Source: a virus
Length of the DNA: 43,368 nt
Direction: 5' to 3' (one strand)
Virus record (IMG/VR): IMGVR_UViG_3300037839_000874
Location: 1-43,368 of that record
Shown here: positions 1-43,368 of the stretch, piece by piece
Layout: the number at the start of each line of letters is the position of its first letter
Position numbering within the stretch: position 1 is the first letter of the stretch
The notes under the pieces: generated by a model
Told to the model about the DNA's origin: nothing
The model's input: the letters and a program-made list of their open reading frames with translations, nothing else
The model's database searches: none
Made by a program: the position numbers and the translations under genes

Positions 1-2
1 TT

Positions 3-1778
3 CAAGCTCAAAAAGGTTATCAAGGACAAACAATATCAATGCCAGCTAATGCAGATGAAAGAGCTAGAGGAGATTTCGCTCCAAAGTCATATAGAAGCTA
101 TGATAATCCAGAAGGATTTTTCAATGATTATGTAGGATTTTTATCTAAAGATAGATATTCTAAAACAATTGGAGTCGCTGATCCTGCACAAAGAGCTCAA
201 CTTTTATATGAAGCAGGATACGCTGGCGAATATCCAGGATATTCAAAACAAATTGGAAGCGTTGCAGAAAAAATAAAATCTTATTTACCTACTAATATAG
301 CTGGTACAAAAACTCCTGCTGTTATGGCTGGTGGAGCATTGCCATCGAGACAATCGTTTGACTTAACGAGATTTAAAGCTCCAACGAATATGACGACTAA
401 TACAATAGATACAATGGGAACTCAAACTAATCCATTTACTAATCAAGCGAGAAGCTCTAATATTGCAACAAATGCGTCAGCTTTTAATGCAACAGCTACT
501 GCATTTAATACTAATAGATTAAATGCTACTCCATTTAATATACCTCAAAGTGCTACTAATACTCCATCAATTTCTGCAGCTAATTCAAAAATGTTTAAGG
601 GATCTTTAGGATCTCCAGCCAAAGACTTTTACAGAAACAATCCAGTTGCTGAGTTTTCAGGTAAAAGAATGACTGCACAAGCAGTACAGCAAGCGATCAC
701 TCAACAAGATTTCTTAGGAATAAATCAACAATCAGCAAATCAAATATTACCATTCTTCCAAAACTTAGCAGACACAGCTTCTGGAAATAAACAAAGCCTT
801 TATCAAAGTGTTGGTAGTCTTTATGATATGAAAAATAAAGGTGATTATGGTAGATTAAGCTCTAAATTCTCTTCGTTTTACGGCAATAATCAAAATAATC
901 GATACTCTTCATCTGGAGAAAAAGGTTTCAATAATTATCTAAAATATATTGGCGCAGATCCATATTCAACAATGTCTTCTTTAAACTCATTTAAATCTCC
1001 AATGACACCTAATACATATAGTCCATTTGCATTTGGTAGTCAAAATTTTGGTGGATTTGGTGGCTCAGGATATCAATCTGGATTTACTTCTACAGGAAAT
1101 GCATTTAGTAATTATTTCTCAACAGGAAGCAGATTAGGCATTACTCCAAGTTGGGCAAGCAGAGCAACTGGAGGAATGATCTATGGTGGAACTTCCACTA
1201 AAGATGATGTGCCAGCTATGCTTATGGGTGGAGAATATGTGATAAGAAAAGATGTAGTAGACCGAATGGGCGAACCATTTTTCAATAGTCTAAATCGAGG
1301 AAAACCTCAAGGGTTTGCAGAAGGTGGACCAGTTGGAACAGGTTTGCCTTCAGTTGTGGGTGGGGGAAGCAATCAACAAGATAATTCCAGAAGTCAATTT
1401 GTAGATTCTATCACAAAGTTAGTTAAATCATTAGAACAATTAAATAAAGGAATCGAAGAGCAGAATAAAGATTCTAAAATGAAAACAAATGGAGAATCAG
1501 AATCTTCTGACTCATCTTCTTCTGGGGTAACAAATAATATTAGTATAAATGTTAATGTTGATCAAAATGGCAAAACAACTGATTCTAAAAAAGAAGAAGA
1601 TCAAAGCGGCGGAGGATCCAAAGAAGAAACAGATCAAGAAAAGTTCAAAAAGACTATGGAGAAATCAAGAATATTAGCCGAACTATTAAGACAGCAAGTA
1701 CTAAAAACTATAGTAGAAGAACAACGACCAGGAGGAGTATTATACGGAGGATCAAAGGGTCGAGATATGGGTCGCTAA
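3..1778 (+). CDS. Tail tape measure protein, C-terminal part (5' end outside window)
   Basis: The reading frame is open to the window edge, so this is probably the C-terminal part of a longer gene. An ATG at 39 with a weak AAGGA upstream is possible but less likely as the true start. The tape measure sets tail length and is packed inside the tail tube. The best evidence is near residues 380-430 counted from that ATG: a Gly-rich block with GTSTKDDVPAML, GGEYVIRKDVVDRMG and FAEGGPVG. This block is typical of tape-measure C-termini in marine siphophages and prophages. The first half is Asn/Thr/Ala/Phe-rich and low in complexity. The last ~120 residues are charged (Lys/Glu/Ser) and probably helical. 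It is the only tail gene left of the oppositely oriented tail-tip operon; in lambda the tape measure is followed on the same strand by gpM and gpL. It converges on the fibre gene. Confidence 0.72.
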   Translation, partial: QAQKGYQGQTISMPANADERARGDFAPKSYRSYDNPEGFFNDYVGFLSKDRYSKTIGVADPAQRAQLLYEAGYAGEYPGYSKQIGSVAEKIKSYLPTNIAGTKTPAVMAGGALPSRQSFDLTRFKAPTNMTTNTIDTMGTQTNPFTNQARSSNIATNASAFNATATAFNTNRLNATPFNIPQSATNTPSISAANSKMFKGSLGSPAKDFYRNNPVAEFSGKRMTAQAVQQAITQQDFLGINQQSANQILPFFQNLADTASGNKQSLYQSVGSLYDMKNKGDYGRLSSKFSSFYGNNQNNRYSSSGEKGFNNYLKYIGADPYSTMSSLNSFKSPMTPNTYSPFAFGSQNFGGFGGSGYQSGFTSTGNAFSNYFSTGSRLGITPSWASRATGGMIYGGTSTKDDVPAMLMGGEYVIRKDVVDRMGEPFFNSLNRGKPQGFAEGGPVGTGLPSVVGGGSNQQDNSRSQFVDSITKLVKSLEQLNKGIEEQNKDSKMKTNGESESSDSSSSGVTNNISINVNVDQNGKTTDSKKEEDQSGGGSKEETDQEKFKKTMEKSRILAELLRQQVLKTIVEEQRPGGVLYGGSKGRDMGR

Positions 1779-1787
1779 AGTTTTATT

Positions 1788-1984
1788 TTAACCAATAATG
1801 TTTATCACACCAGCCATGCTACTATGATATTCGCAGTTATAGTACAAAGTACTTGGAGCGCCAACATCAACAACAAATGTTAATGCACCACTAGCAGTTC
1901 CTTTATTTGTGACTCCTGTACTGTAAGCGTTTGCTGTTCCTAAGCTGTTGATTGTTTTGATCCAGAAATGATCACCAGACGCTA
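1788..1984 (-). pseudogene. Relic of a C-terminal cupredoxin-like domain of the fibre gene
   Basis: Directly after the fibre stop, another frame of the minus strand encodes the second half of a cupredoxin-like domain: HFWIKT, then YYNCEYHSSMAG, ending in TAA at 1788-1790. The DNA closely matches the end of the plus-strand gene at 17001-18323, with 95 bp identical. Compared with that copy, roughly 110-120 bp holding the first half of the domain are missing. The deletion joins the Thr linker to the remaining half out of frame, so the fibre stops within the shared ATTAGCG stretch. I read this as a decayed domain by deletion plus frameshift. A translational frameshift that rescues it cannot be excluded. 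It fills the only gap between the convergent tape measure and fibre genes; I see no clear terminator hairpin there. Confidence 0.75.
1807..1901 (-). repeat. Left copy of a 95-bp perfect inverted repeat
   Basis: The reverse complement of this stretch is identical, base for base, to 18210-18304. The similarity continues at lower identity on both sides, including the upstream Thr-linker DNA. The two copies are inverted and about 16.3 kb apart, and they bracket the whole minus-strand tail-tip operon. Both encode the second half of a cupredoxin-like domain, but this copy is out of frame with its gene. Confidence 0.93.
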
Positions 1985-4900
1985 ATATAATGGTGTCGTA
2001 GTTGAGGCACTTGTTGTGGTAGTAGTTGTAGTGGTCGTTGGAGCAGCTGTAGTAGTTGTGGTGGTCGTCGTTGGAGCAGCTGTAGTAGTTGTGGTCGTCG
2101 TTGGAGCAGCTGTAGTAGTTGTGGTGGTCGTAGTGGTGGTTGGCTCTTCGTTTGAAAAAGAGAATACTTGAGATAATACGTCTCCGCTTTTATCAATTAG
2201 AAGAACCTTCACTGCAAAAGTGTTACCATTATTAATCCAAGATTCATAATCTTTTTTAATTTTATTAAATAATTGTGCTCCTCGTTTGGAAAACGAAAAA
2301 TTTGGAACATCTAAATAGATCGAATAACCTTTAACAATTTCATCAAATACATAACTATCAATTAAATCTGAACTACTCCATGATATATTGTTGATATCAT
2401 CTGGTTTCTTCATATATATAAAGACTTTATTTAAAGCTACGTTATGCTCTGGATAGAATATGATTCCAAAATTTAAAGTATTATCAGATATAGTTGGTTT
2501 TTGATATTTTATTTGATGCATTGACTCGCTATAATCTAAGCCTTTATATCTCCAAGCAAGTGAACCAAGAACATTACTTGTTGTTTCATATAGTCTACCA
2601 ACAGGATAATTATTTTCAATTTGATTTGCTACAAAATTTGATAATATATAGAATTGTTTATATGGAGCTCTTGATCTAGTCGGATCTTCAGTTTCAACAC
2701 AGCATCCTCTAACGCAATCTGTATCATTAGTTAATTTTATATAAATGCATTCCTTTAGAATGCTAAATTGATTAATAGACGTGTTCGTAGCTAGAACATA
2801 AAAATCTCCAAAAAATGGCTTATCATCTTTGTCTTCTATTATCTTAAATTGAGTCGGATATACCAAAAATGATATCATTTTCTTAGAATCTACTATAGAT
2901 TTTTGATCTATATTGATTCCATTTAAAATAGGGTCATTATCTACTCCGCAAGATGACACGAATTTAGCAATAAAGTAATGATAATTGACTCCATCAATTT
3001 CTTTGATACCTTTTTCTAACACTGTATCTGTTCCAGATATTCCTTGAATTATAAAGTCTTCTGCATCTGGAATATCTAATATAAACTCTATAATTGCATA
3101 TGCATCTTCTTTTTGTATTCCTGCACTAATAAATTTAACAGATAAAATGTTTTTAGCTTTAAAATAATTTAAATCATAATTTATACTTTTAAAGTCTGCA
3201 GTATTTGGTGAGTCTACATCTCCAATATTGCCTGGATCATAAGCTCCTAAGTAGGTTAGACTACCATTTATTCCAGAAGAGGGAATATTTTCTGGAGTAG
3301 GAAAATTAAAGGTCTTATCACTAGCATATTTATAAGAGTCTAAGCATCTGTATGTGCTTTTGTATTTAATATCATTTGGAAAAGTGTTATTTATTTGAGC
3401 ATTTGCTAAAGGAAAATAATCAAAGAATTGTGGTCCAGATGCTACGCCATCATATTCAAAATCTAGCATACTTGCTCCGCCTTTATTTAAGTAAGTGTTT
3501 CTATAACTTTGATTTGGCCAAGAAATATAAGGGAAACTCTCTGGAGTAAAGAAATAAACTAATCCTTGATAACTGGCTGCTATTGTTGATGTATAATTTT
3601 TATTTTCTTTTATAAATTTATTAAGAACAATATACTTATCTATAATCTCTGTATTTTGAATATAATTCAATAGTCCATCTATACTATAATCTATTGCATC
3701 TAAATGAAGGCTTAAAGAGTAAGCTTGTAATGCGTTCAAATAATACAATTTTACAGAAAATATATTATCTTTAAGAAGTTGACTATCTGGATTCAAGTAT
3801 GTTGTAATTCTATATTTTATTTCGTTTTGAGCGTCTATTAATTCTACAGAATAGTTCTTTTCAGAATTACTATCTATTTCGTCTAATTTTCTTAAAAAGA
3901 TATAATCATCTTGATAATTTTTACTCTGTTCGTTGTTGATATTCTCTTGATATTTTTGAGGAATAATAATTATAGAGTCTAATCCTATAGTAAATGGAAG
4001 ATCTCCTTTGATGTCAAATGTAATTTTATTGTCTTCGCCCCTTTTATAGTTTTTAAACATGCTAGTGATTTGACTTTTAGGGATAAAATTATGATCAATT
4101 TTCGTAATTTTGAATCCATCTTGATTTGTATATCTTTCTTGATCTGAAGGATTATTAATATTTCCGCCAGCTGATGAAAACCCATCTTCATCAATAGCCT
4201 CGCTTACTATATAATAAGAACTGTAATGTCCTGGATCATAAACATTAACATAACTTGTGGGTCTTGTGCCAGATACACCAGTCAAACTTAACAGTTTTTC
4301 TGAAAATGATTGTTCAGTATCTACTTTTGGATTAAATAATATAACATTGTCGTCAAATTCTCCTGCTTGATATTTTTCATTTTTAATAGAAAAGCCTTGA
4401 TAATTTGTGACATAATCAAAAATAAAGTATCTATTATTTGCAGAAGAAGCAGCAGGATAAGCTGTAGATGAATAAATATTAATATCTTGTATATATAATC
4501 GATCATTACTAAATAAATTTTTATTTATAGAAGTGCCTACAGAAGAAGTATTAAGAATATCATTAGAGGTATTTCTAAGAAGGGTTTGGTCAAAAAGAAT
4601 TCCACTATTATTCTCAATTGCTGGAATAACTCTACTATTAATTCTTATTAGTTTATCTCGAAACGAATTGCTAAAATCTTTATAATTAAAACCTTGATTA
4701 TAGACATAGTCTTCTTCTGTTTTAGAAGAATAATTTAATTGATATCCTAATAAAGCGTAAGGCTCTTTTATAATCGCACTATTAGAATAAGTCGTAAGTT
4801 GCATTTGGCCACTAGTATAGTAATTACAATTTACAAGACTAACTTCTTTAATTGGTCTTTGAGAAGGTATGACTCCAGTAAATAATACTCCAGATGATTC

Positions 4901-6466
4901 TAAGCCAAAACTATTTTTATAAAATACTGTCAAATAATATAAACCTGTTCCATTTGGGATATGGTAAAAAGATTGACTTAGTTCAGAAAAAGGTAATTGT
5001 TTAATTAAGAAGTTATTACTATTGCTATCTGGCTCAATATTATATGTATAATCGCTAAGATAGATGTTATAGTATTCTATATTTTCTGTATTATCTTTTG
5101 GATTTATTAAGACTTTAAATCCTTTAGTATTTTTAGTAATATTAACAATACTTACTTCGACTGATAGCGATGGAGTTGGAGTTGTGGTGGTAGTAGTTGT
5201 GGTGGTAGTAGTTGTGGTAGTTGGAGCTGGAGTCGTTGTGGTGGTAGTAGTTGTGGTGGTAGTAGTTGTGGTAGTTGGAGCTGGAGTAGTTGTGGTAGTA
5301 GTTGTGGTAGTTGGAGCTGGAGTAGTTGTGGTAGTAGTTGTGGTAGTTGGAGGACTAAACAGCGCCAAGCTATGATAGCCTCCAGCACTTATATCGATAG
5401 CTCCAGTTAAAAAATTGCCACCTAGTTGACCATAAGAATTTTCTCCCCAACCAGTTACCTTTCCATTGTTAAGCAGAGCTAAGCTATGATAGAGTCCAGC
5501 ACTTATATCGATAACTCCAGTTAAAAAATTGCCACTTAGAGCTTGACCATTAGTATTTAATCCCCACCCAGTTACATTTCCATTGTTAAGCAGAGCTAAG
5601 CTATGATAGCCTCCAGCGCTTATATCGATAACTCCAGTTAAAAAATTGCCATCTAGTTGACCATAAGAATTTTCTCCCCAACCAGTTACCTTTCCATTGT
5701 TAAGCAGAGCTAAGTTATGATAGAGTCCAGCGCTTATATCGATAACTCCAGTTAAAAAATTGCCACCTAGTTGACCATAAGAATTTTCTCCCCACCCAGT
5801 TACCTTTCCATTGTTAAGCAGAGCTAAGCTATGATAGAGTCCAGCGCTTATATTGATAACTCCAGTTAAAAAATTGCCACTTAGAGCTTGACCATTAGTA
5901 TTGAATCCCCACCCAGTTACATTTCCATTGTTAAGCAGAGCTAAGCTATGATAGCCTCCAGCGCTTATATCGATAACTCCAGTTAAAAAATTGCCACTTA
6001 GAGCTTGACCATTAGTATTGAATCCCCACCCAGTTACATTTCCATTGTTAAGCAGAGCTAAGTTATGATAGAGTCCAGCGCTTATATCGATAACTCCAGT
6101 TAAAAAATTGCCACTTAGAGCTTGACCATTAGTATTTAATCCCCACCCAGTTACATTTAAGAATGGATCAATTATATTGATCGTCCCAGCCATGCTACCA
6201 TGATATTCACAGTTATAATACAGAGTACTTGGAGCGCCAGCGCCGACAACAAATGTTAATGTACCATTATCTGTTCCATTATTTGTGACTCCTGTGCTGT
6301 AAGAGTTTGCTTGTCCTGTAGTCTGAGTTGTTTTAATCCAGAAAGGATGACCACTAGCATTAATAGTAAATGTATATATTTGTCCTCGAGTTAACGTTAA
6401 TGTAGGATTACTAACTCCGTCTATAACGTAAGCTCCTGAACCGCTATTTGTTACTACGAATGCCAT
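1982..6466 (-). CDS. Tail fibre / host-interaction protein: cupredoxin, RCC1 repeats, Thr-rich linkers
   Basis: This 1494-aa protein is probably a virion fibre at the tail tip, because it directly follows the gpJ-like gene with a TAATG stop-start overlap. GGAG lies 9-10 nt before the ATG. Residues 1-100 form a cupredoxin-like domain with possible copper ligands His40, Cys86, His89 and Met92. Residues 104-370 are seven near-identical RCC1-type repeats with VTGWG and ISAG.YH.LAL. Residues ~374-434 are a Thr/Pro-Ala linker. A fibronectin-III-like stretch follows at ~435-545, then about 900 residues I do not recognise. The last ~53 residues are a second Thr/Ala/Pro linker ending in PLY. That ending is odd, because the linker leads into a domain that is now truncated and out of frame. 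RCC1 repeats normally build a seven-bladed propeller, and seven are present. Receptor binding is inferred from position and architecture. Confidence 0.75.
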   Translation of the reverse strand: MAFVVTNSGSGAYVIDGVSNPTLTLTRGQIYTFTINASGHPFWIKTTQTTGQANSYSTGVTNNGTDNGTLTFVVGAGAPSTLYYNCEYHGSMAGTINIIDPFLNVTGWGLNTNGQALSGNFLTGVIDISAGLYHNLALLNNGNVTGWGFNTNGQALSGNFLTGVIDISAGGYHSLALLNNGNVTGWGFNTNGQALSGNFLTGVINISAGLYHSLALLNNGKVTGWGENSYGQLGGNFLTGVIDISAGLYHNLALLNNGKVTGWGENSYGQLDGNFLTGVIDISAGGYHSLALLNNGNVTGWGLNTNGQALSGNFLTGVIDISAGLYHSLALLNNGKVTGWGENSYGQLGGNFLTGAIDISAGGYHSLALFSPPTTTTTTTTTPAPTTTTTTTTTPAPTTTTTTTTTTTTTTTPAPTTTTTTTTTTTTTTPTPSLSVEVSIVNITKNTKGFKVLINPKDNTENIEYYNIYLSDYTYNIEPDSNSNNFLIKQLPFSELSQSFYHIPNGTGLYYLTVFYKNSFGLESSGVLFTGVIPSQRPIKEVSLVNCNYYTSGQMQLTTYSNSAIIKEPYALLGYQLNYSSKTEEDYVYNQGFNYKDFSNSFRDKLIRINSRVIPAIENNSGILFDQTLLRNTSNDILNTSSVGTSINKNLFSNDRLYIQDINIYSSTAYPAASSANNRYFIFDYVTNYQGFSIKNEKYQAGEFDDNVILFNPKVDTEQSFSEKLLSLTGVSGTRPTSYVNVYDPGHYSSYYIVSEAIDEDGFSSAGGNINNPSDQERYTNQDGFKITKIDHNFIPKSQITSMFKNYKRGEDNKITFDIKGDLPFTIGLDSIIIIPQKYQENINNEQSKNYQDDYIFLRKLDEIDSNSEKNYSVELIDAQNEIKYRITTYLNPDSQLLKDNIFSVKLYYLNALQAYSLSLHLDAIDYSIDGLLNYIQNTEIIDKYIVLNKFIKENKNYTSTIAASYQGLVYFFTPESFPYISWPNQSYRNTYLNKGGASMLDFEYDGVASGPQFFDYFPLANAQINNTFPNDIKYKSTYRCLDSYKYASDKTFNFPTPENIPSSGINGSLTYLGAYDPGNIGDVDSPNTADFKSINYDLNYFKAKNILSVKFISAGIQKEDAYAIIEFILDIPDAEDFIIQGISGTDTVLEKGIKEIDGVNYHYFIAKFVSSCGVDNDPILNGINIDQKSIVDSKKMISFLVYPTQFKIIEDKDDKPFFGDFYVLATNTSINQFSILKECIYIKLTNDTDCVRGCCVETEDPTRSRAPYKQFYILSNFVANQIENNYPVGRLYETTSNVLGSLAWRYKGLDYSESMHQIKYQKPTISDNTLNFGIIFYPEHNVALNKVFIYMKKPDDINNISWSSSDLIDSYVFDEIVKGYSIYLDVPNFSFSKRGAQLFNKIKKDYESWINNGNTFAVKVLLIDKSGDVLSQVFSFSNEEPTTTTTTTTTTAAPTTTTTTTAAPTTTTTTTTAAPTTTTTTTTTSASTTTPLY
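1985..2143 (-). repeat. Thr/Ala-Ala-Pro linker repeat at the fibre C-terminus
   Basis: Degenerate 30-33-bp tandem units encode runs of 7-10 Thr separated by AAP. The core acagctgctccaac also occurs in the plus-strand linker at 17853-18023, in inverted orientation. The tract is a likely site of slippage and of recombination with that other linker. Confidence 0.85.
5165..5347 (-). repeat. Central Thr/Pro-Ala-Pro linker repeat of the fibre gene
   Basis: This low-complexity DNA, read on the minus strand, encodes Thr runs of about 9-15 separated by PAP. It joins the RCC1 block to the rest of the fibre. The long Val-rich reading frame on the opposite strand is only its antisense shadow. Confidence 0.88.
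5357..6157 (-). repeat. Seven tandem RCC1-type repeats (114-117 bp each)
   Basis: The units are 39 aa (type A, NTNGQALSG) or 38 aa (type B, ENSYGQLGG) and run A-A-A-B-B-A-B from the N-terminal side. DNA identity between units is very high, which points to recent duplication or gene conversion. Variation is confined to a few spots: the type A/B segment, G.YHS versus L.YHN, and single Asp/Asn changes. Confidence 0.92.
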
Positions 6467-9400
6467 TAGATATTATCTCCTAAATCGTATTTGCTTTCAT
6501 CATATTGTAAAGCTGTAATTTTATGTCTATGTTCTTCTAATTCTTCTATATCTAGAATTCTAAATTTTTGAGTTTTATCAATATAAGGCTCTAAAGCTGC
6601 GCCTGGATACTTATTAGTTGGATCGCTAAGACCAAAAACACTCGGACTTTTATTATAATCATAATTGTCTGGATTAATTTCTATTGTCCAAACTGTGTTT
6701 TGAATTAAAGTATGCTGTATATTATCTAATCGTTGCCCTGCAAAATCTATTCTTGTATATCCTTGAAAACTTCCAGTATTTTGCATAGTTGCATACAAAC
6801 CAAATACGCTAGTATCAGTTGGATTCAGCACTGTATAATCTGTTGCATATTTTATTGTTTGAACTTGTTTTCTCCTTAGAACAGACGAATATCCACTTGG
6901 CATAGACGTATTTTGAGGAGCCTCAGAAAGAGTTTTGAAAATTAAATTTCCAGTTTCTGTTCCAATTTCAATATTTCCTGCAGGTGTTAGAACATTAAAA
7001 TTGCAACCATTAATAGCAGGTAAAAATCCAGAAATATCTTCATATTTTATATCTAGAATAGCATAATTAGTCTCTAATTCATAAGTTCGTCCACCTAATA
7101 TTTTATTTTGTCTATTTTGATCTTGAATATATACAATATCTCCTGGTTTTAAATACATAGCAGGTAAACTTGTTTCAAAACTAACTAGTTCTGATTCTAA
7201 ATTCTCTGATAATAACGTCCATTTACCTAGCCTAGCAGCTTGACCTTCGCTTGTGCAACCAAAAGCACTAACTTCAATTTCTTTTATACCAAATCTAATT
7301 AAACCCTCTCTGCTCTCTACATATTTAACCGCTGGTTTATAAAAATTTTCTTTGTCATTATATCTTACAAGAGCCACATTTCTTCTGACTCTTTTACTTG
7401 TATTACTATAAGTAAATTCTCCTTCTTTAACATTACTATTATTAAAGATATATAAAGGTTCTTTTGGTCTATCTTGAGATGTGAATATTAGTCCTGCGCT
7501 ATAAAAAACTATTGCTCTGAAAATGCTAGCCATATCATTAAGGACTTTGTAAGCATCTTCTCTTGTGCTAATTAATACATTAGCTGTGAACCTTGGTTCT
7601 AATCCACCTTTTGAGTCGCTCACTAACTCATCACAATATTGAGATATCTCATATAAGGTCCATTTATCTGTTAGATTTGGATCAATATATCTTCCTAATC
7701 CATATCGGTCATTCGTAACTAAATCATAAAAGCACCAAGCAGGATTATCTGTCCAGCCTAGATTAAAATTACCGTCCCAACTTCCATCATAAGTTTTAGA
7801 ATAAGGATCATAATTAGAAGGAATTTTAACTTTCAATAATCTTGCATCATATGACCTTTGAGGAATACTTGTAAAAAATCTAGAATCAAATGTAGTTATT
7901 ATTCCAGCAGTATTAGGCAAACTCAAATAATCGTCATATATTTCAGTGATTGAATCAATACTACTTTTTACAACAATATTAATATCAACGCTTTCTATAT
8001 AGACTGGTTCAACTTCTATTTCCCATCCAATTGTATTAGAATTTATATACCTATTCAAACCACTCCATTCAAAGGTTTCAATAAATTGTCCTTGATTTAA
8101 TTTTCCAGCTATCACTAATGTAGCGTAGTCTCTAGCTTCTCCAGATAATAATCTTTGTTTTTTATCTATATAATCTTGCAAAGCTGATCTAAAATCTGTT
8201 TGTAATCTATTTACATCTCTTGCATAAGATGTATAAAGTTTACCATCATGCCTATGGGAATAAATTGTCCTTCCATTAATAAATTCTGTATAATTAGCTG
8301 GTTGTCTTTGATAACCATCTGGCCCAGATCCAGCTCCTCCGCCTGGAGAATTTGGTGGCCAAAATAAAGCTAATACATCATTTTCTATACTATATACAGT
8401 ATTATAATATGTTTCTTCACTTATAGTAAATGTACCGCCAGAAGATCCTGTATAATTTGGATTTGGGATTAGTGTTACTTCTTTGCCTTTATTAGGAGTA
8501 TAATCTATCCTTTTTAAATAAAGATTTAATTGCATATCTAAACGATCTGTTCGACCTGATACAGAATTTGCTGCAGCTTGATCAGCTGTATCCCATATAG
8601 TTAAATCAACTATACTTTTAAATAAACTTAAAATCTTTATACTAAGTCTTAATCCATATAAATTTTTTGTTAAAATAACAATAGACTTTTTATAGGTTTT
8701 AGATGTTCCATCTTCAAAAACTCTTTTTCCAAAAAGCTTTGTTCCAACAACTTTTGTACTAGTTAATCTTTTTGGTAATTTAACTCCAGAAGATAAAATT
8801 GTTTCAGGTCCGTCTTGTTTTAAAACTAATTTATCTATTTGTTGGCCATTATTTATTTTACGAGAATAAAAAGGTTCTTCTAATTTTATATTTCCTAGTT
8901 CTGTTAAATTTGCATGCCTTGGAGCAGAATCTGCATAATCGTAGCTCATTCTAACAAATTCAAAATTAAAACTTCCATTAAGCGGATAGGAGTTATCTGC
9001 TAAAGGTATTTCATTCCAATAAATAGATCTAACTTGAGGATTCTTTCCTGCATATTTAACTAATTTAACTCCATTTTTATAGCCTGTATCTCCTTTTGCA
9101 TATCCTGGATTTGGAATGATTTCATAATCTACTATTCCCTCTATAGGGCCTTCTCCAAGAATGTCTAACACAGATATATTAGTTAAAGAAGTAATACCAA
9201 TATCTTTACTATCTTTAAGCTTATTACCATATCTATAACCATAACTATCAATTTTTATATCTGCTCCTGCTCTAGAGACTAGAGTACCACAATTTTTTGG
9301 AACAACAGTAGATGTTAGAGCCCAGTTTGCATAATACGAGGTAAATTTGCCAAACTTCCAATTACCCCAGCCGAACTCCTTATGGTATGCTCCCTGATAC

Positions 9401-11451
9401 TGGGATCGCTCGGTGCGGGGCATATCTATCCACTGCGTGAAAAAACAAGAATACACATCTCCTACTCGAGCAACATTATATGTTCCAAAATACATATAAA
9501 ATCTTTGATAACTACTATTGAAAGCACAAGTATCTGCAAAGTTAACATAAAATGGATAAGTTTTTCCATTTTGAGATGGAATTCCATTAGGATATTTTAA
9601 TAAACCACTTTTAGATAATCTTTGAGTTGCAATACCTGATGTCTTTTCTAAATTGCCAGATCCGATATCAAAAACTACTTGATGCTCTACTTGAGTTGGA
9701 CTAATAGTTACCGTTGGAATATTTTCTGCTGGATTACCGCTCAAACCACTTTTAGCTGTATTCGTAGTAGTAACGCTAAGAGTCTCGCTAAAAGGTGTAG
9801 ATGCTGGACCAGAACTGCCAGTACCTGGACTATAGCAAAGATTACCTAATAGATCTTGACCTCCAATTGAAGAATATTCAATGCTATAATTACCTGTTAT
9901 TTTTATGCCAAACTCATTCTTTTTTTTGTCTGGATCAGTTAAATTTATCCAAAAACAACTTTCTGCATCTACTCCTTGCCCTGGACTAAAAGAGGTACTG
10001 GGAACATTTTTTCCTATATATGAGATGCTTTCTGGTTCACCATTTTTTCTTATTGTTTCAAATTCACTTTTATTTATTTTTTTAAATTTTATCATTTCAT
10101 CCCCAATAGTCCCTAGAGTTAAATTTATTTTATTATTTTTTATAGTATCATAACTCCAAGAAGGAAGATTGAGAGTACTTGGATAAACTGTGTTAGAATT
10201 TTTGTTTGAAAATTCATATGCAGAAAAATTAAATGTTAAAGTCACTTTTGAACTTGAACCCCTGGCATTAGAGCAGCTAGCGTAAGCATAAAATGTTCCT
10301 GCGTGTATTGGAGAGCCTGTTATAGTTTTGCTAGAGCTATTAAAAGTCAATCCTTCTGGAAGATTAGATATTCCAATTACAGTATGTTTATTATTTAGTC
10401 CTGCTAAAATTTGATTTCCTATAGAGGTATCAACCTTTCCACTAAAAGTTTTAGCACTAATTGTTGGTATAGTTATTGCAGTATTGACTGCTCCATATAG
10501 CACTATTAAATTAAAACTTTTTCTATTTCCTGCGTCTTGATTTGGTCCAAATATAGTGAAATTTAAATTACTAATTTGCATTTCTGAACTTAAATTATTG
10601 GATACAGTGCCACTGATTATTTTAGTAATGCTATTCCATGTTAATCCTAAATTTGCTATTATATTTTGCGAACTTGCATCAAGGTCTACGCTAAATCCAG
10701 AAGCTGGTAAATTAGTAGTCAATGTATAAGAGAAGCCCACTCCTTTAAATGCATGTATTGTAGGAGCACTAGTCACATATATAGGGTCATTACCATTTGC
10801 ATCTGTACTTTTTATTGTTAAGCTTTTGCTAGCTTTAAGCTCCTCTAATTGAGTAGTTTTTCCTACTTTAACATATTTATTTCCATATAAAACAGATGTT
10901 ATAATTCCTGTAAAATATCCAACATAATTAATTTGATTTTTCTTGAAAGGTATGGTGGCGCTATTAATTGCGCTAAAAGTGAATGGATCGGTAGAGCTTG
11001 AGTCTCCAAGTTTACCAAAATTTGTATAAGTTAAATATGATGTAACTTGATCTAATGTTACATTAAAATTAAAAGCACTTCCTATTTTTGTAGTTGTAAT
11101 ATAAGAGCTATTTATCGTTGCTGAATTTAATGCGACTCCAGGAGTACCATACATTACTAATCCATTAATAAAACTCCAAACAAACCAAAAACCTTTTGAT
11201 TTATCTATGCCTTCTATTAATACTGAATTATTTTGAGAAGGTGGTAAAGAAGTTAAAGAGTTTCCGCCGCTACTAAAGATCGGATTGTAAGCATCAACAA
11301 TATCATTGACATTTGCTAAAACAATATCTGTAGTGGGGCTTCCTACATCATTATAGATAGTTTGTCCATCAAAAGATATACCATTTTTCCCTCGCCAAGC
11401 TAAGCCTTCGATATATTTATTAGGATCGCAATCTTTACATTTTTTAGCCAT
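6466..11451 (-). CDS. gpJ-like tail tip / central fibre protein
   Basis: This is the tip attachment protein J of lambda-type siphophages, which forms the distal tail hub and contacts the receptor. I chose the ATG at 11451, 4 nt after the gpI stop, giving 1661 aa that begin MAKKCKDC; a longer frame to 11523 would overlap gpI by 68 bp. The J core starts near residue 759 with SVLDILGEGPIEGIVDYE. It continues through IGWEIEVEPVY (~1140), DNPAWCFYDLVTNDRYGLG (~1235-1250) and LKPGDIVYIQDQN (~1430-1445), all in the expected order. The first ~750 residues are an extra extension. They include putative-Ig-type modules, one containing LPEGLTFNSSSKTITGSP near residue 370. Lambda gpJ is about 1130 aa, so this is a long version. 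The stop overlaps the fibre start. Confidence 0.92.
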   Translation of the reverse strand: MAKKCKDCDPNKYIEGLAWRGKNGISFDGQTIYNDVGSPTTDIVLANVNDIVDAYNPIFSSGGNSLTSLPPSQNNSVLIEGIDKSKGFWFVWSFINGLVMYGTPGVALNSATINSSYITTTKIGSAFNFNVTLDQVTSYLTYTNFGKLGDSSSTDPFTFSAINSATIPFKKNQINYVGYFTGIITSVLYGNKYVKVGKTTQLEELKASKSLTIKSTDANGNDPIYVTSAPTIHAFKGVGFSYTLTTNLPASGFSVDLDASSQNIIANLGLTWNSITKIISGTVSNNLSSEMQISNLNFTIFGPNQDAGNRKSFNLIVLYGAVNTAITIPTISAKTFSGKVDTSIGNQILAGLNNKHTVIGISNLPEGLTFNSSSKTITGSPIHAGTFYAYASCSNARGSSSKVTLTFNFSAYEFSNKNSNTVYPSTLNLPSWSYDTIKNNKINLTLGTIGDEMIKFKKINKSEFETIRKNGEPESISYIGKNVPSTSFSPGQGVDAESCFWINLTDPDKKKNEFGIKITGNYSIEYSSIGGQDLLGNLCYSPGTGSSGPASTPFSETLSVTTTNTAKSGLSGNPAENIPTVTISPTQVEHQVVFDIGSGNLEKTSGIATQRLSKSGLLKYPNGIPSQNGKTYPFYVNFADTCAFNSSYQRFYMYFGTYNVARVGDVYSCFFTQWIDMPRTERSQYQGAYHKEFGWGNWKFGKFTSYYANWALTSTVVPKNCGTLVSRAGADIKIDSYGYRYGNKLKDSKDIGITSLTNISVLDILGEGPIEGIVDYEIIPNPGYAKGDTGYKNGVKLVKYAGKNPQVRSIYWNEIPLADNSYPLNGSFNFEFVRMSYDYADSAPRHANLTELGNIKLEEPFYSRKINNGQQIDKLVLKQDGPETILSSGVKLPKRLTSTKVVGTKLFGKRVFEDGTSKTYKKSIVILTKNLYGLRLSIKILSLFKSIVDLTIWDTADQAAANSVSGRTDRLDMQLNLYLKRIDYTPNKGKEVTLIPNPNYTGSSGGTFTISEETYYNTVYSIENDVLALFWPPNSPGGGAGSGPDGYQRQPANYTEFINGRTIYSHRHDGKLYTSYARDVNRLQTDFRSALQDYIDKKQRLLSGEARDYATLVIAGKLNQGQFIETFEWSGLNRYINSNTIGWEIEVEPVYIESVDINIVVKSSIDSITEIYDDYLSLPNTAGIITTFDSRFFTSIPQRSYDARLLKVKIPSNYDPYSKTYDGSWDGNFNLGWTDNPAWCFYDLVTNDRYGLGRYIDPNLTDKWTLYEISQYCDELVSDSKGGLEPRFTANVLISTREDAYKVLNDMASIFRAIVFYSAGLIFTSQDRPKEPLYIFNNSNVKEGEFTYSNTSKRVRRNVALVRYNDKENFYKPAVKYVESREGLIRFGIKEIEVSAFGCTSEGQAARLGKWTLLSENLESELVSFETSLPAMYLKPGDIVYIQDQNRQNKILGGRTYELETNYAILDIKYEDISGFLPAINGCNFNVLTPAGNIEIGTETGNLIFKTLSEAPQNTSMPSGYSSVLRRKQVQTIKYATDYTVLNPTDTSVFGLYATMQNTGSFQGYTRIDFAGQRLDNIQHTLIQNTVWTIEINPDNYDYNKSPSVFGLSDPTNKYPGAALEPYIDKTQKFRILDIEELEEHRHKITALQYDESKYDLGDNI

Positions 11452-11455
11452 AAAA

Positions 11456-12778
11456 TTAAAATGATAATGAATTCTGAGACATAGAAATTCCTCCAATATC
11501 TTGAATATCGATTGGATATCCAAGATGTGAAAAATAAAAACTTTTTGTCGGATAATTCTTTTCCCCTGCTCCTACACCTATCGGAGCCTTACCATCGCTT
11601 TCATATTTATTTGTTCTAGACTGCACTCGATATATTTGGTCATAAGAGCTAAAGACTTGTTGACTACCAATAATTAATCTTCCGTATCCAATTGGAATTG
11701 GTCCTCCTTCTCCTACTGTATTTACAGGACCATTAAATGTGTAAGAAGGCTCTCCCCCACCAGCACCAGGAGATGCTTCAAAATCTGCAGAAGGATTTGC
11801 AATTGTTTGAGGACTTACCATTGGTGGCGGTTTCATTAAAAGCATAGAAACTCCGAGCGCTACTAATCCTAATATTGCTGGTAATATAGCAGCTAATAAA
11901 CCAAGAGATCCTCCTCCAGATACTGGAGCTAACATAACTGACATAAATATCATAAGCACCATTTTAGCTCCTGCCATACCACCTTGTGCAGCTTTACCAC
12001 CACCACCTCCTTTTCCTCCTCCTCCATTGTGAACGAGGATCTCATTAGCAATGTAAGTATGATTTGTTAACACATGGAAATTATATACTTTTTCGCTACC
12101 ATCTTCTTCTATCTTTTCGATTGGCATTACATCGCCACTTTCATGTATTAAAACATCTCCAACTTTAAAATTTTCTAAAGGAGTAAATCTATTATATTCA
12201 TTAAAAAACCAATGATTACCTGTGGCTCTAATGATTGAGCCATCCCATAATGTAATTTTTAAAATTTTATTATTTTCATGTTCAAAAACTTTTTCAATTA
12301 TATCAATTTGTATTTGCTTGTTTTTATCAAAAGAGAATATTTCATCTCCTTCTTTTAAATCTTCTATGTTCTTAATTCCGCTAGGAGTAGATATTTTTGT
12401 CCCAGCTGGGAAACATCCTCCACCGCCACCTCCGCCTCCTCCGCCTCCTGCGCCTTCCAGAACTGGTATAATATCAATAGTTTTTAACTGGTTTTCGAAA
12501 TTCATGAACATTTCAGATTGAGACAACATTTCAAAATGTTCTTTTTTAACTTGGCTGTTGTCTGTTGGCATTTCTTCTGCTTTAGGGACCCATAATGGTC
12601 TATTATTTATTAATATTTCATATTTAGCGTTTTTTTCAGCTTGATTTATAAGAAACCTAGTTAATTTTTTGGTATTTGCTTCTATAGCCCTAAAAGCTTC
12701 TGCAACGCTTGTGACGTTCAAGTTCCATTCTTCGCCAATCTCTTGGCCCAAATTACCATGTAATTTAACTTTTACCAT
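11456..12778 (-). CDS. gpI-like tail assembly protein interrupted by a Hint (intein-like) domain
   Basis: In lambda-type phages gpI acts with gpK in tail-tip assembly. Residues 1-~108 match the N-terminal ubiquitin-like part of the family. Then come 11 Gly and a 130-aa Hint domain (residues 122-251), a second Gly-rich stretch, and a hydrophobic stretch (about residues 275-320) that could span the membrane. A conserved end follows with FNGPVNTVGEGGPIPIGYGRL, very like lambda gpI. Without the Hint domain the protein would be ~310 aa. The residue after the Hint terminal HN is Gly, not Cys, Ser or Thr, so ordinary splicing is not expected and cleavage is more likely. The gene overlaps the gpK end by 14 bp and lies 4 nt before gpJ. 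The family call is firm; the processing outcome is inference. Confidence 0.9.
   Translation of the reverse strand: MVKVKLHGNLGQEIGEEWNLNVTSVAEAFRAIEANTKKLTRFLINQAEKNAKYEILINNRPLWVPKAEEMPTDNSQVKKEHFEMLSQSEMFMNFENQLKTIDIIPVLEGAGGGGGGGGGGGCFPAGTKISTPSGIKNIEDLKEGDEIFSFDKNKQIQIDIIEKVFEHENNKILKITLWDGSIIRATGNHWFFNEYNRFTPLENFKVGDVLIHESGDVMPIEKIEEDGSEKVYNFHVLTNHTYIANEILVHNGGGGKGGGGGKAAQGGMAGAKMVLMIFMSVMLAPVSGGGSLGLLAAILPAILGLVALGVSMLLMKPPPMVSPQTIANPSADFEASPGAGGGEPSYTFNGPVNTVGEGGPIPIGYGRLIIGSQQVFSSYDQIYRVQSRTNKYESDGKAPIGVGAGEKNYPTKSFYFSHLGYPIDIQDIGGISMSQNSLSF
12026..12415 (-). other. Hint / bacterial-intein-like domain inside gpI
   Basis: These 130 codons run from Cys122 (CFPAGTKI, splice block A) to the HN pair at 250-251. 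Block B is seen as ATGNHWF with the T..H arrangement, and block G as the final VHN. There is no room for a homing endonuclease, so it is a minimal Hint fold. Poly-Gly flanks it on both sides. The +1 residue is Gly and so lacks the nucleophile for canonical splicing, as in bacterial-intein-like domains that mainly cleave. Confidence 0.87.
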
Positions 12779-13517
12779 TGCTTAACTCCTTGTACCTTAA
12801 AACATAGCTAGTATGTTTTTTAAGAAAACTATCATATATATTTACACAAGAAAAGGAATTGAAAGGTTGATGTAAAATTAATCCATCACCTATATATACT
12901 GCCGCATGAGTAGGAAAATCATTAGAGACTCCAGGAAAAGTCATCATTAAGCCATCAGATTTTTTCAATTTTACATTTTTATCTAATTTTAAAAAACCTT
13001 GGTGTTTGAAGTTGTTCTCGTACAAGTCCTTAATATCTTCTAAATATTTAGGATAAACTAAATCTTTAGGAAAATTTATATGGATATTCTCTTCTTTTAA
13101 GGCATACTCTTTCATCAATGTAAAGCAGTCAGATTGACCAAGAACAAAAGGTCTTCCAATATAAGGATTATTTTCTTCATTTGGCTTATGAAAATTAAAA
13201 AAATCATATTTAATATTATATAATATATAATGGATCTTATAAAGATTACTATTATGTTTATCCATTTCACTAAACTCTACGCTTTCATTAATATGAGAAT
13301 GATAGCATGCTATAATTTTACCTAAAATAGAGCAATTTAAATAGTCTTGTGGGGATATCATAAAATTATTTTTTTTATCGTCTGATCTATTTCGACAAGA
13401 ATATATCTCAAATTTATATGTTTTTTTATCTAAATAAATAAAACCACAAATTTCTTGTTCAGATTTTTTTAAAGCTAAATTTTTAATATGATTTTTAATT
13501 TGAATATTAAATTCCAT
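12765..13517 (-). CDS. gpK-like tail-tip protein: JAMM (MPN) plus NlpC/P60 peptidase
   Basis: I chose the ATG at 13517, 1 nt after the gpL stop and with GGAG about 9 nt upstream, giving 250 aa. A longer frame to 13580 would run into gpL. Residues ~15-95 are a JAMM metalloprotease-like domain with Glu22, His73-Ser-His75, Ser83 and Asp86, the full metal-binding set. Residues ~120-250 are NlpC/P60, with Cys131 in GQSDCF and His204 in THAAVYIGDG as the likely catalytic pair. Lambda gpK has the same two-domain order and is needed for tail assembly. The NlpC part may also cut peptidoglycan during entry. The end overlaps gpI by 14 bp, so the two genes are probably translationally coupled. Confidence 0.92.
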   Translation of the reverse strand: MEFNIQIKNHIKNLALKKSEQEICGFIYLDKKTYKFEIYSCRNRSDDKKNNFMISPQDYLNCSILGKIIACYHSHINESVEFSEMDKHNSNLYKIHYILYNIKYDFFNFHKPNEENNPYIGRPFVLGQSDCFTLMKEYALKEENIHINFPKDLVYPKYLEDIKDLYENNFKHQGFLKLDKNVKLKKSDGLMMTFPGVSNDFPTHAAVYIGDGLILHQPFNSFSCVNIYDSFLKKHTSYVLRYKELSNGKS

Positions 13518-13518
13518 A

Positions 13519-15822
13519 TTATGCTGCTCCAGGACTTTGCTGAGATTGGAATTTTCCTTCAACAGAAGGAAATCCTCCAAATGGGAGGATTCCGATTAAC
13601 TGATTTCCATTCCCATCTTTTGGTGCTTGAATTTCCATTTTAACTAAAGGATCGAGCGATGAACCATTTAATCCGTACTTATCATTTAAAGATAGTTTAA
13701 CCCTGTTAAAATTTATATTTTCTTTCCATCTTAATCTACATCCTTCTAAACTTTTAGAACATGAATCTGCGGTCCAGTATGATGTATTTGGCGGAGAATT
13801 TATAGAATCTGAAGTATGAGGAGCACTGCAAACAAAATAAAATTTAATTTGATTTTTTTCTATATATATATAATTTCCAAAATTGTAAGCTATCCCTTGC
13901 TTCCAAAAACCTCTATCTACCCATATGCCATCGGTCCTTATAGAAGAGAAAGTATTATTTGATTCATCTGCTACTGGTGGTGCAGATTCGAGTCCTACGC
14001 ATTTTTGTGAGGACGATATATCTATTTTAGATACTCCCTCGTAGCTAGAAGAGTTAACTATTTGATCAATTTGGCCATATACTCCTGAATGAACTGCAGT
14101 TAATCTATCAGATTTTTCATATAAACATCCAGCCCCTCGATAAGAGAATGGACAATTTTTAGATAGCAACAGCCTTCCAGGTAATTTTATACCTTCGACA
14201 TCTAAAAGAGATGCTAATTCGTAAACTACATTTTGAGAATCTTCTTGTGTTTTTCGGTCTATGTAATAAATGTCTGGAGTTAGTTCTACTTCATAAATAT
14301 CAATTTTATTCTTATCAACTTGCTCTAAGTAAAGCCTAGCCATATTATGATATGAATTATACATCTGGGCATCCTCAGGACTATTCAAGTCGTCTGTTAT
14401 ATAATCCGTAGCAATTAAATTAACATTTTGAGTTCCTAATTGAACATTGTCTCCTGTATGAGAAGCTACAAATGTACATCCTGTTGAGCTAATATTCTTT
14501 AAATATTGATTGTATGCAAATCCTGCAGAGCCCCAGCTATTAAATAATAACTTTGGCATATTTGAAAATTGCGTTGAAAATGAAATATTTAATTCTCCAG
14601 AAGTAGCTGAACCAAAATTATAATTTAATCTTAATGCTACTAATTTAGCATTTTCATTTGTAGTTGAATTTGTACCAGTATAAATTCCAGTAGGTATAGT
14701 TAAGTAATTAATATCAAAACTGCCATTTAAAGATTTTGAAAATGAAGTAGTAAAACTTGAAGTTGCCTGAGAAGAAATTGAATAATTAAAACTTTGCCCT
14801 TTAGCTTCATCTATGGATTTAAAAGACAAAAAAGTAGCTAATTCAGAGCTTGATTCAGAAAAAGTCACAGGATAATTAACAGTAGAGCTTGTGGTATCAC
14901 TAAAAACTTTAGAGCTATAATAGCAAAGAACTTTAATTTTATCATTTGTTCCTATTTTTTTGAACTCTTTTGCATCATCTTGTATTAATCGCGTATAGCC
15001 TGCACTTGATGGAATAATAAAATTATCTGAAGAAAAACTGTCTGTAATATCAGATGAATAGTTAACTTGTTCATTAACTAGTAGATTAAAAAAATCTAAA
15101 GAATTTAAATTATAATTAATTTTTTGAAGATCAATATTCAAAGTTTTCAGTCTATCATCTGTGCGTAAAAGCGTAAAGATTTTATTAGTAGTTGCAGTAG
15201 TTTTTCTTGTATAAACTAACCATTTAGCAAAATCAATCGGACACCTTTCCAAAGATCTAACAGTTAATGTATCTCCATCTCTTGAGGCCCAAGGAGTATC
15301 CGTAAAAGTATTGAAAGGATTGACTCCTGCTGGAAAATTATTTGGACTTAAATATCTTACAAAGGTCTTTCTTCTTGTTACTTTAGATCCAACAATATCT
15401 TTTAATTCATTAATCTGCATCCTTATATACTTATAAAAAGAATTAAATTCATCATCTAAGAATTGACTGGAAAATTTAATTCTTGGAGTTGGTATTGTTC
15501 CGTTTGAAGTTATATCAAATTGTTCTCCATAAATTGGAAATGGAAAATAAAGATTCCCTCTCCAAGAGATAATTCCTCTATTTATATTAAAAAGATTAAA
15601 ATCATTATGTACTCTAATCACTCCATCTTTGACTGGCCCATTTCTATTTGGATAAGATACCATTGCAGGTTTGATTTCATTCAGATCAATTTCGTAAAGA
15701 AAAACTGGAGTACTCGGTTCTATTTCATGAATATGAGAATTTATAGATCTTTGAGCTTCAAGCGCTTGTAAAAAATATTCGCTTGCTTGAATAGTAGCAT
15801 TCAGATTTGGACCCATTCCCAT
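13519..15822 (-). CDS. gpL-like minor tail protein
   Basis: This 767-aa homologue of lambda gpL is a tail-tip component placed between M and K as in lambda. The diagnostic region is near the C-terminus: NCPFSYRGAGCLYE followed by DSCSKSLEGCRLRW. The four cysteines correspond to those that hold an iron-sulfur cluster in lambda gpL. Between the two Cys pairs lies an aromatic insert with VC..PH and a YW end, which looks like a small carbohydrate-binding (CBM5/12-type) fold. Lambda gpL is only ~230 aa; the extra length is mostly in the N-terminal and central beta-rich, Ser/Asn-rich part. GGAG lies 10 nt before the first ATG. A second in-frame ATG two codons later is possible. Confidence 0.87.
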   Translation of the reverse strand: MGMGPNLNATIQASEYFLQALEAQRSINSHIHEIEPSTPVFLYEIDLNEIKPAMVSYPNRNGPVKDGVIRVHNDFNLFNINRGIISWRGNLYFPFPIYGEQFDITSNGTIPTPRIKFSSQFLDDEFNSFYKYIRMQINELKDIVGSKVTRRKTFVRYLSPNNFPAGVNPFNTFTDTPWASRDGDTLTVRSLERCPIDFAKWLVYTRKTTATTNKIFTLLRTDDRLKTLNIDLQKINYNLNSLDFFNLLVNEQVNYSSDITDSFSSDNFIIPSSAGYTRLIQDDAKEFKKIGTNDKIKVLCYYSSKVFSDTTSSTVNYPVTFSESSSELATFLSFKSIDEAKGQSFNYSISSQATSSFTTSFSKSLNGSFDINYLTIPTGIYTGTNSTTNENAKLVALRLNYNFGSATSGELNISFSTQFSNMPKLLFNSWGSAGFAYNQYLKNISSTGCTFVASHTGDNVQLGTQNVNLIATDYITDDLNSPEDAQMYNSYHNMARLYLEQVDKNKIDIYEVELTPDIYYIDRKTQEDSQNVVYELASLLDVEGIKLPGRLLLSKNCPFSYRGAGCLYEKSDRLTAVHSGVYGQIDQIVNSSSYEGVSKIDISSSQKCVGLESAPPVADESNNTFSSIRTDGIWVDRGFWKQGIAYNFGNYIYIEKNQIKFYFVCSAPHTSDSINSPPNTSYWTADSCSKSLEGCRLRWKENINFNRVKLSLNDKYGLNGSSLDPLVKMEIQAPKDGNGNQLIGILPFGGFPSVEGKFQSQQSPGAA

Positions 15823-15840
15823 ATTATTTTTTCTCCATTT

Positions 15841-16431
15841 TTATGCAGATACTTCTTCAAACTTAGCGCGAATAGAATAATTTTCTTTAAATGTGAAATT
15901 AGTTTCCCATTCTCTACAAACATATTTTGTTCTATAAGACTGCTCTGAATAAATATCTCCTGGATTATAAGCGAAAGCTTGAATTGATGCTCTTTGCTGT
16001 AAAAAATAAATAATTGCTCTAGCTTCTCTAGATGTTCTTTGATCAAAATTTAATTGCAAAGTTTTTAAGTCTGGATTTATACTCTTACCTATTCTTTGTT
16101 CATATCCATTGCCAAATCTAATTGTTGAGACTGATGGTTTATGTTGGAATGAGGATGTGTAAGACGGAGTCCAAATAAATTTAAATAGTGTTGTTTTCTC
16201 ATTTATCTTTACTATCCCTCCCCAATATTGATTTCCTGTATCTGTTCCTGGCTCAGTTGTCTCCGTTTTAACATGGTCTTTTAAACAATACCAAACTACA
16301 TTTTTATATCTTATTATATCATTTTTTAAGAAAACATAATTTAGAGATCTATTGGCCCAAAGAATCATAGAGTCATTTACTGATCCTGTGTCCTCTGCTC
16401 CAAAACTTTTTTGTGCTCCACCCATTCCCAT
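15841..16431 (-). CDS. gpM-like minor tail protein
   Basis: The protein has 196 residues. The C-terminal ~110 match the phage minor tail (gpM) family: FIWTPSY, the conserved VSTIRFGNGYEQR, NFDQRTSREARAIIYFL, AFAYNPGD and a final IRAKFEEVSA. In lambda gpM lies between the tape measure and the tip complex. The N-terminal ~80 residues are an addition, with YKNVVWYCLKDH and a later QYWG, resembling a small chitin-binding-type (CBM5/12) module. A similar pattern sits inside gpL. The gene is followed after 18 nt by gpL and preceded after 10 nt by an unknown gene. The start shares the MGMG beginning with gpL. Confidence 0.87.
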   Translation of the reverse strand: MGMGGAQKSFGAEDTGSVNDSMILWANRSLNYVFLKNDIIRYKNVVWYCLKDHVKTETTEPGTDTGNQYWGGIVKINEKTTLFKFIWTPSYTSSFQHKPSVSTIRFGNGYEQRIGKSINPDLKTLQLNFDQRTSREARAIIYFLQQRASIQAFAYNPGDIYSEQSYRTKYVCREWETNFTFKENYSIRAKFEEVSA

Positions 16432-16441
16432 AAATTTTATC

Positions 16442-16933
16442 TCAGCTATAATTCAGAATTTTCTGAATTAAATCTTTTATGTCCTTTAAAGGCATCTGAA
16501 CTTTTTGACCTTTTTTATAGTAAAGCAATGAGTCTGCTGGACTAATATTATCAACATTAATATTAAAATGATTAGCAGCCCATTCAAATGCAAATTTCAT
16601 ATTCTCTATTTTTAAATCATCTATTTTTTCTACCTTATCTACAAGTAGTTCACAGTAAAAAACATTTCCATCTGGCCTGTGTAGATTATGTTTAATTATT
16701 TTATCTACATTTGGTATTTCTGGATGAAGATACTCTGGAAATTCAGCTATATCATATGAATTTAACCTTCTAATAAAAAGCACTTTTTCAATAGATTCAT
16801 CTTGAGATCTTTGAATGTGGTATAGATTGTTCTCTATATACCAATTTATCCAGTCCTTAAAATTGTAAAGCTTCGCTTCTGGGATGTCCTCTGAGATTAG
16901 AAATGTGTACAGTTCTTCGTATATTCCTTGCAT
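16442..16933 (-). CDS. Unrecognised 163-aa protein, first gene of the tail-tip operon
   Basis: I do not recognise this family. The protein is soluble and mixed in charge, rich in Ile, Asn, Asp and aromatic residues, and has no signal peptide or membrane segment. An AAGGAG Shine-Dalgarno lies about 8 nt before the ATG, and the gene is read divergently from the plus-strand operon. Its position just before gpM suggests a tail assembly chaperone or a short tail-tip component. Lambda gpG and gpGT lie before the tape measure, so they are not an obvious match. The gene is well formed and in the operon phase, so I am confident that it is coding. Confidence 0.85.
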   Translation of the reverse strand: MQGIYEELYTFLISEDIPEAKLYNFKDWINWYIENNLYHIQRSQDESIEKVLFIRRLNSYDIAEFPEYLHPEIPNVDKIIKHNLHRPDGNVFYCELLVDKVEKIDDLKIENMKFAFEWAANHFNINVDNISPADSLLYYKKGQKVQMPLKDIKDLIQKILNYS

Positions 16934-17000
16934 AAACCTTGCTCCTTTTATATTAACAATTACACTTAAAGGGGTGTAATTCTTCCAAAAGGTATAAGGT
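16934..17000. promoter_or_regulatory. Divergent intergenic region with a palindrome (candidate operator and promoters)
   Basis: This 67-bp region separates the two late operons. It contains the inverted repeat AATTACAC / GTGTAATT at 16958-16965 and 16974-16981, with an 8-nt loop. To the right, TTAACA (16953-16958), 16 bp and TGTAAT (16975-16980) form a plausible promoter for 17001 that overlaps both arms. To the left, TTACAC, 18 bp and TAATAT (16950-16955) could serve 16933, although its start would lie very close to the Shine-Dalgarno. A regulator binding the palindrome could control both operons. The palindrome is seen directly; the promoters are weak matches. Confidence 0.45.
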
Positions 17001-18323
17001 ATGTTATCTAGATTTACAAGAGAATTTAATAGAGTCTATATTAACGATGTTCCTGTAACAGGAGCACAATCAATTTCTGCTAGTTATGATCTGCCAATAG
17101 AGAATATTAAATATTTGGGGTCGAATAATAATCATTTAAATAGGGTTCCAATTGGAATATTCGTTGGGGCTCTAAATTTAGATTCTTTGTTTATTAATAA
17201 TGATCAATTTATTCAATATACTGGCGAATTAGGAGCTAATGTAAAAGTCCAATATGAAGATAATACATTCGGTATGAATAGCGGATATATGGCCGAATAT
17301 GATTTTTCTTGTGGAATAGGCACAATACCAATTTTATCTACAAAGTGGAACTTTTACAGTGATTTTGGTAATATAGCATCTTCAAAATTGCCTTTCCCTA
17401 TGGATGAAAGCAAGCTTAATATAGTAAATCCAGGGGACATACAGATAGATTTTAATGAATTAGAAAATGAGAAAATTAACAATTTAAAGGTCAATATTAA
17501 ATGCAATAGATTGCCTATTTTTGATGCAACTTCTGTAAAGCCTGTGGATGTTAAATTGCAATATCCAATTATTATTACCACAAGCTTTTCAATATCTTTG
17601 CATGATTATCAAAACAAACGCTTATTCGACTATCCAAATAATCAAAATATTTATAATTTTAACATAAATCTATATAAGAATAACACCTCCGATATAATTC
17701 AATCATTTAACATTAAAGATGCTCTATTGGTTAGAGAAGATTTCAATACAGACGTAGATGGTAGTAGTTTGATGCAATTAAGTTATGCTAGTCATATTAG
17801 TAGATCTGAATCTGGACCATACACAACGAATGTAAGTAGTTTTACGATTAATACTACTACAACTACCACCACAACTACTACAGCTGCTCCAACAACCACT
17901 ACGACTACTACTACAGCTGCTCCAACAACCACTACGACTACTACTACAGCTGCTCCAACAACCACTACGACTACTACTACAGCTGCTCCAACAACCACCA
18001 CAACTACAACACCAGCTCCAACAGTATTTACTGTCACTAATAGTGATAGTGGTGCATATGTAATTAATGGGTCTAGTAATCCAACGCTAAATCTTACAAG
18101 AGGCTCAACATATACGTTTAATATTAGCGCCGCTGGTCATCCTTTCTGGATCAAAACAACTCAGACCACAGGACAAGCAAACGCTTACAATACAGGAGTC
18201 ACAAATAACGGAACTGCTAGTGGTGCATTAACATTTGTTGTTGATGTTGGCGCTCCAAGTACTTTGTACTATAACTGCGAATATCATAGTAGCATGGCTG
18301 GTGTAATAAACATTACTGGTTAG
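17001..18323 (+). CDS. Tail-tube-like protein with Thr linker and C-terminal cupredoxin domain
   Basis: This is the first gene of the plus-strand surface operon (440 aa), with AAGG-type ribosome sites just upstream. Residues 1-~284 hold two related beta-rich repeats of the kind seen in the next two genes (ISASYDL.IENIKYLG; AEYDFSCGIGTIPIL). Residues 285-341 are a Thr/Ala-Ala-Pro linker. Residues 342-440 are a complete cupredoxin-like domain with possible copper ligands His380, Cys426, His429 and Met432. The C-terminal domain is a near copy of the fibre N-terminal domain and of the relic at 1788-1984. The repeat fold suggests a tail-tube or tail-decoration protein carrying an exposed domain on a mucin-like stalk. 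The repeat relationship is seen; the tube assignment is a guess. Confidence 0.6.
   Translation: MLSRFTREFNRVYINDVPVTGAQSISASYDLPIENIKYLGSNNNHLNRVPIGIFVGALNLDSLFINNDQFIQYTGELGANVKVQYEDNTFGMNSGYMAEYDFSCGIGTIPILSTKWNFYSDFGNIASSKLPFPMDESKLNIVNPGDIQIDFNELENEKINNLKVNIKCNRLPIFDATSVKPVDVKLQYPIIITTSFSISLHDYQNKRLFDYPNNQNIYNFNINLYKNNTSDIIQSFNIKDALLVREDFNTDVDGSSLMQLSYASHISRSESGPYTTNVSSFTINTTTTTTTTTTAAPTTTTTTTTAAPTTTTTTTTAAPTTTTTTTTAAPTTTTTTTPAPTVFTVTNSDSGAYVINGSSNPTLNLTRGSTYTFNISAAGHPFWIKTTQTTGQANAYNTGVTNNGTASGALTFVVDVGAPSTLYYNCEYHSSMAGVINITG
17853..18023 (+). repeat. Thr/Ala-Ala-Pro linker with 33-bp tandem repeats
   Basis: Three identical 33-bp units start at 17880, 17913 and 17946, and a fourth diverged unit starts at 17979. 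Each encodes AAP followed by a Thr run. Identical repeats in coding DNA imply recent expansion, and the length may vary between relatives. The linker is the inverted counterpart of the fibre linker at 1985-2143. Confidence 0.92.
18210..18304 (+). repeat. Right copy of the 95-bp perfect inverted repeat
   Basis: This is identical to the reverse complement of 1807-1901. Here the sequence is in frame and encodes the second half of an intact cupredoxin-like domain. Identity falls just outside the tract: about ten mismatches lie in the 20 bp around 18156-18177. That pattern fits gene conversion or a recent recombination patch. Confidence 0.93.
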
Positions 18324-18355
18324 TGTAATTTAAACTAGGCAAAGGAATAAGGAAT

Positions 18356-19186
18356 ATGGCTAGAATATATTATGATCAATGCGAAATAAAAATAAATAAT
18401 ACTGGCGTATTAGCCGTATCTGCTAGTTTTAGTTCAGATATCACTTTAGGACCAATATATACTCTAGGAAAGAGAAAACCTTTTAAAAACCAAATAACAA
18501 CTGGGCCTAGTTCTAGCACTTTCCAAATATCTTATTTGATAAACCCAACAGGCGACCCAGCTTTTAATTCTGTCAAAGAAATCAAAAATTTTATATCTTC
18601 TCCGACAAGTTATGATGGAGTAACTATAGCATTCGCTGGAGTAACTGGACAAAAATGTTATTTAAATAATTATAATTTAAAAATTGAACCTAATAATGTA
18701 ATAACTGCTCAAGCTAGTTATATCACATATGAGCCAATCATAACAAATACTTTATTTCAAACTCCAAGGGATTTAGCTAATCCAAATAATGCTTCTGCAA
18801 CTAGCATTGCTCATAGCTCAAAAACTAATGTAATATCTGGAAGAAATATTTTTGCTAAGGGTACAGCAAGTGAAATTACTGCTGATTTATATAGTTTATC
18901 TTATGCTTTCACTTGTAATCTAACTCCAATTTACGCTTTAGGACAACAAACTCCATTAGAAGTAAAACCAATTAGAGCTCAAGAGACTGTAAATATTACA
19001 GAAAATTTATTTACAAAATTAGTTTATACTGGTGAAAATATACCATTAAAAATTCAGATGTCTGGACTTTTAGATTCGAATAGTTTTACCATAGAAATGC
19101 CAGATGCATTTATTAATAATTCTACGTTAGCATCTAATCTTGATGATATTGTTCGAGCAACTAAAACAATAGTTCAATATTATTAA
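18356..19186 (+). CDS. Two-repeat tail-tube-like structural protein
   Basis: The 276-aa protein begins MARIYYDQCEIKINN, with an AAGGAATAAGGAAT ribosome site directly upstream. It has two internal repeats: residues ~18-110 (VSASFSSDITLGPIYTLGKR) and ~165-260 (LSYAFTCNLTPIYALGQQ). Both share an alternating beta pattern ending in P-I-Y-x-L-G. The same unit occurs twice in 17001-18323 and twice in 19188-20159. A doubled beta-sandwich of this kind is common in siphophage tail tube proteins, so a tube or tube-associated role is likely but unproven. There is no signal peptide or membrane segment. The gene lies 1 nt before the next, so the two should be co-translated. Confidence 0.6.
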   Translation: MARIYYDQCEIKINNTGVLAVSASFSSDITLGPIYTLGKRKPFKNQITTGPSSSTFQISYLINPTGDPAFNSVKEIKNFISSPTSYDGVTIAFAGVTGQKCYLNNYNLKIEPNNVITAQASYITYEPIITNTLFQTPRDLANPNNASATSIAHSSKTNVISGRNIFAKGTASEITADLYSLSYAFTCNLTPIYALGQQTPLEVKPIRAQETVNITENLFTKLVYTGENIPLKIQMSGLLDSNSFTIEMPDAFINNSTLASNLDDIVRATKTIVQYY

Positions 19187-19187
19187 T

Positions 19188-20159
19188 ATGTTTTATAATG
19201 GAAAAAATGTAACATTAAAAGTCAACAATCAATTGATTGTTGCTACTGAAGCTCAGATGTCTTATGAGGCGCAGATTAGTCCTTATCTAGAAATTGGTCA
19301 AAGACATGCTGATGATATAAGAGCAGATAATACCATACAAGGGTCTTTAAATTTTAGCTACTACTATACTGGAGCAGATCCAATAAAAAATTTATTGACC
19401 TTAGATGAAGGAATTAGTTTTGATTTTGGAGGCATACAACAGACTGGTTATATAAAAAGCTATAATGCCCGATTTAGTCCACATAACCCTGTGGTATGTT
19501 CAACAGAAATATTATTTTTTAGAAGCCCAACTGGAACTTTTGCGCCTACTTATGATAATGGAGAAAATGTAAATAATATAGTTCATATTAATAACATTAG
19601 TATTAGTAATTTTAATAACCAAAATTTAACAGGTTCGTATCTAAGTGCAAGTTATAATTACTCTACGGATATAAGACCAGAAATTTATATTGGTGATACT
19701 TTTGAAAGAAGAGGAGTTTTTGGTTTAAAAGAAATTACTTTAAATATAACTTGTGACAATTTAAATCCTTTATTACAAATATCTGGTACAAGAGTAGGAG
19801 TAGTATTAGGTACTTCGCCTTTTGGAACGTCTCTTGTGACTCAAGGTTATGGAGTTACTGGATTTTTAACTAAAAAAGCTTTTCAGGCTAAAAATGAAGA
19901 ATTCTTAGTGAATGAATTGACTATCAGACAATTTAACGTACTTGATGAAGCTACTATCTCATCCTTTTCCCCAACTTCTGGTCGTTATAAAGATTCAATT
20001 ACAATTAATGGAACTAATTTTAATTATGTGTCTAAGGTTTTTTTTGGTGAATATGAAGCAGGTGGATTCACTATAAATAATAATAATATAATTACGGCTG
20101 TTGTTCCTAGAGTTAAAAATATAACAAATCAACAAATAAGGATGCTAACATTAGCATAA
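19188..20159 (+). CDS. Two-repeat tail-tube-like protein with C-terminal IPT/TIG domain
   Basis: The protein has 323 residues. The repeats are at ~10-110 (AQMSYEAQISPYLEIGQRHADD) and ~140-235 (LSASYNYSTDIRPEIYIGDTFERR), matching the unit in the preceding two proteins. From residue ~255 there is an IPT/TIG immunoglobulin-like domain (ATISSFSPTSGRYKDSITINGTNF). IPT/TIG domains decorate many phage tail proteins and may bind surface glycans. It follows the previous stop after 1 nt with no clear Shine-Dalgarno, which suggests coupling. The next gene also begins with IPT/TIG domains, so this operon seems to build one surface structure. The domain calls are good; the role in the virion is inferred. 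Confidence 0.62.
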   Translation: MFYNGKNVTLKVNNQLIVATEAQMSYEAQISPYLEIGQRHADDIRADNTIQGSLNFSYYYTGADPIKNLLTLDEGISFDFGGIQQTGYIKSYNARFSPHNPVVCSTEILFFRSPTGTFAPTYDNGENVNNIVHINNISISNFNNQNLTGSYLSASYNYSTDIRPEIYIGDTFERRGVFGLKEITLNITCDNLNPLLQISGTRVGVVLGTSPFGTSLVTQGYGVTGFLTKKAFQAKNEEFLVNELTIRQFNVLDEATISSFSPTSGRYKDSITINGTNFNYVSKVFFGEYEAGGFTINNNNIITAVVPRVKNITNQQIRMLTLA

Positions 20160-20163
20160 ATAT

Positions 20164-21894
20164 ATGGGACTCATTACTTCAACTGGATTTTTTAAATATA
20201 TTCCTCCAAATCCAAAGATAACTTCTACCTCTAGTCCAACTGGAGTTTTAGGTCAAGTAATATCTATAAATGGAGAAGATTTAGATTATGTTGATACTCT
20301 TTCTTTTGCTGGAGAAAATTTAAATTTTTCATTAATCAATGGAAATCAAAAGATGGATTTTTTAGTTCCTTCAAACCCAGATACTGGAAAATTATTAATT
20401 GCTTCTAAGACTTTCGAAATCACTGGCCAAAATAATTTACCTTTTTTACCAATATTTGAATTAGAAAATTTTAATCCTATAAATGGTTCAGAAGGATCTA
20501 TAATTAACATTACTGGAAAAGTTTTGACTTCTATACAAACTGGATATATTTATGCTAGTCCAATATTAAATGATATAAGTTATTATTTCAGTGGAGTAAA
20601 GAACTATTTTGACGTACCGATGTCAACTAAAAGTGGAATTTACAGCGTGAATTTTGCAGAAAATATTAACCCTACTGGTGAAGTAAATAATTTTGAAATA
20701 TCTTCTGTTCGTCCTTTTAATTTTAGTAGTGGATCATCACTTCAAGTCGGCTATAATATTCCAGGAGATTTAACTAAAAGATATTATGAAAATCATTTAC
20801 TTTCTCTCTCTGAAATGATTACCACGGGTTTCCAATCTTACACAATCAGATTACCAACTGGATTCTCTGGAATTGCGGTTCCTATCGCTTCTGGTATAAA
20901 TCATACAAATTATGCTGTTTTTTTAAATATGCATAAACATTATCCTGAAGATTTATCTACTTATAATTTTAATCATATTTATATTAGCGAAAAAACTACA
21001 GGATCTTTTCAGCTGAACATATCAACTGTCCTAGATAATGAAATGGATGTAGACATCTTGTTATTTATATCTAGTGGATTTATGTTGGATTCTGGAGTTT
21101 TTGAAAGAAATTTTATAGATATTGATGCAAATTCATCTTCTCAAATTATATATTTTGATCGATTAAGCGGGATAGATCGACAAAATAATTTATATCCGCC
21201 GTTTTTATTAACAAGTAAAGAAAAAATTGATGGTATAAATATAGGTAATTCTTACATTTCTACAAATGTATTTAATTTAGAAAAAAATAATTTTTCAATT
21301 GATATCCCAAATAAAGCAATCAATAATACTTTTCGTTTAAATTACTTTACAATCAGAAATGATTATACTAATTTAGCAACATTTGTTTATGAAGGAGATA
21401 ACTCTTATTATAAAAAAGTTTATTTATTCTCTGGATCTCAGGAGTCTTTTCAAGAACGTCTACCAATGAAAAATATAGCAATTAATAATAAAAATAATTT
21501 ATCTTTTGAGGTGCCTTCAACTGATCACTATATAGATGGTAAAATTGAATTAGTTAATACTGCCGATATTTCAAAAAAATTTACAACTAATTTTATAGAA
21601 ACTCCAACTCCTACTTCTGTGAATCCTAGCGGTGGATATAACGGAACGAATATAAGCATACAAGGTAAAAGTTTTAAAAAACCTATATTAATTGATGACG
21701 CAGCTCAATATGATAGCTGTTTTGTACGATTTAGATATGCTGATAATATCTATCCAGAAAATAAAAGCACTTTTAAAACTTCTTTTAGAATTATAAACAA
21801 AGAATTATTAAGCGGATCTATACCTTTAAGCAGTATTCCAACTGGCAGATACGCAATACAAATGATGTCTGAAAATGGAGGACTATTCGAATGA
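20164..21894 (+). CDS. IPT/TIG-repeat virion protein
   Basis: This 576-aa protein starts 4 nt after the previous stop. IPT/TIG-like modules are seen at residues ~16-85 (PKITSTSSPTGVLGQVISINGEDL), ~95-145 (LENFNPINGSEGSIINITGK) and ~480-545 (TPTSVNPSGGYNGTNISIQGKSF). The middle ~330 residues are beta-rich and not recognised. It contains many Asn, Ser, Phe and Tyr residues and no Cys cluster, signal peptide or membrane segment. The end overlaps the next gene by ATGA, so the two are translationally coupled and probably made in similar amounts. It is likely the shaft or adaptor below the large adhesin that follows. Confidence 0.65.
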   Translation: MGLITSTGFFKYIPPNPKITSTSSPTGVLGQVISINGEDLDYVDTLSFAGENLNFSLINGNQKMDFLVPSNPDTGKLLIASKTFEITGQNNLPFLPIFELENFNPINGSEGSIINITGKVLTSIQTGYIYASPILNDISYYFSGVKNYFDVPMSTKSGIYSVNFAENINPTGEVNNFEISSVRPFNFSSGSSLQVGYNIPGDLTKRYYENHLLSLSEMITTGFQSYTIRLPTGFSGIAVPIASGINHTNYAVFLNMHKHYPEDLSTYNFNHIYISEKTTGSFQLNISTVLDNEMDVDILLFISSGFMLDSGVFERNFIDIDANSSSQIIYFDRLSGIDRQNNLYPPFLLTSKEKIDGINIGNSYISTNVFNLEKNNFSIDIPNKAINNTFRLNYFTIRNDYTNLATFVYEGDNSYYKKVYLFSGSQESFQERLPMKNIAINNKNNLSFEVPSTDHYIDGKIELVNTADISKKFTTNFIETPTPTSVNPSGGYNGTNISIQGKSFKKPILIDDAAQYDSCFVRFRYADNIYPENKSTFKTSFRIINKELLSGSIPLSSIPTGRYAIQMMSENGGLFE

Positions 21895-24800
21895 GCGTAT
21901 TTTTTACATTAAATTCCTCGCAACCAATTATTCAAGCTCCGTCAACGGCTTTAGCTATTAATGGGGAAACAATTTTTATCTCTGGAGAGCAATTTAATAA
22001 AAATATTATTAAAATTTCTGGACAAGACATATATAATTCATCTTCAAAATTTATATTCAATGGAATTTTTGACCAAAATATATCTGGAATTAACAATACA
22101 TTATCTAAGGATACAGTAGGATTTACATTGTCTGGTATTTATCCATCTAAATATAAAGTATATGTTTATAATGACTCAAACGTTTCAAGTAATTATTTTG
22201 ATTTAAAAGTCTTAGCTCAACCCACCATTAGCGGTTTTGATAATAAAAATGTCCTTCCAGGCCAATATATTAAAGTATCTGGATCTAATTTTTATCCTGG
22301 TGCGAATATTTCATTTGTTGATAATTTAGGGAATAAAGTTCGTCCATCTTTTCAAGAAACTGGATTATATAGAGTTACTGGAGCAGATACGCAAAATTAT
22401 GGAACTGGATATCAAACTGGAAATGTTTTCTATTTAGAAGGAATAAAAAATTATAATAAAAATTCTTACGCAATTTTTACGGTATCGACTACTGGAATAA
22501 ATGGTTCTCTTGGGAGCTTTAATATAAATAATTCTGGTATTTTTACTGTTCCCAATTTGAGCACTGGAATTGAATTTATTCCAAGGACTGGAAATGGCAG
22601 AGGAGCTTTAATTAATTTTCTTTATGAAAAATATGAGAATACAGGATTATTAGAGTTCTTAGAGTTTCAAGTACCATATAATATTAGAAAAAATCAAAGT
22701 GGTATAATAGAAAATATAAAATTTAAAGATATTACTAGCGGAACAAAATTTACTGATTTTTATATTGCTGGATATCCTAATATATATGATTTTTCCCCAC
22801 AAACTGGTTTAATAGAATCGACTGAAATACTATTAACTGGAGATAATTTATCATTTGCACAATCTATTAAAATTGGTGATATTCTCATAGATTCATATGC
22901 TCCACTTGGAGATACAGGCATACTTTTTACAATACCAAATTTTAGCTCTTCTGATCGTATTACCATTTCTGGTTTTTATGGTTCAGATAAAAGTACAAAT
23001 ATCTTAAGTGTTTCTTACCCTCAATTAACTGCTAGTGGTTTTACTCCCAATGATGTATTAGCTGGTACTGGAACAATAGTAAACATAAGTGGTAAATATC
23101 TTCAAAGAATAAATTACATTAATCTTGGGCAACCAAACGTATTAAATAAAGATATTACAGTCAATGCGAAAGCTACTTTGGCTTCATTTACTCTGCCAAA
23201 TGCTTATACTACCACATCTCTTAGGATTTTCTCTGTAGATTTCCCTACTTCTGGTCATTTAATTAAATCTCCAAGTTCAAATGATCTTTTAATATCTACT
23301 CCTAGACTTTCTGAGGCAAATGTTGATATCAGATATTTGTCTGGAATACAAGCTGCGAAATATTTAGATGAAATAGAAATATATAGCTCTAGTGGAACTT
23401 CTGGAGATTATGGAAATCTAACTAACTCAGATGTTTTCTTTTTAGGAGTTACTGGCCATATAGACGAACCAAATGCCTATTCAATCAGTGGAATTAAAGT
23501 TTCAAATTCTGCTACTGGTATCAGATTTAAAGTCCCAAGAGAAGTAAGAAATCCTCAAGCAAGAATTAAAATTAAAAGAAATCTTTTTGGAGAGAGTTAT
23601 ATACTTCCATCAAATAAATCAATTGACGTATTGCCTACTATTTTTGATGTAACTCCTTCTAACACTCTATATAATAGTTTAGGATATTTAACTATATCTG
23701 GTATAAATGCTTCTAATGCTAATTTAGCTTACTTTAGTGGATATTCTGGAACTCAAAATCTATTAGGATACAAAGAAATTAAGAGTTTCCCACTCGAAAT
23801 TGTAAGTAAAAATTTAATACAAATAACAGGAGTAAATGGAGTTGGAGGAGATAACACAAACGGATATTCAGTTTTTGAAGCAAAACTTGGTGGAGATATT
23901 ACTGGATCTGGTGAACTGTTCTTATTTAACAATTATTATGATACAGGCATAGGATACGAAGATTTTATTATAACAAAAAATAAAAATATTAGAGTGTCTG
24001 CTATCAGTGGATTTCGTCCGCCAAATTCAGATATATTCACTAGTCCTGGTTATATAAGTACTCCTTTAGAAAATGCATTCTTTTATCAAATTCAAACAAA
24101 TTCTAGGGCCACTAGATTTCAATTTTCTGCAACAACTATCTCTGGAGTTGGAGAAGGAGAGTTTCCAACTGGATTAGAAACATATTTAAATAGCGCTAAT
24201 CAAATTTTCGGTCAACCTATGCTTGGTGGAATTTTCTATTTGAAAATAAGAGCTTTAGACGGAGAAAGACCAAACGAAGGAATGATTTTAAATTTAGCCG
24301 TAGGATATTCTGGAAGATCGTTAAGTGGTCCAGGAATAACATATAGAGGTAATTGGGGTTATGGGATTGGATATGTAGGGAGTAATTTGAGAAGAGATGT
24401 AGTAAAGTACTCAAGAGAAGGAGTTAATCATTGGTATGCAGCTTATACAAATACAGATTCAGAACCTCAAGCAGGAAATCCAAATTGGATACCATTTACA
24501 AATGAATTTTCAGCAACAGCTACTAAAGTTTTATTAGCTGAAGAATCTAATATTACTAATTCATTAAATATGGGACAAGAAGGAATCCCAAGCGGATTTA
24601 TTAAAACTGTTAATGATGTTAACGTAGACGATGGAAGTGGATTTTATATTGGATATGATAATAGATATAATTCTGGAAGACCAAAGTTCAGAGTCGGAAA
24701 TCAATCTAATTATATTAAATTTGATGGAAAAGGACTTGATATTGTTGGCCCATTATCTGGAATTATTACAACTTCAAAAAATATTGCAGATGCTCAAAAT

Positions 24801-27377
24801 GTAGTAAATAGTGATTATTCTGTAGCATTAGGTTTAAATAATACCATAACAGCTAATAATGATAACGTATTTATATTCGGAACAAATAATACAGTAACTG
24901 GCGCTCGTGGAAGCAGTATTGTAGCTGGAAAAAATAATAAAATCACTTGTGTAAGTAGAATTTTTACAGATAATTCAAATATAGGTGGTGGCGCAGAGAA
25001 TCTTGTGTTGGGGTCTTTCTGCAGCGTCTTAGGTGGATATGGAAATATAGTAGACGCAACATCATCAGGACTTTCTGCTATAGCGAACCAAATGTTTACA
25101 TCTGATATCAGTGGCTCAGATACTACTGTAGAATATTTATCAGAAGTATTTACAAAAGATGTAGCTATATTAACCTCTTTAGAGTCTATTGAAGATATAT
25201 ACAGGACTGAAAAAATTTCTAATATTACTGTCGGAGATTATCAAATGAATCTCTCGCCACAGTTTAGTGGTAATCAATATGTTAGAGTTAATAATTGGAT
25301 AAGTTTATTATCTCCAAATTTATACTCTGGCTCTTTTGTTGCAGAAGATCCAAATTATATTTGTGAATTTAAAGTAGGAAAAACAGGCTTACCAGCTGGT
25401 TCAAAAAAATATTTTGTGCCATTTACAACAAACTATATTAACTATTCTGGAGAAAAAGATTTAATTGTGCTAACTAACATGATTGAAGGAAATGAAAATT
25501 ATAAATTAATTAATTCAAGCGGACTAAATTCAAGTGGTTTTTATTTGAATTTTCCAAATACCCTTTCTACTGGATTAAATGTCAATTATTTTGTAGGCCC
25601 TACTGGATTTTTTATTGGAACAGAATTTAATTTATTAACATCTTTAGAGATCAATAAAAATCAACCATTCTTGAACTTAATATCAGGAACAGGATACAGA
25701 TACGACATACCATTACAAAGAAAAGGTATTAATTTTCTAAACACAGTCAATAATTTTGATCATGAGTCTATTTATATAAGCAACTTGTCTGGAAACTCTT
25801 CAGATCTGAAATTAGCTTTAAGCTCTAATATAAAAGATGAATATGTAGACTGCTTGTCAATAGGATATACTGGAATCATTAATAGCGGAAATATACAAGT
25901 CTATCAAACTGGATTAAGCTCTGGTAGTGGACCAAGATTTATATCTTTATTATCTAATATAAATGATAGTGGATATGTACCATTCTGTAATATAGTTCAG
26001 ACTGGAAATAGTATCGATAACGTTTATGCATTTTTAATATCAGGAAAAACGCATTCTGGATTTTATTTTGAGACTGCAGATGTTCTAAAAGAGAATATTA
26101 TATTAAATGTAAGCATATATAAAACTGGTCAATTTACTTTTGATAATACAATCATTAATGTTGAATCTCAAAGTTTGACTGGATTTTTATCAAAAGATGT
26201 ATCTATTCCATTTAAGAATAATTTAAATTATTACCCAAATACTCTAATAACAACAGAGAATATTAATTCTAGTAATATTTATAAAGTTTACGCAAGAAAC
26301 GTATCAAAAACAGGATTATCCGCTAAACTTTCAGATAATTTGAAAACAGGAGAAATAATTAATATAAATCATATTTCTTTCTCTAATACTGGTAATCAAG
26401 TCTTTGATCTTAAGAAGAATACCCTAATTGATAAAGATACTAATTTTAGCGGTAATATATGTGTTAATTTAAATAATAATTTTAATTATTCTGAATTAAA
26501 AGTTTTTCCTAGAGTTTATAGTTCAAATAATAATTTTATTAATAGGCCTAATATAATCCAAGAGAAAACAAATAATAGTTTTTGTTTTAAATTATCTGGA
26601 TTCTTATCTCCTTCTGAAATGACAGGGATTGTATGCGAATATGTCGCTTCTGATCTTACTAGAGATCTTAACATAGCTAGAAGTGTATTATCAACTTTTA
26701 ATTATAGTCGTCTTGGTGCGTTTGGATTTACAGATGTTGGAAGTTCAATAATACTTGGGGGTACAGGAAATTATATCAAAGGTCTTGTTTCTACGATAGC
26801 TGGAGGAGTTTTAAATCAAATCGTTGGAGATTTTAATTTAATTCCTGGAGGAAGATCCAATAAGATTATTGATTTATCTGATACAAGTTCTCAATATCCA
26901 AAAAGTGCATTTTGCACAATATTAGGAGGCCTAAATAATCTTATAACTGGAAATTCTCAATATTCTAATATCATTGGCGGTAGTGGAAATCATATATCTA
27001 ATTTAGATGGATTAAATGACACAGCTGGGTCTACTATCGTTGGTGGTTCTTCTAACGAAATATCTGGAGCTTTTTCTACTATCCTTGGTGGAGAAAACAA
27101 TAGCATATCTGGATCTTATAGTCATGTTTTTGGAAGAAATATTAACCTTACAAAACCTGGTTCTGTTGTTATTAGTGATAGTAGTACTGGAAATAAAAAT
27201 ATCAATCAAGCAAATACTATGGTATTAAATTTCTCTGGCGGGCTATATATTACTGGAAATGCATTTGGAACATCTCCTATAGTTCTTGACGTAACTAAAT
27301 TGCCAACTTCTTCTACTAGTTTACCAATCGGAGCTGTGTATCTGATTGGAACAGCTCTAAATGTTAAGACTACTTAA
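21891..27377 (+). CDS. Giant IPT/TIG adhesin with YadA-head-like C-terminal region
   Basis: At 1828 aa this is the largest protein in the window. The first ~680 residues carry successive IPT/TIG-like modules, for example PTISGFDNKNVLPGQYIKVSGSNF, PNIYDFSPQTGLIESTEILLTG and LTASGFTPNDVLAGTGTIVNISG. Two blocks have short repeats such as GLNNTITANNDNVFIFGTNNTV (~980-1070) and ILGGENNSISGSYSHVFGRN (~1620-1770), the left-handed coil seen in YadA-type trimeric adhesin heads. About 550 unrecognised beta-rich residues lie between them. The end, VLDVTKLPTSSTSLPIGAVYLIGTALNVK, matches the short C-terminal motif of many phage fibres. The protein is probably a trimeric host-binding fibre. It overlaps the previous gene by 4 bp and meets the convergent gene at 27374 with overlapping stop codons. 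Confidence 0.72.
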   Translation: MSVFFTLNSSQPIIQAPSTALAINGETIFISGEQFNKNIIKISGQDIYNSSSKFIFNGIFDQNISGINNTLSKDTVGFTLSGIYPSKYKVYVYNDSNVSSNYFDLKVLAQPTISGFDNKNVLPGQYIKVSGSNFYPGANISFVDNLGNKVRPSFQETGLYRVTGADTQNYGTGYQTGNVFYLEGIKNYNKNSYAIFTVSTTGINGSLGSFNINNSGIFTVPNLSTGIEFIPRTGNGRGALINFLYEKYENTGLLEFLEFQVPYNIRKNQSGIIENIKFKDITSGTKFTDFYIAGYPNIYDFSPQTGLIESTEILLTGDNLSFAQSIKIGDILIDSYAPLGDTGILFTIPNFSSSDRITISGFYGSDKSTNILSVSYPQLTASGFTPNDVLAGTGTIVNISGKYLQRINYINLGQPNVLNKDITVNAKATLASFTLPNAYTTTSLRIFSVDFPTSGHLIKSPSSNDLLISTPRLSEANVDIRYLSGIQAAKYLDEIEIYSSSGTSGDYGNLTNSDVFFLGVTGHIDEPNAYSISGIKVSNSATGIRFKVPREVRNPQARIKIKRNLFGESYILPSNKSIDVLPTIFDVTPSNTLYNSLGYLTISGINASNANLAYFSGYSGTQNLLGYKEIKSFPLEIVSKNLIQITGVNGVGGDNTNGYSVFEAKLGGDITGSGELFLFNNYYDTGIGYEDFIITKNKNIRVSAISGFRPPNSDIFTSPGYISTPLENAFFYQIQTNSRATRFQFSATTISGVGEGEFPTGLETYLNSANQIFGQPMLGGIFYLKIRALDGERPNEGMILNLAVGYSGRSLSGPGITYRGNWGYGIGYVGSNLRRDVVKYSREGVNHWYAAYTNTDSEPQAGNPNWIPFTNEFSATATKVLLAEESNITNSLNMGQEGIPSGFIKTVNDVNVDDGSGFYIGYDNRYNSGRPKFRVGNQSNYIKFDGKGLDIVGPLSGIITTSKNIADAQNVVNSDYSVALGLNNTITANNDNVFIFGTNNTVTGARGSSIVAGKNNKITCVSRIFTDNSNIGGGAENLVLGSFCSVLGGYGNIVDATSSGLSAIANQMFTSDISGSDTTVEYLSEVFTKDVAILTSLESIEDIYRTEKISNITVGDYQMNLSPQFSGNQYVRVNNWISLLSPNLYSGSFVAEDPNYICEFKVGKTGLPAGSKKYFVPFTTNYINYSGEKDLIVLTNMIEGNENYKLINSSGLNSSGFYLNFPNTLSTGLNVNYFVGPTGFFIGTEFNLLTSLEINKNQPFLNLISGTGYRYDIPLQRKGINFLNTVNNFDHESIYISNLSGNSSDLKLALSSNIKDEYVDCLSIGYTGIINSGNIQVYQTGLSSGSGPRFISLLSNINDSGYVPFCNIVQTGNSIDNVYAFLISGKTHSGFYFETADVLKENIILNVSIYKTGQFTFDNTIINVESQSLTGFLSKDVSIPFKNNLNYYPNTLITTENINSSNIYKVYARNVSKTGLSAKLSDNLKTGEIININHISFSNTGNQVFDLKKNTLIDKDTNFSGNICVNLNNNFNYSELKVFPRVYSSNNNFINRPNIIQEKTNNSFCFKLSGFLSPSEMTGIVCEYVASDLTRDLNIARSVLSTFNYSRLGAFGFTDVGSSIILGGTGNYIKGLVSTIAGGVLNQIVGDFNLIPGGRSNKIIDLSDTSSQYPKSAFCTILGGLNNLITGNSQYSNIIGGSGNHISNLDGLNDTAGSTIVGGSSNEISGAFSTILGGENNSISGSYSHVFGRNINLTKPGSVVISDSSTGNKNINQANTMVLNFSGGLYITGNAFGTSPIVLDVTKLPTSSTSLPIGAVYLIGTALNVKTT

Positions 27378-28159
27378 ACTTTTTTCAATCTTTCGATCAA
27401 TTCAAATACTTTGCTTTTAGGAACATCTTTTATAGATGCAAAACTTTCTGCACCATCAAACTTCTCTTTAATTAACTTATTTTTAAGCACTTCGAAAGAT
27501 ACTCCTTTTTCTTGCATCACTTTCTCTAATAAAGCAGCAGGATTCATAGGGTTCTCTTTTTCAGAATCTTCTTTAGCTACGAGTCCTAATTTTGCATCTC
27601 CTAACTCTTCTTGAGATACAATATTAATCTTCAAGAAATTACGAACACATCTTACAAAGGCTCTATTTTCTGCTATAGCTGCTAAAAAATATCTAGCAAA
27701 GTCTTTCGTATTAACCAATGAAGCATCTGCTAATGCTTCAAATACGACTGGTCTATCTTCGGTTTCGTAATTAGGAATCCAAGTAATCCTACAAGATGTA
27801 GCAAAATAATTGTCTGCTGCAGTTATTACCTTATACTCAACACTTGTAAAGCCACGAATTTGAGCTAGCTCTTTTATTCCACCTAGAAGGATAAGTAAAT
27901 CTTTATCTTCTAATTTAGAAACATCTGTTTGTTGAGTTCTTTGCCTATTAGAGACGAGATACTGAGTTTTAACCATTCCTCTCCAATTAATAGATCCATC
28001 TTCATTGAATTGATAAGTTATATTATCATTTTCAAGTAATCCAAATTTATTACGAATAAATAGTTTTGGTGGCGTAACTTTAGGCAAAGTCTGAATTTTA
28101 TCTGTGAATATCTGCTCATTCTTCAATGAGCTACTATTAATTGAAATTGATTCTTCCAT
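27374..28159 (-). CDS. Possible Rad52-like single-strand annealing protein
   Basis: This 261-aa protein is not firmly recognised. Residues ~85-190 run GGIKELAQIRGF, then a strand with TSCRITWIPNYE, a VVFEALADAS turn and a helix AAIAENRAFVRCVRNFL. This order resembles Rad52-type and related phage annealing proteins, where a conserved A-x-T/N-R-A-x-x-R helix closes the core. The C-terminal ~60 residues are a separate charged helical domain. Annealing would fit the nearby RecA and nuclease genes. The gene has its own strong promoter, with the -10 only 6 nt before the ATG and no Shine-Dalgarno. It overlaps the tail of the convergent adhesin gene by 4 bp. The coding call is firm; the function is tentative. 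Confidence 0.5.
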   Translation of the reverse strand: MEESISINSSSLKNEQIFTDKIQTLPKVTPPKLFIRNKFGLLENDNITYQFNEDGSINWRGMVKTQYLVSNRQRTQQTDVSKLEDKDLLILLGGIKELAQIRGFTSVEYKVITAADNYFATSCRITWIPNYETEDRPVVFEALADASLVNTKDFARYFLAAIAENRAFVRCVRNFLKINIVSQEELGDAKLGLVAKEDSEKENPMNPAALLEKVMQEKGVSFEVLKNKLIKEKFDGAESFASIKDVPKSKVFELIERLKKV

Positions 28160-28165
28160 TTAAGT

Positions 28166-28194
28166 ATATTACCGCTGTTTTAAGTTTATGTCAA
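28166..28194 (-). promoter_or_regulatory. Leaderless sigma70 promoter for the gene at 27374-28159
   Basis: On the minus strand TTGACA (28189-28194) is followed by a 17-bp spacer, TAATAT (28166-28171), 6 nt and the ATG at 28159. The -35 is a perfect consensus. Transcription should start at or within a base or two of the ATG, leaving no room for a Shine-Dalgarno. Confidence 0.75.
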
Positions 28195-29355
28195 CTCAAA
28201 TAGATAGAAATATTTAGATTCTTCCCAAAAAATAGGATCATCTATGGCTTTAATAGCTTTATTTTCGAAAGGTATGTCGTTAATATAGGCAGCTTTTGAG
28301 TTATAAATTTTGCCTTTGCTTATTGTTATTTTATTAGATTTATAAAGTAAGCTATCAATATTTCTGTCTTTTAATATTTCTAGATCTTTCTTCTCAGTTT
28401 TCACAGATCTTATAATTTGAGCATAATCCATATAATCTAGCTTAATACTCTTAACAAAATCTTCTGATAAAAACGTGGACAAGGCGAATGTTTTTCCTAA
28501 TTTTTTCAAGTCTTTTACAAATTCTATGCTATGATTTTGATCTAAATCATAAATGATCTGCGCGATGTTATCTTTATATTTATTTAAAATATCATATCTT
28601 ATGGGTTTTGAAGTAACTATTGAGCAATTATTTCTCTTGAGTTGCTCTTCTAAAACTCCTTCATTAAACTCGTAATCCATTCTCATAATCAATGAATTAA
28701 CTCCTAACTTAGAGATATCTGCAATTACGCTATTTGGAACGGATTCTATTAATCTTCTGCTATAATCTTCTCCAATATAATTTGTTTTTATATTGATTTT
28801 TTCCATGCCAAGAAACTCTAATATATAATTGGCTATTTGTATTGGATCTATTTCATTAATTGTTTTGGGAGATTCTTTAGCCGAATAACTTGGCTTTCTA
28901 TCTTTTTTACTTGCCTCCAGTGTTTTAACTTTATTTTTTGAACTAAAGTATGGTCCAGCATTTTCTGGTCTACTGTTTGAATATAAAGCTACTATAGGCT
29001 TATCATAATGACTCGCTACATGTACTCCAAAGCTATCTGCACCAAAATGTAGCATGCCTCTTTTTATAATATAAGCTGCTTGATTAATAGTAGTCTTACC
29101 TTGCAAATGATAACAGTTTTCTAAAGGTTTTTCATCTTTTCCACCAATTTGTACTATATGAATTTTTTTCTCTTGTAGTATAGGTACAAGTTGATTTATC
29201 ACTTCTTGCCAAAGATCATAGCTTTTAGAATCATATTTGCTGCATGGCTGAAATGATATATAATCATCAAATGGAATTGGGCAATATTTTTCATATATAG
29301 ATGGTTTATCTATTTTAAGTCCACAATTTAAAGCGTAAGTTTCAATTAAGTGCAT
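28186..29355 (-). CDS. Glycosyltransferase family 9-like, C-terminal half plus extra domain
   Basis: Residues ~30-150 of this 389-aa protein match the C-terminal nucleotide-sugar-binding half of family 9 (heptosyltransferase-like) enzymes: ISFQPCSKYDSKSYDLW, IGGKDE, LQGKTTINQAAYII and GADSFGVHVASHYDKPIVALY. The N-terminal half of the fold is missing here. It lies at the end of the upstream gene, which this one overlaps by 14 bp in a different frame. Residues ~185-389 are unrecognised; they may be a separate sugar or radical-SAM-unrelated TIM-like domain, with no clear motif. Together the two genes probably make a two-subunit or frameshift-joined transferase acting on virion or host glycans. 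The start is the ATG inside the upstream stop region. A sequencing error could also explain the split. Confidence 0.72.
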   Translation of the reverse strand: MHLIETYALNCGLKIDKPSIYEKYCPIPFDDYISFQPCSKYDSKSYDLWQEVINQLVPILQEKKIHIVQIGGKDEKPLENCYHLQGKTTINQAAYIIKRGMLHFGADSFGVHVASHYDKPIVALYSNSRPENAGPYFSSKNKVKTLEASKKDRKPSYSAKESPKTINEIDPIQIANYILEFLGMEKINIKTNYIGEDYSRRLIESVPNSVIADISKLGVNSLIMRMDYEFNEGVLEEQLKRNNCSIVTSKPIRYDILNKYKDNIAQIIYDLDQNHSIEFVKDLKKLGKTFALSTFLSEDFVKSIKLDYMDYAQIIRSVKTEKKDLEILKDRNIDSLLYKSNKITISKGKIYNSKAAYINDIPFENKAIKAIDDPIFWEESKYFYLFELT

Positions 29356-31261
29356 ATTTGTAATCCTTGTAAGCTATATTAGTTTTGCCATTATGAAGAT
29401 AAGTTAAAAATCTTTGTGTTTGAGAATATGGCAAGAAAGCTATCTCAAAGTATCCTTTGTGAGTTGAGATGCCTTCTAACCAAGTCAAGCTATCCATTTG
29501 AGAAATGTATTGTATAACTTTATGAATATGAGGATTTGCTTCCAAGATGTCAAAGTATTCTGGCTTCGTTGCCACATATAGATTATATGATGGATACTGT
29601 TCTTTAATAGACTTAAAAAGGCTTGTAGATAAGAATACATCTCCTATACTTTCTGGCATAACATATAATAATCTTTTACCATCATCATCTTTATCTAGCA
29701 AATCATCAAAAGCAATTTTTGGATTTTTGCTATTGTCTTGAAGAGCAACTTGACGAAAATAGTTTTCTATATCAACTCTTTTAGTTCCTTTTTCTATTTC
29801 TTTCATCCAGTATTTATAGCCTTCATCTTCTTTGTCCATATTGTTTGCTTTTAAGATATTCTTATATAAATGTAAAACCCATTCAGAATCGTCTTTAATA
29901 TCTGGCATAGCACAATATGCATCTTTTTCTTCTACTTCGAAAGAGTAGTTTTTATCTATTAAAGGAGAAGAGTCTATAAAGTCTTCTATAATTTTACCAA
30001 TCGTTTCTACTGAATAGTTTTTTACTGTCCATTCTCTTGCTTTTTTGCCGTAGTCTGATCTTTCTTCTTTAGACATGCTATAGACTTTTGATAGATTAAT
30101 TGCTATAGATTTTGGACATGTAGAAGCTTTAATGAACTCTGTTCCATGCTCTCTGTATTCATTCCATTCTAATGGAAGACTATATGCCTCTTGTTGGCAC
30201 ATCTCTTCTCCACAAGAGTAATTTGTAACTAAAGTTATCAGTTCGGTAAGCTTGGCTTCTTGTATTGGAATTTCTTGACCTCCGCTAGTAAATGGATGAC
30301 AATAAACATCCATTAAATTGTAGACCTCATTTAGACTTTCTTCAGTTACTCCTAAGCCTACATTAGTAGTAATTTGAGATTTTTTATTTCCACAGAATTC
30401 ACAATCTAAGTCTTGACCATTAAAATTTTTAACTTCATAATTACCGCATGCTTTGCATATATATGTAGTAAATATTTCCTTGGGGTCAATATTATATTCT
30501 TTTGCTAGCTTCATGATATTCCAACCTTCACCAAAATGAGTATGAAGCAATAGTCCAGAATTTTTTATATTATTTTCTTTTTTCCAGATAGCGTATCCTT
30601 CTAAAAGATTGGGAACGCTTTTTCTCAACTGATTTCTAAATACGAATCCAACAATAAATTTATCTTTATCTATCTTAAATTTAGATCTTAACTCTAATCT
30701 TTTATCATCAGAAATTCTATAAAAATTATCTGTATCTAATGCTCCATGAACAGTCTTGACATGGTTATGCCCTAACTTATGTAAGGCTTTTGTTGCAAAA
30801 TCGCTCCATATCCAATAATTTTTGACTTTGGGTGCGCATTTGACAGCTGATTCAAGGATAGGTAAAGAGTCTAAAGTCGTCCATATTACTGAGCTTATCT
30901 TATTAAACCAAGGCTTATCTATGGCGAAATCTACTCCCCAAATGTCTTGGACAGCGATATAAACATCTGGTTTTTCCTCTTTTATTATCTCGTCTAATAA
31001 ATGAGCTCCATAACTAGCCATTCTAGCTAAATGAGGATCTTTATTTAATTGCTCTACTTCTTGTTGCGAATTTGGAAGTGAACCGCAGCTTTTCCAAGGA
31101 GTCCTTTCTAATTGAGGATTTCCTTTCTGCATTCCGCAGCAATAATTTACTATATCATATTTACCAGTTTTATATAAATATTTGATAATAGCTTTAGAAT
31201 TTCTTCCAAAGCCAGTCTTCGCTAAAGAAAAATCAGATTGAAAGACTATCTTCTTACGCAT
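29342..31261 (-). CDS. Fused glycosyltransferase: GT4-like with zinc ribbon, DUF4214, and GT9 N-terminal half
   Basis: The protein has 639 residues. Residues ~1-440 are a GT-B, family 4-type transferase: an N-terminal FSLAKTGFGRNSKAI glycine motif, a VHGALDTDNF linker, and a C-terminal Glu pair in SGGQEIPIQEA (Glu330, Glu335). A Cys4 zinc ribbon (Cys269, Cys272, Cys287, Cys290) is inserted in the C-terminal Rossmann domain. Residues ~459-505 resemble DUF4214 (LYKNILKANN, GYKYWMKEIEKG). Residues 531-639 are the N-terminal half of a family 9 transferase (LLYVMPESIGDVFLSTSLFKSI); the fold then continues in the next gene in another frame. It lies 5 nt after the possible SSB gene and should be read from the same promoter. 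Substrate and acceptor are unknown. Confidence 0.78.
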   Translation of the reverse strand: MRKKIVFQSDFSLAKTGFGRNSKAIIKYLYKTGKYDIVNYCCGMQKGNPQLERTPWKSCGSLPNSQQEVEQLNKDPHLARMASYGAHLLDEIIKEEKPDVYIAVQDIWGVDFAIDKPWFNKISSVIWTTLDSLPILESAVKCAPKVKNYWIWSDFATKALHKLGHNHVKTVHGALDTDNFYRISDDKRLELRSKFKIDKDKFIVGFVFRNQLRKSVPNLLEGYAIWKKENNIKNSGLLLHTHFGEGWNIMKLAKEYNIDPKEIFTTYICKACGNYEVKNFNGQDLDCEFCGNKKSQITTNVGLGVTEESLNEVYNLMDVYCHPFTSGGQEIPIQEAKLTELITLVTNYSCGEEMCQQEAYSLPLEWNEYREHGTEFIKASTCPKSIAINLSKVYSMSKEERSDYGKKAREWTVKNYSVETIGKIIEDFIDSSPLIDKNYSFEVEEKDAYCAMPDIKDDSEWVLHLYKNILKANNMDKEDEGYKYWMKEIEKGTKRVDIENYFRQVALQDNSKNPKIAFDDLLDKDDDGKRLLYVMPESIGDVFLSTSLFKSIKEQYPSYNLYVATKPEYFDILEANPHIHKVIQYISQMDSLTWLEGISTHKGYFEIAFLPYSQTQRFLTYLHNGKTNIAYKDYKYALN

Positions 31262-31266
31262 TTAGA

Positions 31267-31851
31267 TTACCAAAGGTCTTCGTTGTCTTCTGATGGAGTA
31301 GGTGCTTCTGTTGAATCCTGCGCTTTATCTTTCTGTTTTCTTTCGTCTATGGATTTAGCTTTGTTATTTTTTAAATTTTTAATCTCTTCGCTACGTTCTG
31401 TAGAGAAGATATGCCCTAAACCAAATTTGATATATTCTGCTACCATACGACCTTCAGCGAATGTAAAGCCAATTAAGAAGCTTGTTGCAGGCTGAGTAGT
31501 CTGTACTTTAGAAGTCTTAATAACATTAAGGCTATATCCAATTTGCTTATCTTCTCTTAAGTATGGAGAGAACTTTATTCCTAATTTTTGATTCTCTGAA
31601 TTATGGAATAAATCTATAGATCGGTTGTTATCTATCACATCTAATATTCCACATACTTCAATTTTAGATAGTTTAACTACTACTTTTTTCTCTGGATTTT
31701 GTGCGTTATCAGAAAAACTACCGATCTTCTTTTGGTCATTCCAGCTAGCCTGTTTAATTAAATTTAAATAAAAATTGCCATCAATATTATTAAAAGAAAA
31801 GCTACAAGCTGTGCCAGTTACTCTTGGTGTTGGTTTATAAATTTGTATCAT
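31267..31851 (-). CDS. Possible single-stranded DNA-binding protein
   Basis: This 194-aa protein starts MIQIYKPTPRVTGTACSFSF. The core has a run of predicted beta strands (FYLNLIKQASWN, KKVVVKLSKIEVCGIL, SFLIGFTFAEGRMVAEYIKFGL) that resembles Whirly/PC4-like phage proteins I have seen beside replication genes. The last ~40 residues are Lys-rich then acidic, ending EDNEDLW. An acidic tail with a terminal aromatic residue is the usual partner-docking tip of SSB proteins. It lies directly after the polymerase gene and has its own strong, apparently leaderless promoter, as expected for an abundant SSB. There is no classical OB-fold motif, so the assignment rests on tail, length and position. Confidence 0.5.
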   Translation of the reverse strand: MIQIYKPTPRVTGTACSFSFNNIDGNFYLNLIKQASWNDQKKIGSFSDNAQNPEKKVVVKLSKIEVCGILDVIDNNRSIDLFHNSENQKLGIKFSPYLREDKQIGYSLNVIKTSKVQTTQPATSFLIGFTFAEGRMVAEYIKFGLGHIFSTERSEEIKNLKNNKAKSIDERKQKDKAQDSTEAPTPSEDNEDLW

Positions 31852-31858
31852 ATATTAT

Positions 31859-31887
31859 ATATTATCAAACTCTTAACTAAAAATCAA
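31859..31887 (-). promoter_or_regulatory. Leaderless sigma70 promoter for the possible SSB gene
   Basis: On the minus strand TTGATT (31882-31887), a 17-bp spacer and TAATAT (31859-31864) lie 7 nt before the ATG at 31851. A perfect TATAAT at 31854-31859 overlaps but would be spaced 22 bp from the -35. No Shine-Dalgarno is present. The site occupies the whole gap after the polymerase gene. Confidence 0.68.
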
Positions 31888-31888
31888 G

Positions 31889-34426
31889 TTATTTTTCTTT
31901 AATTTCTCCAAGTTTCATAAAGATTTTATGATCTTGAATTGATATCAAATCTGCGAATACAGTATCTTCACCTTTTTTCTTGCCTTTAACTATCACAATA
32001 TTACCTTCGTCTGGTAATATATTATTCATTTCTTTACATTCATCTATCTTGTCATTGAATATTAATGCAGTTAATTTAGAGCTCTCGTCTTGTACAGACA
32101 ATCTTAAATATCTGGTCTTCTTTGCGTTGTTGGCTATACCTAAATATTGTTCTTTAATTATGCCTATGAATATAACTGATAATCCTTCTGGTGCTTCATT
32201 GACTTCTCTTATGTTTAATAGATCTGGTTTCTGATCAGAAAAGATATCTTTTAAACTAGTATTATATGTATACCCTAAAAGTTTATTTTCATAATACCAA
32301 TTAGCAAATCTTTCATTTTTGCTATTTTGTTGATATATCTTCTTGTATGGATCGTAAGATTTTGTTATTGTTTCTAGCCTTGTCTCTTTGATTATAAGTT
32401 TACCTTTTTCATCTTTTGTATTGCTTAATAATTTAATAATTTTAAATAGATCATAATCAAACTTTTCTCCATACATCATGCAGTATTTTTGCTCATTTTG
32501 AGTTAATATATTCCATAGTTGAGCTTCTAATACTACCTTGCTCCTAGACTGTTTAAAATCCTCTAATGCTCCAGCTTGTATTAATGGAGATAGCACCCTT
32601 ATCGACAACTTCGCTTGTTGCCCAGACTTAAATACGTCAAACTTCGAAGCATATTTATTTCTAAAATCATTAAGTCTTTGAATAGACTTATCGCTAATTC
32701 CTTTAATAGATAATAAGCCGAACCTAATATCATCTCCTTCAACACTAAAGTCCATTTCTGATTTAATAATATGAGGTGGCAATAGTTTTATGTTAAATAA
32801 ATCCATTTCTTTATGAATCTTAGATATTTCATCTATAGGATCTGGCTCAAATCTAGTCATCCTTAATAAGGATAAGAAGAATTCTTTTGGATGCTTAAAT
32901 TTTAAATAAATTGTAATCGCTGCTAATGCTGCATAGCTTTGACTATGACTAGCATTGAATGAATAATTGGCAGAATCTTCTAGAATTTTCCATAGAGTTT
33001 CTCCAATCTCTTTCTCTAAATTATTTGATACACATTTCTTTTCGATCTTCTCTTTCCAAGCTTTGATTTCTTCGACTTTCTTTTTACCAACAATTCTCCT
33101 CAATATCTCGGCTTGATCTAAAGTAAAACCAATTTTATGTGCCATTTGCATTAATTGTTCTTGATAAAGAGCTAACCCTCCTGTTCTCTTCAATGTCTCA
33201 TCGAAAAATGGATGAACAGATTGATACTCTCCAGTCTCTACGTATTTAGCATATTGGTCAACGAATTGTAATGCACCTGGCCGAGCCAATGCTAATACCG
33301 CACTCAACTCTTCTAAATTTCTTGGTCTAACCTTTCTGCAAACTTTAAAATTCGTGTCTGCTTCGATTTGAAATAGGCCATGAGGACTTCGGAGGTCTTG
33401 TAATTGCTGGTAAATAAATACATCTTCTGTATTGATATCTTCTATCTTAGACTTAATCATAAGACATACATCATAGACTACCGAAACACTTCTTAATCCA
33501 AGCAAATCTAGCTTAACATTGAACTGACTTATATCATTCATATCGAAAGAACTTACCAGTTCCTTATCGGAAGATAATTCTAATGGACATGCTTCTGATA
33601 ATTTTTCGTGAGATATTTGAATGCCAGAAGGATGAACACCTTTATTTTTTATCAAATTTCTTAATTTTAAAGCTATATTATAAATCTCTTGATTTTGATC
33701 ACACCATTCTTTAAACTTTTCTACTTCGTTATAGGCTTCGGAAATATCTTTAACTTGACCGAACGTTTTTGGAATTAAACTACTAATATGAGTCATCTCG
33801 GTCTCATTTTTTTCCTCTACGATTTTACCACATTCTTTGATAAGAAGTTTTCCGCTTAAAGTATTGAATGTTAAAATTTTACTAATTCTATTTGGAAAGA
33901 CTTCATTTAAGAAATCTATGACCTTATGGCGATTGTAATAACAAATATCCAAATCCACATCGCACATTAAACTTCCATCAAGATATGTGATCCCATCAAC
34001 AACTTGTTTCTTTGCTCTAATCTTAGAGATAAATCTTTCGAAGTAAAGATTATGTTTAATTGGATCTATTTTAGTAACGCCTATCAAGAAAAGAATTAAA
34101 CTACCCGCTGCACTTCCTCTTCCTAGTCCAGTAGGAATTTCGCTTTCTTTACAGAAGTTAATAACTAACCATACTAGAATTATATAATCAATAAATCCTA
34201 GATCTTCTATAATCTCGAATTCATGATCTAATCGTTTTTTATACTCTGGTTTTTTAGGAAGATTATTGTAAGCTAGTTTTTTTAGAAAATCAGCATTAGA
34301 AACGTCTTCGGATAATCCTAGATTTCTTTTATGCTCTGCCTTGACTTTAAACTCTGGCAACCTTACTCCATAAAGTGGCAAGTTTATTTTTTTGAATGAA
34401 TTAACAAAATCAATCGTCTTCGTCAT
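31889..34426 (-). CDS. DNA polymerase III alpha-like catalytic subunit lacking the PHP domain
   Basis: This is the replicative C-family DNA polymerase of the phage (845 aa). The palm shows GRGSAAGS (residues 102-109) and CDVDLDI, with Asp158 and Asp160 as the likely catalytic pair; KLDLLGLRSVSVVYD supplies the third acidic residue. Fingers motifs follow: LYQEQLMQMAHKIGF, ILRRIVGKKK and FNASHSQSYAALA. A helix-hairpin-helix (SIKGISDKSIQRL) and a C-terminal OB-fold (~740-830) complete the core. The N-terminal PHP domain (~270 aa) of bacterial DnaE is absent. The protein starts exactly where that domain would end, and a PHP-like protein is encoded two genes upstream. Bacterial DnaE is ~1160 aa. 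It overlaps the preceding small gene by 17 bp. Confidence 0.95.
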   Translation of the reverse strand: MTKTIDFVNSFKKINLPLYGVRLPEFKVKAEHKRNLGLSEDVSNADFLKKLAYNNLPKKPEYKKRLDHEFEIIEDLGFIDYIILVWLVINFCKESEIPTGLGRGSAAGSLILFLIGVTKIDPIKHNLYFERFISKIRAKKQVVDGITYLDGSLMCDVDLDICYYNRHKVIDFLNEVFPNRISKILTFNTLSGKLLIKECGKIVEEKNETEMTHISSLIPKTFGQVKDISEAYNEVEKFKEWCDQNQEIYNIALKLRNLIKNKGVHPSGIQISHEKLSEACPLELSSDKELVSSFDMNDISQFNVKLDLLGLRSVSVVYDVCLMIKSKIEDINTEDVFIYQQLQDLRSPHGLFQIEADTNFKVCRKVRPRNLEELSAVLALARPGALQFVDQYAKYVETGEYQSVHPFFDETLKRTGGLALYQEQLMQMAHKIGFTLDQAEILRRIVGKKKVEEIKAWKEKIEKKCVSNNLEKEIGETLWKILEDSANYSFNASHSQSYAALAAITIYLKFKHPKEFFLSLLRMTRFEPDPIDEISKIHKEMDLFNIKLLPPHIIKSEMDFSVEGDDIRFGLLSIKGISDKSIQRLNDFRNKYASKFDVFKSGQQAKLSIRVLSPLIQAGALEDFKQSRSKVVLEAQLWNILTQNEQKYCMMYGEKFDYDLFKIIKLLSNTKDEKGKLIIKETRLETITKSYDPYKKIYQQNSKNERFANWYYENKLLGYTYNTSLKDIFSDQKPDLLNIREVNEAPEGLSVIFIGIIKEQYLGIANNAKKTRYLRLSVQDESSKLTALIFNDKIDECKEMNNILPDEGNIVIVKGKKKGEDTVFADLISIQDHKIFMKLGEIKEK

Positions 34427-34667
34427 CTTTACTTTTCTTTTTCCGCTTTTTATTTGATTTAAAATTGTTGATTGACTTATCTATATTTATTTGGAATTCA
34501 CTTAAGCCTTCTTTAAGAGCTCCAAAAGACTTCTCTTCATTATTCAAAGAATAAAATACGTCTGCTTTACTATTAGTCTTACCATGCTGGATGGTAATAA
34601 ATAAATAATCTATATTTTCTTTCTCTAGTTTACCTAGAATATCGTAGATGTTGTCCATTGATGCCAT
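34410..34667 (-). CDS. Small unrecognised protein with basic-acidic tail, before the polymerase gene
   Basis: This 85-aa protein is not recognised. The first ~65 residues could form a small alpha/beta domain. The end is strongly basic then acidic (KSNKKRKKKSKDDEDD), a disordered tail that could bind DNA or a partner protein. It is the first gene of a unit with the catalytic polymerase, which it overlaps by 17 bp, so it may be a polymerase accessory factor. A near-perfect leaderless promoter lies directly before the ATG, and there is no Shine-Dalgarno. The promoter, overlap and reading phase support it as a real gene. Confidence 0.72.
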   Translation of the reverse strand: MASMDNIYDILGKLEKENIDYLFITIQHGKTNSKADVFYSLNNEEKSFGALKEGLSEFQINIDKSINNFKSNKKRKKKSKDDEDD

Positions 34668-34674
34668 ATTGAGT

Positions 34675-34703
34675 ATTATATATTTCTATTAGGAAAAATG
34701 CAA
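34675..34703 (-). promoter_or_regulatory. Leaderless sigma70 promoter for the 85-aa protein and polymerase
   Basis: On the minus strand TTGCAT (34698-34703), a 17-bp spacer and a perfect TATAAT (34675-34680) lie 7 nt before the ATG at 34667. It occupies the 36-bp gap after the exonuclease gene. The predicted RNA start falls on the ATG. Confidence 0.72.
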
Positions 34704-35345
34704 TCAAATATTAACCATATGCTTGATTTTATTCCAGACTTTAAAATTTAGCTCTAAATCTGACAAAGCATTATGCAAAGAATCATAATCATGATTAATA
34801 TCTAGATCTTTTCCAGCTGCGGTCAAGTTCGTTCTGACATTCTTAACTCTAGTATGATATAATTTATACATATATTCTGGCAAAGATTCTTTTTTAGGAT
34901 CGAAAGCATTTGAAGTCTTTATTCCTTTGTAAATTAAATTTGTGTCTATAGCTTTAGAAAGAAAATCGTAAGGTTTCATATCCATGAATTTATAGTATTC
35001 ACTAAGTAAATATAAATCAAATCCTAATATATTATGGCCAATTATATAATCTGCGTTCTCTAACCAATCTCTAAGAGTAGGGAAAAATGCCTTTGGGTCA
35101 ATGCCATGCTTTTGTATATTTCTCGGATCGTATTTAGTTATTTTTGCGGCATCTTTACTTATCTTCAAATCTGTTTGCCATTTCAAATACGCATCTTTCC
35201 CATCGATAATATTATCGCCTTGACATTTAAGCATAGCTACTTGCCAAGGAATATTATGACAAAAATTAAGACAAAGATTTAACGTCTCGCAATCTACAAA
35301 AACTAAAGTTTTAGTTTTATCGAATCTTAATAAATGCTCATCCAT
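34704..35345 (-). CDS. DnaQ-type DEDDh 3'-5' exonuclease
   Basis: This 213-aa exonuclease is probably the proofreading subunit for the adjacent C-family polymerase. The motifs are in order: ExoI VFVDCETL (Asp18, Glu20), ExoII IIGHNILGFDLYLLS (Asp110), and ExoIII SLHNALSDLEL (His191, Asp196), which is the DEDDh type. The length is that of a stand-alone epsilon subunit core. It overlaps the PHP-like gene by 8 bp and lies between the two halves of the divided polymerase. This suggests that PHP-like protein, exonuclease and polymerase core act as one replicase complex. No ribonuclease-specific extension is visible. Confidence 0.9.
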   Translation of the reverse strand: MDEHLLRFDKTKTLVFVDCETLNLCLNFCHNIPWQVAMLKCQGDNIIDGKDAYLKWQTDLKISKDAAKITKYDPRNIQKHGIDPKAFFPTLRDWLENADYIIGHNILGFDLYLLSEYYKFMDMKPYDFLSKAIDTNLIYKGIKTSNAFDPKKESLPEYMYKLYHTRVKNVRTNLTAAGKDLDINHDYDSLHNALSDLELNFKVWNKIKHMVNI

Positions 35346-36099
35346 GATTTTGTTCTTTCCAGCTCTCTAAGCAGAATTCGTTACTAGACATATGTTCTAT
35401 TTCGGGCTTATTTAGTGTCGTTCTATTATTAATGCATCTAAAAGTTAAAAAACTTTTAAAGTCTTTTTTGTTCTTGTAATAGATACTTTTAGTATTAAAT
35501 GATTCAAGATCGTTTGATTTCGCATACTCAAGCATTTTACGCTTAACTAGAGGATCGAATATCAAAGAGTTGTCCTCAATAAAAATTGATGGTTTAAAAT
35601 TCTCTAAAAATGGGACACATTGATATCCTTTTAAACAGTTATTAAAAATGAAGTTATCATAGAATGGTAGAGCTATCTTTAAGCTATCGTTGAAGTGCTC
35701 TTTGAGAATATTCATATCTAATCTTGGAGTATAGTAAAATCCTTCAGTATTGGCCTTTGTCCACAACTTTATGAGTAGCTTATAGCCTTCGTCTCCATTT
35801 GCAAATAATATTACTTTATGATGTTTTTTAAGTTCTGGTTCACTTTTATTCAAATGGTCTTCACAAAATACAAATTTTATGCCAAATATTAAATCAATAT
35901 CAATTAATTTTAAGTTCTTGTAAGCCTGTAAAAAACCGCTAAAGCAATCTTCTACTAAAAACACTTTCTTAAGTTTATTGTCTTTGGCTATTTGAATAAT
36001 AGAATCTGGCCCATTATCTGTTTCGCTCTCTGGCTTAAGAGTTAATATACTCTTTCCTATGGAAAAATGACTTTTAAAAAGCGGAATAACATTGCTCAT
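35338..36099 (-). CDS. Stand-alone degenerate PHP domain of DNA polymerase III alpha
   Basis: The protein has 253 residues and corresponds to the N-terminal PHP domain of DnaE, made as a separate protein. Matching landmarks are FGIKFVFCED, HHKVILFANGDEGYKLLIKLW, GFYYTPRLDMNILKEHF and the terminal LNKPEIEHMSSNEFCLES, which parallels the PHP end of DnaE just before the palm. Metal-site residues of active PHP domains are missing: the early HxH is replaced (SHFSIGKS region) and the TDHG motif reads VEDC. It is therefore probably structural, perhaps holding the exonuclease to the polymerase, as PHP does in bacteria. It starts its own unit from a leaderless promoter and overlaps the exonuclease gene by 8 bp. 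Confidence 0.82.
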   Translation of the reverse strand: MSNVIPLFKSHFSIGKSILTLKPESETDNGPDSIIQIAKDNKLKKVFLVEDCFSGFLQAYKNLKLIDIDLIFGIKFVFCEDHLNKSEPELKKHHKVILFANGDEGYKLLIKLWTKANTEGFYYTPRLDMNILKEHFNDSLKIALPFYDNFIFNNCLKGYQCVPFLENFKPSIFIEDNSLIFDPLVKRKMLEYAKSNDLESFNTKSIYYKNKKDFKSFLTFRCINNRTTLNKPEIEHMSSNEFCLESWKEQNHG

Positions 36100-36105
36100 T
36101 GTCTA

Positions 36106-36134
36106 TTTATATCTGATATTATGATCTAGGTCAA
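36106..36134 (-). promoter_or_regulatory. Leaderless sigma70 promoter for the PHP-like and exonuclease genes
   Basis: On the minus strand TTGACC (36129-36134), a 17-bp spacer and TATAAA (36106-36111) lie 6 nt before the ATG at 36099. The -35 covers the stop codon of the upstream nuclease gene. No Shine-Dalgarno fits in the leader. Confidence 0.72.
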
Positions 36135-37090
36135 GTCAAATCGTCAAAGGCATCTTTTGATTTTTGATTAATCGAATTATTATTATGTCTTGGGCATCCA
36201 GTATATTGCCTTTGCTCTACTGTAAATCCTTCAACATCTTTAAATTCCCCAGTAAAATTTGATTCTACTATTTCTCCAGCATCATTAAGTTTAACATGAT
36301 AACTAAATGGGTCTTTATATGGACATCTCCAATTGCCTATACTACACATCCACTTATTCTTAGGATTATCTACGGCAAAATTTGATTGAGCGCTATCTTT
36401 ATCAAAATTATTAATGTATTCATTAACATACTCTAAATAGTATTCGAACCCTTTAATTTCATCCTCATCAAATTGTAGCTCTTGAATTGGTTGCTTAGGG
36501 AATCTTAAGAATAGAAACTTAATAATGGGCTTTAATTTAGGCCATAATTTTTTACTCGCTAGACTATACATCATGGCTTGTATGTTCGCTTCAAGGTCAT
36601 CACCCCTAAACTTGTACTTCGAGCTCTTGTAGTCGATTATATGCATTTCTTTTTTGATTTTAATAGGCTTATCTATGAAACCTCGGATATGATATTTAGG
36701 CTTATCGTTTTTAATTTCAAATGCATACTCTGGTTCTATTATCTTTCCGTTTTCACCAAAGAAGTCGTTCTTTAATCCGACTAATATCATTTCATCTAAT
36801 AGCTTATAATTGCTTTCATTGAGATTGACTTTAGCTGATAATTTTTTAACGAGTTTAGATACACCCTTATCTCCATCTATAGAGTTACTCTTGATGATAC
36901 TCTTATAGTTTTTATAATGCCTTTTATTTAAAAGAAGTTCAAAGATTGTATGGCATATTGTTCCCCTATCGCTTCCATCATTAGACTTTTGTGGTGTCTT
37001 AATATGATAATTGTTCCAGTAAACCCAAGAACAAGTTTCAAGAGTTTTAATTCTAGACGCAGATAATATTTTTAAAGATTGTTTTTCCAT
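36131..37090 (-). CDS. PD-(D/E)XK nuclease of the RecB/Cas4/AddB type with iron-sulfur cysteines
   Basis: In this 319-aa protein the nuclease core shows RGTICHTIFE (His47), RGFIDKP (Asp140), HIIDYKSSK (Asp153, Lys155) and QAMMYSLA (Gln171, Tyr175), the full RecB-family motif set. Four cysteines, Cys20 before the core and Cys249, Cys256 and Cys299 after it, match the arrangement that holds a 4Fe-4S cluster in AddB and Cas4. The role is probably DNA end processing for phage recombination with RecA, or host DNA breakdown. No CRISPR array or cas gene is nearby, so a Cas4 adaptation role is unlikely. It overlaps the primase gene by 19 bp and ends the DnaB-ThyX-primase unit. Confidence 0.87.
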   Translation of the reverse strand: MEKQSLKILSASRIKTLETCSWVYWNNYHIKTPQKSNDGSDRGTICHTIFELLLNKRHYKNYKSIIKSNSIDGDKGVSKLVKKLSAKVNLNESNYKLLDEMILVGLKNDFFGENGKIIEPEYAFEIKNDKPKYHIRGFIDKPIKIKKEMHIIDYKSSKYKFRGDDLEANIQAMMYSLASKKLWPKLKPIIKFLFLRFPKQPIQELQFDEDEIKGFEYYLEYVNEYINNFDKDSAQSNFAVDNPKNKWMCSIGNWRCPYKDPFSYHVKLNDAGEIVESNFTGEFKDVEGFTVEQRQYTGCPRHNNNSINQKSKDAFDDLT

Positions 37091-37980
37091 TGTAAGATCT
37101 CCTCTTTGTTCATTTCGCCAAAGTCTTTTTTAATTGGTAAGGCGATTTGTATTTGGTTTCTATCAAAATGTTTTAATAATTTCTCTTTAGCTTTTTCTGA
37201 TGCTAAATTACCTGCTTTATTCTTAAACTCATCATTATTAAATGATATATAGATTTTGTTTGGATTTAAGACTAATAAAGTATTTAAAATGCTAACACTT
37301 AGAGCTAGGCCAAAAGTGACAATCACATTTTTAACTCCAGCTTCCCATAGACTTAACATATCTCCTATACTCTCAACGATAATAACTTCTTTGCTCTCGG
37401 AAAGGATCTTTGCGTTAACTTGCAAAGGGTAACGCCAATTGATCTTATCTCCTATCAATTTCCATTTTGGACAAAACTTTTCGTTTCTATTTAGAATATC
37501 TCTGCCAGCAACTCCAATTAACTTGTCTTGTTTATCTAGAATTGGGAAAATATATCTGCCCTTCATTCTGCCTTCGGTTAATATTCCTCCATTAAAAATG
37601 TTCATAGTCTCTTCTGAAATATTTCTTTTCTTCCAGAAGGAGTGATCTTTTATTAATTTATCAAGAACATCATTTGAATAGCACTTTACTTGTTTAATCT
37701 GAGGTTTTCTGTAGACTGTATATGATGCTTCAGTTTGAACTTTCTTGCTTATCCATTCTTTAGCTTCTGTATTATTCGGAAGATTTAAAGTCATTCTTAC
37801 TAAATCTTGAAGATTTCCAGTTGTATTCTCTTTATAATCTATCCATTTGCCACTATCTTTATATATTACTAATACGTTCTCATTATCTGAATCTCTATAT
37901 AGAGGTTTTGTTCTGTATTCTTTTAAATACTCTTTCAAATCATACCCTAAATTAGATAAGATTTCTTTTATGTTTTCCAT
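37072..37980 (-). CDS. DnaG-like DNA primase (TOPRIM) with degenerate zinc-binding domain
   Basis: In this 302-aa primase, the N-terminal ~65 residues keep the shape of a CHC2 zinc-binding domain (NVLVIYKDSGKWIDYKENTTGNLQDLVRM) but lack its cysteines and histidine. The RNA polymerase core is short. The TOPRIM domain has IVESIGDML (Glu203, Asp207) and IYISFNNDEF, where the usual D-x-D reads N248-N-D250, so one metal ligand is replaced by Asn. The gene lies between thyX and the nuclease and overlaps both (13 bp and 19 bp). It would supply primers for the C-family polymerase with the DnaB helicase. The family call is firm; catalysis with the altered motif is untested. Confidence 0.85.
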   Translation of the reverse strand: MENIKEILSNLGYDLKEYLKEYRTKPLYRDSDNENVLVIYKDSGKWIDYKENTTGNLQDLVRMTLNLPNNTEAKEWISKKVQTEASYTVYRKPQIKQVKCYSNDVLDKLIKDHSFWKKRNISEETMNIFNGGILTEGRMKGRYIFPILDKQDKLIGVAGRDILNRNEKFCPKWKLIGDKINWRYPLQVNAKILSESKEVIIVESIGDMLSLWEAGVKNVIVTFGLALSVSILNTLLVLNPNKIYISFNNDEFKNKAGNLASEKAKEKLLKHFDRNQIQIALPIKKDFGEMNKEEILQWKNNL

Positions 37981-38624
37981 TCTAATGCCTCACTAATAAT
38001 TGGAAACTCTTTAATAAATATCTTTTTGCATCTTTCGGCAATTAGTCTATGTTCTTTTTGAGTATTTTGTTGCGTTCTTAATTCAAGATAATGTATCCAG
38101 CTTCTCAATGAGCCTTTCATATACATGGTCGTTTGAGTTGTTAAAGGTAATATCATTCTAGCAACCTCTTTAGCTACTCCATTTTCTATCATTGAATCAT
38201 AACAATGCTGAGAAAGCGATAAAGATTCTACAAGAAGTTCGCTAACTTTATCATATGCATCTGTATTAGTTGGCATAAGGTGCTCTCCTACTTGCCTGTT
38301 CTTATCTCCTTGCAAGCGAAGTTCGATATCTTCAAATTCATTTGCTATACTATACCTTTGACTGAACTCTTGAAAGCTAAATGATCTATGTCTAAGAATT
38401 TGCGCTGCAATTCCGCGGCTTGTTTTAATTTCAACGCACATATCAACTAATTCAAATGGACTCCAATGCTTGTGATTAATTAAGAATTTTAAAAGCTTAG
38501 GTGCAGTTTCTACATTCATTTGATTAGAAGGATTACTAACTCTAGCACAAAATGCAACCAGATCTTCTGCATTTTTCATGCCTTTGATTTCTGGTTTTGT
38601 TATTGATATTAGTTCTACGTTCAT
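37968..38624 (-). CDS. thyX: Flavin-dependent thymidylate synthase ThyX
   Basis: This 218-aa enzyme makes dTMP from dUMP using FAD, NADPH and methylenetetrahydrofolate. The ThyX signature RHRxxSx6SxR is read as RHRSFSFQEFSQR, with Arg78-His79-Arg80, Ser88 and Arg90. The length is normal for the family. The protein also has the expected start region (ARVSNP) and late MKGSLRSWIHYLELR, which includes the active-site Ser and Arg. Its start overlaps the dnaB stop by ATGA and its end overlaps the primase by 13 bp, so thymidylate supply is tied to replication. Phages in AT-rich genomes often carry it to raise the dTTP supply. Confidence 0.97.
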   Translation of the reverse strand: MNVELISITKPEIKGMKNAEDLVAFCARVSNPSNQMNVETAPKLLKFLINHKHWSPFELVDMCVEIKTSRGIAAQILRHRSFSFQEFSQRYSIANEFEDIELRLQGDKNRQVGEHLMPTNTDAYDKVSELLVESLSLSQHCYDSMIENGVAKEVARMILPLTTQTTMYMKGSLRSWIHYLELRTQQNTQKEHRLIAERCKKIFIKEFPIISEALEWKT

Positions 38625-40111
38625 ATCAGTTCTCCATCTTGGTTATCTCCACCTTGATCAAAATTAAGTCTTTCATTTTCTGCATCAACTATTTCTCTCA
38701 AAGTTCCTCTTTCTTCTACGTTAAAATTACCAACGTCAAAATTTATATAATTATTAAAATATTTAAATTCACTTTGACCGACTCTTCTACGAACTAAATC
38801 ATGATGTCCTGTACCTTCTCTGCCTTGAAATCTTGTCTTAATAGCTATCAATTTATGAGTTCCAAATTGTTCTCCATCGACTTGAATTTCATCTTGAGTT
38901 TTCCTTCTAAAAATTCCAACAAATGAAGCGAACCATTGCATTCTATCAGATAGGGAAATTGCAGAACTATCGTCCGTCACTTGACTTGAATTACGATTAA
39001 AATTTTCTCCAGTTCGATTTAATTGCATAGCGGTAATAACTGGACACTTTATTTCTTCGGATATTCTTTTCAGTTTATCAATTTTATCACCAATAGCTTG
39101 ATGCTCTGCCCAATTTTGACCTACTTTTTCTCCAGTCAATTTTATATAATCATAAGCTATTAAAGCTTGGTTACCTCTTCCAACTTTTGTATAATACCAT
39201 CTTCTAATAATAGAGGATATTTCATCTATACTCTTATTTGAAACATGATAATGATAATGAGTCATATTTTTGACCTTTGGCCAAGCCTCTCTCACCTTTT
39301 GTATCATTTCTGGATTTTTTCTCCAATTGCCTGTTTCTATATACCAAAGTGGAACACTAGAAATACTTGCGACTAATCTCATTTGAGTATCTAAAGTACT
39401 CATTTCTGTATCAAGAATAAGAGCTTTGGTATTTTTGTTATGTACATTAGCAGTTTTATAACATATATCATTAAGCCATGTGCTTTTACCTTGTCCTGGC
39501 CTACTTACTATAGAATATATATTCCCTTGTTTTAAGCCTCCATACATATTATTAAAATTGTTATATGGAGTCTTTAATCCAGTCTCTTGTCTGGGATTAT
39601 TACCAATCTCTTCAATTATACTCTCCATCTCTTCGAAAAGGTTAACTGGTTCGCCCTCTAGGTAATATTGAGTTACCTTATTATTATAAATCTCATCTAC
39701 TTTAGATACTATTTTATCTATTCCATCTTCTGCATTGTCTTTAACATACTTCTTGACATTTTCAGCTGTTTCAAACAACTCTCTTCTTACTTTTAGTTTA
39801 CTTAATTCCTGACAAGCACTTATAGTCCCTTGAGGATTGATTTGAGTCATGGCTAAGGAATCTATATAAGAAAATATATCAATCTCATCTTTAAAAGATA
39901 TGCCAAGATTTTTAATCTTTTGAGCTAATAATACTTTATCTATTTTATTATTCTTATTCAATTCATCTTTGATGCAAGAGAATATTGTATTGTGGACATC
40001 ATTATAAAAGTCTTTTTCAGATATAAATCTGGCTACATCAAAAAACACTTCTGAATTTCTAATTAGACCACCTAGAACATGACGTTCTACTTGAACCGAG
40101 TATATGGGCAT
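38621..40111 (-). CDS. dnaB: Replicative DNA helicase DnaB
   Basis: This 496-aa helicase has the two-domain DnaB layout. The N-terminal helical domain (residues ~1-100, beginning VERHVLGGLIRN) is followed by a linker and a RecA-like motor with Walker A RPGQGKST (204-211). LILDTEMS follows, then ALIAYDYIKL (Walker B) and the VITAMQLNRTGE motif with its Gln/Arg finger residues. It unwinds the fork and recruits primase, which is encoded two genes downstream. It heads the dnaB-thyX-primase-nuclease unit, whose genes all overlap, and it is preceded by a strong leaderless promoter. The extreme C-terminus is acidic and Gln/Asn-rich. No loader gene is recognised in the window. Confidence 0.96.
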   Translation of the reverse strand: MPIYSVQVERHVLGGLIRNSEVFFDVARFISEKDFYNDVHNTIFSCIKDELNKNNKIDKVLLAQKIKNLGISFKDEIDIFSYIDSLAMTQINPQGTISACQELSKLKVRRELFETAENVKKYVKDNAEDGIDKIVSKVDEIYNNKVTQYYLEGEPVNLFEEMESIIEEIGNNPRQETGLKTPYNNFNNMYGGLKQGNIYSIVSRPGQGKSTWLNDICYKTANVHNKNTKALILDTEMSTLDTQMRLVASISSVPLWYIETGNWRKNPEMIQKVREAWPKVKNMTHYHYHVSNKSIDEISSIIRRWYYTKVGRGNQALIAYDYIKLTGEKVGQNWAEHQAIGDKIDKLKRISEEIKCPVITAMQLNRTGENFNRNSSQVTDDSSAISLSDRMQWFASFVGIFRRKTQDEIQVDGEQFGTHKLIAIKTRFQGREGTGHHDLVRRRVGQSEFKYFNNYINFDVGNFNVEERGTLREIVDAENERLNFDQGGDNQDGELI

Positions 40112-40118
40112 GTAGTTA

Positions 40119-40147
40119 AGTATAGTGCCAATTTAGCACTAAGTCAA
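40119..40147 (-). promoter_or_regulatory. Leaderless sigma70 promoter for the dnaB operon
   Basis: On the minus strand TTGACT (40142-40147), a 17-bp spacer and TATACT (40119-40124) lie 7 nt before the ATG at 40111. The -35 starts directly beside the stop of the small upstream gene. No Shine-Dalgarno is present. Confidence 0.72.
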
Positions 40148-40396
40148 CTAATCTTTTTTCTTCTTTTTAGGTTTTGATAAATCTGTAATTGATTTGATTG
40201 TGCAGTCTATATTTAGAGTATTAATAGCTTCTGCCCAATAATTAACGTATTGCTGGAGACCCATAGCATTGAGTTGATTATCAAATTTTGTCATCACTTG
40301 AGGATCTCCTTCGGAATTAAAATTAAATAAAATAAATCCACCGAAAGAGTTTTCATTAAGTGCCTCCAATAATTGTTTTGGAAAATCTTTTTGCAC
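40148..40396 (-). CDS. Small unrecognised protein with poly-Lys tail, before dnaB
   Basis: This 82-aa protein is not recognised. It is a small alpha/beta protein (FGGFILFNFNSEGDPQV) ending in KPKKKKKD, a basic tail that could touch DNA. No ATG fits, so I use the GTG at 40396; the ATG at 40400 is out of frame and leads to a 14-codon frame. There is no Shine-Dalgarno. A TTGACA lies at 40433-40438 with only a poor -10 (TTTAGT at 18 bp), and TGTAAA lies 7 nt before the GTG. Either could be a weak promoter. Its place between the nuclease and dnaB suggests a replication accessory factor. Confidence 0.62.
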   Translation of the reverse strand: MQKDFPKQLLEALNENSFGGFILFNFNSEGDPQVMTKFDNQLNAMGLQQYVNYWAEAINTLNIDCTIKSITDLSKPKKKKKD

Positions 40397-40409
40397 ACAT
40401 GAATTTACA

Positions 40410-40829
40410 CTAAAAAATACTTATATTGAAATTGTCAAGGAAAAACTTAGCAGACAATAGCTTTAAATCTTTTTCATAAATCTCTAAAAGTTTAAAATTA
40501 TTTTTCTCTAGCCATTCCTCTTTCTTGCAGTCTCTTTTTATACTTTTTAAGTAATTCATTCTAGAGTGATTATGAAAAAATTCATTAAAGTTGTCATGCT
40601 GTGCGCCGTTTACTTCTATTGCTATTCGTTTTGTAGCGTTCAATATATCCACCTTCATAAGTGAGCCATAGACTGGGAATTCTTCATATACAATATGATG
40701 TTTCCAATATTGTTGAAAGAATTTTTTAGTGTTAAACTGAATTTTACTTCTGCTGGGCTTATCCCAATCTATTAAATATTTTGAGACGTTTTTATTGACT
40801 AGCTTTCCATTCAAGCTCAATAATCTCAT
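40410..40829 (-). CDS. Small PD-(D/E)XK endonuclease, Vsr/resolvase-like
   Basis: This 139-aa protein has Glu50 in VYEEFPV, Asp61 in MKVDIL and Glu72-Val-Asn in IAIEVNGAQH, an acidic triad in the spacing of Vsr-type and DUF559-like nucleases. A helix follows (YLKSIKRDCKKEEWLEKNNF) and then the strand KLLEI, also as in that group. Similar small phage nucleases are sometimes proposed as Holliday-junction resolvases, which would fit the overlap with recA (4 bp). It could also be a free-standing homing-type nuclease, although no DNA-binding repeat or HNH or GIY-YIG motif is present. Confidence 0.72.
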   Translation of the reverse strand: MRLLSLNGKLVNKNVSKYLIDWDKPSRSKIQFNTKKFFQQYWKHHIVYEEFPVYGSLMKVDILNATKRIAIEVNGAQHDNFNEFFHNHSRMNYLKSIKRDCKKEEWLEKNNFKLLEIYEKDLKLLSAKFFLDNFNISIF

Positions 40830-41971
40830 GCAGTTATCAATTTTTTATATTTCTCAAAAAGGAAATCTGTAATTTTAACATTCTCTTCAAGATATTTTCT
40901 AAAGTTATCCATACCTTGATGTTGCTTCTGTAATTCAAGACCGTTCTCCTTTAGTTCTTCTACTATTTGGTCACTGCAAGTGATCCATGCCCCTTTAGCA
41001 ATAATAAATTGCCAAGCTAAAAGTTGATCAATTATTTCGTATTCTCTCCAGATAGATGTTCCATTCTTACGACCATGTTTGATTGGATACTCTACTTTGT
41101 TATTAGTTGTTTCATTCGTAGACTTTTTAATCGACACTTTAGAAGTGTGACCAATGATCTTATTTTTTACAGCATCATATCTTTCATTTGGCTTTTCCAG
41201 AATAAGATCTTTATTATATCTTGGTTCAAATTCTATGATCCAATTTGCATAATGTAATAAAGCATTTCCACCAGTAGCAGTTGTTTGTCTAATGTCTTTA
41301 TTTGCTGAATATGGATCGAGCTTAATATCAGATCGTACTTGGCTAATAAAAATAGCCATATGTCCTCTTTTAGATAAAGCTATAGACATCTTCTTCATTA
41401 GCACAGAGGATATAACTGCTCCACCAGCTACTTTTGTAGCATCTGATAAAGTTTTACCAGCATCATTTTTAGGCATCAAGCCGTCCACAGAATCTAGAAT
41501 AAAAAGATACTTATTGTTTTCTGGATTATTTCTTACGAGATCTAACATAAGCTCTGATACAGTCTCAAAGATATTAGATTCAAATACGAAACAATTTCCA
41601 TTTTTCCAAAGGTCTGGATCGCCAACAAACTCTACTCCAGATCTTTCTTGTATCTCTTTGCTAAGTCTTCCTTCAGCTTTAATTAAAAGTCCTCTAGAAT
41701 TTTTTACAGTCTTTAAGAAGTTCTTCATTACTTCTAATGCTTCTGAAGTTTTGCCTCCTTCGTTCATTCCTATAAATCGATGCAATCCAGGGCAAAATCC
41801 TCCGCCCATAACAAAATCTAAATTCAAACTTCCAGAAGAGACTTTGTAGTGAACTTCTTCTTCGAAGTTATAGTGGTCATCTTTATTAGATTTTAAGAAT
41901 GCTTTTAGCCGATCATTAATGCCCTCATCTTGATTATGAGCTTCTTCTATATTTGCTTTAGGTCTTGCCAT
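40826..41971 (-). CDS. RecA/UvsX-type recombinase
   Basis: In this 381-aa recombinase, Walker A reads GMNEGGKT (residues 68-75), a variant of the bacterial GPESSGKT. Walker B is YLFILDSVDGL. MAIFISQVRSDI precedes an L2-like ATGGNALLHYANW. Residues after ~260 form the usual C-terminal domain with a charged end. It catalyses strand pairing in phage recombination and replication restart. A Shine-Dalgarno (AAAGGA) lies about 10 nt before the ATG, unlike the leaderless starts further along this strand. It overlaps the upstream unknown gene by 14 bp and the nuclease gene by 4 bp. It is more diverged than bacterial RecA and closer in feel to phage recombinases; I give no symbol. Confidence 0.9.
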   Translation of the reverse strand: MARPKANIEEAHNQDEGINDRLKAFLKSNKDDHYNFEEEVHYKVSSGSLNLDFVMGGGFCPGLHRFIGMNEGGKTSEALEVMKNFLKTVKNSRGLLIKAEGRLSKEIQERSGVEFVGDPDLWKNGNCFVFESNIFETVSELMLDLVRNNPENNKYLFILDSVDGLMPKNDAGKTLSDATKVAGGAVISSVLMKKMSIALSKRGHMAIFISQVRSDIKLDPYSANKDIRQTTATGGNALLHYANWIIEFEPRYNKDLILEKPNERYDAVKNKIIGHTSKVSIKKSTNETTNNKVEYPIKHGRKNGTSIWREYEIIDQLLAWQFIIAKGAWITCSDQIVEELKENGLELQKQHQGMDNFRKYLEENVKITDFLFEKYKKLITA

Positions 41972-42302
41972 TTAAAAATTCCTTTAATGTTTTAACTTTC
42001 TTGTTTATCGTTTTATCATTTCCTATTTTAGTACTCTCTAAATGATATGATATTTTTATATCTTTGTCAACATTTAATGAAGATTTTTCTTTTAATAGAT
42101 ATTTTTTGCCTTCAAAAGATAACAACCACTCTAAAGATTTAATAGGTTTCTTTTTAAGATTAAACCAAAAATTACAATTTGGCTCAAATTGTATTAATTT
42201 TTTTGCTTGATTTATCTCGTATCCCCATGGTATATTTTTTGAAACTACAAATTTTAGTATTATATAACGACATAATTTTGCTCCAGATATTTGATTGCTC
42301 AT
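41958..42302 (-). CDS. Unrecognised 114-aa protein overlapping the GT17 gene
   Basis: I do not recognise this protein. It is Lys/Ile/Asn-rich with a central aromatic stretch (CNFWFNLKKKPIKSLEWLLSF) and a charged end, and has no membrane segment or signal peptide. It overlaps the upstream glycosyltransferase by 119 bp and recA by 14 bp. The first overlap is unusually long. Its frame stays open for several codons before the ATG, so a real frameshift, a sequencing error, or a later non-ATG start are all possible. No clear Shine-Dalgarno or good promoter lies before the ATG. The non-overlapping part reads like normal coding sequence for this genome. Confidence 0.62.
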   Translation of the reverse strand: MSNQISGAKLCRYIILKFVVSKNIPWGYEINQAKKLIQFEPNCNFWFNLKKKPIKSLEWLLSFEGKKYLLKEKSSLNVDKDIKISYHLESTKIGNDKTINKKVKTLKEFLNGKT

Positions 42303-43134
42303 AAGTAAATATAAGTCTAGCGTATTTATCTTTATTTTTCAAGACATATTTTGGACAATTATTTTCATTTAATTTTATTCTATTATATGTATCTTCTTCA
42401 TGGCCAAAATTTGATTGACCATTATAAATCCTTTTTTTAATGCTTTCTAGATCATTATTAGGCCATCTGTTGTACTCTTGATGAGAATAGGAACTAATTT
42501 TAAATATTATATTTTCTATAGAACTTACAAATGAGTAGTGCCATCCAGCATTTAAAATCGTAATATTAGCTTTTTGTTTAATCCTTAATTCCTGCATTGA
42601 AATTGTATTCTCTTTTTTAGTTATTATAACGCTAGTGCTTTTTGTATTATTTGCTGATATATTGTTCAGAGCATATCTAAAATTACTTAACTCCAAACGA
42701 ACATACTTATTATTATTTTTATATATTTCACAGAAAGCTTTAATTACCGACTGTTTTTTAGGAATTTCGTCTAAATCAGATAATATGATCATATCAGTAT
42801 TTTGAGCACCAATAATACCATCTGCAATTTTATTTCTTTGATAGGTTTCAAAAGACCAAGGGCTCTGGGATCTAATCCAGTCTTGATTCTTTATGTAGAT
42901 GATTTTTGTTTTAAATTTCTCAAATCTTTTCTCGTCTAGTAAGAACCCTTTATTTTTTTTACTAAAAGTTGAGTTTGATTCAAATATAACAAAATAATCC
43001 ACTACGTCTTTGAGTTCATTGATTCTTATCTCTAATAGATCGTTCTCATTGAAGAACAAAAAACAATCGTATATTATGATATTTTGTTTATTTTTAAAGT
43101 AAAAGAATTGATTTTTAAGATGATCTAATATCAC
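42184..43134 (-). CDS. Glycosyltransferase family 17-like protein
   Basis: The protein has 316 residues. It matches family 17 (beta-1,4-N-acetylglucosaminyltransferase-like) proteins: IYDCFLFFNENDLLEIRINELKDVVDYFVIFES near the N-terminus, the Trp-rich SQSPWSFETYQRNKIADG, and the D-x-D motif LSDLDEIP. These are followed by the conserved LNAGWHYSF segment. The start is a GTG, with 18 residues before the family's usual beginning and no good Shine-Dalgarno; another rare start further in is possible. The family part ends near CPKYVLKNKDKY, and the last ~45 residues overlap the next gene in another frame. With gmd upstream it probably belongs to a glycan-modifying cluster for virion or host surface sugars. 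The acceptor is unknown. Confidence 0.85.
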   Translation of the reverse strand: MILDHLKNQFFYFKNKQNIIIYDCFLFFNENDLLEIRINELKDVVDYFVIFESNSTFSKKNKGFLLDEKRFEKFKTKIIYIKNQDWIRSQSPWSFETYQRNKIADGIIGAQNTDMIILSDLDEIPKKQSVIKAFCEIYKNNNKYVRLELSNFRYALNNISANNTKSTSVIITKKENTISMQELRIKQKANITILNAGWHYSFVSSIENIIFKISSYSHQEYNRWPNNDLESIKKRIYNGQSNFGHEEDTYNRIKLNENNCPKYVLKNKDKYARLIFTYEQSNIWSKIMSLYNTKICSFKKYTMGIRDKSSKKINTI

Positions 43135-43141
43135 CTATAAT

Positions 43142-43368
43142 TTACACTTCGTAAGACTCTAAATCGTTTCTTACCATCTTTTCTACGAGTGTCGAGAAGC
43201 TAGTATGCGGTTTCCAATCTAATTCTTTCCTAGCCTTTGTCGAATCGCCTAATAGTGTTTCAACTTCTGCTGGTCTATAGAACTTTGGATTAATCTCTAC
43301 GAGAACAACCAGTTTATCTCTAATGTAAGCGCAATACTTTTCATCTTCTGGTCTTTGGGTTTTATTTT
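43142..43368 (-). CDS. gmd: GDP-mannose 4,6-dehydratase, C-terminal end (5' part outside window)
   Basis: Only the last 75 codons are inside the window. They read VEINPKFYRPAEVETLLGD, then STKARKELDWKPHTSFSTLV and an end in EKMVRNDLESYEV. This is the C-terminal signature of GDP-mannose 4,6-dehydratase, which makes GDP-4-keto-6-deoxymannose, the precursor of GDP-fucose and related 6-deoxy sugars. The frame is open to the window edge. It ends 7 nt before the GTG of the family 17 glycosyltransferase, so the two are probably cotranscribed, with gmd supplying a sugar nucleotide. The assignment from this fragment is strong because the motif is highly conserved. Confidence 0.88.
   Translation of the reverse strand, partial: NKTQRPEDEKYCAYIRDKLVVLVEINPKFYRPAEVETLLGDSTKARKELDWKPHTSFSTLVEKMVRNDLESYEV

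Follow-up and report, generated by a model that had tools for sequence, protein, structure and literature searches.

A BIL-A-like Hint domain between the ubiquitin-like head and the plug of tail assembly protein gpI in uncultured phages: a putative self-processing device of the siphophage tail tip

Background

Autoprocessing Hint domains occur in inteins, Hedgehog proteins, bacterial secreted proteins and the ubiquitin loci of ciliates. Among the described forms, the type A bacterial intein-like (BIL) domains end in His-Asn and are followed by a residue (+1) that is not a nucleophile, and the accounts of what they do differ: one review (PMC4031507) describes them as splicing, with cleavage products dominant, ligation presumably following when the C-terminal amine, once freed, attacks the N-terminal thioester, whereas a second review (PMC7765530), which names blocks A, B and G for Hint domains, describes them as cleaving but unable to ligate. 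Since ligation without a +1 nucleophile has been reported, a missing Cys, Ser or Thr does not by itself imply that such a domain only cuts.

The tail assembly protein gpI of phage lambda (TAPI) belongs to a family to which a ubiquitin-like domain has been assigned, and cleavage by a JAB peptidase has been proposed at the last Gly of that domain (PMC1779556); the word "intein" is absent from the main text of that paper. In the lambda virion, gpI is described as a plug with two hydrophobic helices and its N-terminal domain is not resolved, the protein being visible only from residue 135 in one structure paper (PMC10721106) and only from residue 101 in another (PMC11101478). By titles and abstract openings, no description of a Hint or BIL domain in gpI or gpJ was found in the open-licence literature.

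Results

The DNA analysed here, hereafter the window, is the IMG/VR record IMGVR_UViG_3300037839_000874, a single virus record, 43,368 bases long, in which the gpI Hint profile matches once. The match lies in an open reading frame of 440 amino acids at 11456..12778 (minus strand, as are all features located below), which a first-pass annotation, made from the sequence alone, had taken for tail assembly protein gpI with an internal Hint domain. Profile comparison bears out the identity of the host protein: residues 1-114 match the phrog_32 tail assembly proteins (4.8e-24), residues 301-375 match the phrog_4554 tail proteins (2.9e-9), and the C-terminal part also matches PDB 9l9p, a "putative tail assembly protein" (1.3e-5). 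The neighbours are those of a lambda-type gpI, namely a gpK-like JAB and NlpC/P60 protein at 12765..13580 (phrog_30, 3.6e-56; Prok-JAB 2.9e-5 and NLPC_P60 8.7e-5, both slightly below the Pfam cut-off), in which the JAB motif is intact (HSHINESVEFSEMD), and a gpJ-like tail tip or central fibre protein at 6466..11523 (phrog_2589, 1.1e-126; phrog_31), which carries no Hint; the ubiquitin-like head, Gly-rich link and conserved C-terminal part of such a gpI are present as well.

The ubiquitin-like (beta-grasp) N-terminal part, residues 1-108 (12455..12778), ends in ..IDIIPVLE and is assigned as such through phrog_32 and the family assignment of TAPI (PMC1779556), a PDB profile search giving an E-value of 0.26. 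It is followed by a Gly tract, residues 109-121 (GAGGGGGGGGGGG; 12416..12454), in which positions 111-121 are eleven Gly, and then by the Hint domain, which Cys122 and Asn251 bound exactly where the first-pass annotation had placed it (residues 122-251; 12026..12415). The features named in that annotation can be read directly: Cys122, the candidate N-terminal nucleophile at Hint position 1 (12413..12415), Thr186 and His189 of block B (Hint T65 and H68; 12212..12223), the C-terminal cleavage residues His250-Asn251 (12026..12031) and, at +1, Gly252 in place of Cys, Ser or Thr (12023..12025). A downstream Gly/Lys tract, residues 252-271 (GGGGKGGGGGK..; 11966..12025), contains Lys256 (+5), which is invariant in the alignment of the gpI clade (10 sequences). 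The remainder, residues 272-440 plus stop (11456..11965), comprises hydrophobic helices and a plug/beta region that, judging from phrog_4554, PDB 9l9p and the lambda structure papers, is the counterpart of the gpI part resolved in the lambda tail tip. Elsewhere in the window, two proteins (1982-6466 and 17001-18323) contain long Thr-rich repeats (TTTTTTAAPTTTT), and one of them also has GWGxNxxGQ repeat units matching regulator-of-chromosome-condensation families.

Three family profiles match the Hint domain of the window, far above chance: Pfam PT-HINT (2.5e-11), NCBIfam TIGR01445 intein_Nterm (8.2e-9) and Pfam Intein_splicing (3.7e-9). By sequence its best solved structure is PDB 2lwy (5.9e-14), which leads again with a profile of 51 Hints (1e-26). 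An AlphaFold2 model of the domain, based on 51 aligned Hints, has a mean pLDDT of 97.0, and Foldseek ranks 2lwy first among its matches (E 7.2e-12, TMq 0.91), followed by BIL2 of Tetrahymena BUBL1 (6tmm, 6y75) and by the gp41-1 intein. The PDB title of 2lwy reads only bacterial intein-like domain, and we take it to be the type A BIL of C. thermocellum. Eight residues are invariant across 52 aligned Hints (C1, F2, I17, T65, H68, V128, H129 and N130), and include the catalytic set of Hint domains. By sequence and predicted fold the window domain groups with the type A BIL domains, with which it shares the Hint fold, the N-terminal Cys, the TxxH of block B, the C-terminal His-Asn and a +1 residue other than Cys, Ser or Thr. 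It does not lie in a hypervariable region of a non-conserved bacterial protein, gpI and gpJ being conserved phage tail proteins; as this concerns occurrence and not chemistry, we call the domain BIL-A-like rather than a classical BIL. A class 1 intein would have Cys, Ser or Thr at the position of Gly252, and a pretoxin Hint would have a toxin domain on its C-terminal side, where comparison with Pfam and PHROG profiles gave no toxin match in gpI. A homing endonuclease is absent from the gpI Hint, which is intact and not a broken intein. Outside the Hint, the model of the complete gpI (mean pLDDT 51.7) is of poor quality, also in parts of the ubiquitin-like region.

A scan of IMG/VR with gpI gave 24 loci, 23 with a full gpI and one (L024) that begins downstream of the Hint. 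The Hint begins with Cys, ends in HN and is followed by GG in 23/23 full-length relatives, and the 17 distinct gpI Hints, the window's included, all have Gly at +1 (16 with GGGGK, one with GGAGK). Over these 17 sequences (136 pairs, 134 of them usable for the ubiquitin-like part), the median pairwise dN/dS, at a dS near 1, is 0.127 for the Hint, 0.162 for the ubiquitin-like part and 0.143 for the C-terminal part. The Hint is thus under a constraint no looser than that on its host protein, which shows that self-processing or folding matters, be it in a useful device or in a self-excising parasite, the two being alike in this respect.

A profile of the C-terminal part of gpI matched 80 loci, 24 from the clade of the window and 56 others, and a Hint is present in gpI at 0 of the 55 informative loci outside the clade (56 minus L089, which is truncated ahead of the site). 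In the Hint-less gpI (~255 aa) the ubiquitin-like part joins the hydrophobic part directly, with G-[SAG]-G at the junction in 33/52 (the 52 matched by regular expression; 4/56 were unmatched). Because these relatives run from one part directly into the other, the Hint and its Gly tracts are an insert at the boundary between the ubiquitin-like part and the plug, the same place at which JAB cleavage has been proposed (PMC1779556). None of the Hint-less relatives found is near-isogenic, their identity being 36-60% in the best C-part segment. Cleavage by the Hint would separate exactly the plug part resolved in lambda from the N-terminal ubiquitin-like part. At the same boundary, the gpI relative of L119 has a long Gly/Ser-rich linker and no Hint.

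Hint domains are also found in gpJ. Nine distinct sister phages (L007, L008, L013, L015, L017, L018, L020, L022 and L023) carry a second Hint inside this protein, between GDVYxC and the canonical gpJ core, with Arg at +1 in five, Gly in three and Met in one. The insert is missing from the window and from L001, L002, L005, L006 and L014, a presence/absence polymorphism from which L003, L004 and L012 were left out, since in them the ORF breaks off at that point or a gpJ was not seen. Since the sister proteins have a Hint after GDVYxC and the window gpJ has none, GDVYSC at its residues 688-693 (9445..9462) is a natural empty site.

A DNA-pattern scan for VHNGGGG revealed, among the matches listed, many gpJ ORFs whose N-terminal region contains a Hint; Gly at +1 is built into this pattern and was not counted as evidence on that position. 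Ten post-Hint regions were compared with profiles, and 9/10 match phrog_31, central tail fibre J, the other (L266) matching phrog_1101, a tail protein. In a sample unselected on +1, chosen by the gpJ core (best 80 of 567 loci), 25 of the 80 uncultured siphophage loci have a Hint at the gpJ N-terminus (24 distinct sequences), a fraction that is not a population estimate, the core profile itself having been built from Hint-bearing gpJ. Cys1 is present in 25/25, and the +1 residue is Ala in 21 and Gly in four, never Cys, Ser or Thr. A Gly tract followed by Lys occurs in 24/25 of the Hint-bearing and 45/55 of the Hint-less gpJ of the sample. A similar I-x-G-[AS]-G-G motif stands at the tail of the ubiquitin-like part of gpI and at the N-terminus of gpJ in many loci (e.g. 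L403:3258-5662), and is the Hint insertion point in both genes. Two arrangements stand apart: L260 has tandem Hints at 149-541 and 572-961 with GGGGGGGGKG between them, ahead of the gpJ core, and in L214 a gpJ-like protein has a Hint that starts at residue 2082, close to the C-terminus, and then a further Hint-like stretch.

A pair of gpJ genes with and without the domain bears on its products. The gpJ start and flanking DNA of L377, which has a Hint, are nearly identical to those of L368 and L370, which have none. The Hint-less start reads MTRILGAGGGGGGGGGGKGGGG, and that of L377 reads MTRILGAGGGGGGG, then the Hint, then AGLGLGIAGAGGGGGGGGKGGGG; the insert lies in poly-Gly and, relative to the empty site, AGLGLGIAGAG is left extra, AGLG directly after the Hint being conserved in the L377 class. 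The post-Hint AGLGLGIAGAGGGG..K repeats the native start ILGAGGGG..K (motif I-x-GAGGGG..K), so that C-terminal cleavage alone would regenerate a native-like start and ligation would double it. This duplicated start favours cleavage in the L377/AGLG class. In the cultured Stenotrophomonas phage S72, gpJ has no Hint and is a single chain of short leader, GAGGKG and core; as it keeps a short leader ending in GAGGKG, a ligated product would also look normal. The conservation of Cys1 indicates that the chemistry at the N-terminal junction would matter as well.

Partial loci with a missing Hint or flank (L024, L159, L171) and the truncated gpI of L089 were set aside. Among 82 distinct Hints overall, Cys1 is absent in one (L227), the alignment end is shifted in one (L198), and +1 is Ser in two and Cys in one, in other proteins. 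In a tree of the 82 (132 columns), to be read with the caveat of few columns and long branches, the gpI Hints form one group (95/94) and the gpJ-internal Hints another (99/95), the two joined at modest support (81/90), a pairing that fits copying between neighbouring genes; the N-terminal gpJ Hints fall elsewhere, in several groups. Hints were also seen in other settings: mid-protein in very Gly-rich sequences of ~420-430 aa that are not gpJ-like and have Gly at +1 (L272, L289); as two successive domains in proteins of ~740-775 aa, with Tyr or Phe at +1 of the first and Lys at +1 of the second (L144-L148, L150, L151, L153, L154, L173); and in hypothetical proteins of the gut Ruminococcus phages NatCom_29429 and NatCom_3870 (L198 and L199; Ca. 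Heliusvirales), the latter having Hint domains at three places.

Searched against genome contigs, the full gpI profile gave 59 pattern stretches and no relatives, and the gpJ-Hint profile 18 pattern stretches and one relative, on a cyanobacterial MAG contig where the surroundings read as phage tail genes. In cultured phages, neither the gpI Hint nor the gpJ Hint was found among the matches listed (30/30, 3/3, 40/72, 25/1298 and 17/17 records). Matches to gpJ in Medea1 and Silvergun start ahead of the gene; the annotated gpJ begins behind the would-be Hint, and no Hint is annotated.

Discussion

From the anatomy, conservation, predicted fold, insertion site and recurrence set out above, we infer the following reaction steps and assembly role. 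A BIL-A-like domain, placed with a Gly-rich tract on either side where the ubiquitin-like head of gpI meets the plug, would form a thioester between Cys122 and the preceding Gly, and cyclisation of Asn251 would break the bond to Gly252. As there is no +1 nucleophile, the main outcome would be autocleavage at one or both ends, which would free the ubiquitin-like head and a plug with an N-terminal Gly/Lys tail; in a minor share of the molecules the freed Gly amine would attack the thioester and rejoin the flanks, a reaction described for type A BILs. Such self-processing would be a maturation step of gpI and, in relatives, also of gpJ.

We consider it rather probable, with some reserve, that the gpI domain is a working BIL-A-like device whose self-processing, mainly cleavage, serves the maturation of the tail tip. 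This reading draws on the invariance of C1, T65, H68, H129 and N130, the fold match to 2lwy, the low dN/dS, the constant Gly at +1 in gpI, the direct joining of the two parts in Hint-less gpI, the repeated start in L377 and the account of type A BILs as cleaving mainly (PMC4031507). Against it, gpI and gpJ often have no Hint, so that not every phage needs the processing; the short leader is also retained in Hint-less gpJ, which would make a ligation product acceptable too; a parasite obliged to excise itself would be under purifying selection just as much; no near-isogenic Hint-less gpI was found; and confidence in the full-length gpI model is low outside the Hint. The first-pass annotation had proposed that the Hint cuts gpI in two, a plausible mechanism on an incomplete premise: the position exactly between the ubiquitin-like and the hydrophobic plug parts, a +1 residue that is never Cys, Ser or Thr in gpI and the duplicated start motif of the gpJ pair speak for cutting, but the step from a missing +1 nucleophile to cutting rather than splicing is not supported, type A BILs having been reported to splice too (PMC4031507). 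The BIL-A-like nature of the domain, the gpJ Hints of sister phages and their commonness at the gpJ N-termini of uncultured phages had escaped it.

Several other readings compete with self-cleavage. The domain could be excised with ligation of its flanks, leaving gpI as one chain with a longer Gly linker, in which case it would be a mini-intein tolerated in a permissive Gly tract and not a maturation device. Both Cys1 and HN are kept, though C-terminal cleavage alone needs no Cys1; both positions next to the domain, -1 and +1, are mostly occupied by Gly, which causes the least steric hindrance; the S72 gpJ is colinear with a spliced product; and splicing of type A BILs without a nucleophile is on record (PMC4031507). 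In the same review cleavage products dominate, however, and in the AGLG class ligation would yield a doubled start, so that we regard nucleophile-independent splicing as a serious but unlikely alternative. That the domain is an inert relic, an intein without a +1 nucleophile carried as a spacer, would agree with the lack of a homing endonuclease and of a nucleophile at +1, but the catalytic residues are all invariant, the domain is under purifying selection and the site recurs in many lineages, which makes this very improbable. Slighter still are the chances that the Hint has taken over the cutting of the ubiquitin-like head from the JAB/NlpC peptidase of gpK. The insertion site is indeed the ubiquitin-like tail at which JAB cleavage was proposed (PMC1779556); the JAB motif, however, is intact beside the Hint in the window and in 11/11 sister loci tested, and by a regular-expression test it is present at 17/19 gpJ loci with a Hint and 37/40 without (those of the 25 and 55 loci, respectively, with enough upstream sequence), and we disfavour replacement for this reason.

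The domain order of ubiquitin-like part, Gly and intein-like domain, common to gpI and BUBL, raises the thought that the Hint forms a thioester at the C-terminal Gly of the head, from where the head would move to a Lys or another amine of the plug, of gpJ or of a further tail protein, in the manner of ciliate BIL2. Among the fold matches BIL2 ranks second, and it reportedly makes an ATP-independent isopeptide bond to Lys (PMC8616854); in gpI, every sequence of the clade alignment has Lys at +5. In gpJ, though, the Gly..Lys tract is a native feature, and its Lys need not serve the Hint; given its frequency in Hint-less gpJ, we rejected the conserved Lys as proof of conjugation. Moreover, no ubiquitin-like domain precedes the gpJ Hints, and none follows the gpI Hint, where the C-terminal part is the tail-plug region. 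Transfer of this kind is therefore improbable. It is likewise a long shot that the Hint is a built-in, ATP-free activator of the head, whose Gly thioester would be handed to an amine, whether that of the freed Gly, of a Lys in the Gly/Lys tract or of gpJ or another tail-tip protein, so as to wire parts of the tail tip together covalently; if true, this would give the BUBL conjugation of ciliates a counterpart in viruses.

Returning to self-cleavage, the chemistry is of a known kind, and what is new is the recurrent placement of Hint domains in the siphophage tail tip, in gpI directly behind the ubiquitin-like head. The repeated occurrence in the gpI plug protein and the gpJ hub/fibre, at Gly-rich boundaries and with no +1 nucleophile, points to self-processing as a step of tail assembly, one that lambda biology does not suggest, and the tail-tip Hints of uncultured phages probably trim tail proteins during assembly. 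The gpI Hint offers a direct handle on an old question, the fate of the ubiquitin-like head of gpI. Small natural Hints with Gly or Ala at +1, set in Gly linkers, could also serve as cleavage or ligation tools.

Compared with known systems, the gpI domain is nearest to the type A BIL of C. thermocellum as represented by 2lwy, with the Hint fold, Cys1, TxxH, terminal His-Asn and the lack of a +1 nucleophile in common. The BILs on record sit in the variable parts of bacterial proteins that are not conserved (PMC7765530), whereas the phage Hints lie in conserved tail-tip proteins, inside Gly-rich tracts. Class 1 inteins (gp41-1, DnaB, RecA) share the fold, Cys1 and His-Asn, and gp41-1 (6qaz) is among the top matches, but the gpI Hint is not followed by Cys, Ser or Thr and sits in a low-complexity Gly tract rather than at a conserved enzyme site. 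PT-HINT is the best Pfam match, but the gpI domain precedes a tail-plug part and not a toxin. With lambda, the phages of the window clade share a gpI of ubiquitin-like head, Gly-rich link and hydrophobic C-terminal part and a gpK with JAB and NlpC, the Hint being found in the window clade and in no other gpI examined here. The closest fold matches, finally, tie the phage arrangement to that of ciliates: in Tetrahymena BUBL1 (6tmm, 6y75), too, the intein-like domain directly follows a ubiquitin-like domain, but BIL2 lies between two such domains and transfers one of them to Lys (PMC8616854), whereas gpI has a single one, with the plug after the Hint, and the shared domain order is probably convergent.

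Follow-up and report, generated by a model that had tools for sequence, protein, structure and literature searches.

A large family of uncultivated environmental phages, themselves large, appears, judging from sequence, to begin many of its transcripts at the start codon or no more than 4 bases from it, so that these messages would lack a ribosome-binding leader. The family comprises hundreds of IMG/VR stretches, as counted by two marker genes. The window analyzed here comprises positions 1 to 43,368 of IMG/VR record IMGVR_UViG_3300037839_000874. Five of its genes carry a site, termed class 1, directly before the ATG. We consider it highly likely that these sites are sigma-70-type promoters that fire at the start codons and that they belong to a family-wide leaderless design with two promoter classes.

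A sequence-only reading of the window had described a TTG-type −35, a spacer of exactly 17 bp, a −10 and a further 6–7 nt before the ATG of five genes, and every one of these elements was found. All five sites lie on the minus strand and have the form of sigma-70-type promoters, with a TTGACA-like −35, about 17 bp and a TATAAT-like −10. The site at 28166–28194 (−35 TTGACA, 28189–28194; −10 TAATAT, 28166–28171) ends 6 nt from ATG 28159 of a 261-aa gene (27374–28159, minus strand), predicted to be leaderless and without a match in Pfam or PHROGs. The site at 31859–31887 (TTGATT, 31882–31887; TAATAT, 31859–31864) lies 7 nt from ATG 31851, which begins a predicted leaderless 194-aa gene of no known function (31267–31851, minus strand) that is followed by glycosyltransferase-like genes. 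The site at 34675–34703 (TTGCAT, 34698–34703; TATAAT, 34675–34680) stands 7 nt from ATG 34667 of a predicted leaderless 85-aa gene (34410–34667, minus strand), which is upstream of and overlaps the DNA polymerase III alpha gene (31889–34426). The site at 36106–36134 (TTGACC, 36129–36134; TATAAA, 36106–36111) is separated by 6 nt from ATG 36099 of a PHP-domain gene, likewise predicted to be leaderless (35338–36099, minus strand; Pfam PF02811, 9e-12; phrog_405); its product is the N-terminal part of a split replicative polymerase, and an exonuclease subunit gene (34704–35345) comes after it. The site at 40119–40147 (TTGACT, 40142–40147; TATACT, 40119–40124) precedes by 7 nt ATG 40111 of a predicted leaderless gene for a DnaB-like replicative helicase (38621–40111, minus strand; phrog_19, 1e-55). 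As the same reading had held, a Shine-Dalgarno (SD) sequence is missing at all five sites and is present at 6466, 13517, 15822, 16933, 18356 and recA. We rejected this absence as independent proof of leaderlessness, because the −10 element sits in the SD position, so that at short distances the absence is partly forced.

The motif was then counted against shuffled and internal sequence. A loose form, TTGNNN-17-TANNN(T/A)-6/7-ATG, occurred 10 times in the window, and 100 dinucleotide shuffles gave a mean of 4.68 and a maximum of 10; the plain count is thus not decisive, and the excess proposed by the earlier reading held for gene starts but not for the window as a whole. Five of the 10 matches fall on gene starts, that is, at 5 of 27 starts where about 0.09 were expected (about 0.0034 per ATG). 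The corresponding probability for at least 5 of 27 is 3e-8, for a motif picked after the sites had been seen; this post hoc choice is no longer a doubt, since independent sequence from relatives keeps all five sites. Over 1,056 gene starts (80 related loci and the window, with the first ATG taken as the start in relatives and counts running over related sequences), sites with the −10 at 5, 6, 7, 8, 9, 10 and 11 nt from the start numbered 6, 52, 42, 32, 48, 21 and 4, against about 0.7 expected in each bin. The profile sets in abruptly at 6 nt and holds little past 10 nt. In eight contigs (seven relatives and the window), a class 1 site was found at 107 of 993 gene starts and at 13 of 3,439 internal in-frame ATGs (Fisher 1e-56, a value that ignores kinship among the sequences). 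T occupied position −1 in 64–66%, compared with 45%, and TANNNT was located about 12 bp upstream of starts above the shuffled rate, as in the TA-led genes of Zheng et al. (2011). The intergenic gap before class 1 genes had a median of 38 nt, compared with 2 nt for other genes; 38 nt is about the length of one class 1 promoter. Among control phages, T4, HTVC008M, P-SSM2, Twort and CP21 together had a site at 2 of 278 starts, and 80 T4-like IMG/VR loci had one at 24 of 931, mostly at leadered distances. A collinear relative of 43% GC (G013) had 17 sites at 206 starts, and because this genome shows the same enrichment, AT-richness is ruled out as the cause.

Between two and eight close relatives keep the spacing of the five sites, even though the sequence of the spacer has diverged. 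The 28159 site reads TTGACA-17-TATGAT-6-ATG in the relative G001, and has the same form in G013, where the gene that follows is an ortholog from the same family with 59% identity. The sites at 31851 and 36099 are each kept in eight relatives and are found in 38 of 44 and 35 of 49 members of their gene families. The 34667 site is also kept in close relatives; across its gene family, a class 1 site occurs in only 7 of 47 members and an SD in 29 of 47. At the helicase gene (dnaB), TTGACT and the 17-bp spacer were present in 68 of 68 distinct sequences, with 6–10 nt from the −10 to the ATG, and the start itself is well fixed because conserved residues set in directly after the ATG. The dnaB spacer TTGACTTTTAATTTTTA was rejected as the site of a general regulator: 6 of 12 contigs contain it, none of them more than once, and it is therefore read as conservation of one promoter. 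Class 1 sites reach 33 in one 172-kb contig. The sequence-only reading had placed the RNA start on the A of the start codon; with the −10 lying 6–10 nt from the ATG across the family, the predicted leader is 0–4 nt, with distances of 8–10 nt implying 1–4 nt, so that the proposal stands in a wider form in which the leader is not always zero.

Class 1 sites were concentrated at the heads of operons. They precede dnaB in 56 of 56 cases and recA in 34 of 42, in addition to the 31267 and PHP families counted above, and none was found before the downstream families (ThyX, primase, polymerase, exonuclease). The helicase gene heads an operon in the order helicase-ThyX-primase-exonuclease. The idea of a coherent replication promoter class is supported by the replication operons that these sites open and by their deep conservation; it does not extend to the genes at 28159 and 31851, which have no known function. 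We infer early timing for the class 1 genes.

The recA gene illustrates how the two modes alternate. In the window, the RecA/UvsX-like recombinase gene (40826–41971, minus strand) overlaps the gene upstream, has the SD AAAGGAATTTTTAA and lacks a promoter of its own. In G001, recA is preceded by TTGACA-17-TATAAT-6-ATG without an SD, and among close relatives the gene alternates between the leaderless promoter and the SD.

A second promoter class consists of a lone GTGTAA(T/A) without a conserved upstream block, located before structural and other genes, including tail-region and terminase-proximal ones. GTGTAAT was found within 50 nt upstream of 80 gene starts, compared with 2.5 expected, from 110 copies in all. 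A single −10-like element without a −35 upstream of structural genes is the arrangement of late promoters of the T4/phiEco32 type; T4 late promoters are single −10-like elements read by the phage sigma factor gp55. Two spacings were observed: about 7 nt to an ATG or GTG without an SD, or 16–37 nt, usually with an SD. The SD was present at 2 of 84 short-distance sites, 31 of 45 long-distance sites and 222 of 756 other genes, and it is the excess at long-distance sites that makes the informative SD contrast. At exactly 7 nt after the element the codon was ATG in 29 cases, GTG in 14 and TTG in none, which is what a purine start point on the codon's first base would predict; across the family, GTG starts have their peak at this very distance. 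In the window, leadered copies of GTGTAAT are found at 16959–16965 (minus strand; 25 nt and the SD AAAGGAGCAAGG to ATG 16933) and, back to back with it, at 16974–16980 (plus strand; 20 nt and an SD to ATG 17001), and a similar back-to-back pair occurs in G001, G003 and G007. Another leadered copy lies at 18323–18329 (plus strand; 26 nt and an SD to ATG 18356), with a further copy at 18301–18307. GTGTAAA at 40404–40410 (minus strand) stands 7 nt from GTG 40396 of an 82-aa ORF, and that at 43141–43147 (minus strand) 6 nt from GTG 43134 of a glycosyltransferase-like ORF; both are predicted leaderless GTG starts. Leaderlessness had been tied to the replication class, and by geometry class 1 is leaderless, but so are about two thirds of class 2.

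Proteins resembling sigma factors are encoded by the relatives in operons that class 1 promoters open. A Sigma70_r2 match at E up to 1 was obtained in 7 of 10 records and passed the cut-off in 5 of 10; PHROGs sigma families were matched as well, and sigma factors or sigma-containing complexes made up 26 of 26 PDB profile matches and all of the fold matches listed. By these matches, the relatives encode homologs of sigma factors; two of the sigma-like proteins are encoded at 4213–4818 of G003 and at 141968–142651 of G006. Neither the 43-kb window nor G001, both of which may be fragments, gave a sigma match. Of 42 distinct loci, nearly all have TATAAT at 5–9 nt from the ATG where the operon of the second sigma-like gene opens.

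These data suggest a cascade in the style of T4 and phiEco32 in which both promoter classes are built leaderless. The main sigma factor of the host would read class 1 (TTGACA-17-TATAAT), which would place the transcription start at the start codon or a base or so before it, and would thereby express the replication operons and those with the sigma-like factors; the first gene of each class 1 operon would be translated as a leaderless mRNA. A phage sigma factor may then read the one-element class 2 promoters, GTGTAA(T/A), of structural and other genes. These promoters lie either about 7 nt or 16–37 nt from the start codon, and at the longer distance the gene usually has an SD. Genes deeper in operons would rely on an SD or on coupling to the preceding gene. 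The pairing of the phage sigma factor with GTGTAAT is our guess from gene content. On balance, we favor the view that promoters sited on the start codon are the general rule for both the host-sigma and the phage-sigma class, each firing at the initiating base of the ATG or GTG. Between about a fifth and a quarter of the genes of large members, including most operon leaders, would then be leaderless, and the SD would be a gene-by-gene alternative set by promoter distance.

Chance TTG- and TA-rich hexamers in AT-rich DNA, with the true promoters further upstream, would agree with the whole-window count; such hexamers would hardly be enriched only at gene starts and at 6–10 nt, be conserved at orthologous sites across diverged spacers or recur in the 43% GC relative, and we regard this explanation as extremely improbable. 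It is also very unlikely that the promoters are real but translation begins at start codons deeper in the genes, giving transcripts with ordinary leaders. Start codons were indeed assigned by position only, but in every relative the conserved N-terminus of DnaB sets in no more than a few residues from the ATG, and a downstream start gives no reason for the 6-nt edge or for a peak of GTG, but not TTG, at exactly 7 nt.

Two further proposals concern why the starts would be leaderless. The sequence-only reading had raised the possibility that leaderless transcripts serve ribosomes altered or depleted by the phage or by stress, and leaderless translation can indeed react differently to changes in ribosomes or factors (PMC9031893). 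This is very unlikely: the gene for ribosomal protein S21, the factor examined, was absent from all 11 records, leaving alteration of host ribosomes by the phage unsupported, and SD-led initiation must work during infection because leadered class 2 genes and many others have an SD. Compaction would be a simpler reading, as would a host already good at translating leaderless mRNAs. That the phage follows the practice of a host lineage rich in leaderless genes, as Deinococcus or Actinobacteria are, has a little under an even chance, and is compatible with start-codon promoters of both classes. In some bacterial phyla, leaderless genes with a −10 motif 6–7 bp from the ORF are widespread (PMC3160421, PMC12340547), and class 1 promoters resemble ordinary host sigma-70 promoters. 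Protein searches of phage records and of genome contigs, together with tRNA and tmRNA genes, gave no usable answer as to the host. Against host practice, the class 2 promoter, too, is leaderless in most cases, and it is probably specific to the phage.

Several known systems share parts of this arrangement. The Corndog-type Cluster O mycobacteriophages have predicted leaderless SigA promoters (PL1, PR2 and PL2), about three per genome in a mycobacterial host compared with up to 33 here, and the available part of that account reports no second promoter class such as the GTGTAA(T/A) class found across this family (PMC4351075). TA-led genes, or genes with a "−10 motif adjacent to ORF", in Deinococcus-Thermus and other bacteria likewise have the −10 at 6–7 nt before the start without an SD, but they belong to cellular genomes and are defined by the −10 alone (PMC12340547, PMC3160421), whereas here the full TTGACA-17-TATAAT is conserved. 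In phiEco32, the sigma factor gp36 reads the one-element promoter tAATGTAtA and transcription starts 6–8 bp downstream (PMC8948821); with a similar distance, GTGTAAT transcripts would therefore begin at the start codon or immediately beside it. The likeness lies in a phage sigma factor with a single −10-like element; that element differs from GTGTAAT, and start-codon placement is not presented as a rule for it (PMC8948821). The lambda cI mRNA, the textbook leaderless message of a phage, likewise comes from a host-type promoter (mentioned in PMC9031893), but it represents a single gene and not a genome-wide layout. Leaderless starts are known for scattered genes; no account of a phage family organized mainly in this way was found, and our literature search for a phage-wide leaderless layout yielded only the Corndog-type cases.

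Leaderless phage mRNAs have so far been treated as exceptions, represented by lambda cI and a few predicted Corndog promoters. The present family would offer natural leaderless and SD-led pairs of one promoter, and even of one gene (recA), so that the two routes of initiation could be compared directly in a single infection. The family also provides a new candidate pair of phage sigma factor and promoter. For contigs of this kind, in which SD-based start prediction would score these genes poorly, it yields practical guidance on where genes and transcripts start.

The window is a tailed-phage fragment of 43 kb with 31% GC, in which tail genes lie in the left part and the replication and nucleotide genes are annotated on the minus strand of the right-hand part (27.4-43.1 kb). 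The replication part encodes a RecA/UvsX-like recombinase, a DnaB-like helicase, ThyX, a primase, an exonuclease, a PHP-domain protein, a polymerase exonuclease subunit, DNA polymerase III alpha and glycosyltransferases. Four genes (31889-36099) together make up the split replicative polymerase III alpha: those of the PHP-domain protein, the separate exonuclease subunit, an 85-aa protein and the polymerase body. Three glycosyltransferase-like genes lie inside or beside the module (28186-31261 and 42184-43134), and the first two are kept in relatives.

The sequence-only reading had described five leaderless promoters of fixed geometry before minus-strand ATGs at 28159, 31851, 34667, 36099 and 40111, and re-reading of the window sequence showed that the sites match this description exactly. 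Each is a predicted sigma-70-type promoter (class 1), and the intergenic gap, measured from the upstream stop codon, is merely 26-37 nt, approximately the promoter's own length. The comparison with shuffled sequence proposed in the same reading was not decisive when all copies of the loose motif in the window were counted (10 copies against a mean of 4.68 and a maximum of 10 in 100 shuffles). At gene starts, the motif, itself derived from these sites, was present on 5 of 27 (P = 3e-8). Since the motif had been defined from the same five sites, independent sequence was examined.

A helicase search retrieved 80 IMG/VR loci with 60-92% identity; no close cultured relative was found in our searches. 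The helicase start has the same upstream arrangement in all 80 loci, and the 68 distinct upstream sequences all carry a TTGACT -35, a 17-bp spacer and a distance of 6-10 nt between the -10 and the start codon (68/68 for each). At the remaining four sites, two to eight close relatives retain, with rare exceptions, the -35, spacing, -10 and 6-9 nt distance, though the spacer sequence has diverged. Among 1,056 distinct gene starts from the 80 loci and the window, called in relatives as first ATGs and pooled across related sequences in which every contig may be a fragment, sigma-70-like sites numbered 6 at 5 nt, 52, 42, 32, 48 and 21 at 6 to 10 nt, and 4 at 11 nt, where approximately 0.7 per distance was expected. 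Long contigs taken singly each showed the 6-10 nt peak. Transcription predicted to begin at the A of the ATG would need just such a lower limit of 6 nt.

In seven relatives plus the window, which are related sequences, sites were found on 107/993 gene starts versus 13/3,439 internal in-frame ATGs. Five cultured AT-rich phages gave 2/278 starts, and 80 T4-like marine loci gave 24/931, with their promoter-like sites mostly at leadered distances; therefore, the start-codon layout is not unique to this phage family, yet it is unusually dominant there. An artefact of AT-richness was ruled out by the collinear relative with 43% GC, which has the layout at 17/206 starts. In the T4-like marine loci (L303-L382) themselves, 13 starts form a minor peak at 6 nt, so leaderless genes may occur in some families there too.

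Counted by gene family, class 1 sites precede operon leaders: dnaB (56/56), the 31267 family (38/44), the PHP family (35/49) and recA (34/42). None was found in this count before ThyX, primase, exonuclease or polymerase genes. In the window and the close relatives L003, L005/G003 and L008, an SD precedes recA and the gene lacks its own promoter; in the relative G001 the start of recA instead reads TTGACA-17-TATAAT-6-ATG, with no SD. Judged from these upstream regions, recA among close relatives is a natural switch between predicted promoter and SD. Across the family, the 85-aa gene likewise exchanges one for the other (promoter 7/47, SD 29/47).

The top enriched upstream word in these genomes was GTGTAAT, found within 50 nt upstream of 80 gene starts against 2.5 expected (110 copies in total). 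No -35 is conserved with this class 2 element, which stands before many genes of the structural region as well as nrdB-like and other genes. The distances from element to start codon fall into two groups. At 5-14 nt an SD was found in 2/84, an absence partly forced because the element occupies the SD position; at 16-37 nt it was found in 31/45, an excess over the 222/756 of other genes that element position does not force. When ATG was not presumed, ATG (29) and GTG (14) both peaked at exactly 7 nt after the element, but TTG, CTG, ACG and GCG occurred there at most once each, which is explained by a purine as the predicted first transcribed base. In the window, the GTG starts at 40396 and 43134 are likely leaderless, and the starts at 16933, 17001 and 18356 belong to leadered class 2 genes. 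These leadered genes account in part for the contrast drawn earlier between SD-bearing structural genes and replication genes that lack an SD. Two back-to-back class 2 elements at 16959-16980 (AATTACACTTAAAGGGGTGTAATT) make up a pair of divergent promoters separating two tail operons, and a similar pair is present in relatives G001, G003 and G007.

A sigma-70 region 2 family match was present in 7/10 records examined, above the family cut-off in 5. The first sigma-like protein, of about 200 aa, has matches in PHROGs sigma families; 26/26 PDB profile matches were sigma factors, spanning regions 2 and 4, and its moderate-confidence model (pLDDT 76, pTM 0.51) returned sigma factors throughout the fold matches listed. 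The second (about 227 aa) adjoins the terminase gene and has weaker support, from Pfam region 2 only. The gene for a sigma-like protein with CxxC-type motifs lies immediately before the terminase region (L100:3368-4051, G006 141968-142651; relatives L209-L288), and 339 IMG/VR stretches encode a relative, a possible family marker gene. In almost all of 42 distinct loci, the operon of the second sigma-like gene opens with a class 1 site whose TATAAT lies 5-9 nt before the ATG; in G003 the operon of the first opens with a class 1 site too. A cascade in which host sigma gives way to phage sigma, as in T4 and phiEco32, would follow naturally. That a phage sigma reads GTGTAAT, and which of the sigmas does so, we infer. 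The one-element promoter recognised by gp36 of phiEco32 has its transcription start 6-8 bp downstream (PMC8948821).

Altered host ribosomes, also proposed from the sequence, find no support here, as no ribosomal protein S21 gene was found in 11 records. Relatives G001, G006 and G007 carry tmRNA genes of their own (L083:8701-9117, L096:10938-11325 and L106:15525-15912), that of G006 being confirmed by Rfam RF00023.

In bacteria, leaderless genes whose -10 motif lies 6-7 nt before the ORF are established (PMC3160421, PMC12340547), and Cluster O mycobacteriophages have about three predicted promoters of the start-codon kind (PMC4351075). In the literature searched, we found no description of a phage family in which both promoter classes are set for leaderless transcripts as a rule.

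Follow-up and report, generated by a model that had tools for sequence, protein, structure and literature searches.

Why bacterial replicases retain a PHP domain that is dead is a standing question, and in the locus described here this domain has been cut free from a DnaE-type polymerase yet kept, with a proofreading exonuclease encoded beside it. What could a free, dead PHP do there? The window is the whole stretch of DNA analysed, 43,368 nucleotides of the IMG/VR record IMGVR_UViG_3300037839_000874. From the sequence data we consider it likely that these genes encode a three-subunit Pol III core in which the free and dead PHP is assembled with its partners without covalent linkage. For the wider reading, in which the dead PHP is an obligate scaffold bridging polymerase and proofreader and a widespread phage clade replicates with a C-family enzyme whose core has three chains, we see about even chances. 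No description of a split PHP/DnaE in phages was found in the open-access library searched.

The genes are transcribed from the minus strand in the order PHP, exonuclease, small protein and polymerase (Table 1). The original prediction had located the PHP part and the polymerase correctly, with the exonuclease and the small gene between them. In the window the PHP and exonuclease genes overlap by 8 nt and the small gene and the polymerase by 17 nt, and the gap from exonuclease to small gene is 1-3 nt in most relatives. Separate promoter units for the individual parts, as originally suggested, are not supported, as the genes overlap and 45 promoter-like sites were counted versus 46.4 +/- 6.9 in shuffles; inspection of the upstream regions for a shared promoter element gave none that was consistent. 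The primase, ThyX and DnaB-like helicase (37072..40111) belong to a replication block with the same order in relatives, and the PD-(D/E)XK nuclease upstream of PHP also keeps its order and belongs to this conserved block. After the polymerase comes a 194-aa gene in those relatives whose contigs extend far enough. It has no match in Pfam, PHROG or NCBIfam and, going only by its position, is possibly a single-strand-binding protein.

Table 1 Features of the split replicase locus and its surroundings (positions in the window)
Feature	Position	Strand	Details
PD-(D/E)XK nuclease upstream of PHP	36131..37090	-	Pfam PDDEXK_1 2.6e-15; PHROG 69 exonuclease
Stand-alone degenerate DnaE-type PHP subunit (putative)	35338..36099	-	253 aa; Pfam PHP 9e-12
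DEDDh (DnaQ-type) 3'-5' exonuclease	34704..35345	-	213 aa; PHROG 192 2.5e-20
Small helix-hairpin-helix protein, not always present	34410..34667	-	85 aa
PHP-less DnaE catalytic subunit	31889..34426	-	845 aa; linker, palm, thumb, fingers, HhH, OB-like end
Downstream gene	31267..31851	-	194 aa; conserved; position after polymerase
Primase	37072-37980	-	Pfam and PHROG matches
ThyX	37968-38624	-	Pfam and PHROG matches
DnaB-like helicase	38621-40111	-	Pfam and PHROG matches

The polymerase chain has the palm, fingers and HhH domains and the catalytic aspartates of a C-family (DnaE) enzyme. Pfam recognized DNA_pol3_alpha (6.3e-57), the finger domain (1.5e-30) and HHH_6 (1.4e-18), together with a weak OB-fold match (0.041), and the chain aligned to residues 285-895 of E. 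coli DnaE at 4e-81. The motifs DxDxD and KxDxLGLR were found in 324 and 323, respectively, of 325 complete copies, a total in which repeated contigs are counted. On the NCBIfam model NF004226 (1146 positions) the PHP protein covers positions 15-250 and the polymerase 280-1049, so that together they tile one DnaE. The cut had been proposed to lie where the PHP ends and the palm starts. The PHP protein does cover the DnaE PHP region, but the polymerase starts earlier, ~30-40 residues upstream of the palm, and includes the PHP-palm linker. A C-family enzyme is described as having its PHP, palm, thumb and fingers in a single polypeptide (PMC3666897). Here they are not found in one chain, and since PHP and polymerase are separate we file the enzyme as a variant of the C-family (DnaE) polymerase.

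The PHP protein has the complete PHP fold of DnaE, as predicted by modelling. The model (pLDDT 83.3, pTM 0.84) aligned over its whole length with E. coli DnaE 3-249 (Z 20.8-21.0) and Thermus DnaE 5-262 (Z 21.6), with ~230 residues aligned at an rmsd of 2.9-3.4 A, and also with the PHP-epsilon chimera 4gx8/4gx9. The protein is contiguous, not interrupted by an exonuclease, and DnaE is its best match. The active PHP exonuclease signature consists of nine metal ligands, HHDHEH[C/H]DH (PMC12926913). None of the nine is retained in any of the 26 aligned sequences, an alignment in which the E. coli row reproduces the published residues (PMC3666897). The loss of the HxH and TDHG metal residues is thus real and goes further than originally stated. 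Basic residues occupy ligand positions 9, 16, 75 and 95 in 67/67 sequences, and metal-replacing changes of this kind have been reported in dead PHP domains (PMC3666897). In spite of the dead site, selection on the gene is strongly purifying (median dN/dS 0.054). The blocks 11-20 and 221-240 are conserved (4.03 and 3.5-3.6 bits, respectively, versus a mean of 3.06) yet are modelled with low confidence when the chain is alone, which is how a docking surface might look; a shallow alignment can also give low model confidence in conserved loops.

A split seen in a metagenomic virus record could be an assembly error or a decaying gene, and one intact DnaE in the relatives would have pointed that way. 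We found the opposite. Among distinct relatives, which come from many metagenomes, 110/114 have PHP, exonuclease and polymerase separate and in the same order and none has them fused; the remaining four are loci cut by contig ends. Three of three divergent loci from MAG contigs have the same separate arrangement. Furthermore, dN/dS is far below 1 for both halves (polymerase median 0.035). These values are Nei-Gojobori counts on up to 4000 random pairs per gene, retaining those with dS of 0.1-1 (169 pairs for PHP, 169 for the exonuclease, 569 for the small gene and 196 for the polymerase). Error or decay, to which we assign practically no probability, is refuted by this conservation, and the split that the original prediction asked to be sought in other phages is genuine. 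The halves could also be joined after transcription or translation, by trans-splicing, an intein or ribosome bypass. This appears highly improbable, as the ORFs are complete, each with its own start, at minimum the exonuclease gene lies between PHP and polymerase in every complete relative, and none of the proteins matched an intein family in the Pfam scan at E <= 1. For the same two reasons, the gene at the junction and the missing intein, a cyanobacterial-type intein-split DnaE was discarded.

The exonuclease has no Pfam match, but it matches PHROG 192, "DNA polymerase exonuclease subunit", and the NCBIfam epsilon model at 1e-8. It has the catalytic residues of a DEDDh exonuclease of the DnaQ/epsilon type: D18, E20, D110, H191 and D196 are invariant in 20/20 sequences and the motifs DxE, HNxxxFD and HxAxxD are all present in 109 of 110 distinct relatives (median dN/dS 0.042). 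In the profile search against the PDB its sole significant match was the exonuclease of T. maritima PolC (2p1j, 7.2e-4). This match, together with the PHP-exonuclease-polymerase order, roughly similar to that of the regions of Gram-positive PolC, raised a PolC origin. This was rejected: the nine matches of the polymerase profile in the PDB at E <= 0.001 are DnaE chains only, with no PolC, and PolC has its exonuclease inserted in the PHP. The chain stops 17 residues past the last catalytic aspartate, D196, and so is without the long C-terminal tail by which E. coli epsilon wraps around the PHP (PMC3642679). This counts against the step in which the PHP serves as scaffold for the exonuclease.

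In the mechanism that we propose, the polymerase chain, with its catalytic motifs intact, would synthesize DNA, and the PHP subunit would dock onto it roughly at the site of the fused domain in bacterial DnaE. Once docked, the PHP may stabilize the polymerase and hold the DEDDh exonuclease close to the primer end, where it could proofread in place of an active PHP. The non-covalent assembly, the PHP-exonuclease contact, the proofreading role and the origin of the split are what we infer, and the same applies to "reassembled" as evolutionary history. Two published observations are in line with the mechanism: taken on its own, the E. coli PHP fragment 1-270 stays in solution and can bind epsilon (PMC3642679), and PHP domains that have lost ligands tend to occur together with a separate DnaQ (PMC3666897). 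Gene order, selection and the absence of any other detected polymerase (see below) speak for the split replicase with a dead PHP subunit as first suggested, while the tail-less exonuclease speaks against the scaffold step. The missing tail is also a point for another explanation, in which the PHP only completes the polymerase fold and the exonuclease is placed via the polymerase, a clamp or the small protein. When the PHP site of E. coli is mutated, the polymerase becomes less stable and less active, which indicates a structural role of the PHP (PMC3666897), and in about half of the relatives extra genes intervene between PHP and exonuclease, weakening the argument of tight coupling. On the other hand, the two genes stay close within one gene block and the loss of all nine ligands goes together with an exonuclease gene, as in bacteria that combine DnaQ and PHP (PMC3666897), whereas split PHPs of actinophages retain all of them. 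On balance we find this explanation unlikely. The free PHP might instead have been repurposed, e.g. to bind components of the host Pol III, while the phage polymerase works without PHP; a free protein whose catalytic site is gone could be re-used in this way. The whole predicted DnaE PHP fold, the strong purifying selection and the kept place in the gene block make this quite improbable, and PHP is nearly universal among C-family polymerases (PMC3919608).

In each of twelve relatives, 91-172 kb in length, PF07733 and PF02811 were matched once, and neither PolA nor PolB (family A or B) was detected in any of them. With a single DnaE-type polymerase and none detected of family A/B, the split enzyme is probably their replicase. 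Beta-clamp domain 3 was not found in any of the 12 either, and relatives show no convincing conservation of a clamp-binding motif, so that a canonical clamp-exonuclease-PHP geometry cannot be assumed. The group is a clade of uncultured tailed phages, viruses of bacteria. Against isolated phages the helicase had only distant matches (~22% identity among the matches listed), so no close isolate was found, and tblastn of the exonuclease gave no matches. The three MAG contigs fall in bins of three different phyla and therefore do not name the host. In the phylogenetic tree the point where this clade joins the others is not fixed (47/24 at the base).

The E. coli Pol III core (alpha-epsilon-theta) shares the DnaE-type catalytic region, a degenerate PHP and a separate DEDDh exonuclease. 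However, its PHP is fused and retains 4/9 ligands, and its epsilon has the PHP-binding tail. Among phages, PHP and catalytic parts are annotated as separate in Gordonia phage Sienna (gp64/65/66), Microbacterium phage Rachella (gp56/57) and Arthrobacter phage Wollypog (gp56-59), with small genes between them in Sienna and Wollypog. These actinophage parts match PHROGs 7513 and 11165, the PHP has 9/9 ligands, the split falls after the linker rather than before it, and the annotation has no exonuclease gene at the junction. Their polymerases branch within the fused polymerases of actinophages, apart from this clade, and their splits arose independently. The polymerase III of Pbunavirus LBL3 and Wifcevirus FEC19 also has a dead PHP, and LBL3 has, just upstream, a gene for an epsilon-like exonuclease that also falls in PHROG 192, but both phages make PHP and polymerase as a single fused protein. 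A replicase in two pieces is also found in T4-related phages (phage 25, 44RR): in phage 25, gp43A and gp43B purify together and have activity (PMC2988022). These are family B proteins, for which neither a PHP nor an interposed exonuclease gene is mentioned there.

If the proposed core is true, the PHP needs no covalent join to the polymerase, and its structural role becomes testable by adding or omitting one protein. By mixing the three proteins, "structure only", "exonuclease landing pad" and "both" could be separated, and the actinophage split PHP, with its nine ligands and no exonuclease annotated at the junction, offers a matched natural comparison.

The small 85-aa protein was detected in 100/110 distinct loci holding PHP, exonuclease and polymerase, and its gene has a median dN/dS of 0.256 (a noisy value). 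Its model (pLDDT 83.3, pTM 0.53) gave only chance matches in a fold search against the PDB, nothing at E <= 0.001, and there was nothing firm in Pfam, PHROG, NCBIfam or PDB profile searches. That it could be the missing tail of the exonuclease is weakened by the 10 of the 110 loci that have all three core genes and in which it was undetected; in loci without it the exonuclease is no longer, 212 aa in 14/14 (repeated contigs included). It would rather be an optional accessory. In addition, an 82-aa gene upstream of the helicase resembles this small protein.

The replication block of the window, a virus record of 43,368 bases, lies on the minus strand and is transcribed in the order helicase, ThyX, primase, PD-(D/E)XK nuclease, PHP-like protein, exonuclease, 85-aa protein and polymerase. 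The PHP-like protein covers positions 15-250 of NF004226 and the polymerase 280-1049 (of 1146), so that together they tile one DnaE model. The original prediction placed the end of the PHP part at the end of the DnaE PHP domain, which agrees with the structure comparison (the predicted model aligns to E. coli DnaE residues 3-249). It also had the polymerase begin at the palm, and this has to be corrected: the E. coli match of the polymerase family profile starts at residue 285 and the Pfam palm match at its own residue 57, so the N-terminus of this protein is the linker and the cut precedes it. The polymerase palm carries an insertion of ~14 residues before the catalytic aspartates when compared with Thermus DnaE, kept in the family (KIRAKKQ...YLDGSLM).

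Coordinates of the genes and features in the window and in relative loci (L-numbers)
Sequence	Feature	Position	Strand
Window	PHP-like protein	35338-36099	minus
Window	Exonuclease	34704-35345	minus
Window	85-aa protein	34410-34667	minus
Window	Polymerase	31889-34426	minus
Window	Palm insertion	33970-34020	
Window	82-aa protein	40148-40396	
Window	PHROG 9084-like protein	40410-40829	
Window	Glycosyltransferase family 17	42184-43134	
Window	Two large genes	28186-31261	
L010	Insert between PHP and exonuclease	8751-9196	
L012	Insert between PHP and exonuclease	8147-8614	
L268, L257, L252	Insert between PHP and exonuclease		
L266	Polymerase in two ORFs	3726-5504, 5532-6701	
L361	Clp-like ATPase	14893-17358	
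L362	Clp-like ATPase	11673-14084	

A first IMG/VR scan with the window PHP protein found 38 loci, and the block order is the same wherever the contig extends far enough. Four further scans were seeded by alignments of the PHP, small (85-aa) protein, exonuclease and polymerase, and the best 80 of 361, 110, 265 and 304 relatives, respectively, were retained. Taken together there were 340 loci, with many contigs repeated; 311 had the order PHP-exonuclease-small gene-polymerase, the small gene was undetected in 16, at least one core gene (PHP, exonuclease or polymerase) was missing in 12 and the polymerase was in two pieces in one. Among the 114 distinct PHP gene sequences, all four genes were found in 99, the small gene was undetected in 10, one locus had a twice-cut polymerase and four were ended by contig edges. 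The core genes are thus separate and in the same order in 110 of 114. An intact single DnaE was sought in relatives as the sign of a sequence error in the window, but none of the 114 loci was fused (because this family itself seeded the scans, distant fused relatives would be missed), indicating that the split is real. Three divergent MAG contigs (PHP identity 42-44%) have the same separate genes; in two of them a Clp-like ATPase gene, recognized by eye, lies directly downstream of the polymerase. The twice-cut polymerase (L266), whose ORFs give overlapping profile matches (13-580 and 503-855), has either been split a second time or had its middle region duplicated.

As predicted, the PHP has lost its metal residues: none of the nine ligands is kept in 26/26 family sequences aligned with active PHPs. 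The E. coli row of this alignment (R H D F D H G D R) is identical to that in Table 1 of PMC3666897, which validates the ligand columns. Positions 9, 16, 75 and 95 are Lys or Arg in all 67 sequences; basic residues replacing metals in dead PHP domains, and ligand loss accompanying a separate DnaQ, are on record (PMC3666897). The protein is nevertheless retained, with a median dN/dS of 0.054 (exonuclease 0.042, polymerase 0.035, small gene 0.256), and its structure model (pLDDT 83.3, pTM 0.84) has DnaE PHP domains as top matches. Residues 13-15 and 226-234, of low confidence in the model, lie within conserved blocks, a hint of a surface that may become ordered only within a complex.

The five DEDDh residues of the exonuclease are invariant (20/20 sequences), and 109 of 110 distinct copies carry its three motifs. 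Pseudomonas phage LBL3 has an epsilon-like protein of the same PHROG (192), encoded beside a fused polymerase. In E. coli epsilon, a tail after the catalytic domain (residues 1-180) wraps PHP (PMC3642679), whereas this exonuclease stops 17 residues past D196; therefore, if it docks on PHP, the mode must differ. The small protein, predicted as helix, beta-hairpin and long helix, had no match in fold, PDB-profile or NCBIfam searches. Its gene was undetected in 10 of the 110 distinct loci with core genes and in all three MAG loci, so by gene content it seems dispensable to the core.

On its own, the PHP of E. coli (1-270) forms a soluble protein able to bind epsilon (PMC3642679), and PHP integrity affects polymerase stability and activity (PMC3666897). 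In this clade the PHP subunit would dock onto the polymerase in trans and support it; probably it would also present the exonuclease, the former being the more likely role. Twelve large relatives (91-172 kb, possibly genome fragments, so absence is not proof) each have a single PF07733 match (frame ~860 aa) and a single PF02811 match, the latter in a separate frame (~250-270 aa); none showed a family A or B polymerase, so the split enzyme is probably their replicase, and none showed a match to beta-clamp domain 3. Their clamp may be host-supplied, of another type or beyond the sequenced fragments.

PHP is nearly universal in C-family polymerases (PMC3919608), described with palm, thumb and fingers in a single polypeptide (PMC3666897). 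Among 16 phage records examined, PHP and polymerase were apart in Gordonia phage Sienna, Microbacterium phage Rachella and Arthrobacter phage Wollypog, but these are cut after the linker and keep 9/9 ligands. In a 25-row tree they nest within the fused polymerases of actinophages (100/100) and this clade forms a branch apart (100/100), so PHP was cut free more than once. The polymerase is broken inside the catalytic region in Rossellomorea phage phiT1 and in several pieces in Alicyclobacillus phage KKP_3916. Phage polymerase splits, including PHP/polymerase splits in actinophage annotation, are already known; a free dead PHP with an interposed DnaQ-type exonuclease, conserved over a large uncultured clade, is new, and no paper on it in phages turned up in the open-access literature searched.

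The PHP-exonuclease junction is an insertion hotspot: among 111 distinct PHP proteins the gap was <=20 nt in 55, 300-700 nt in 50, >700 nt in 5 and other in 1. The inserts come from several unrelated families, some endonuclease-like (HNH and LAGLIDADG labels by eye in L268 and L257). In Wollypog a NUMOD4/HNH endonuclease gene lies between the PHP and polymerase halves. There are known cases, such as nrdA of phage Aeh1, in which a homing endonuclease has split a phage gene and the products come together again, and in phage 25 the two pieces 43A/43B are active and co-purify (PMC2988022). Given these junction genes and precedents, an origin by endonuclease insertion is plausible. One MAG contig (L360) carries an IMPDH/GMP reductase gene at this junction.

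Within the window replication block, one protein has weak similarity to the phage homing endonuclease PHROG 9084 (2.1e-5), and the gene before the helicase in the three MAG contigs resembles it by eye. An 82-aa protein with a hairpin-plus-helix pattern resembles the 85-aa gene by eye. A glycosyltransferase of family 17 (6.1e-34) was also found, and two large genes past the block look sugar-transfer-like by eye.
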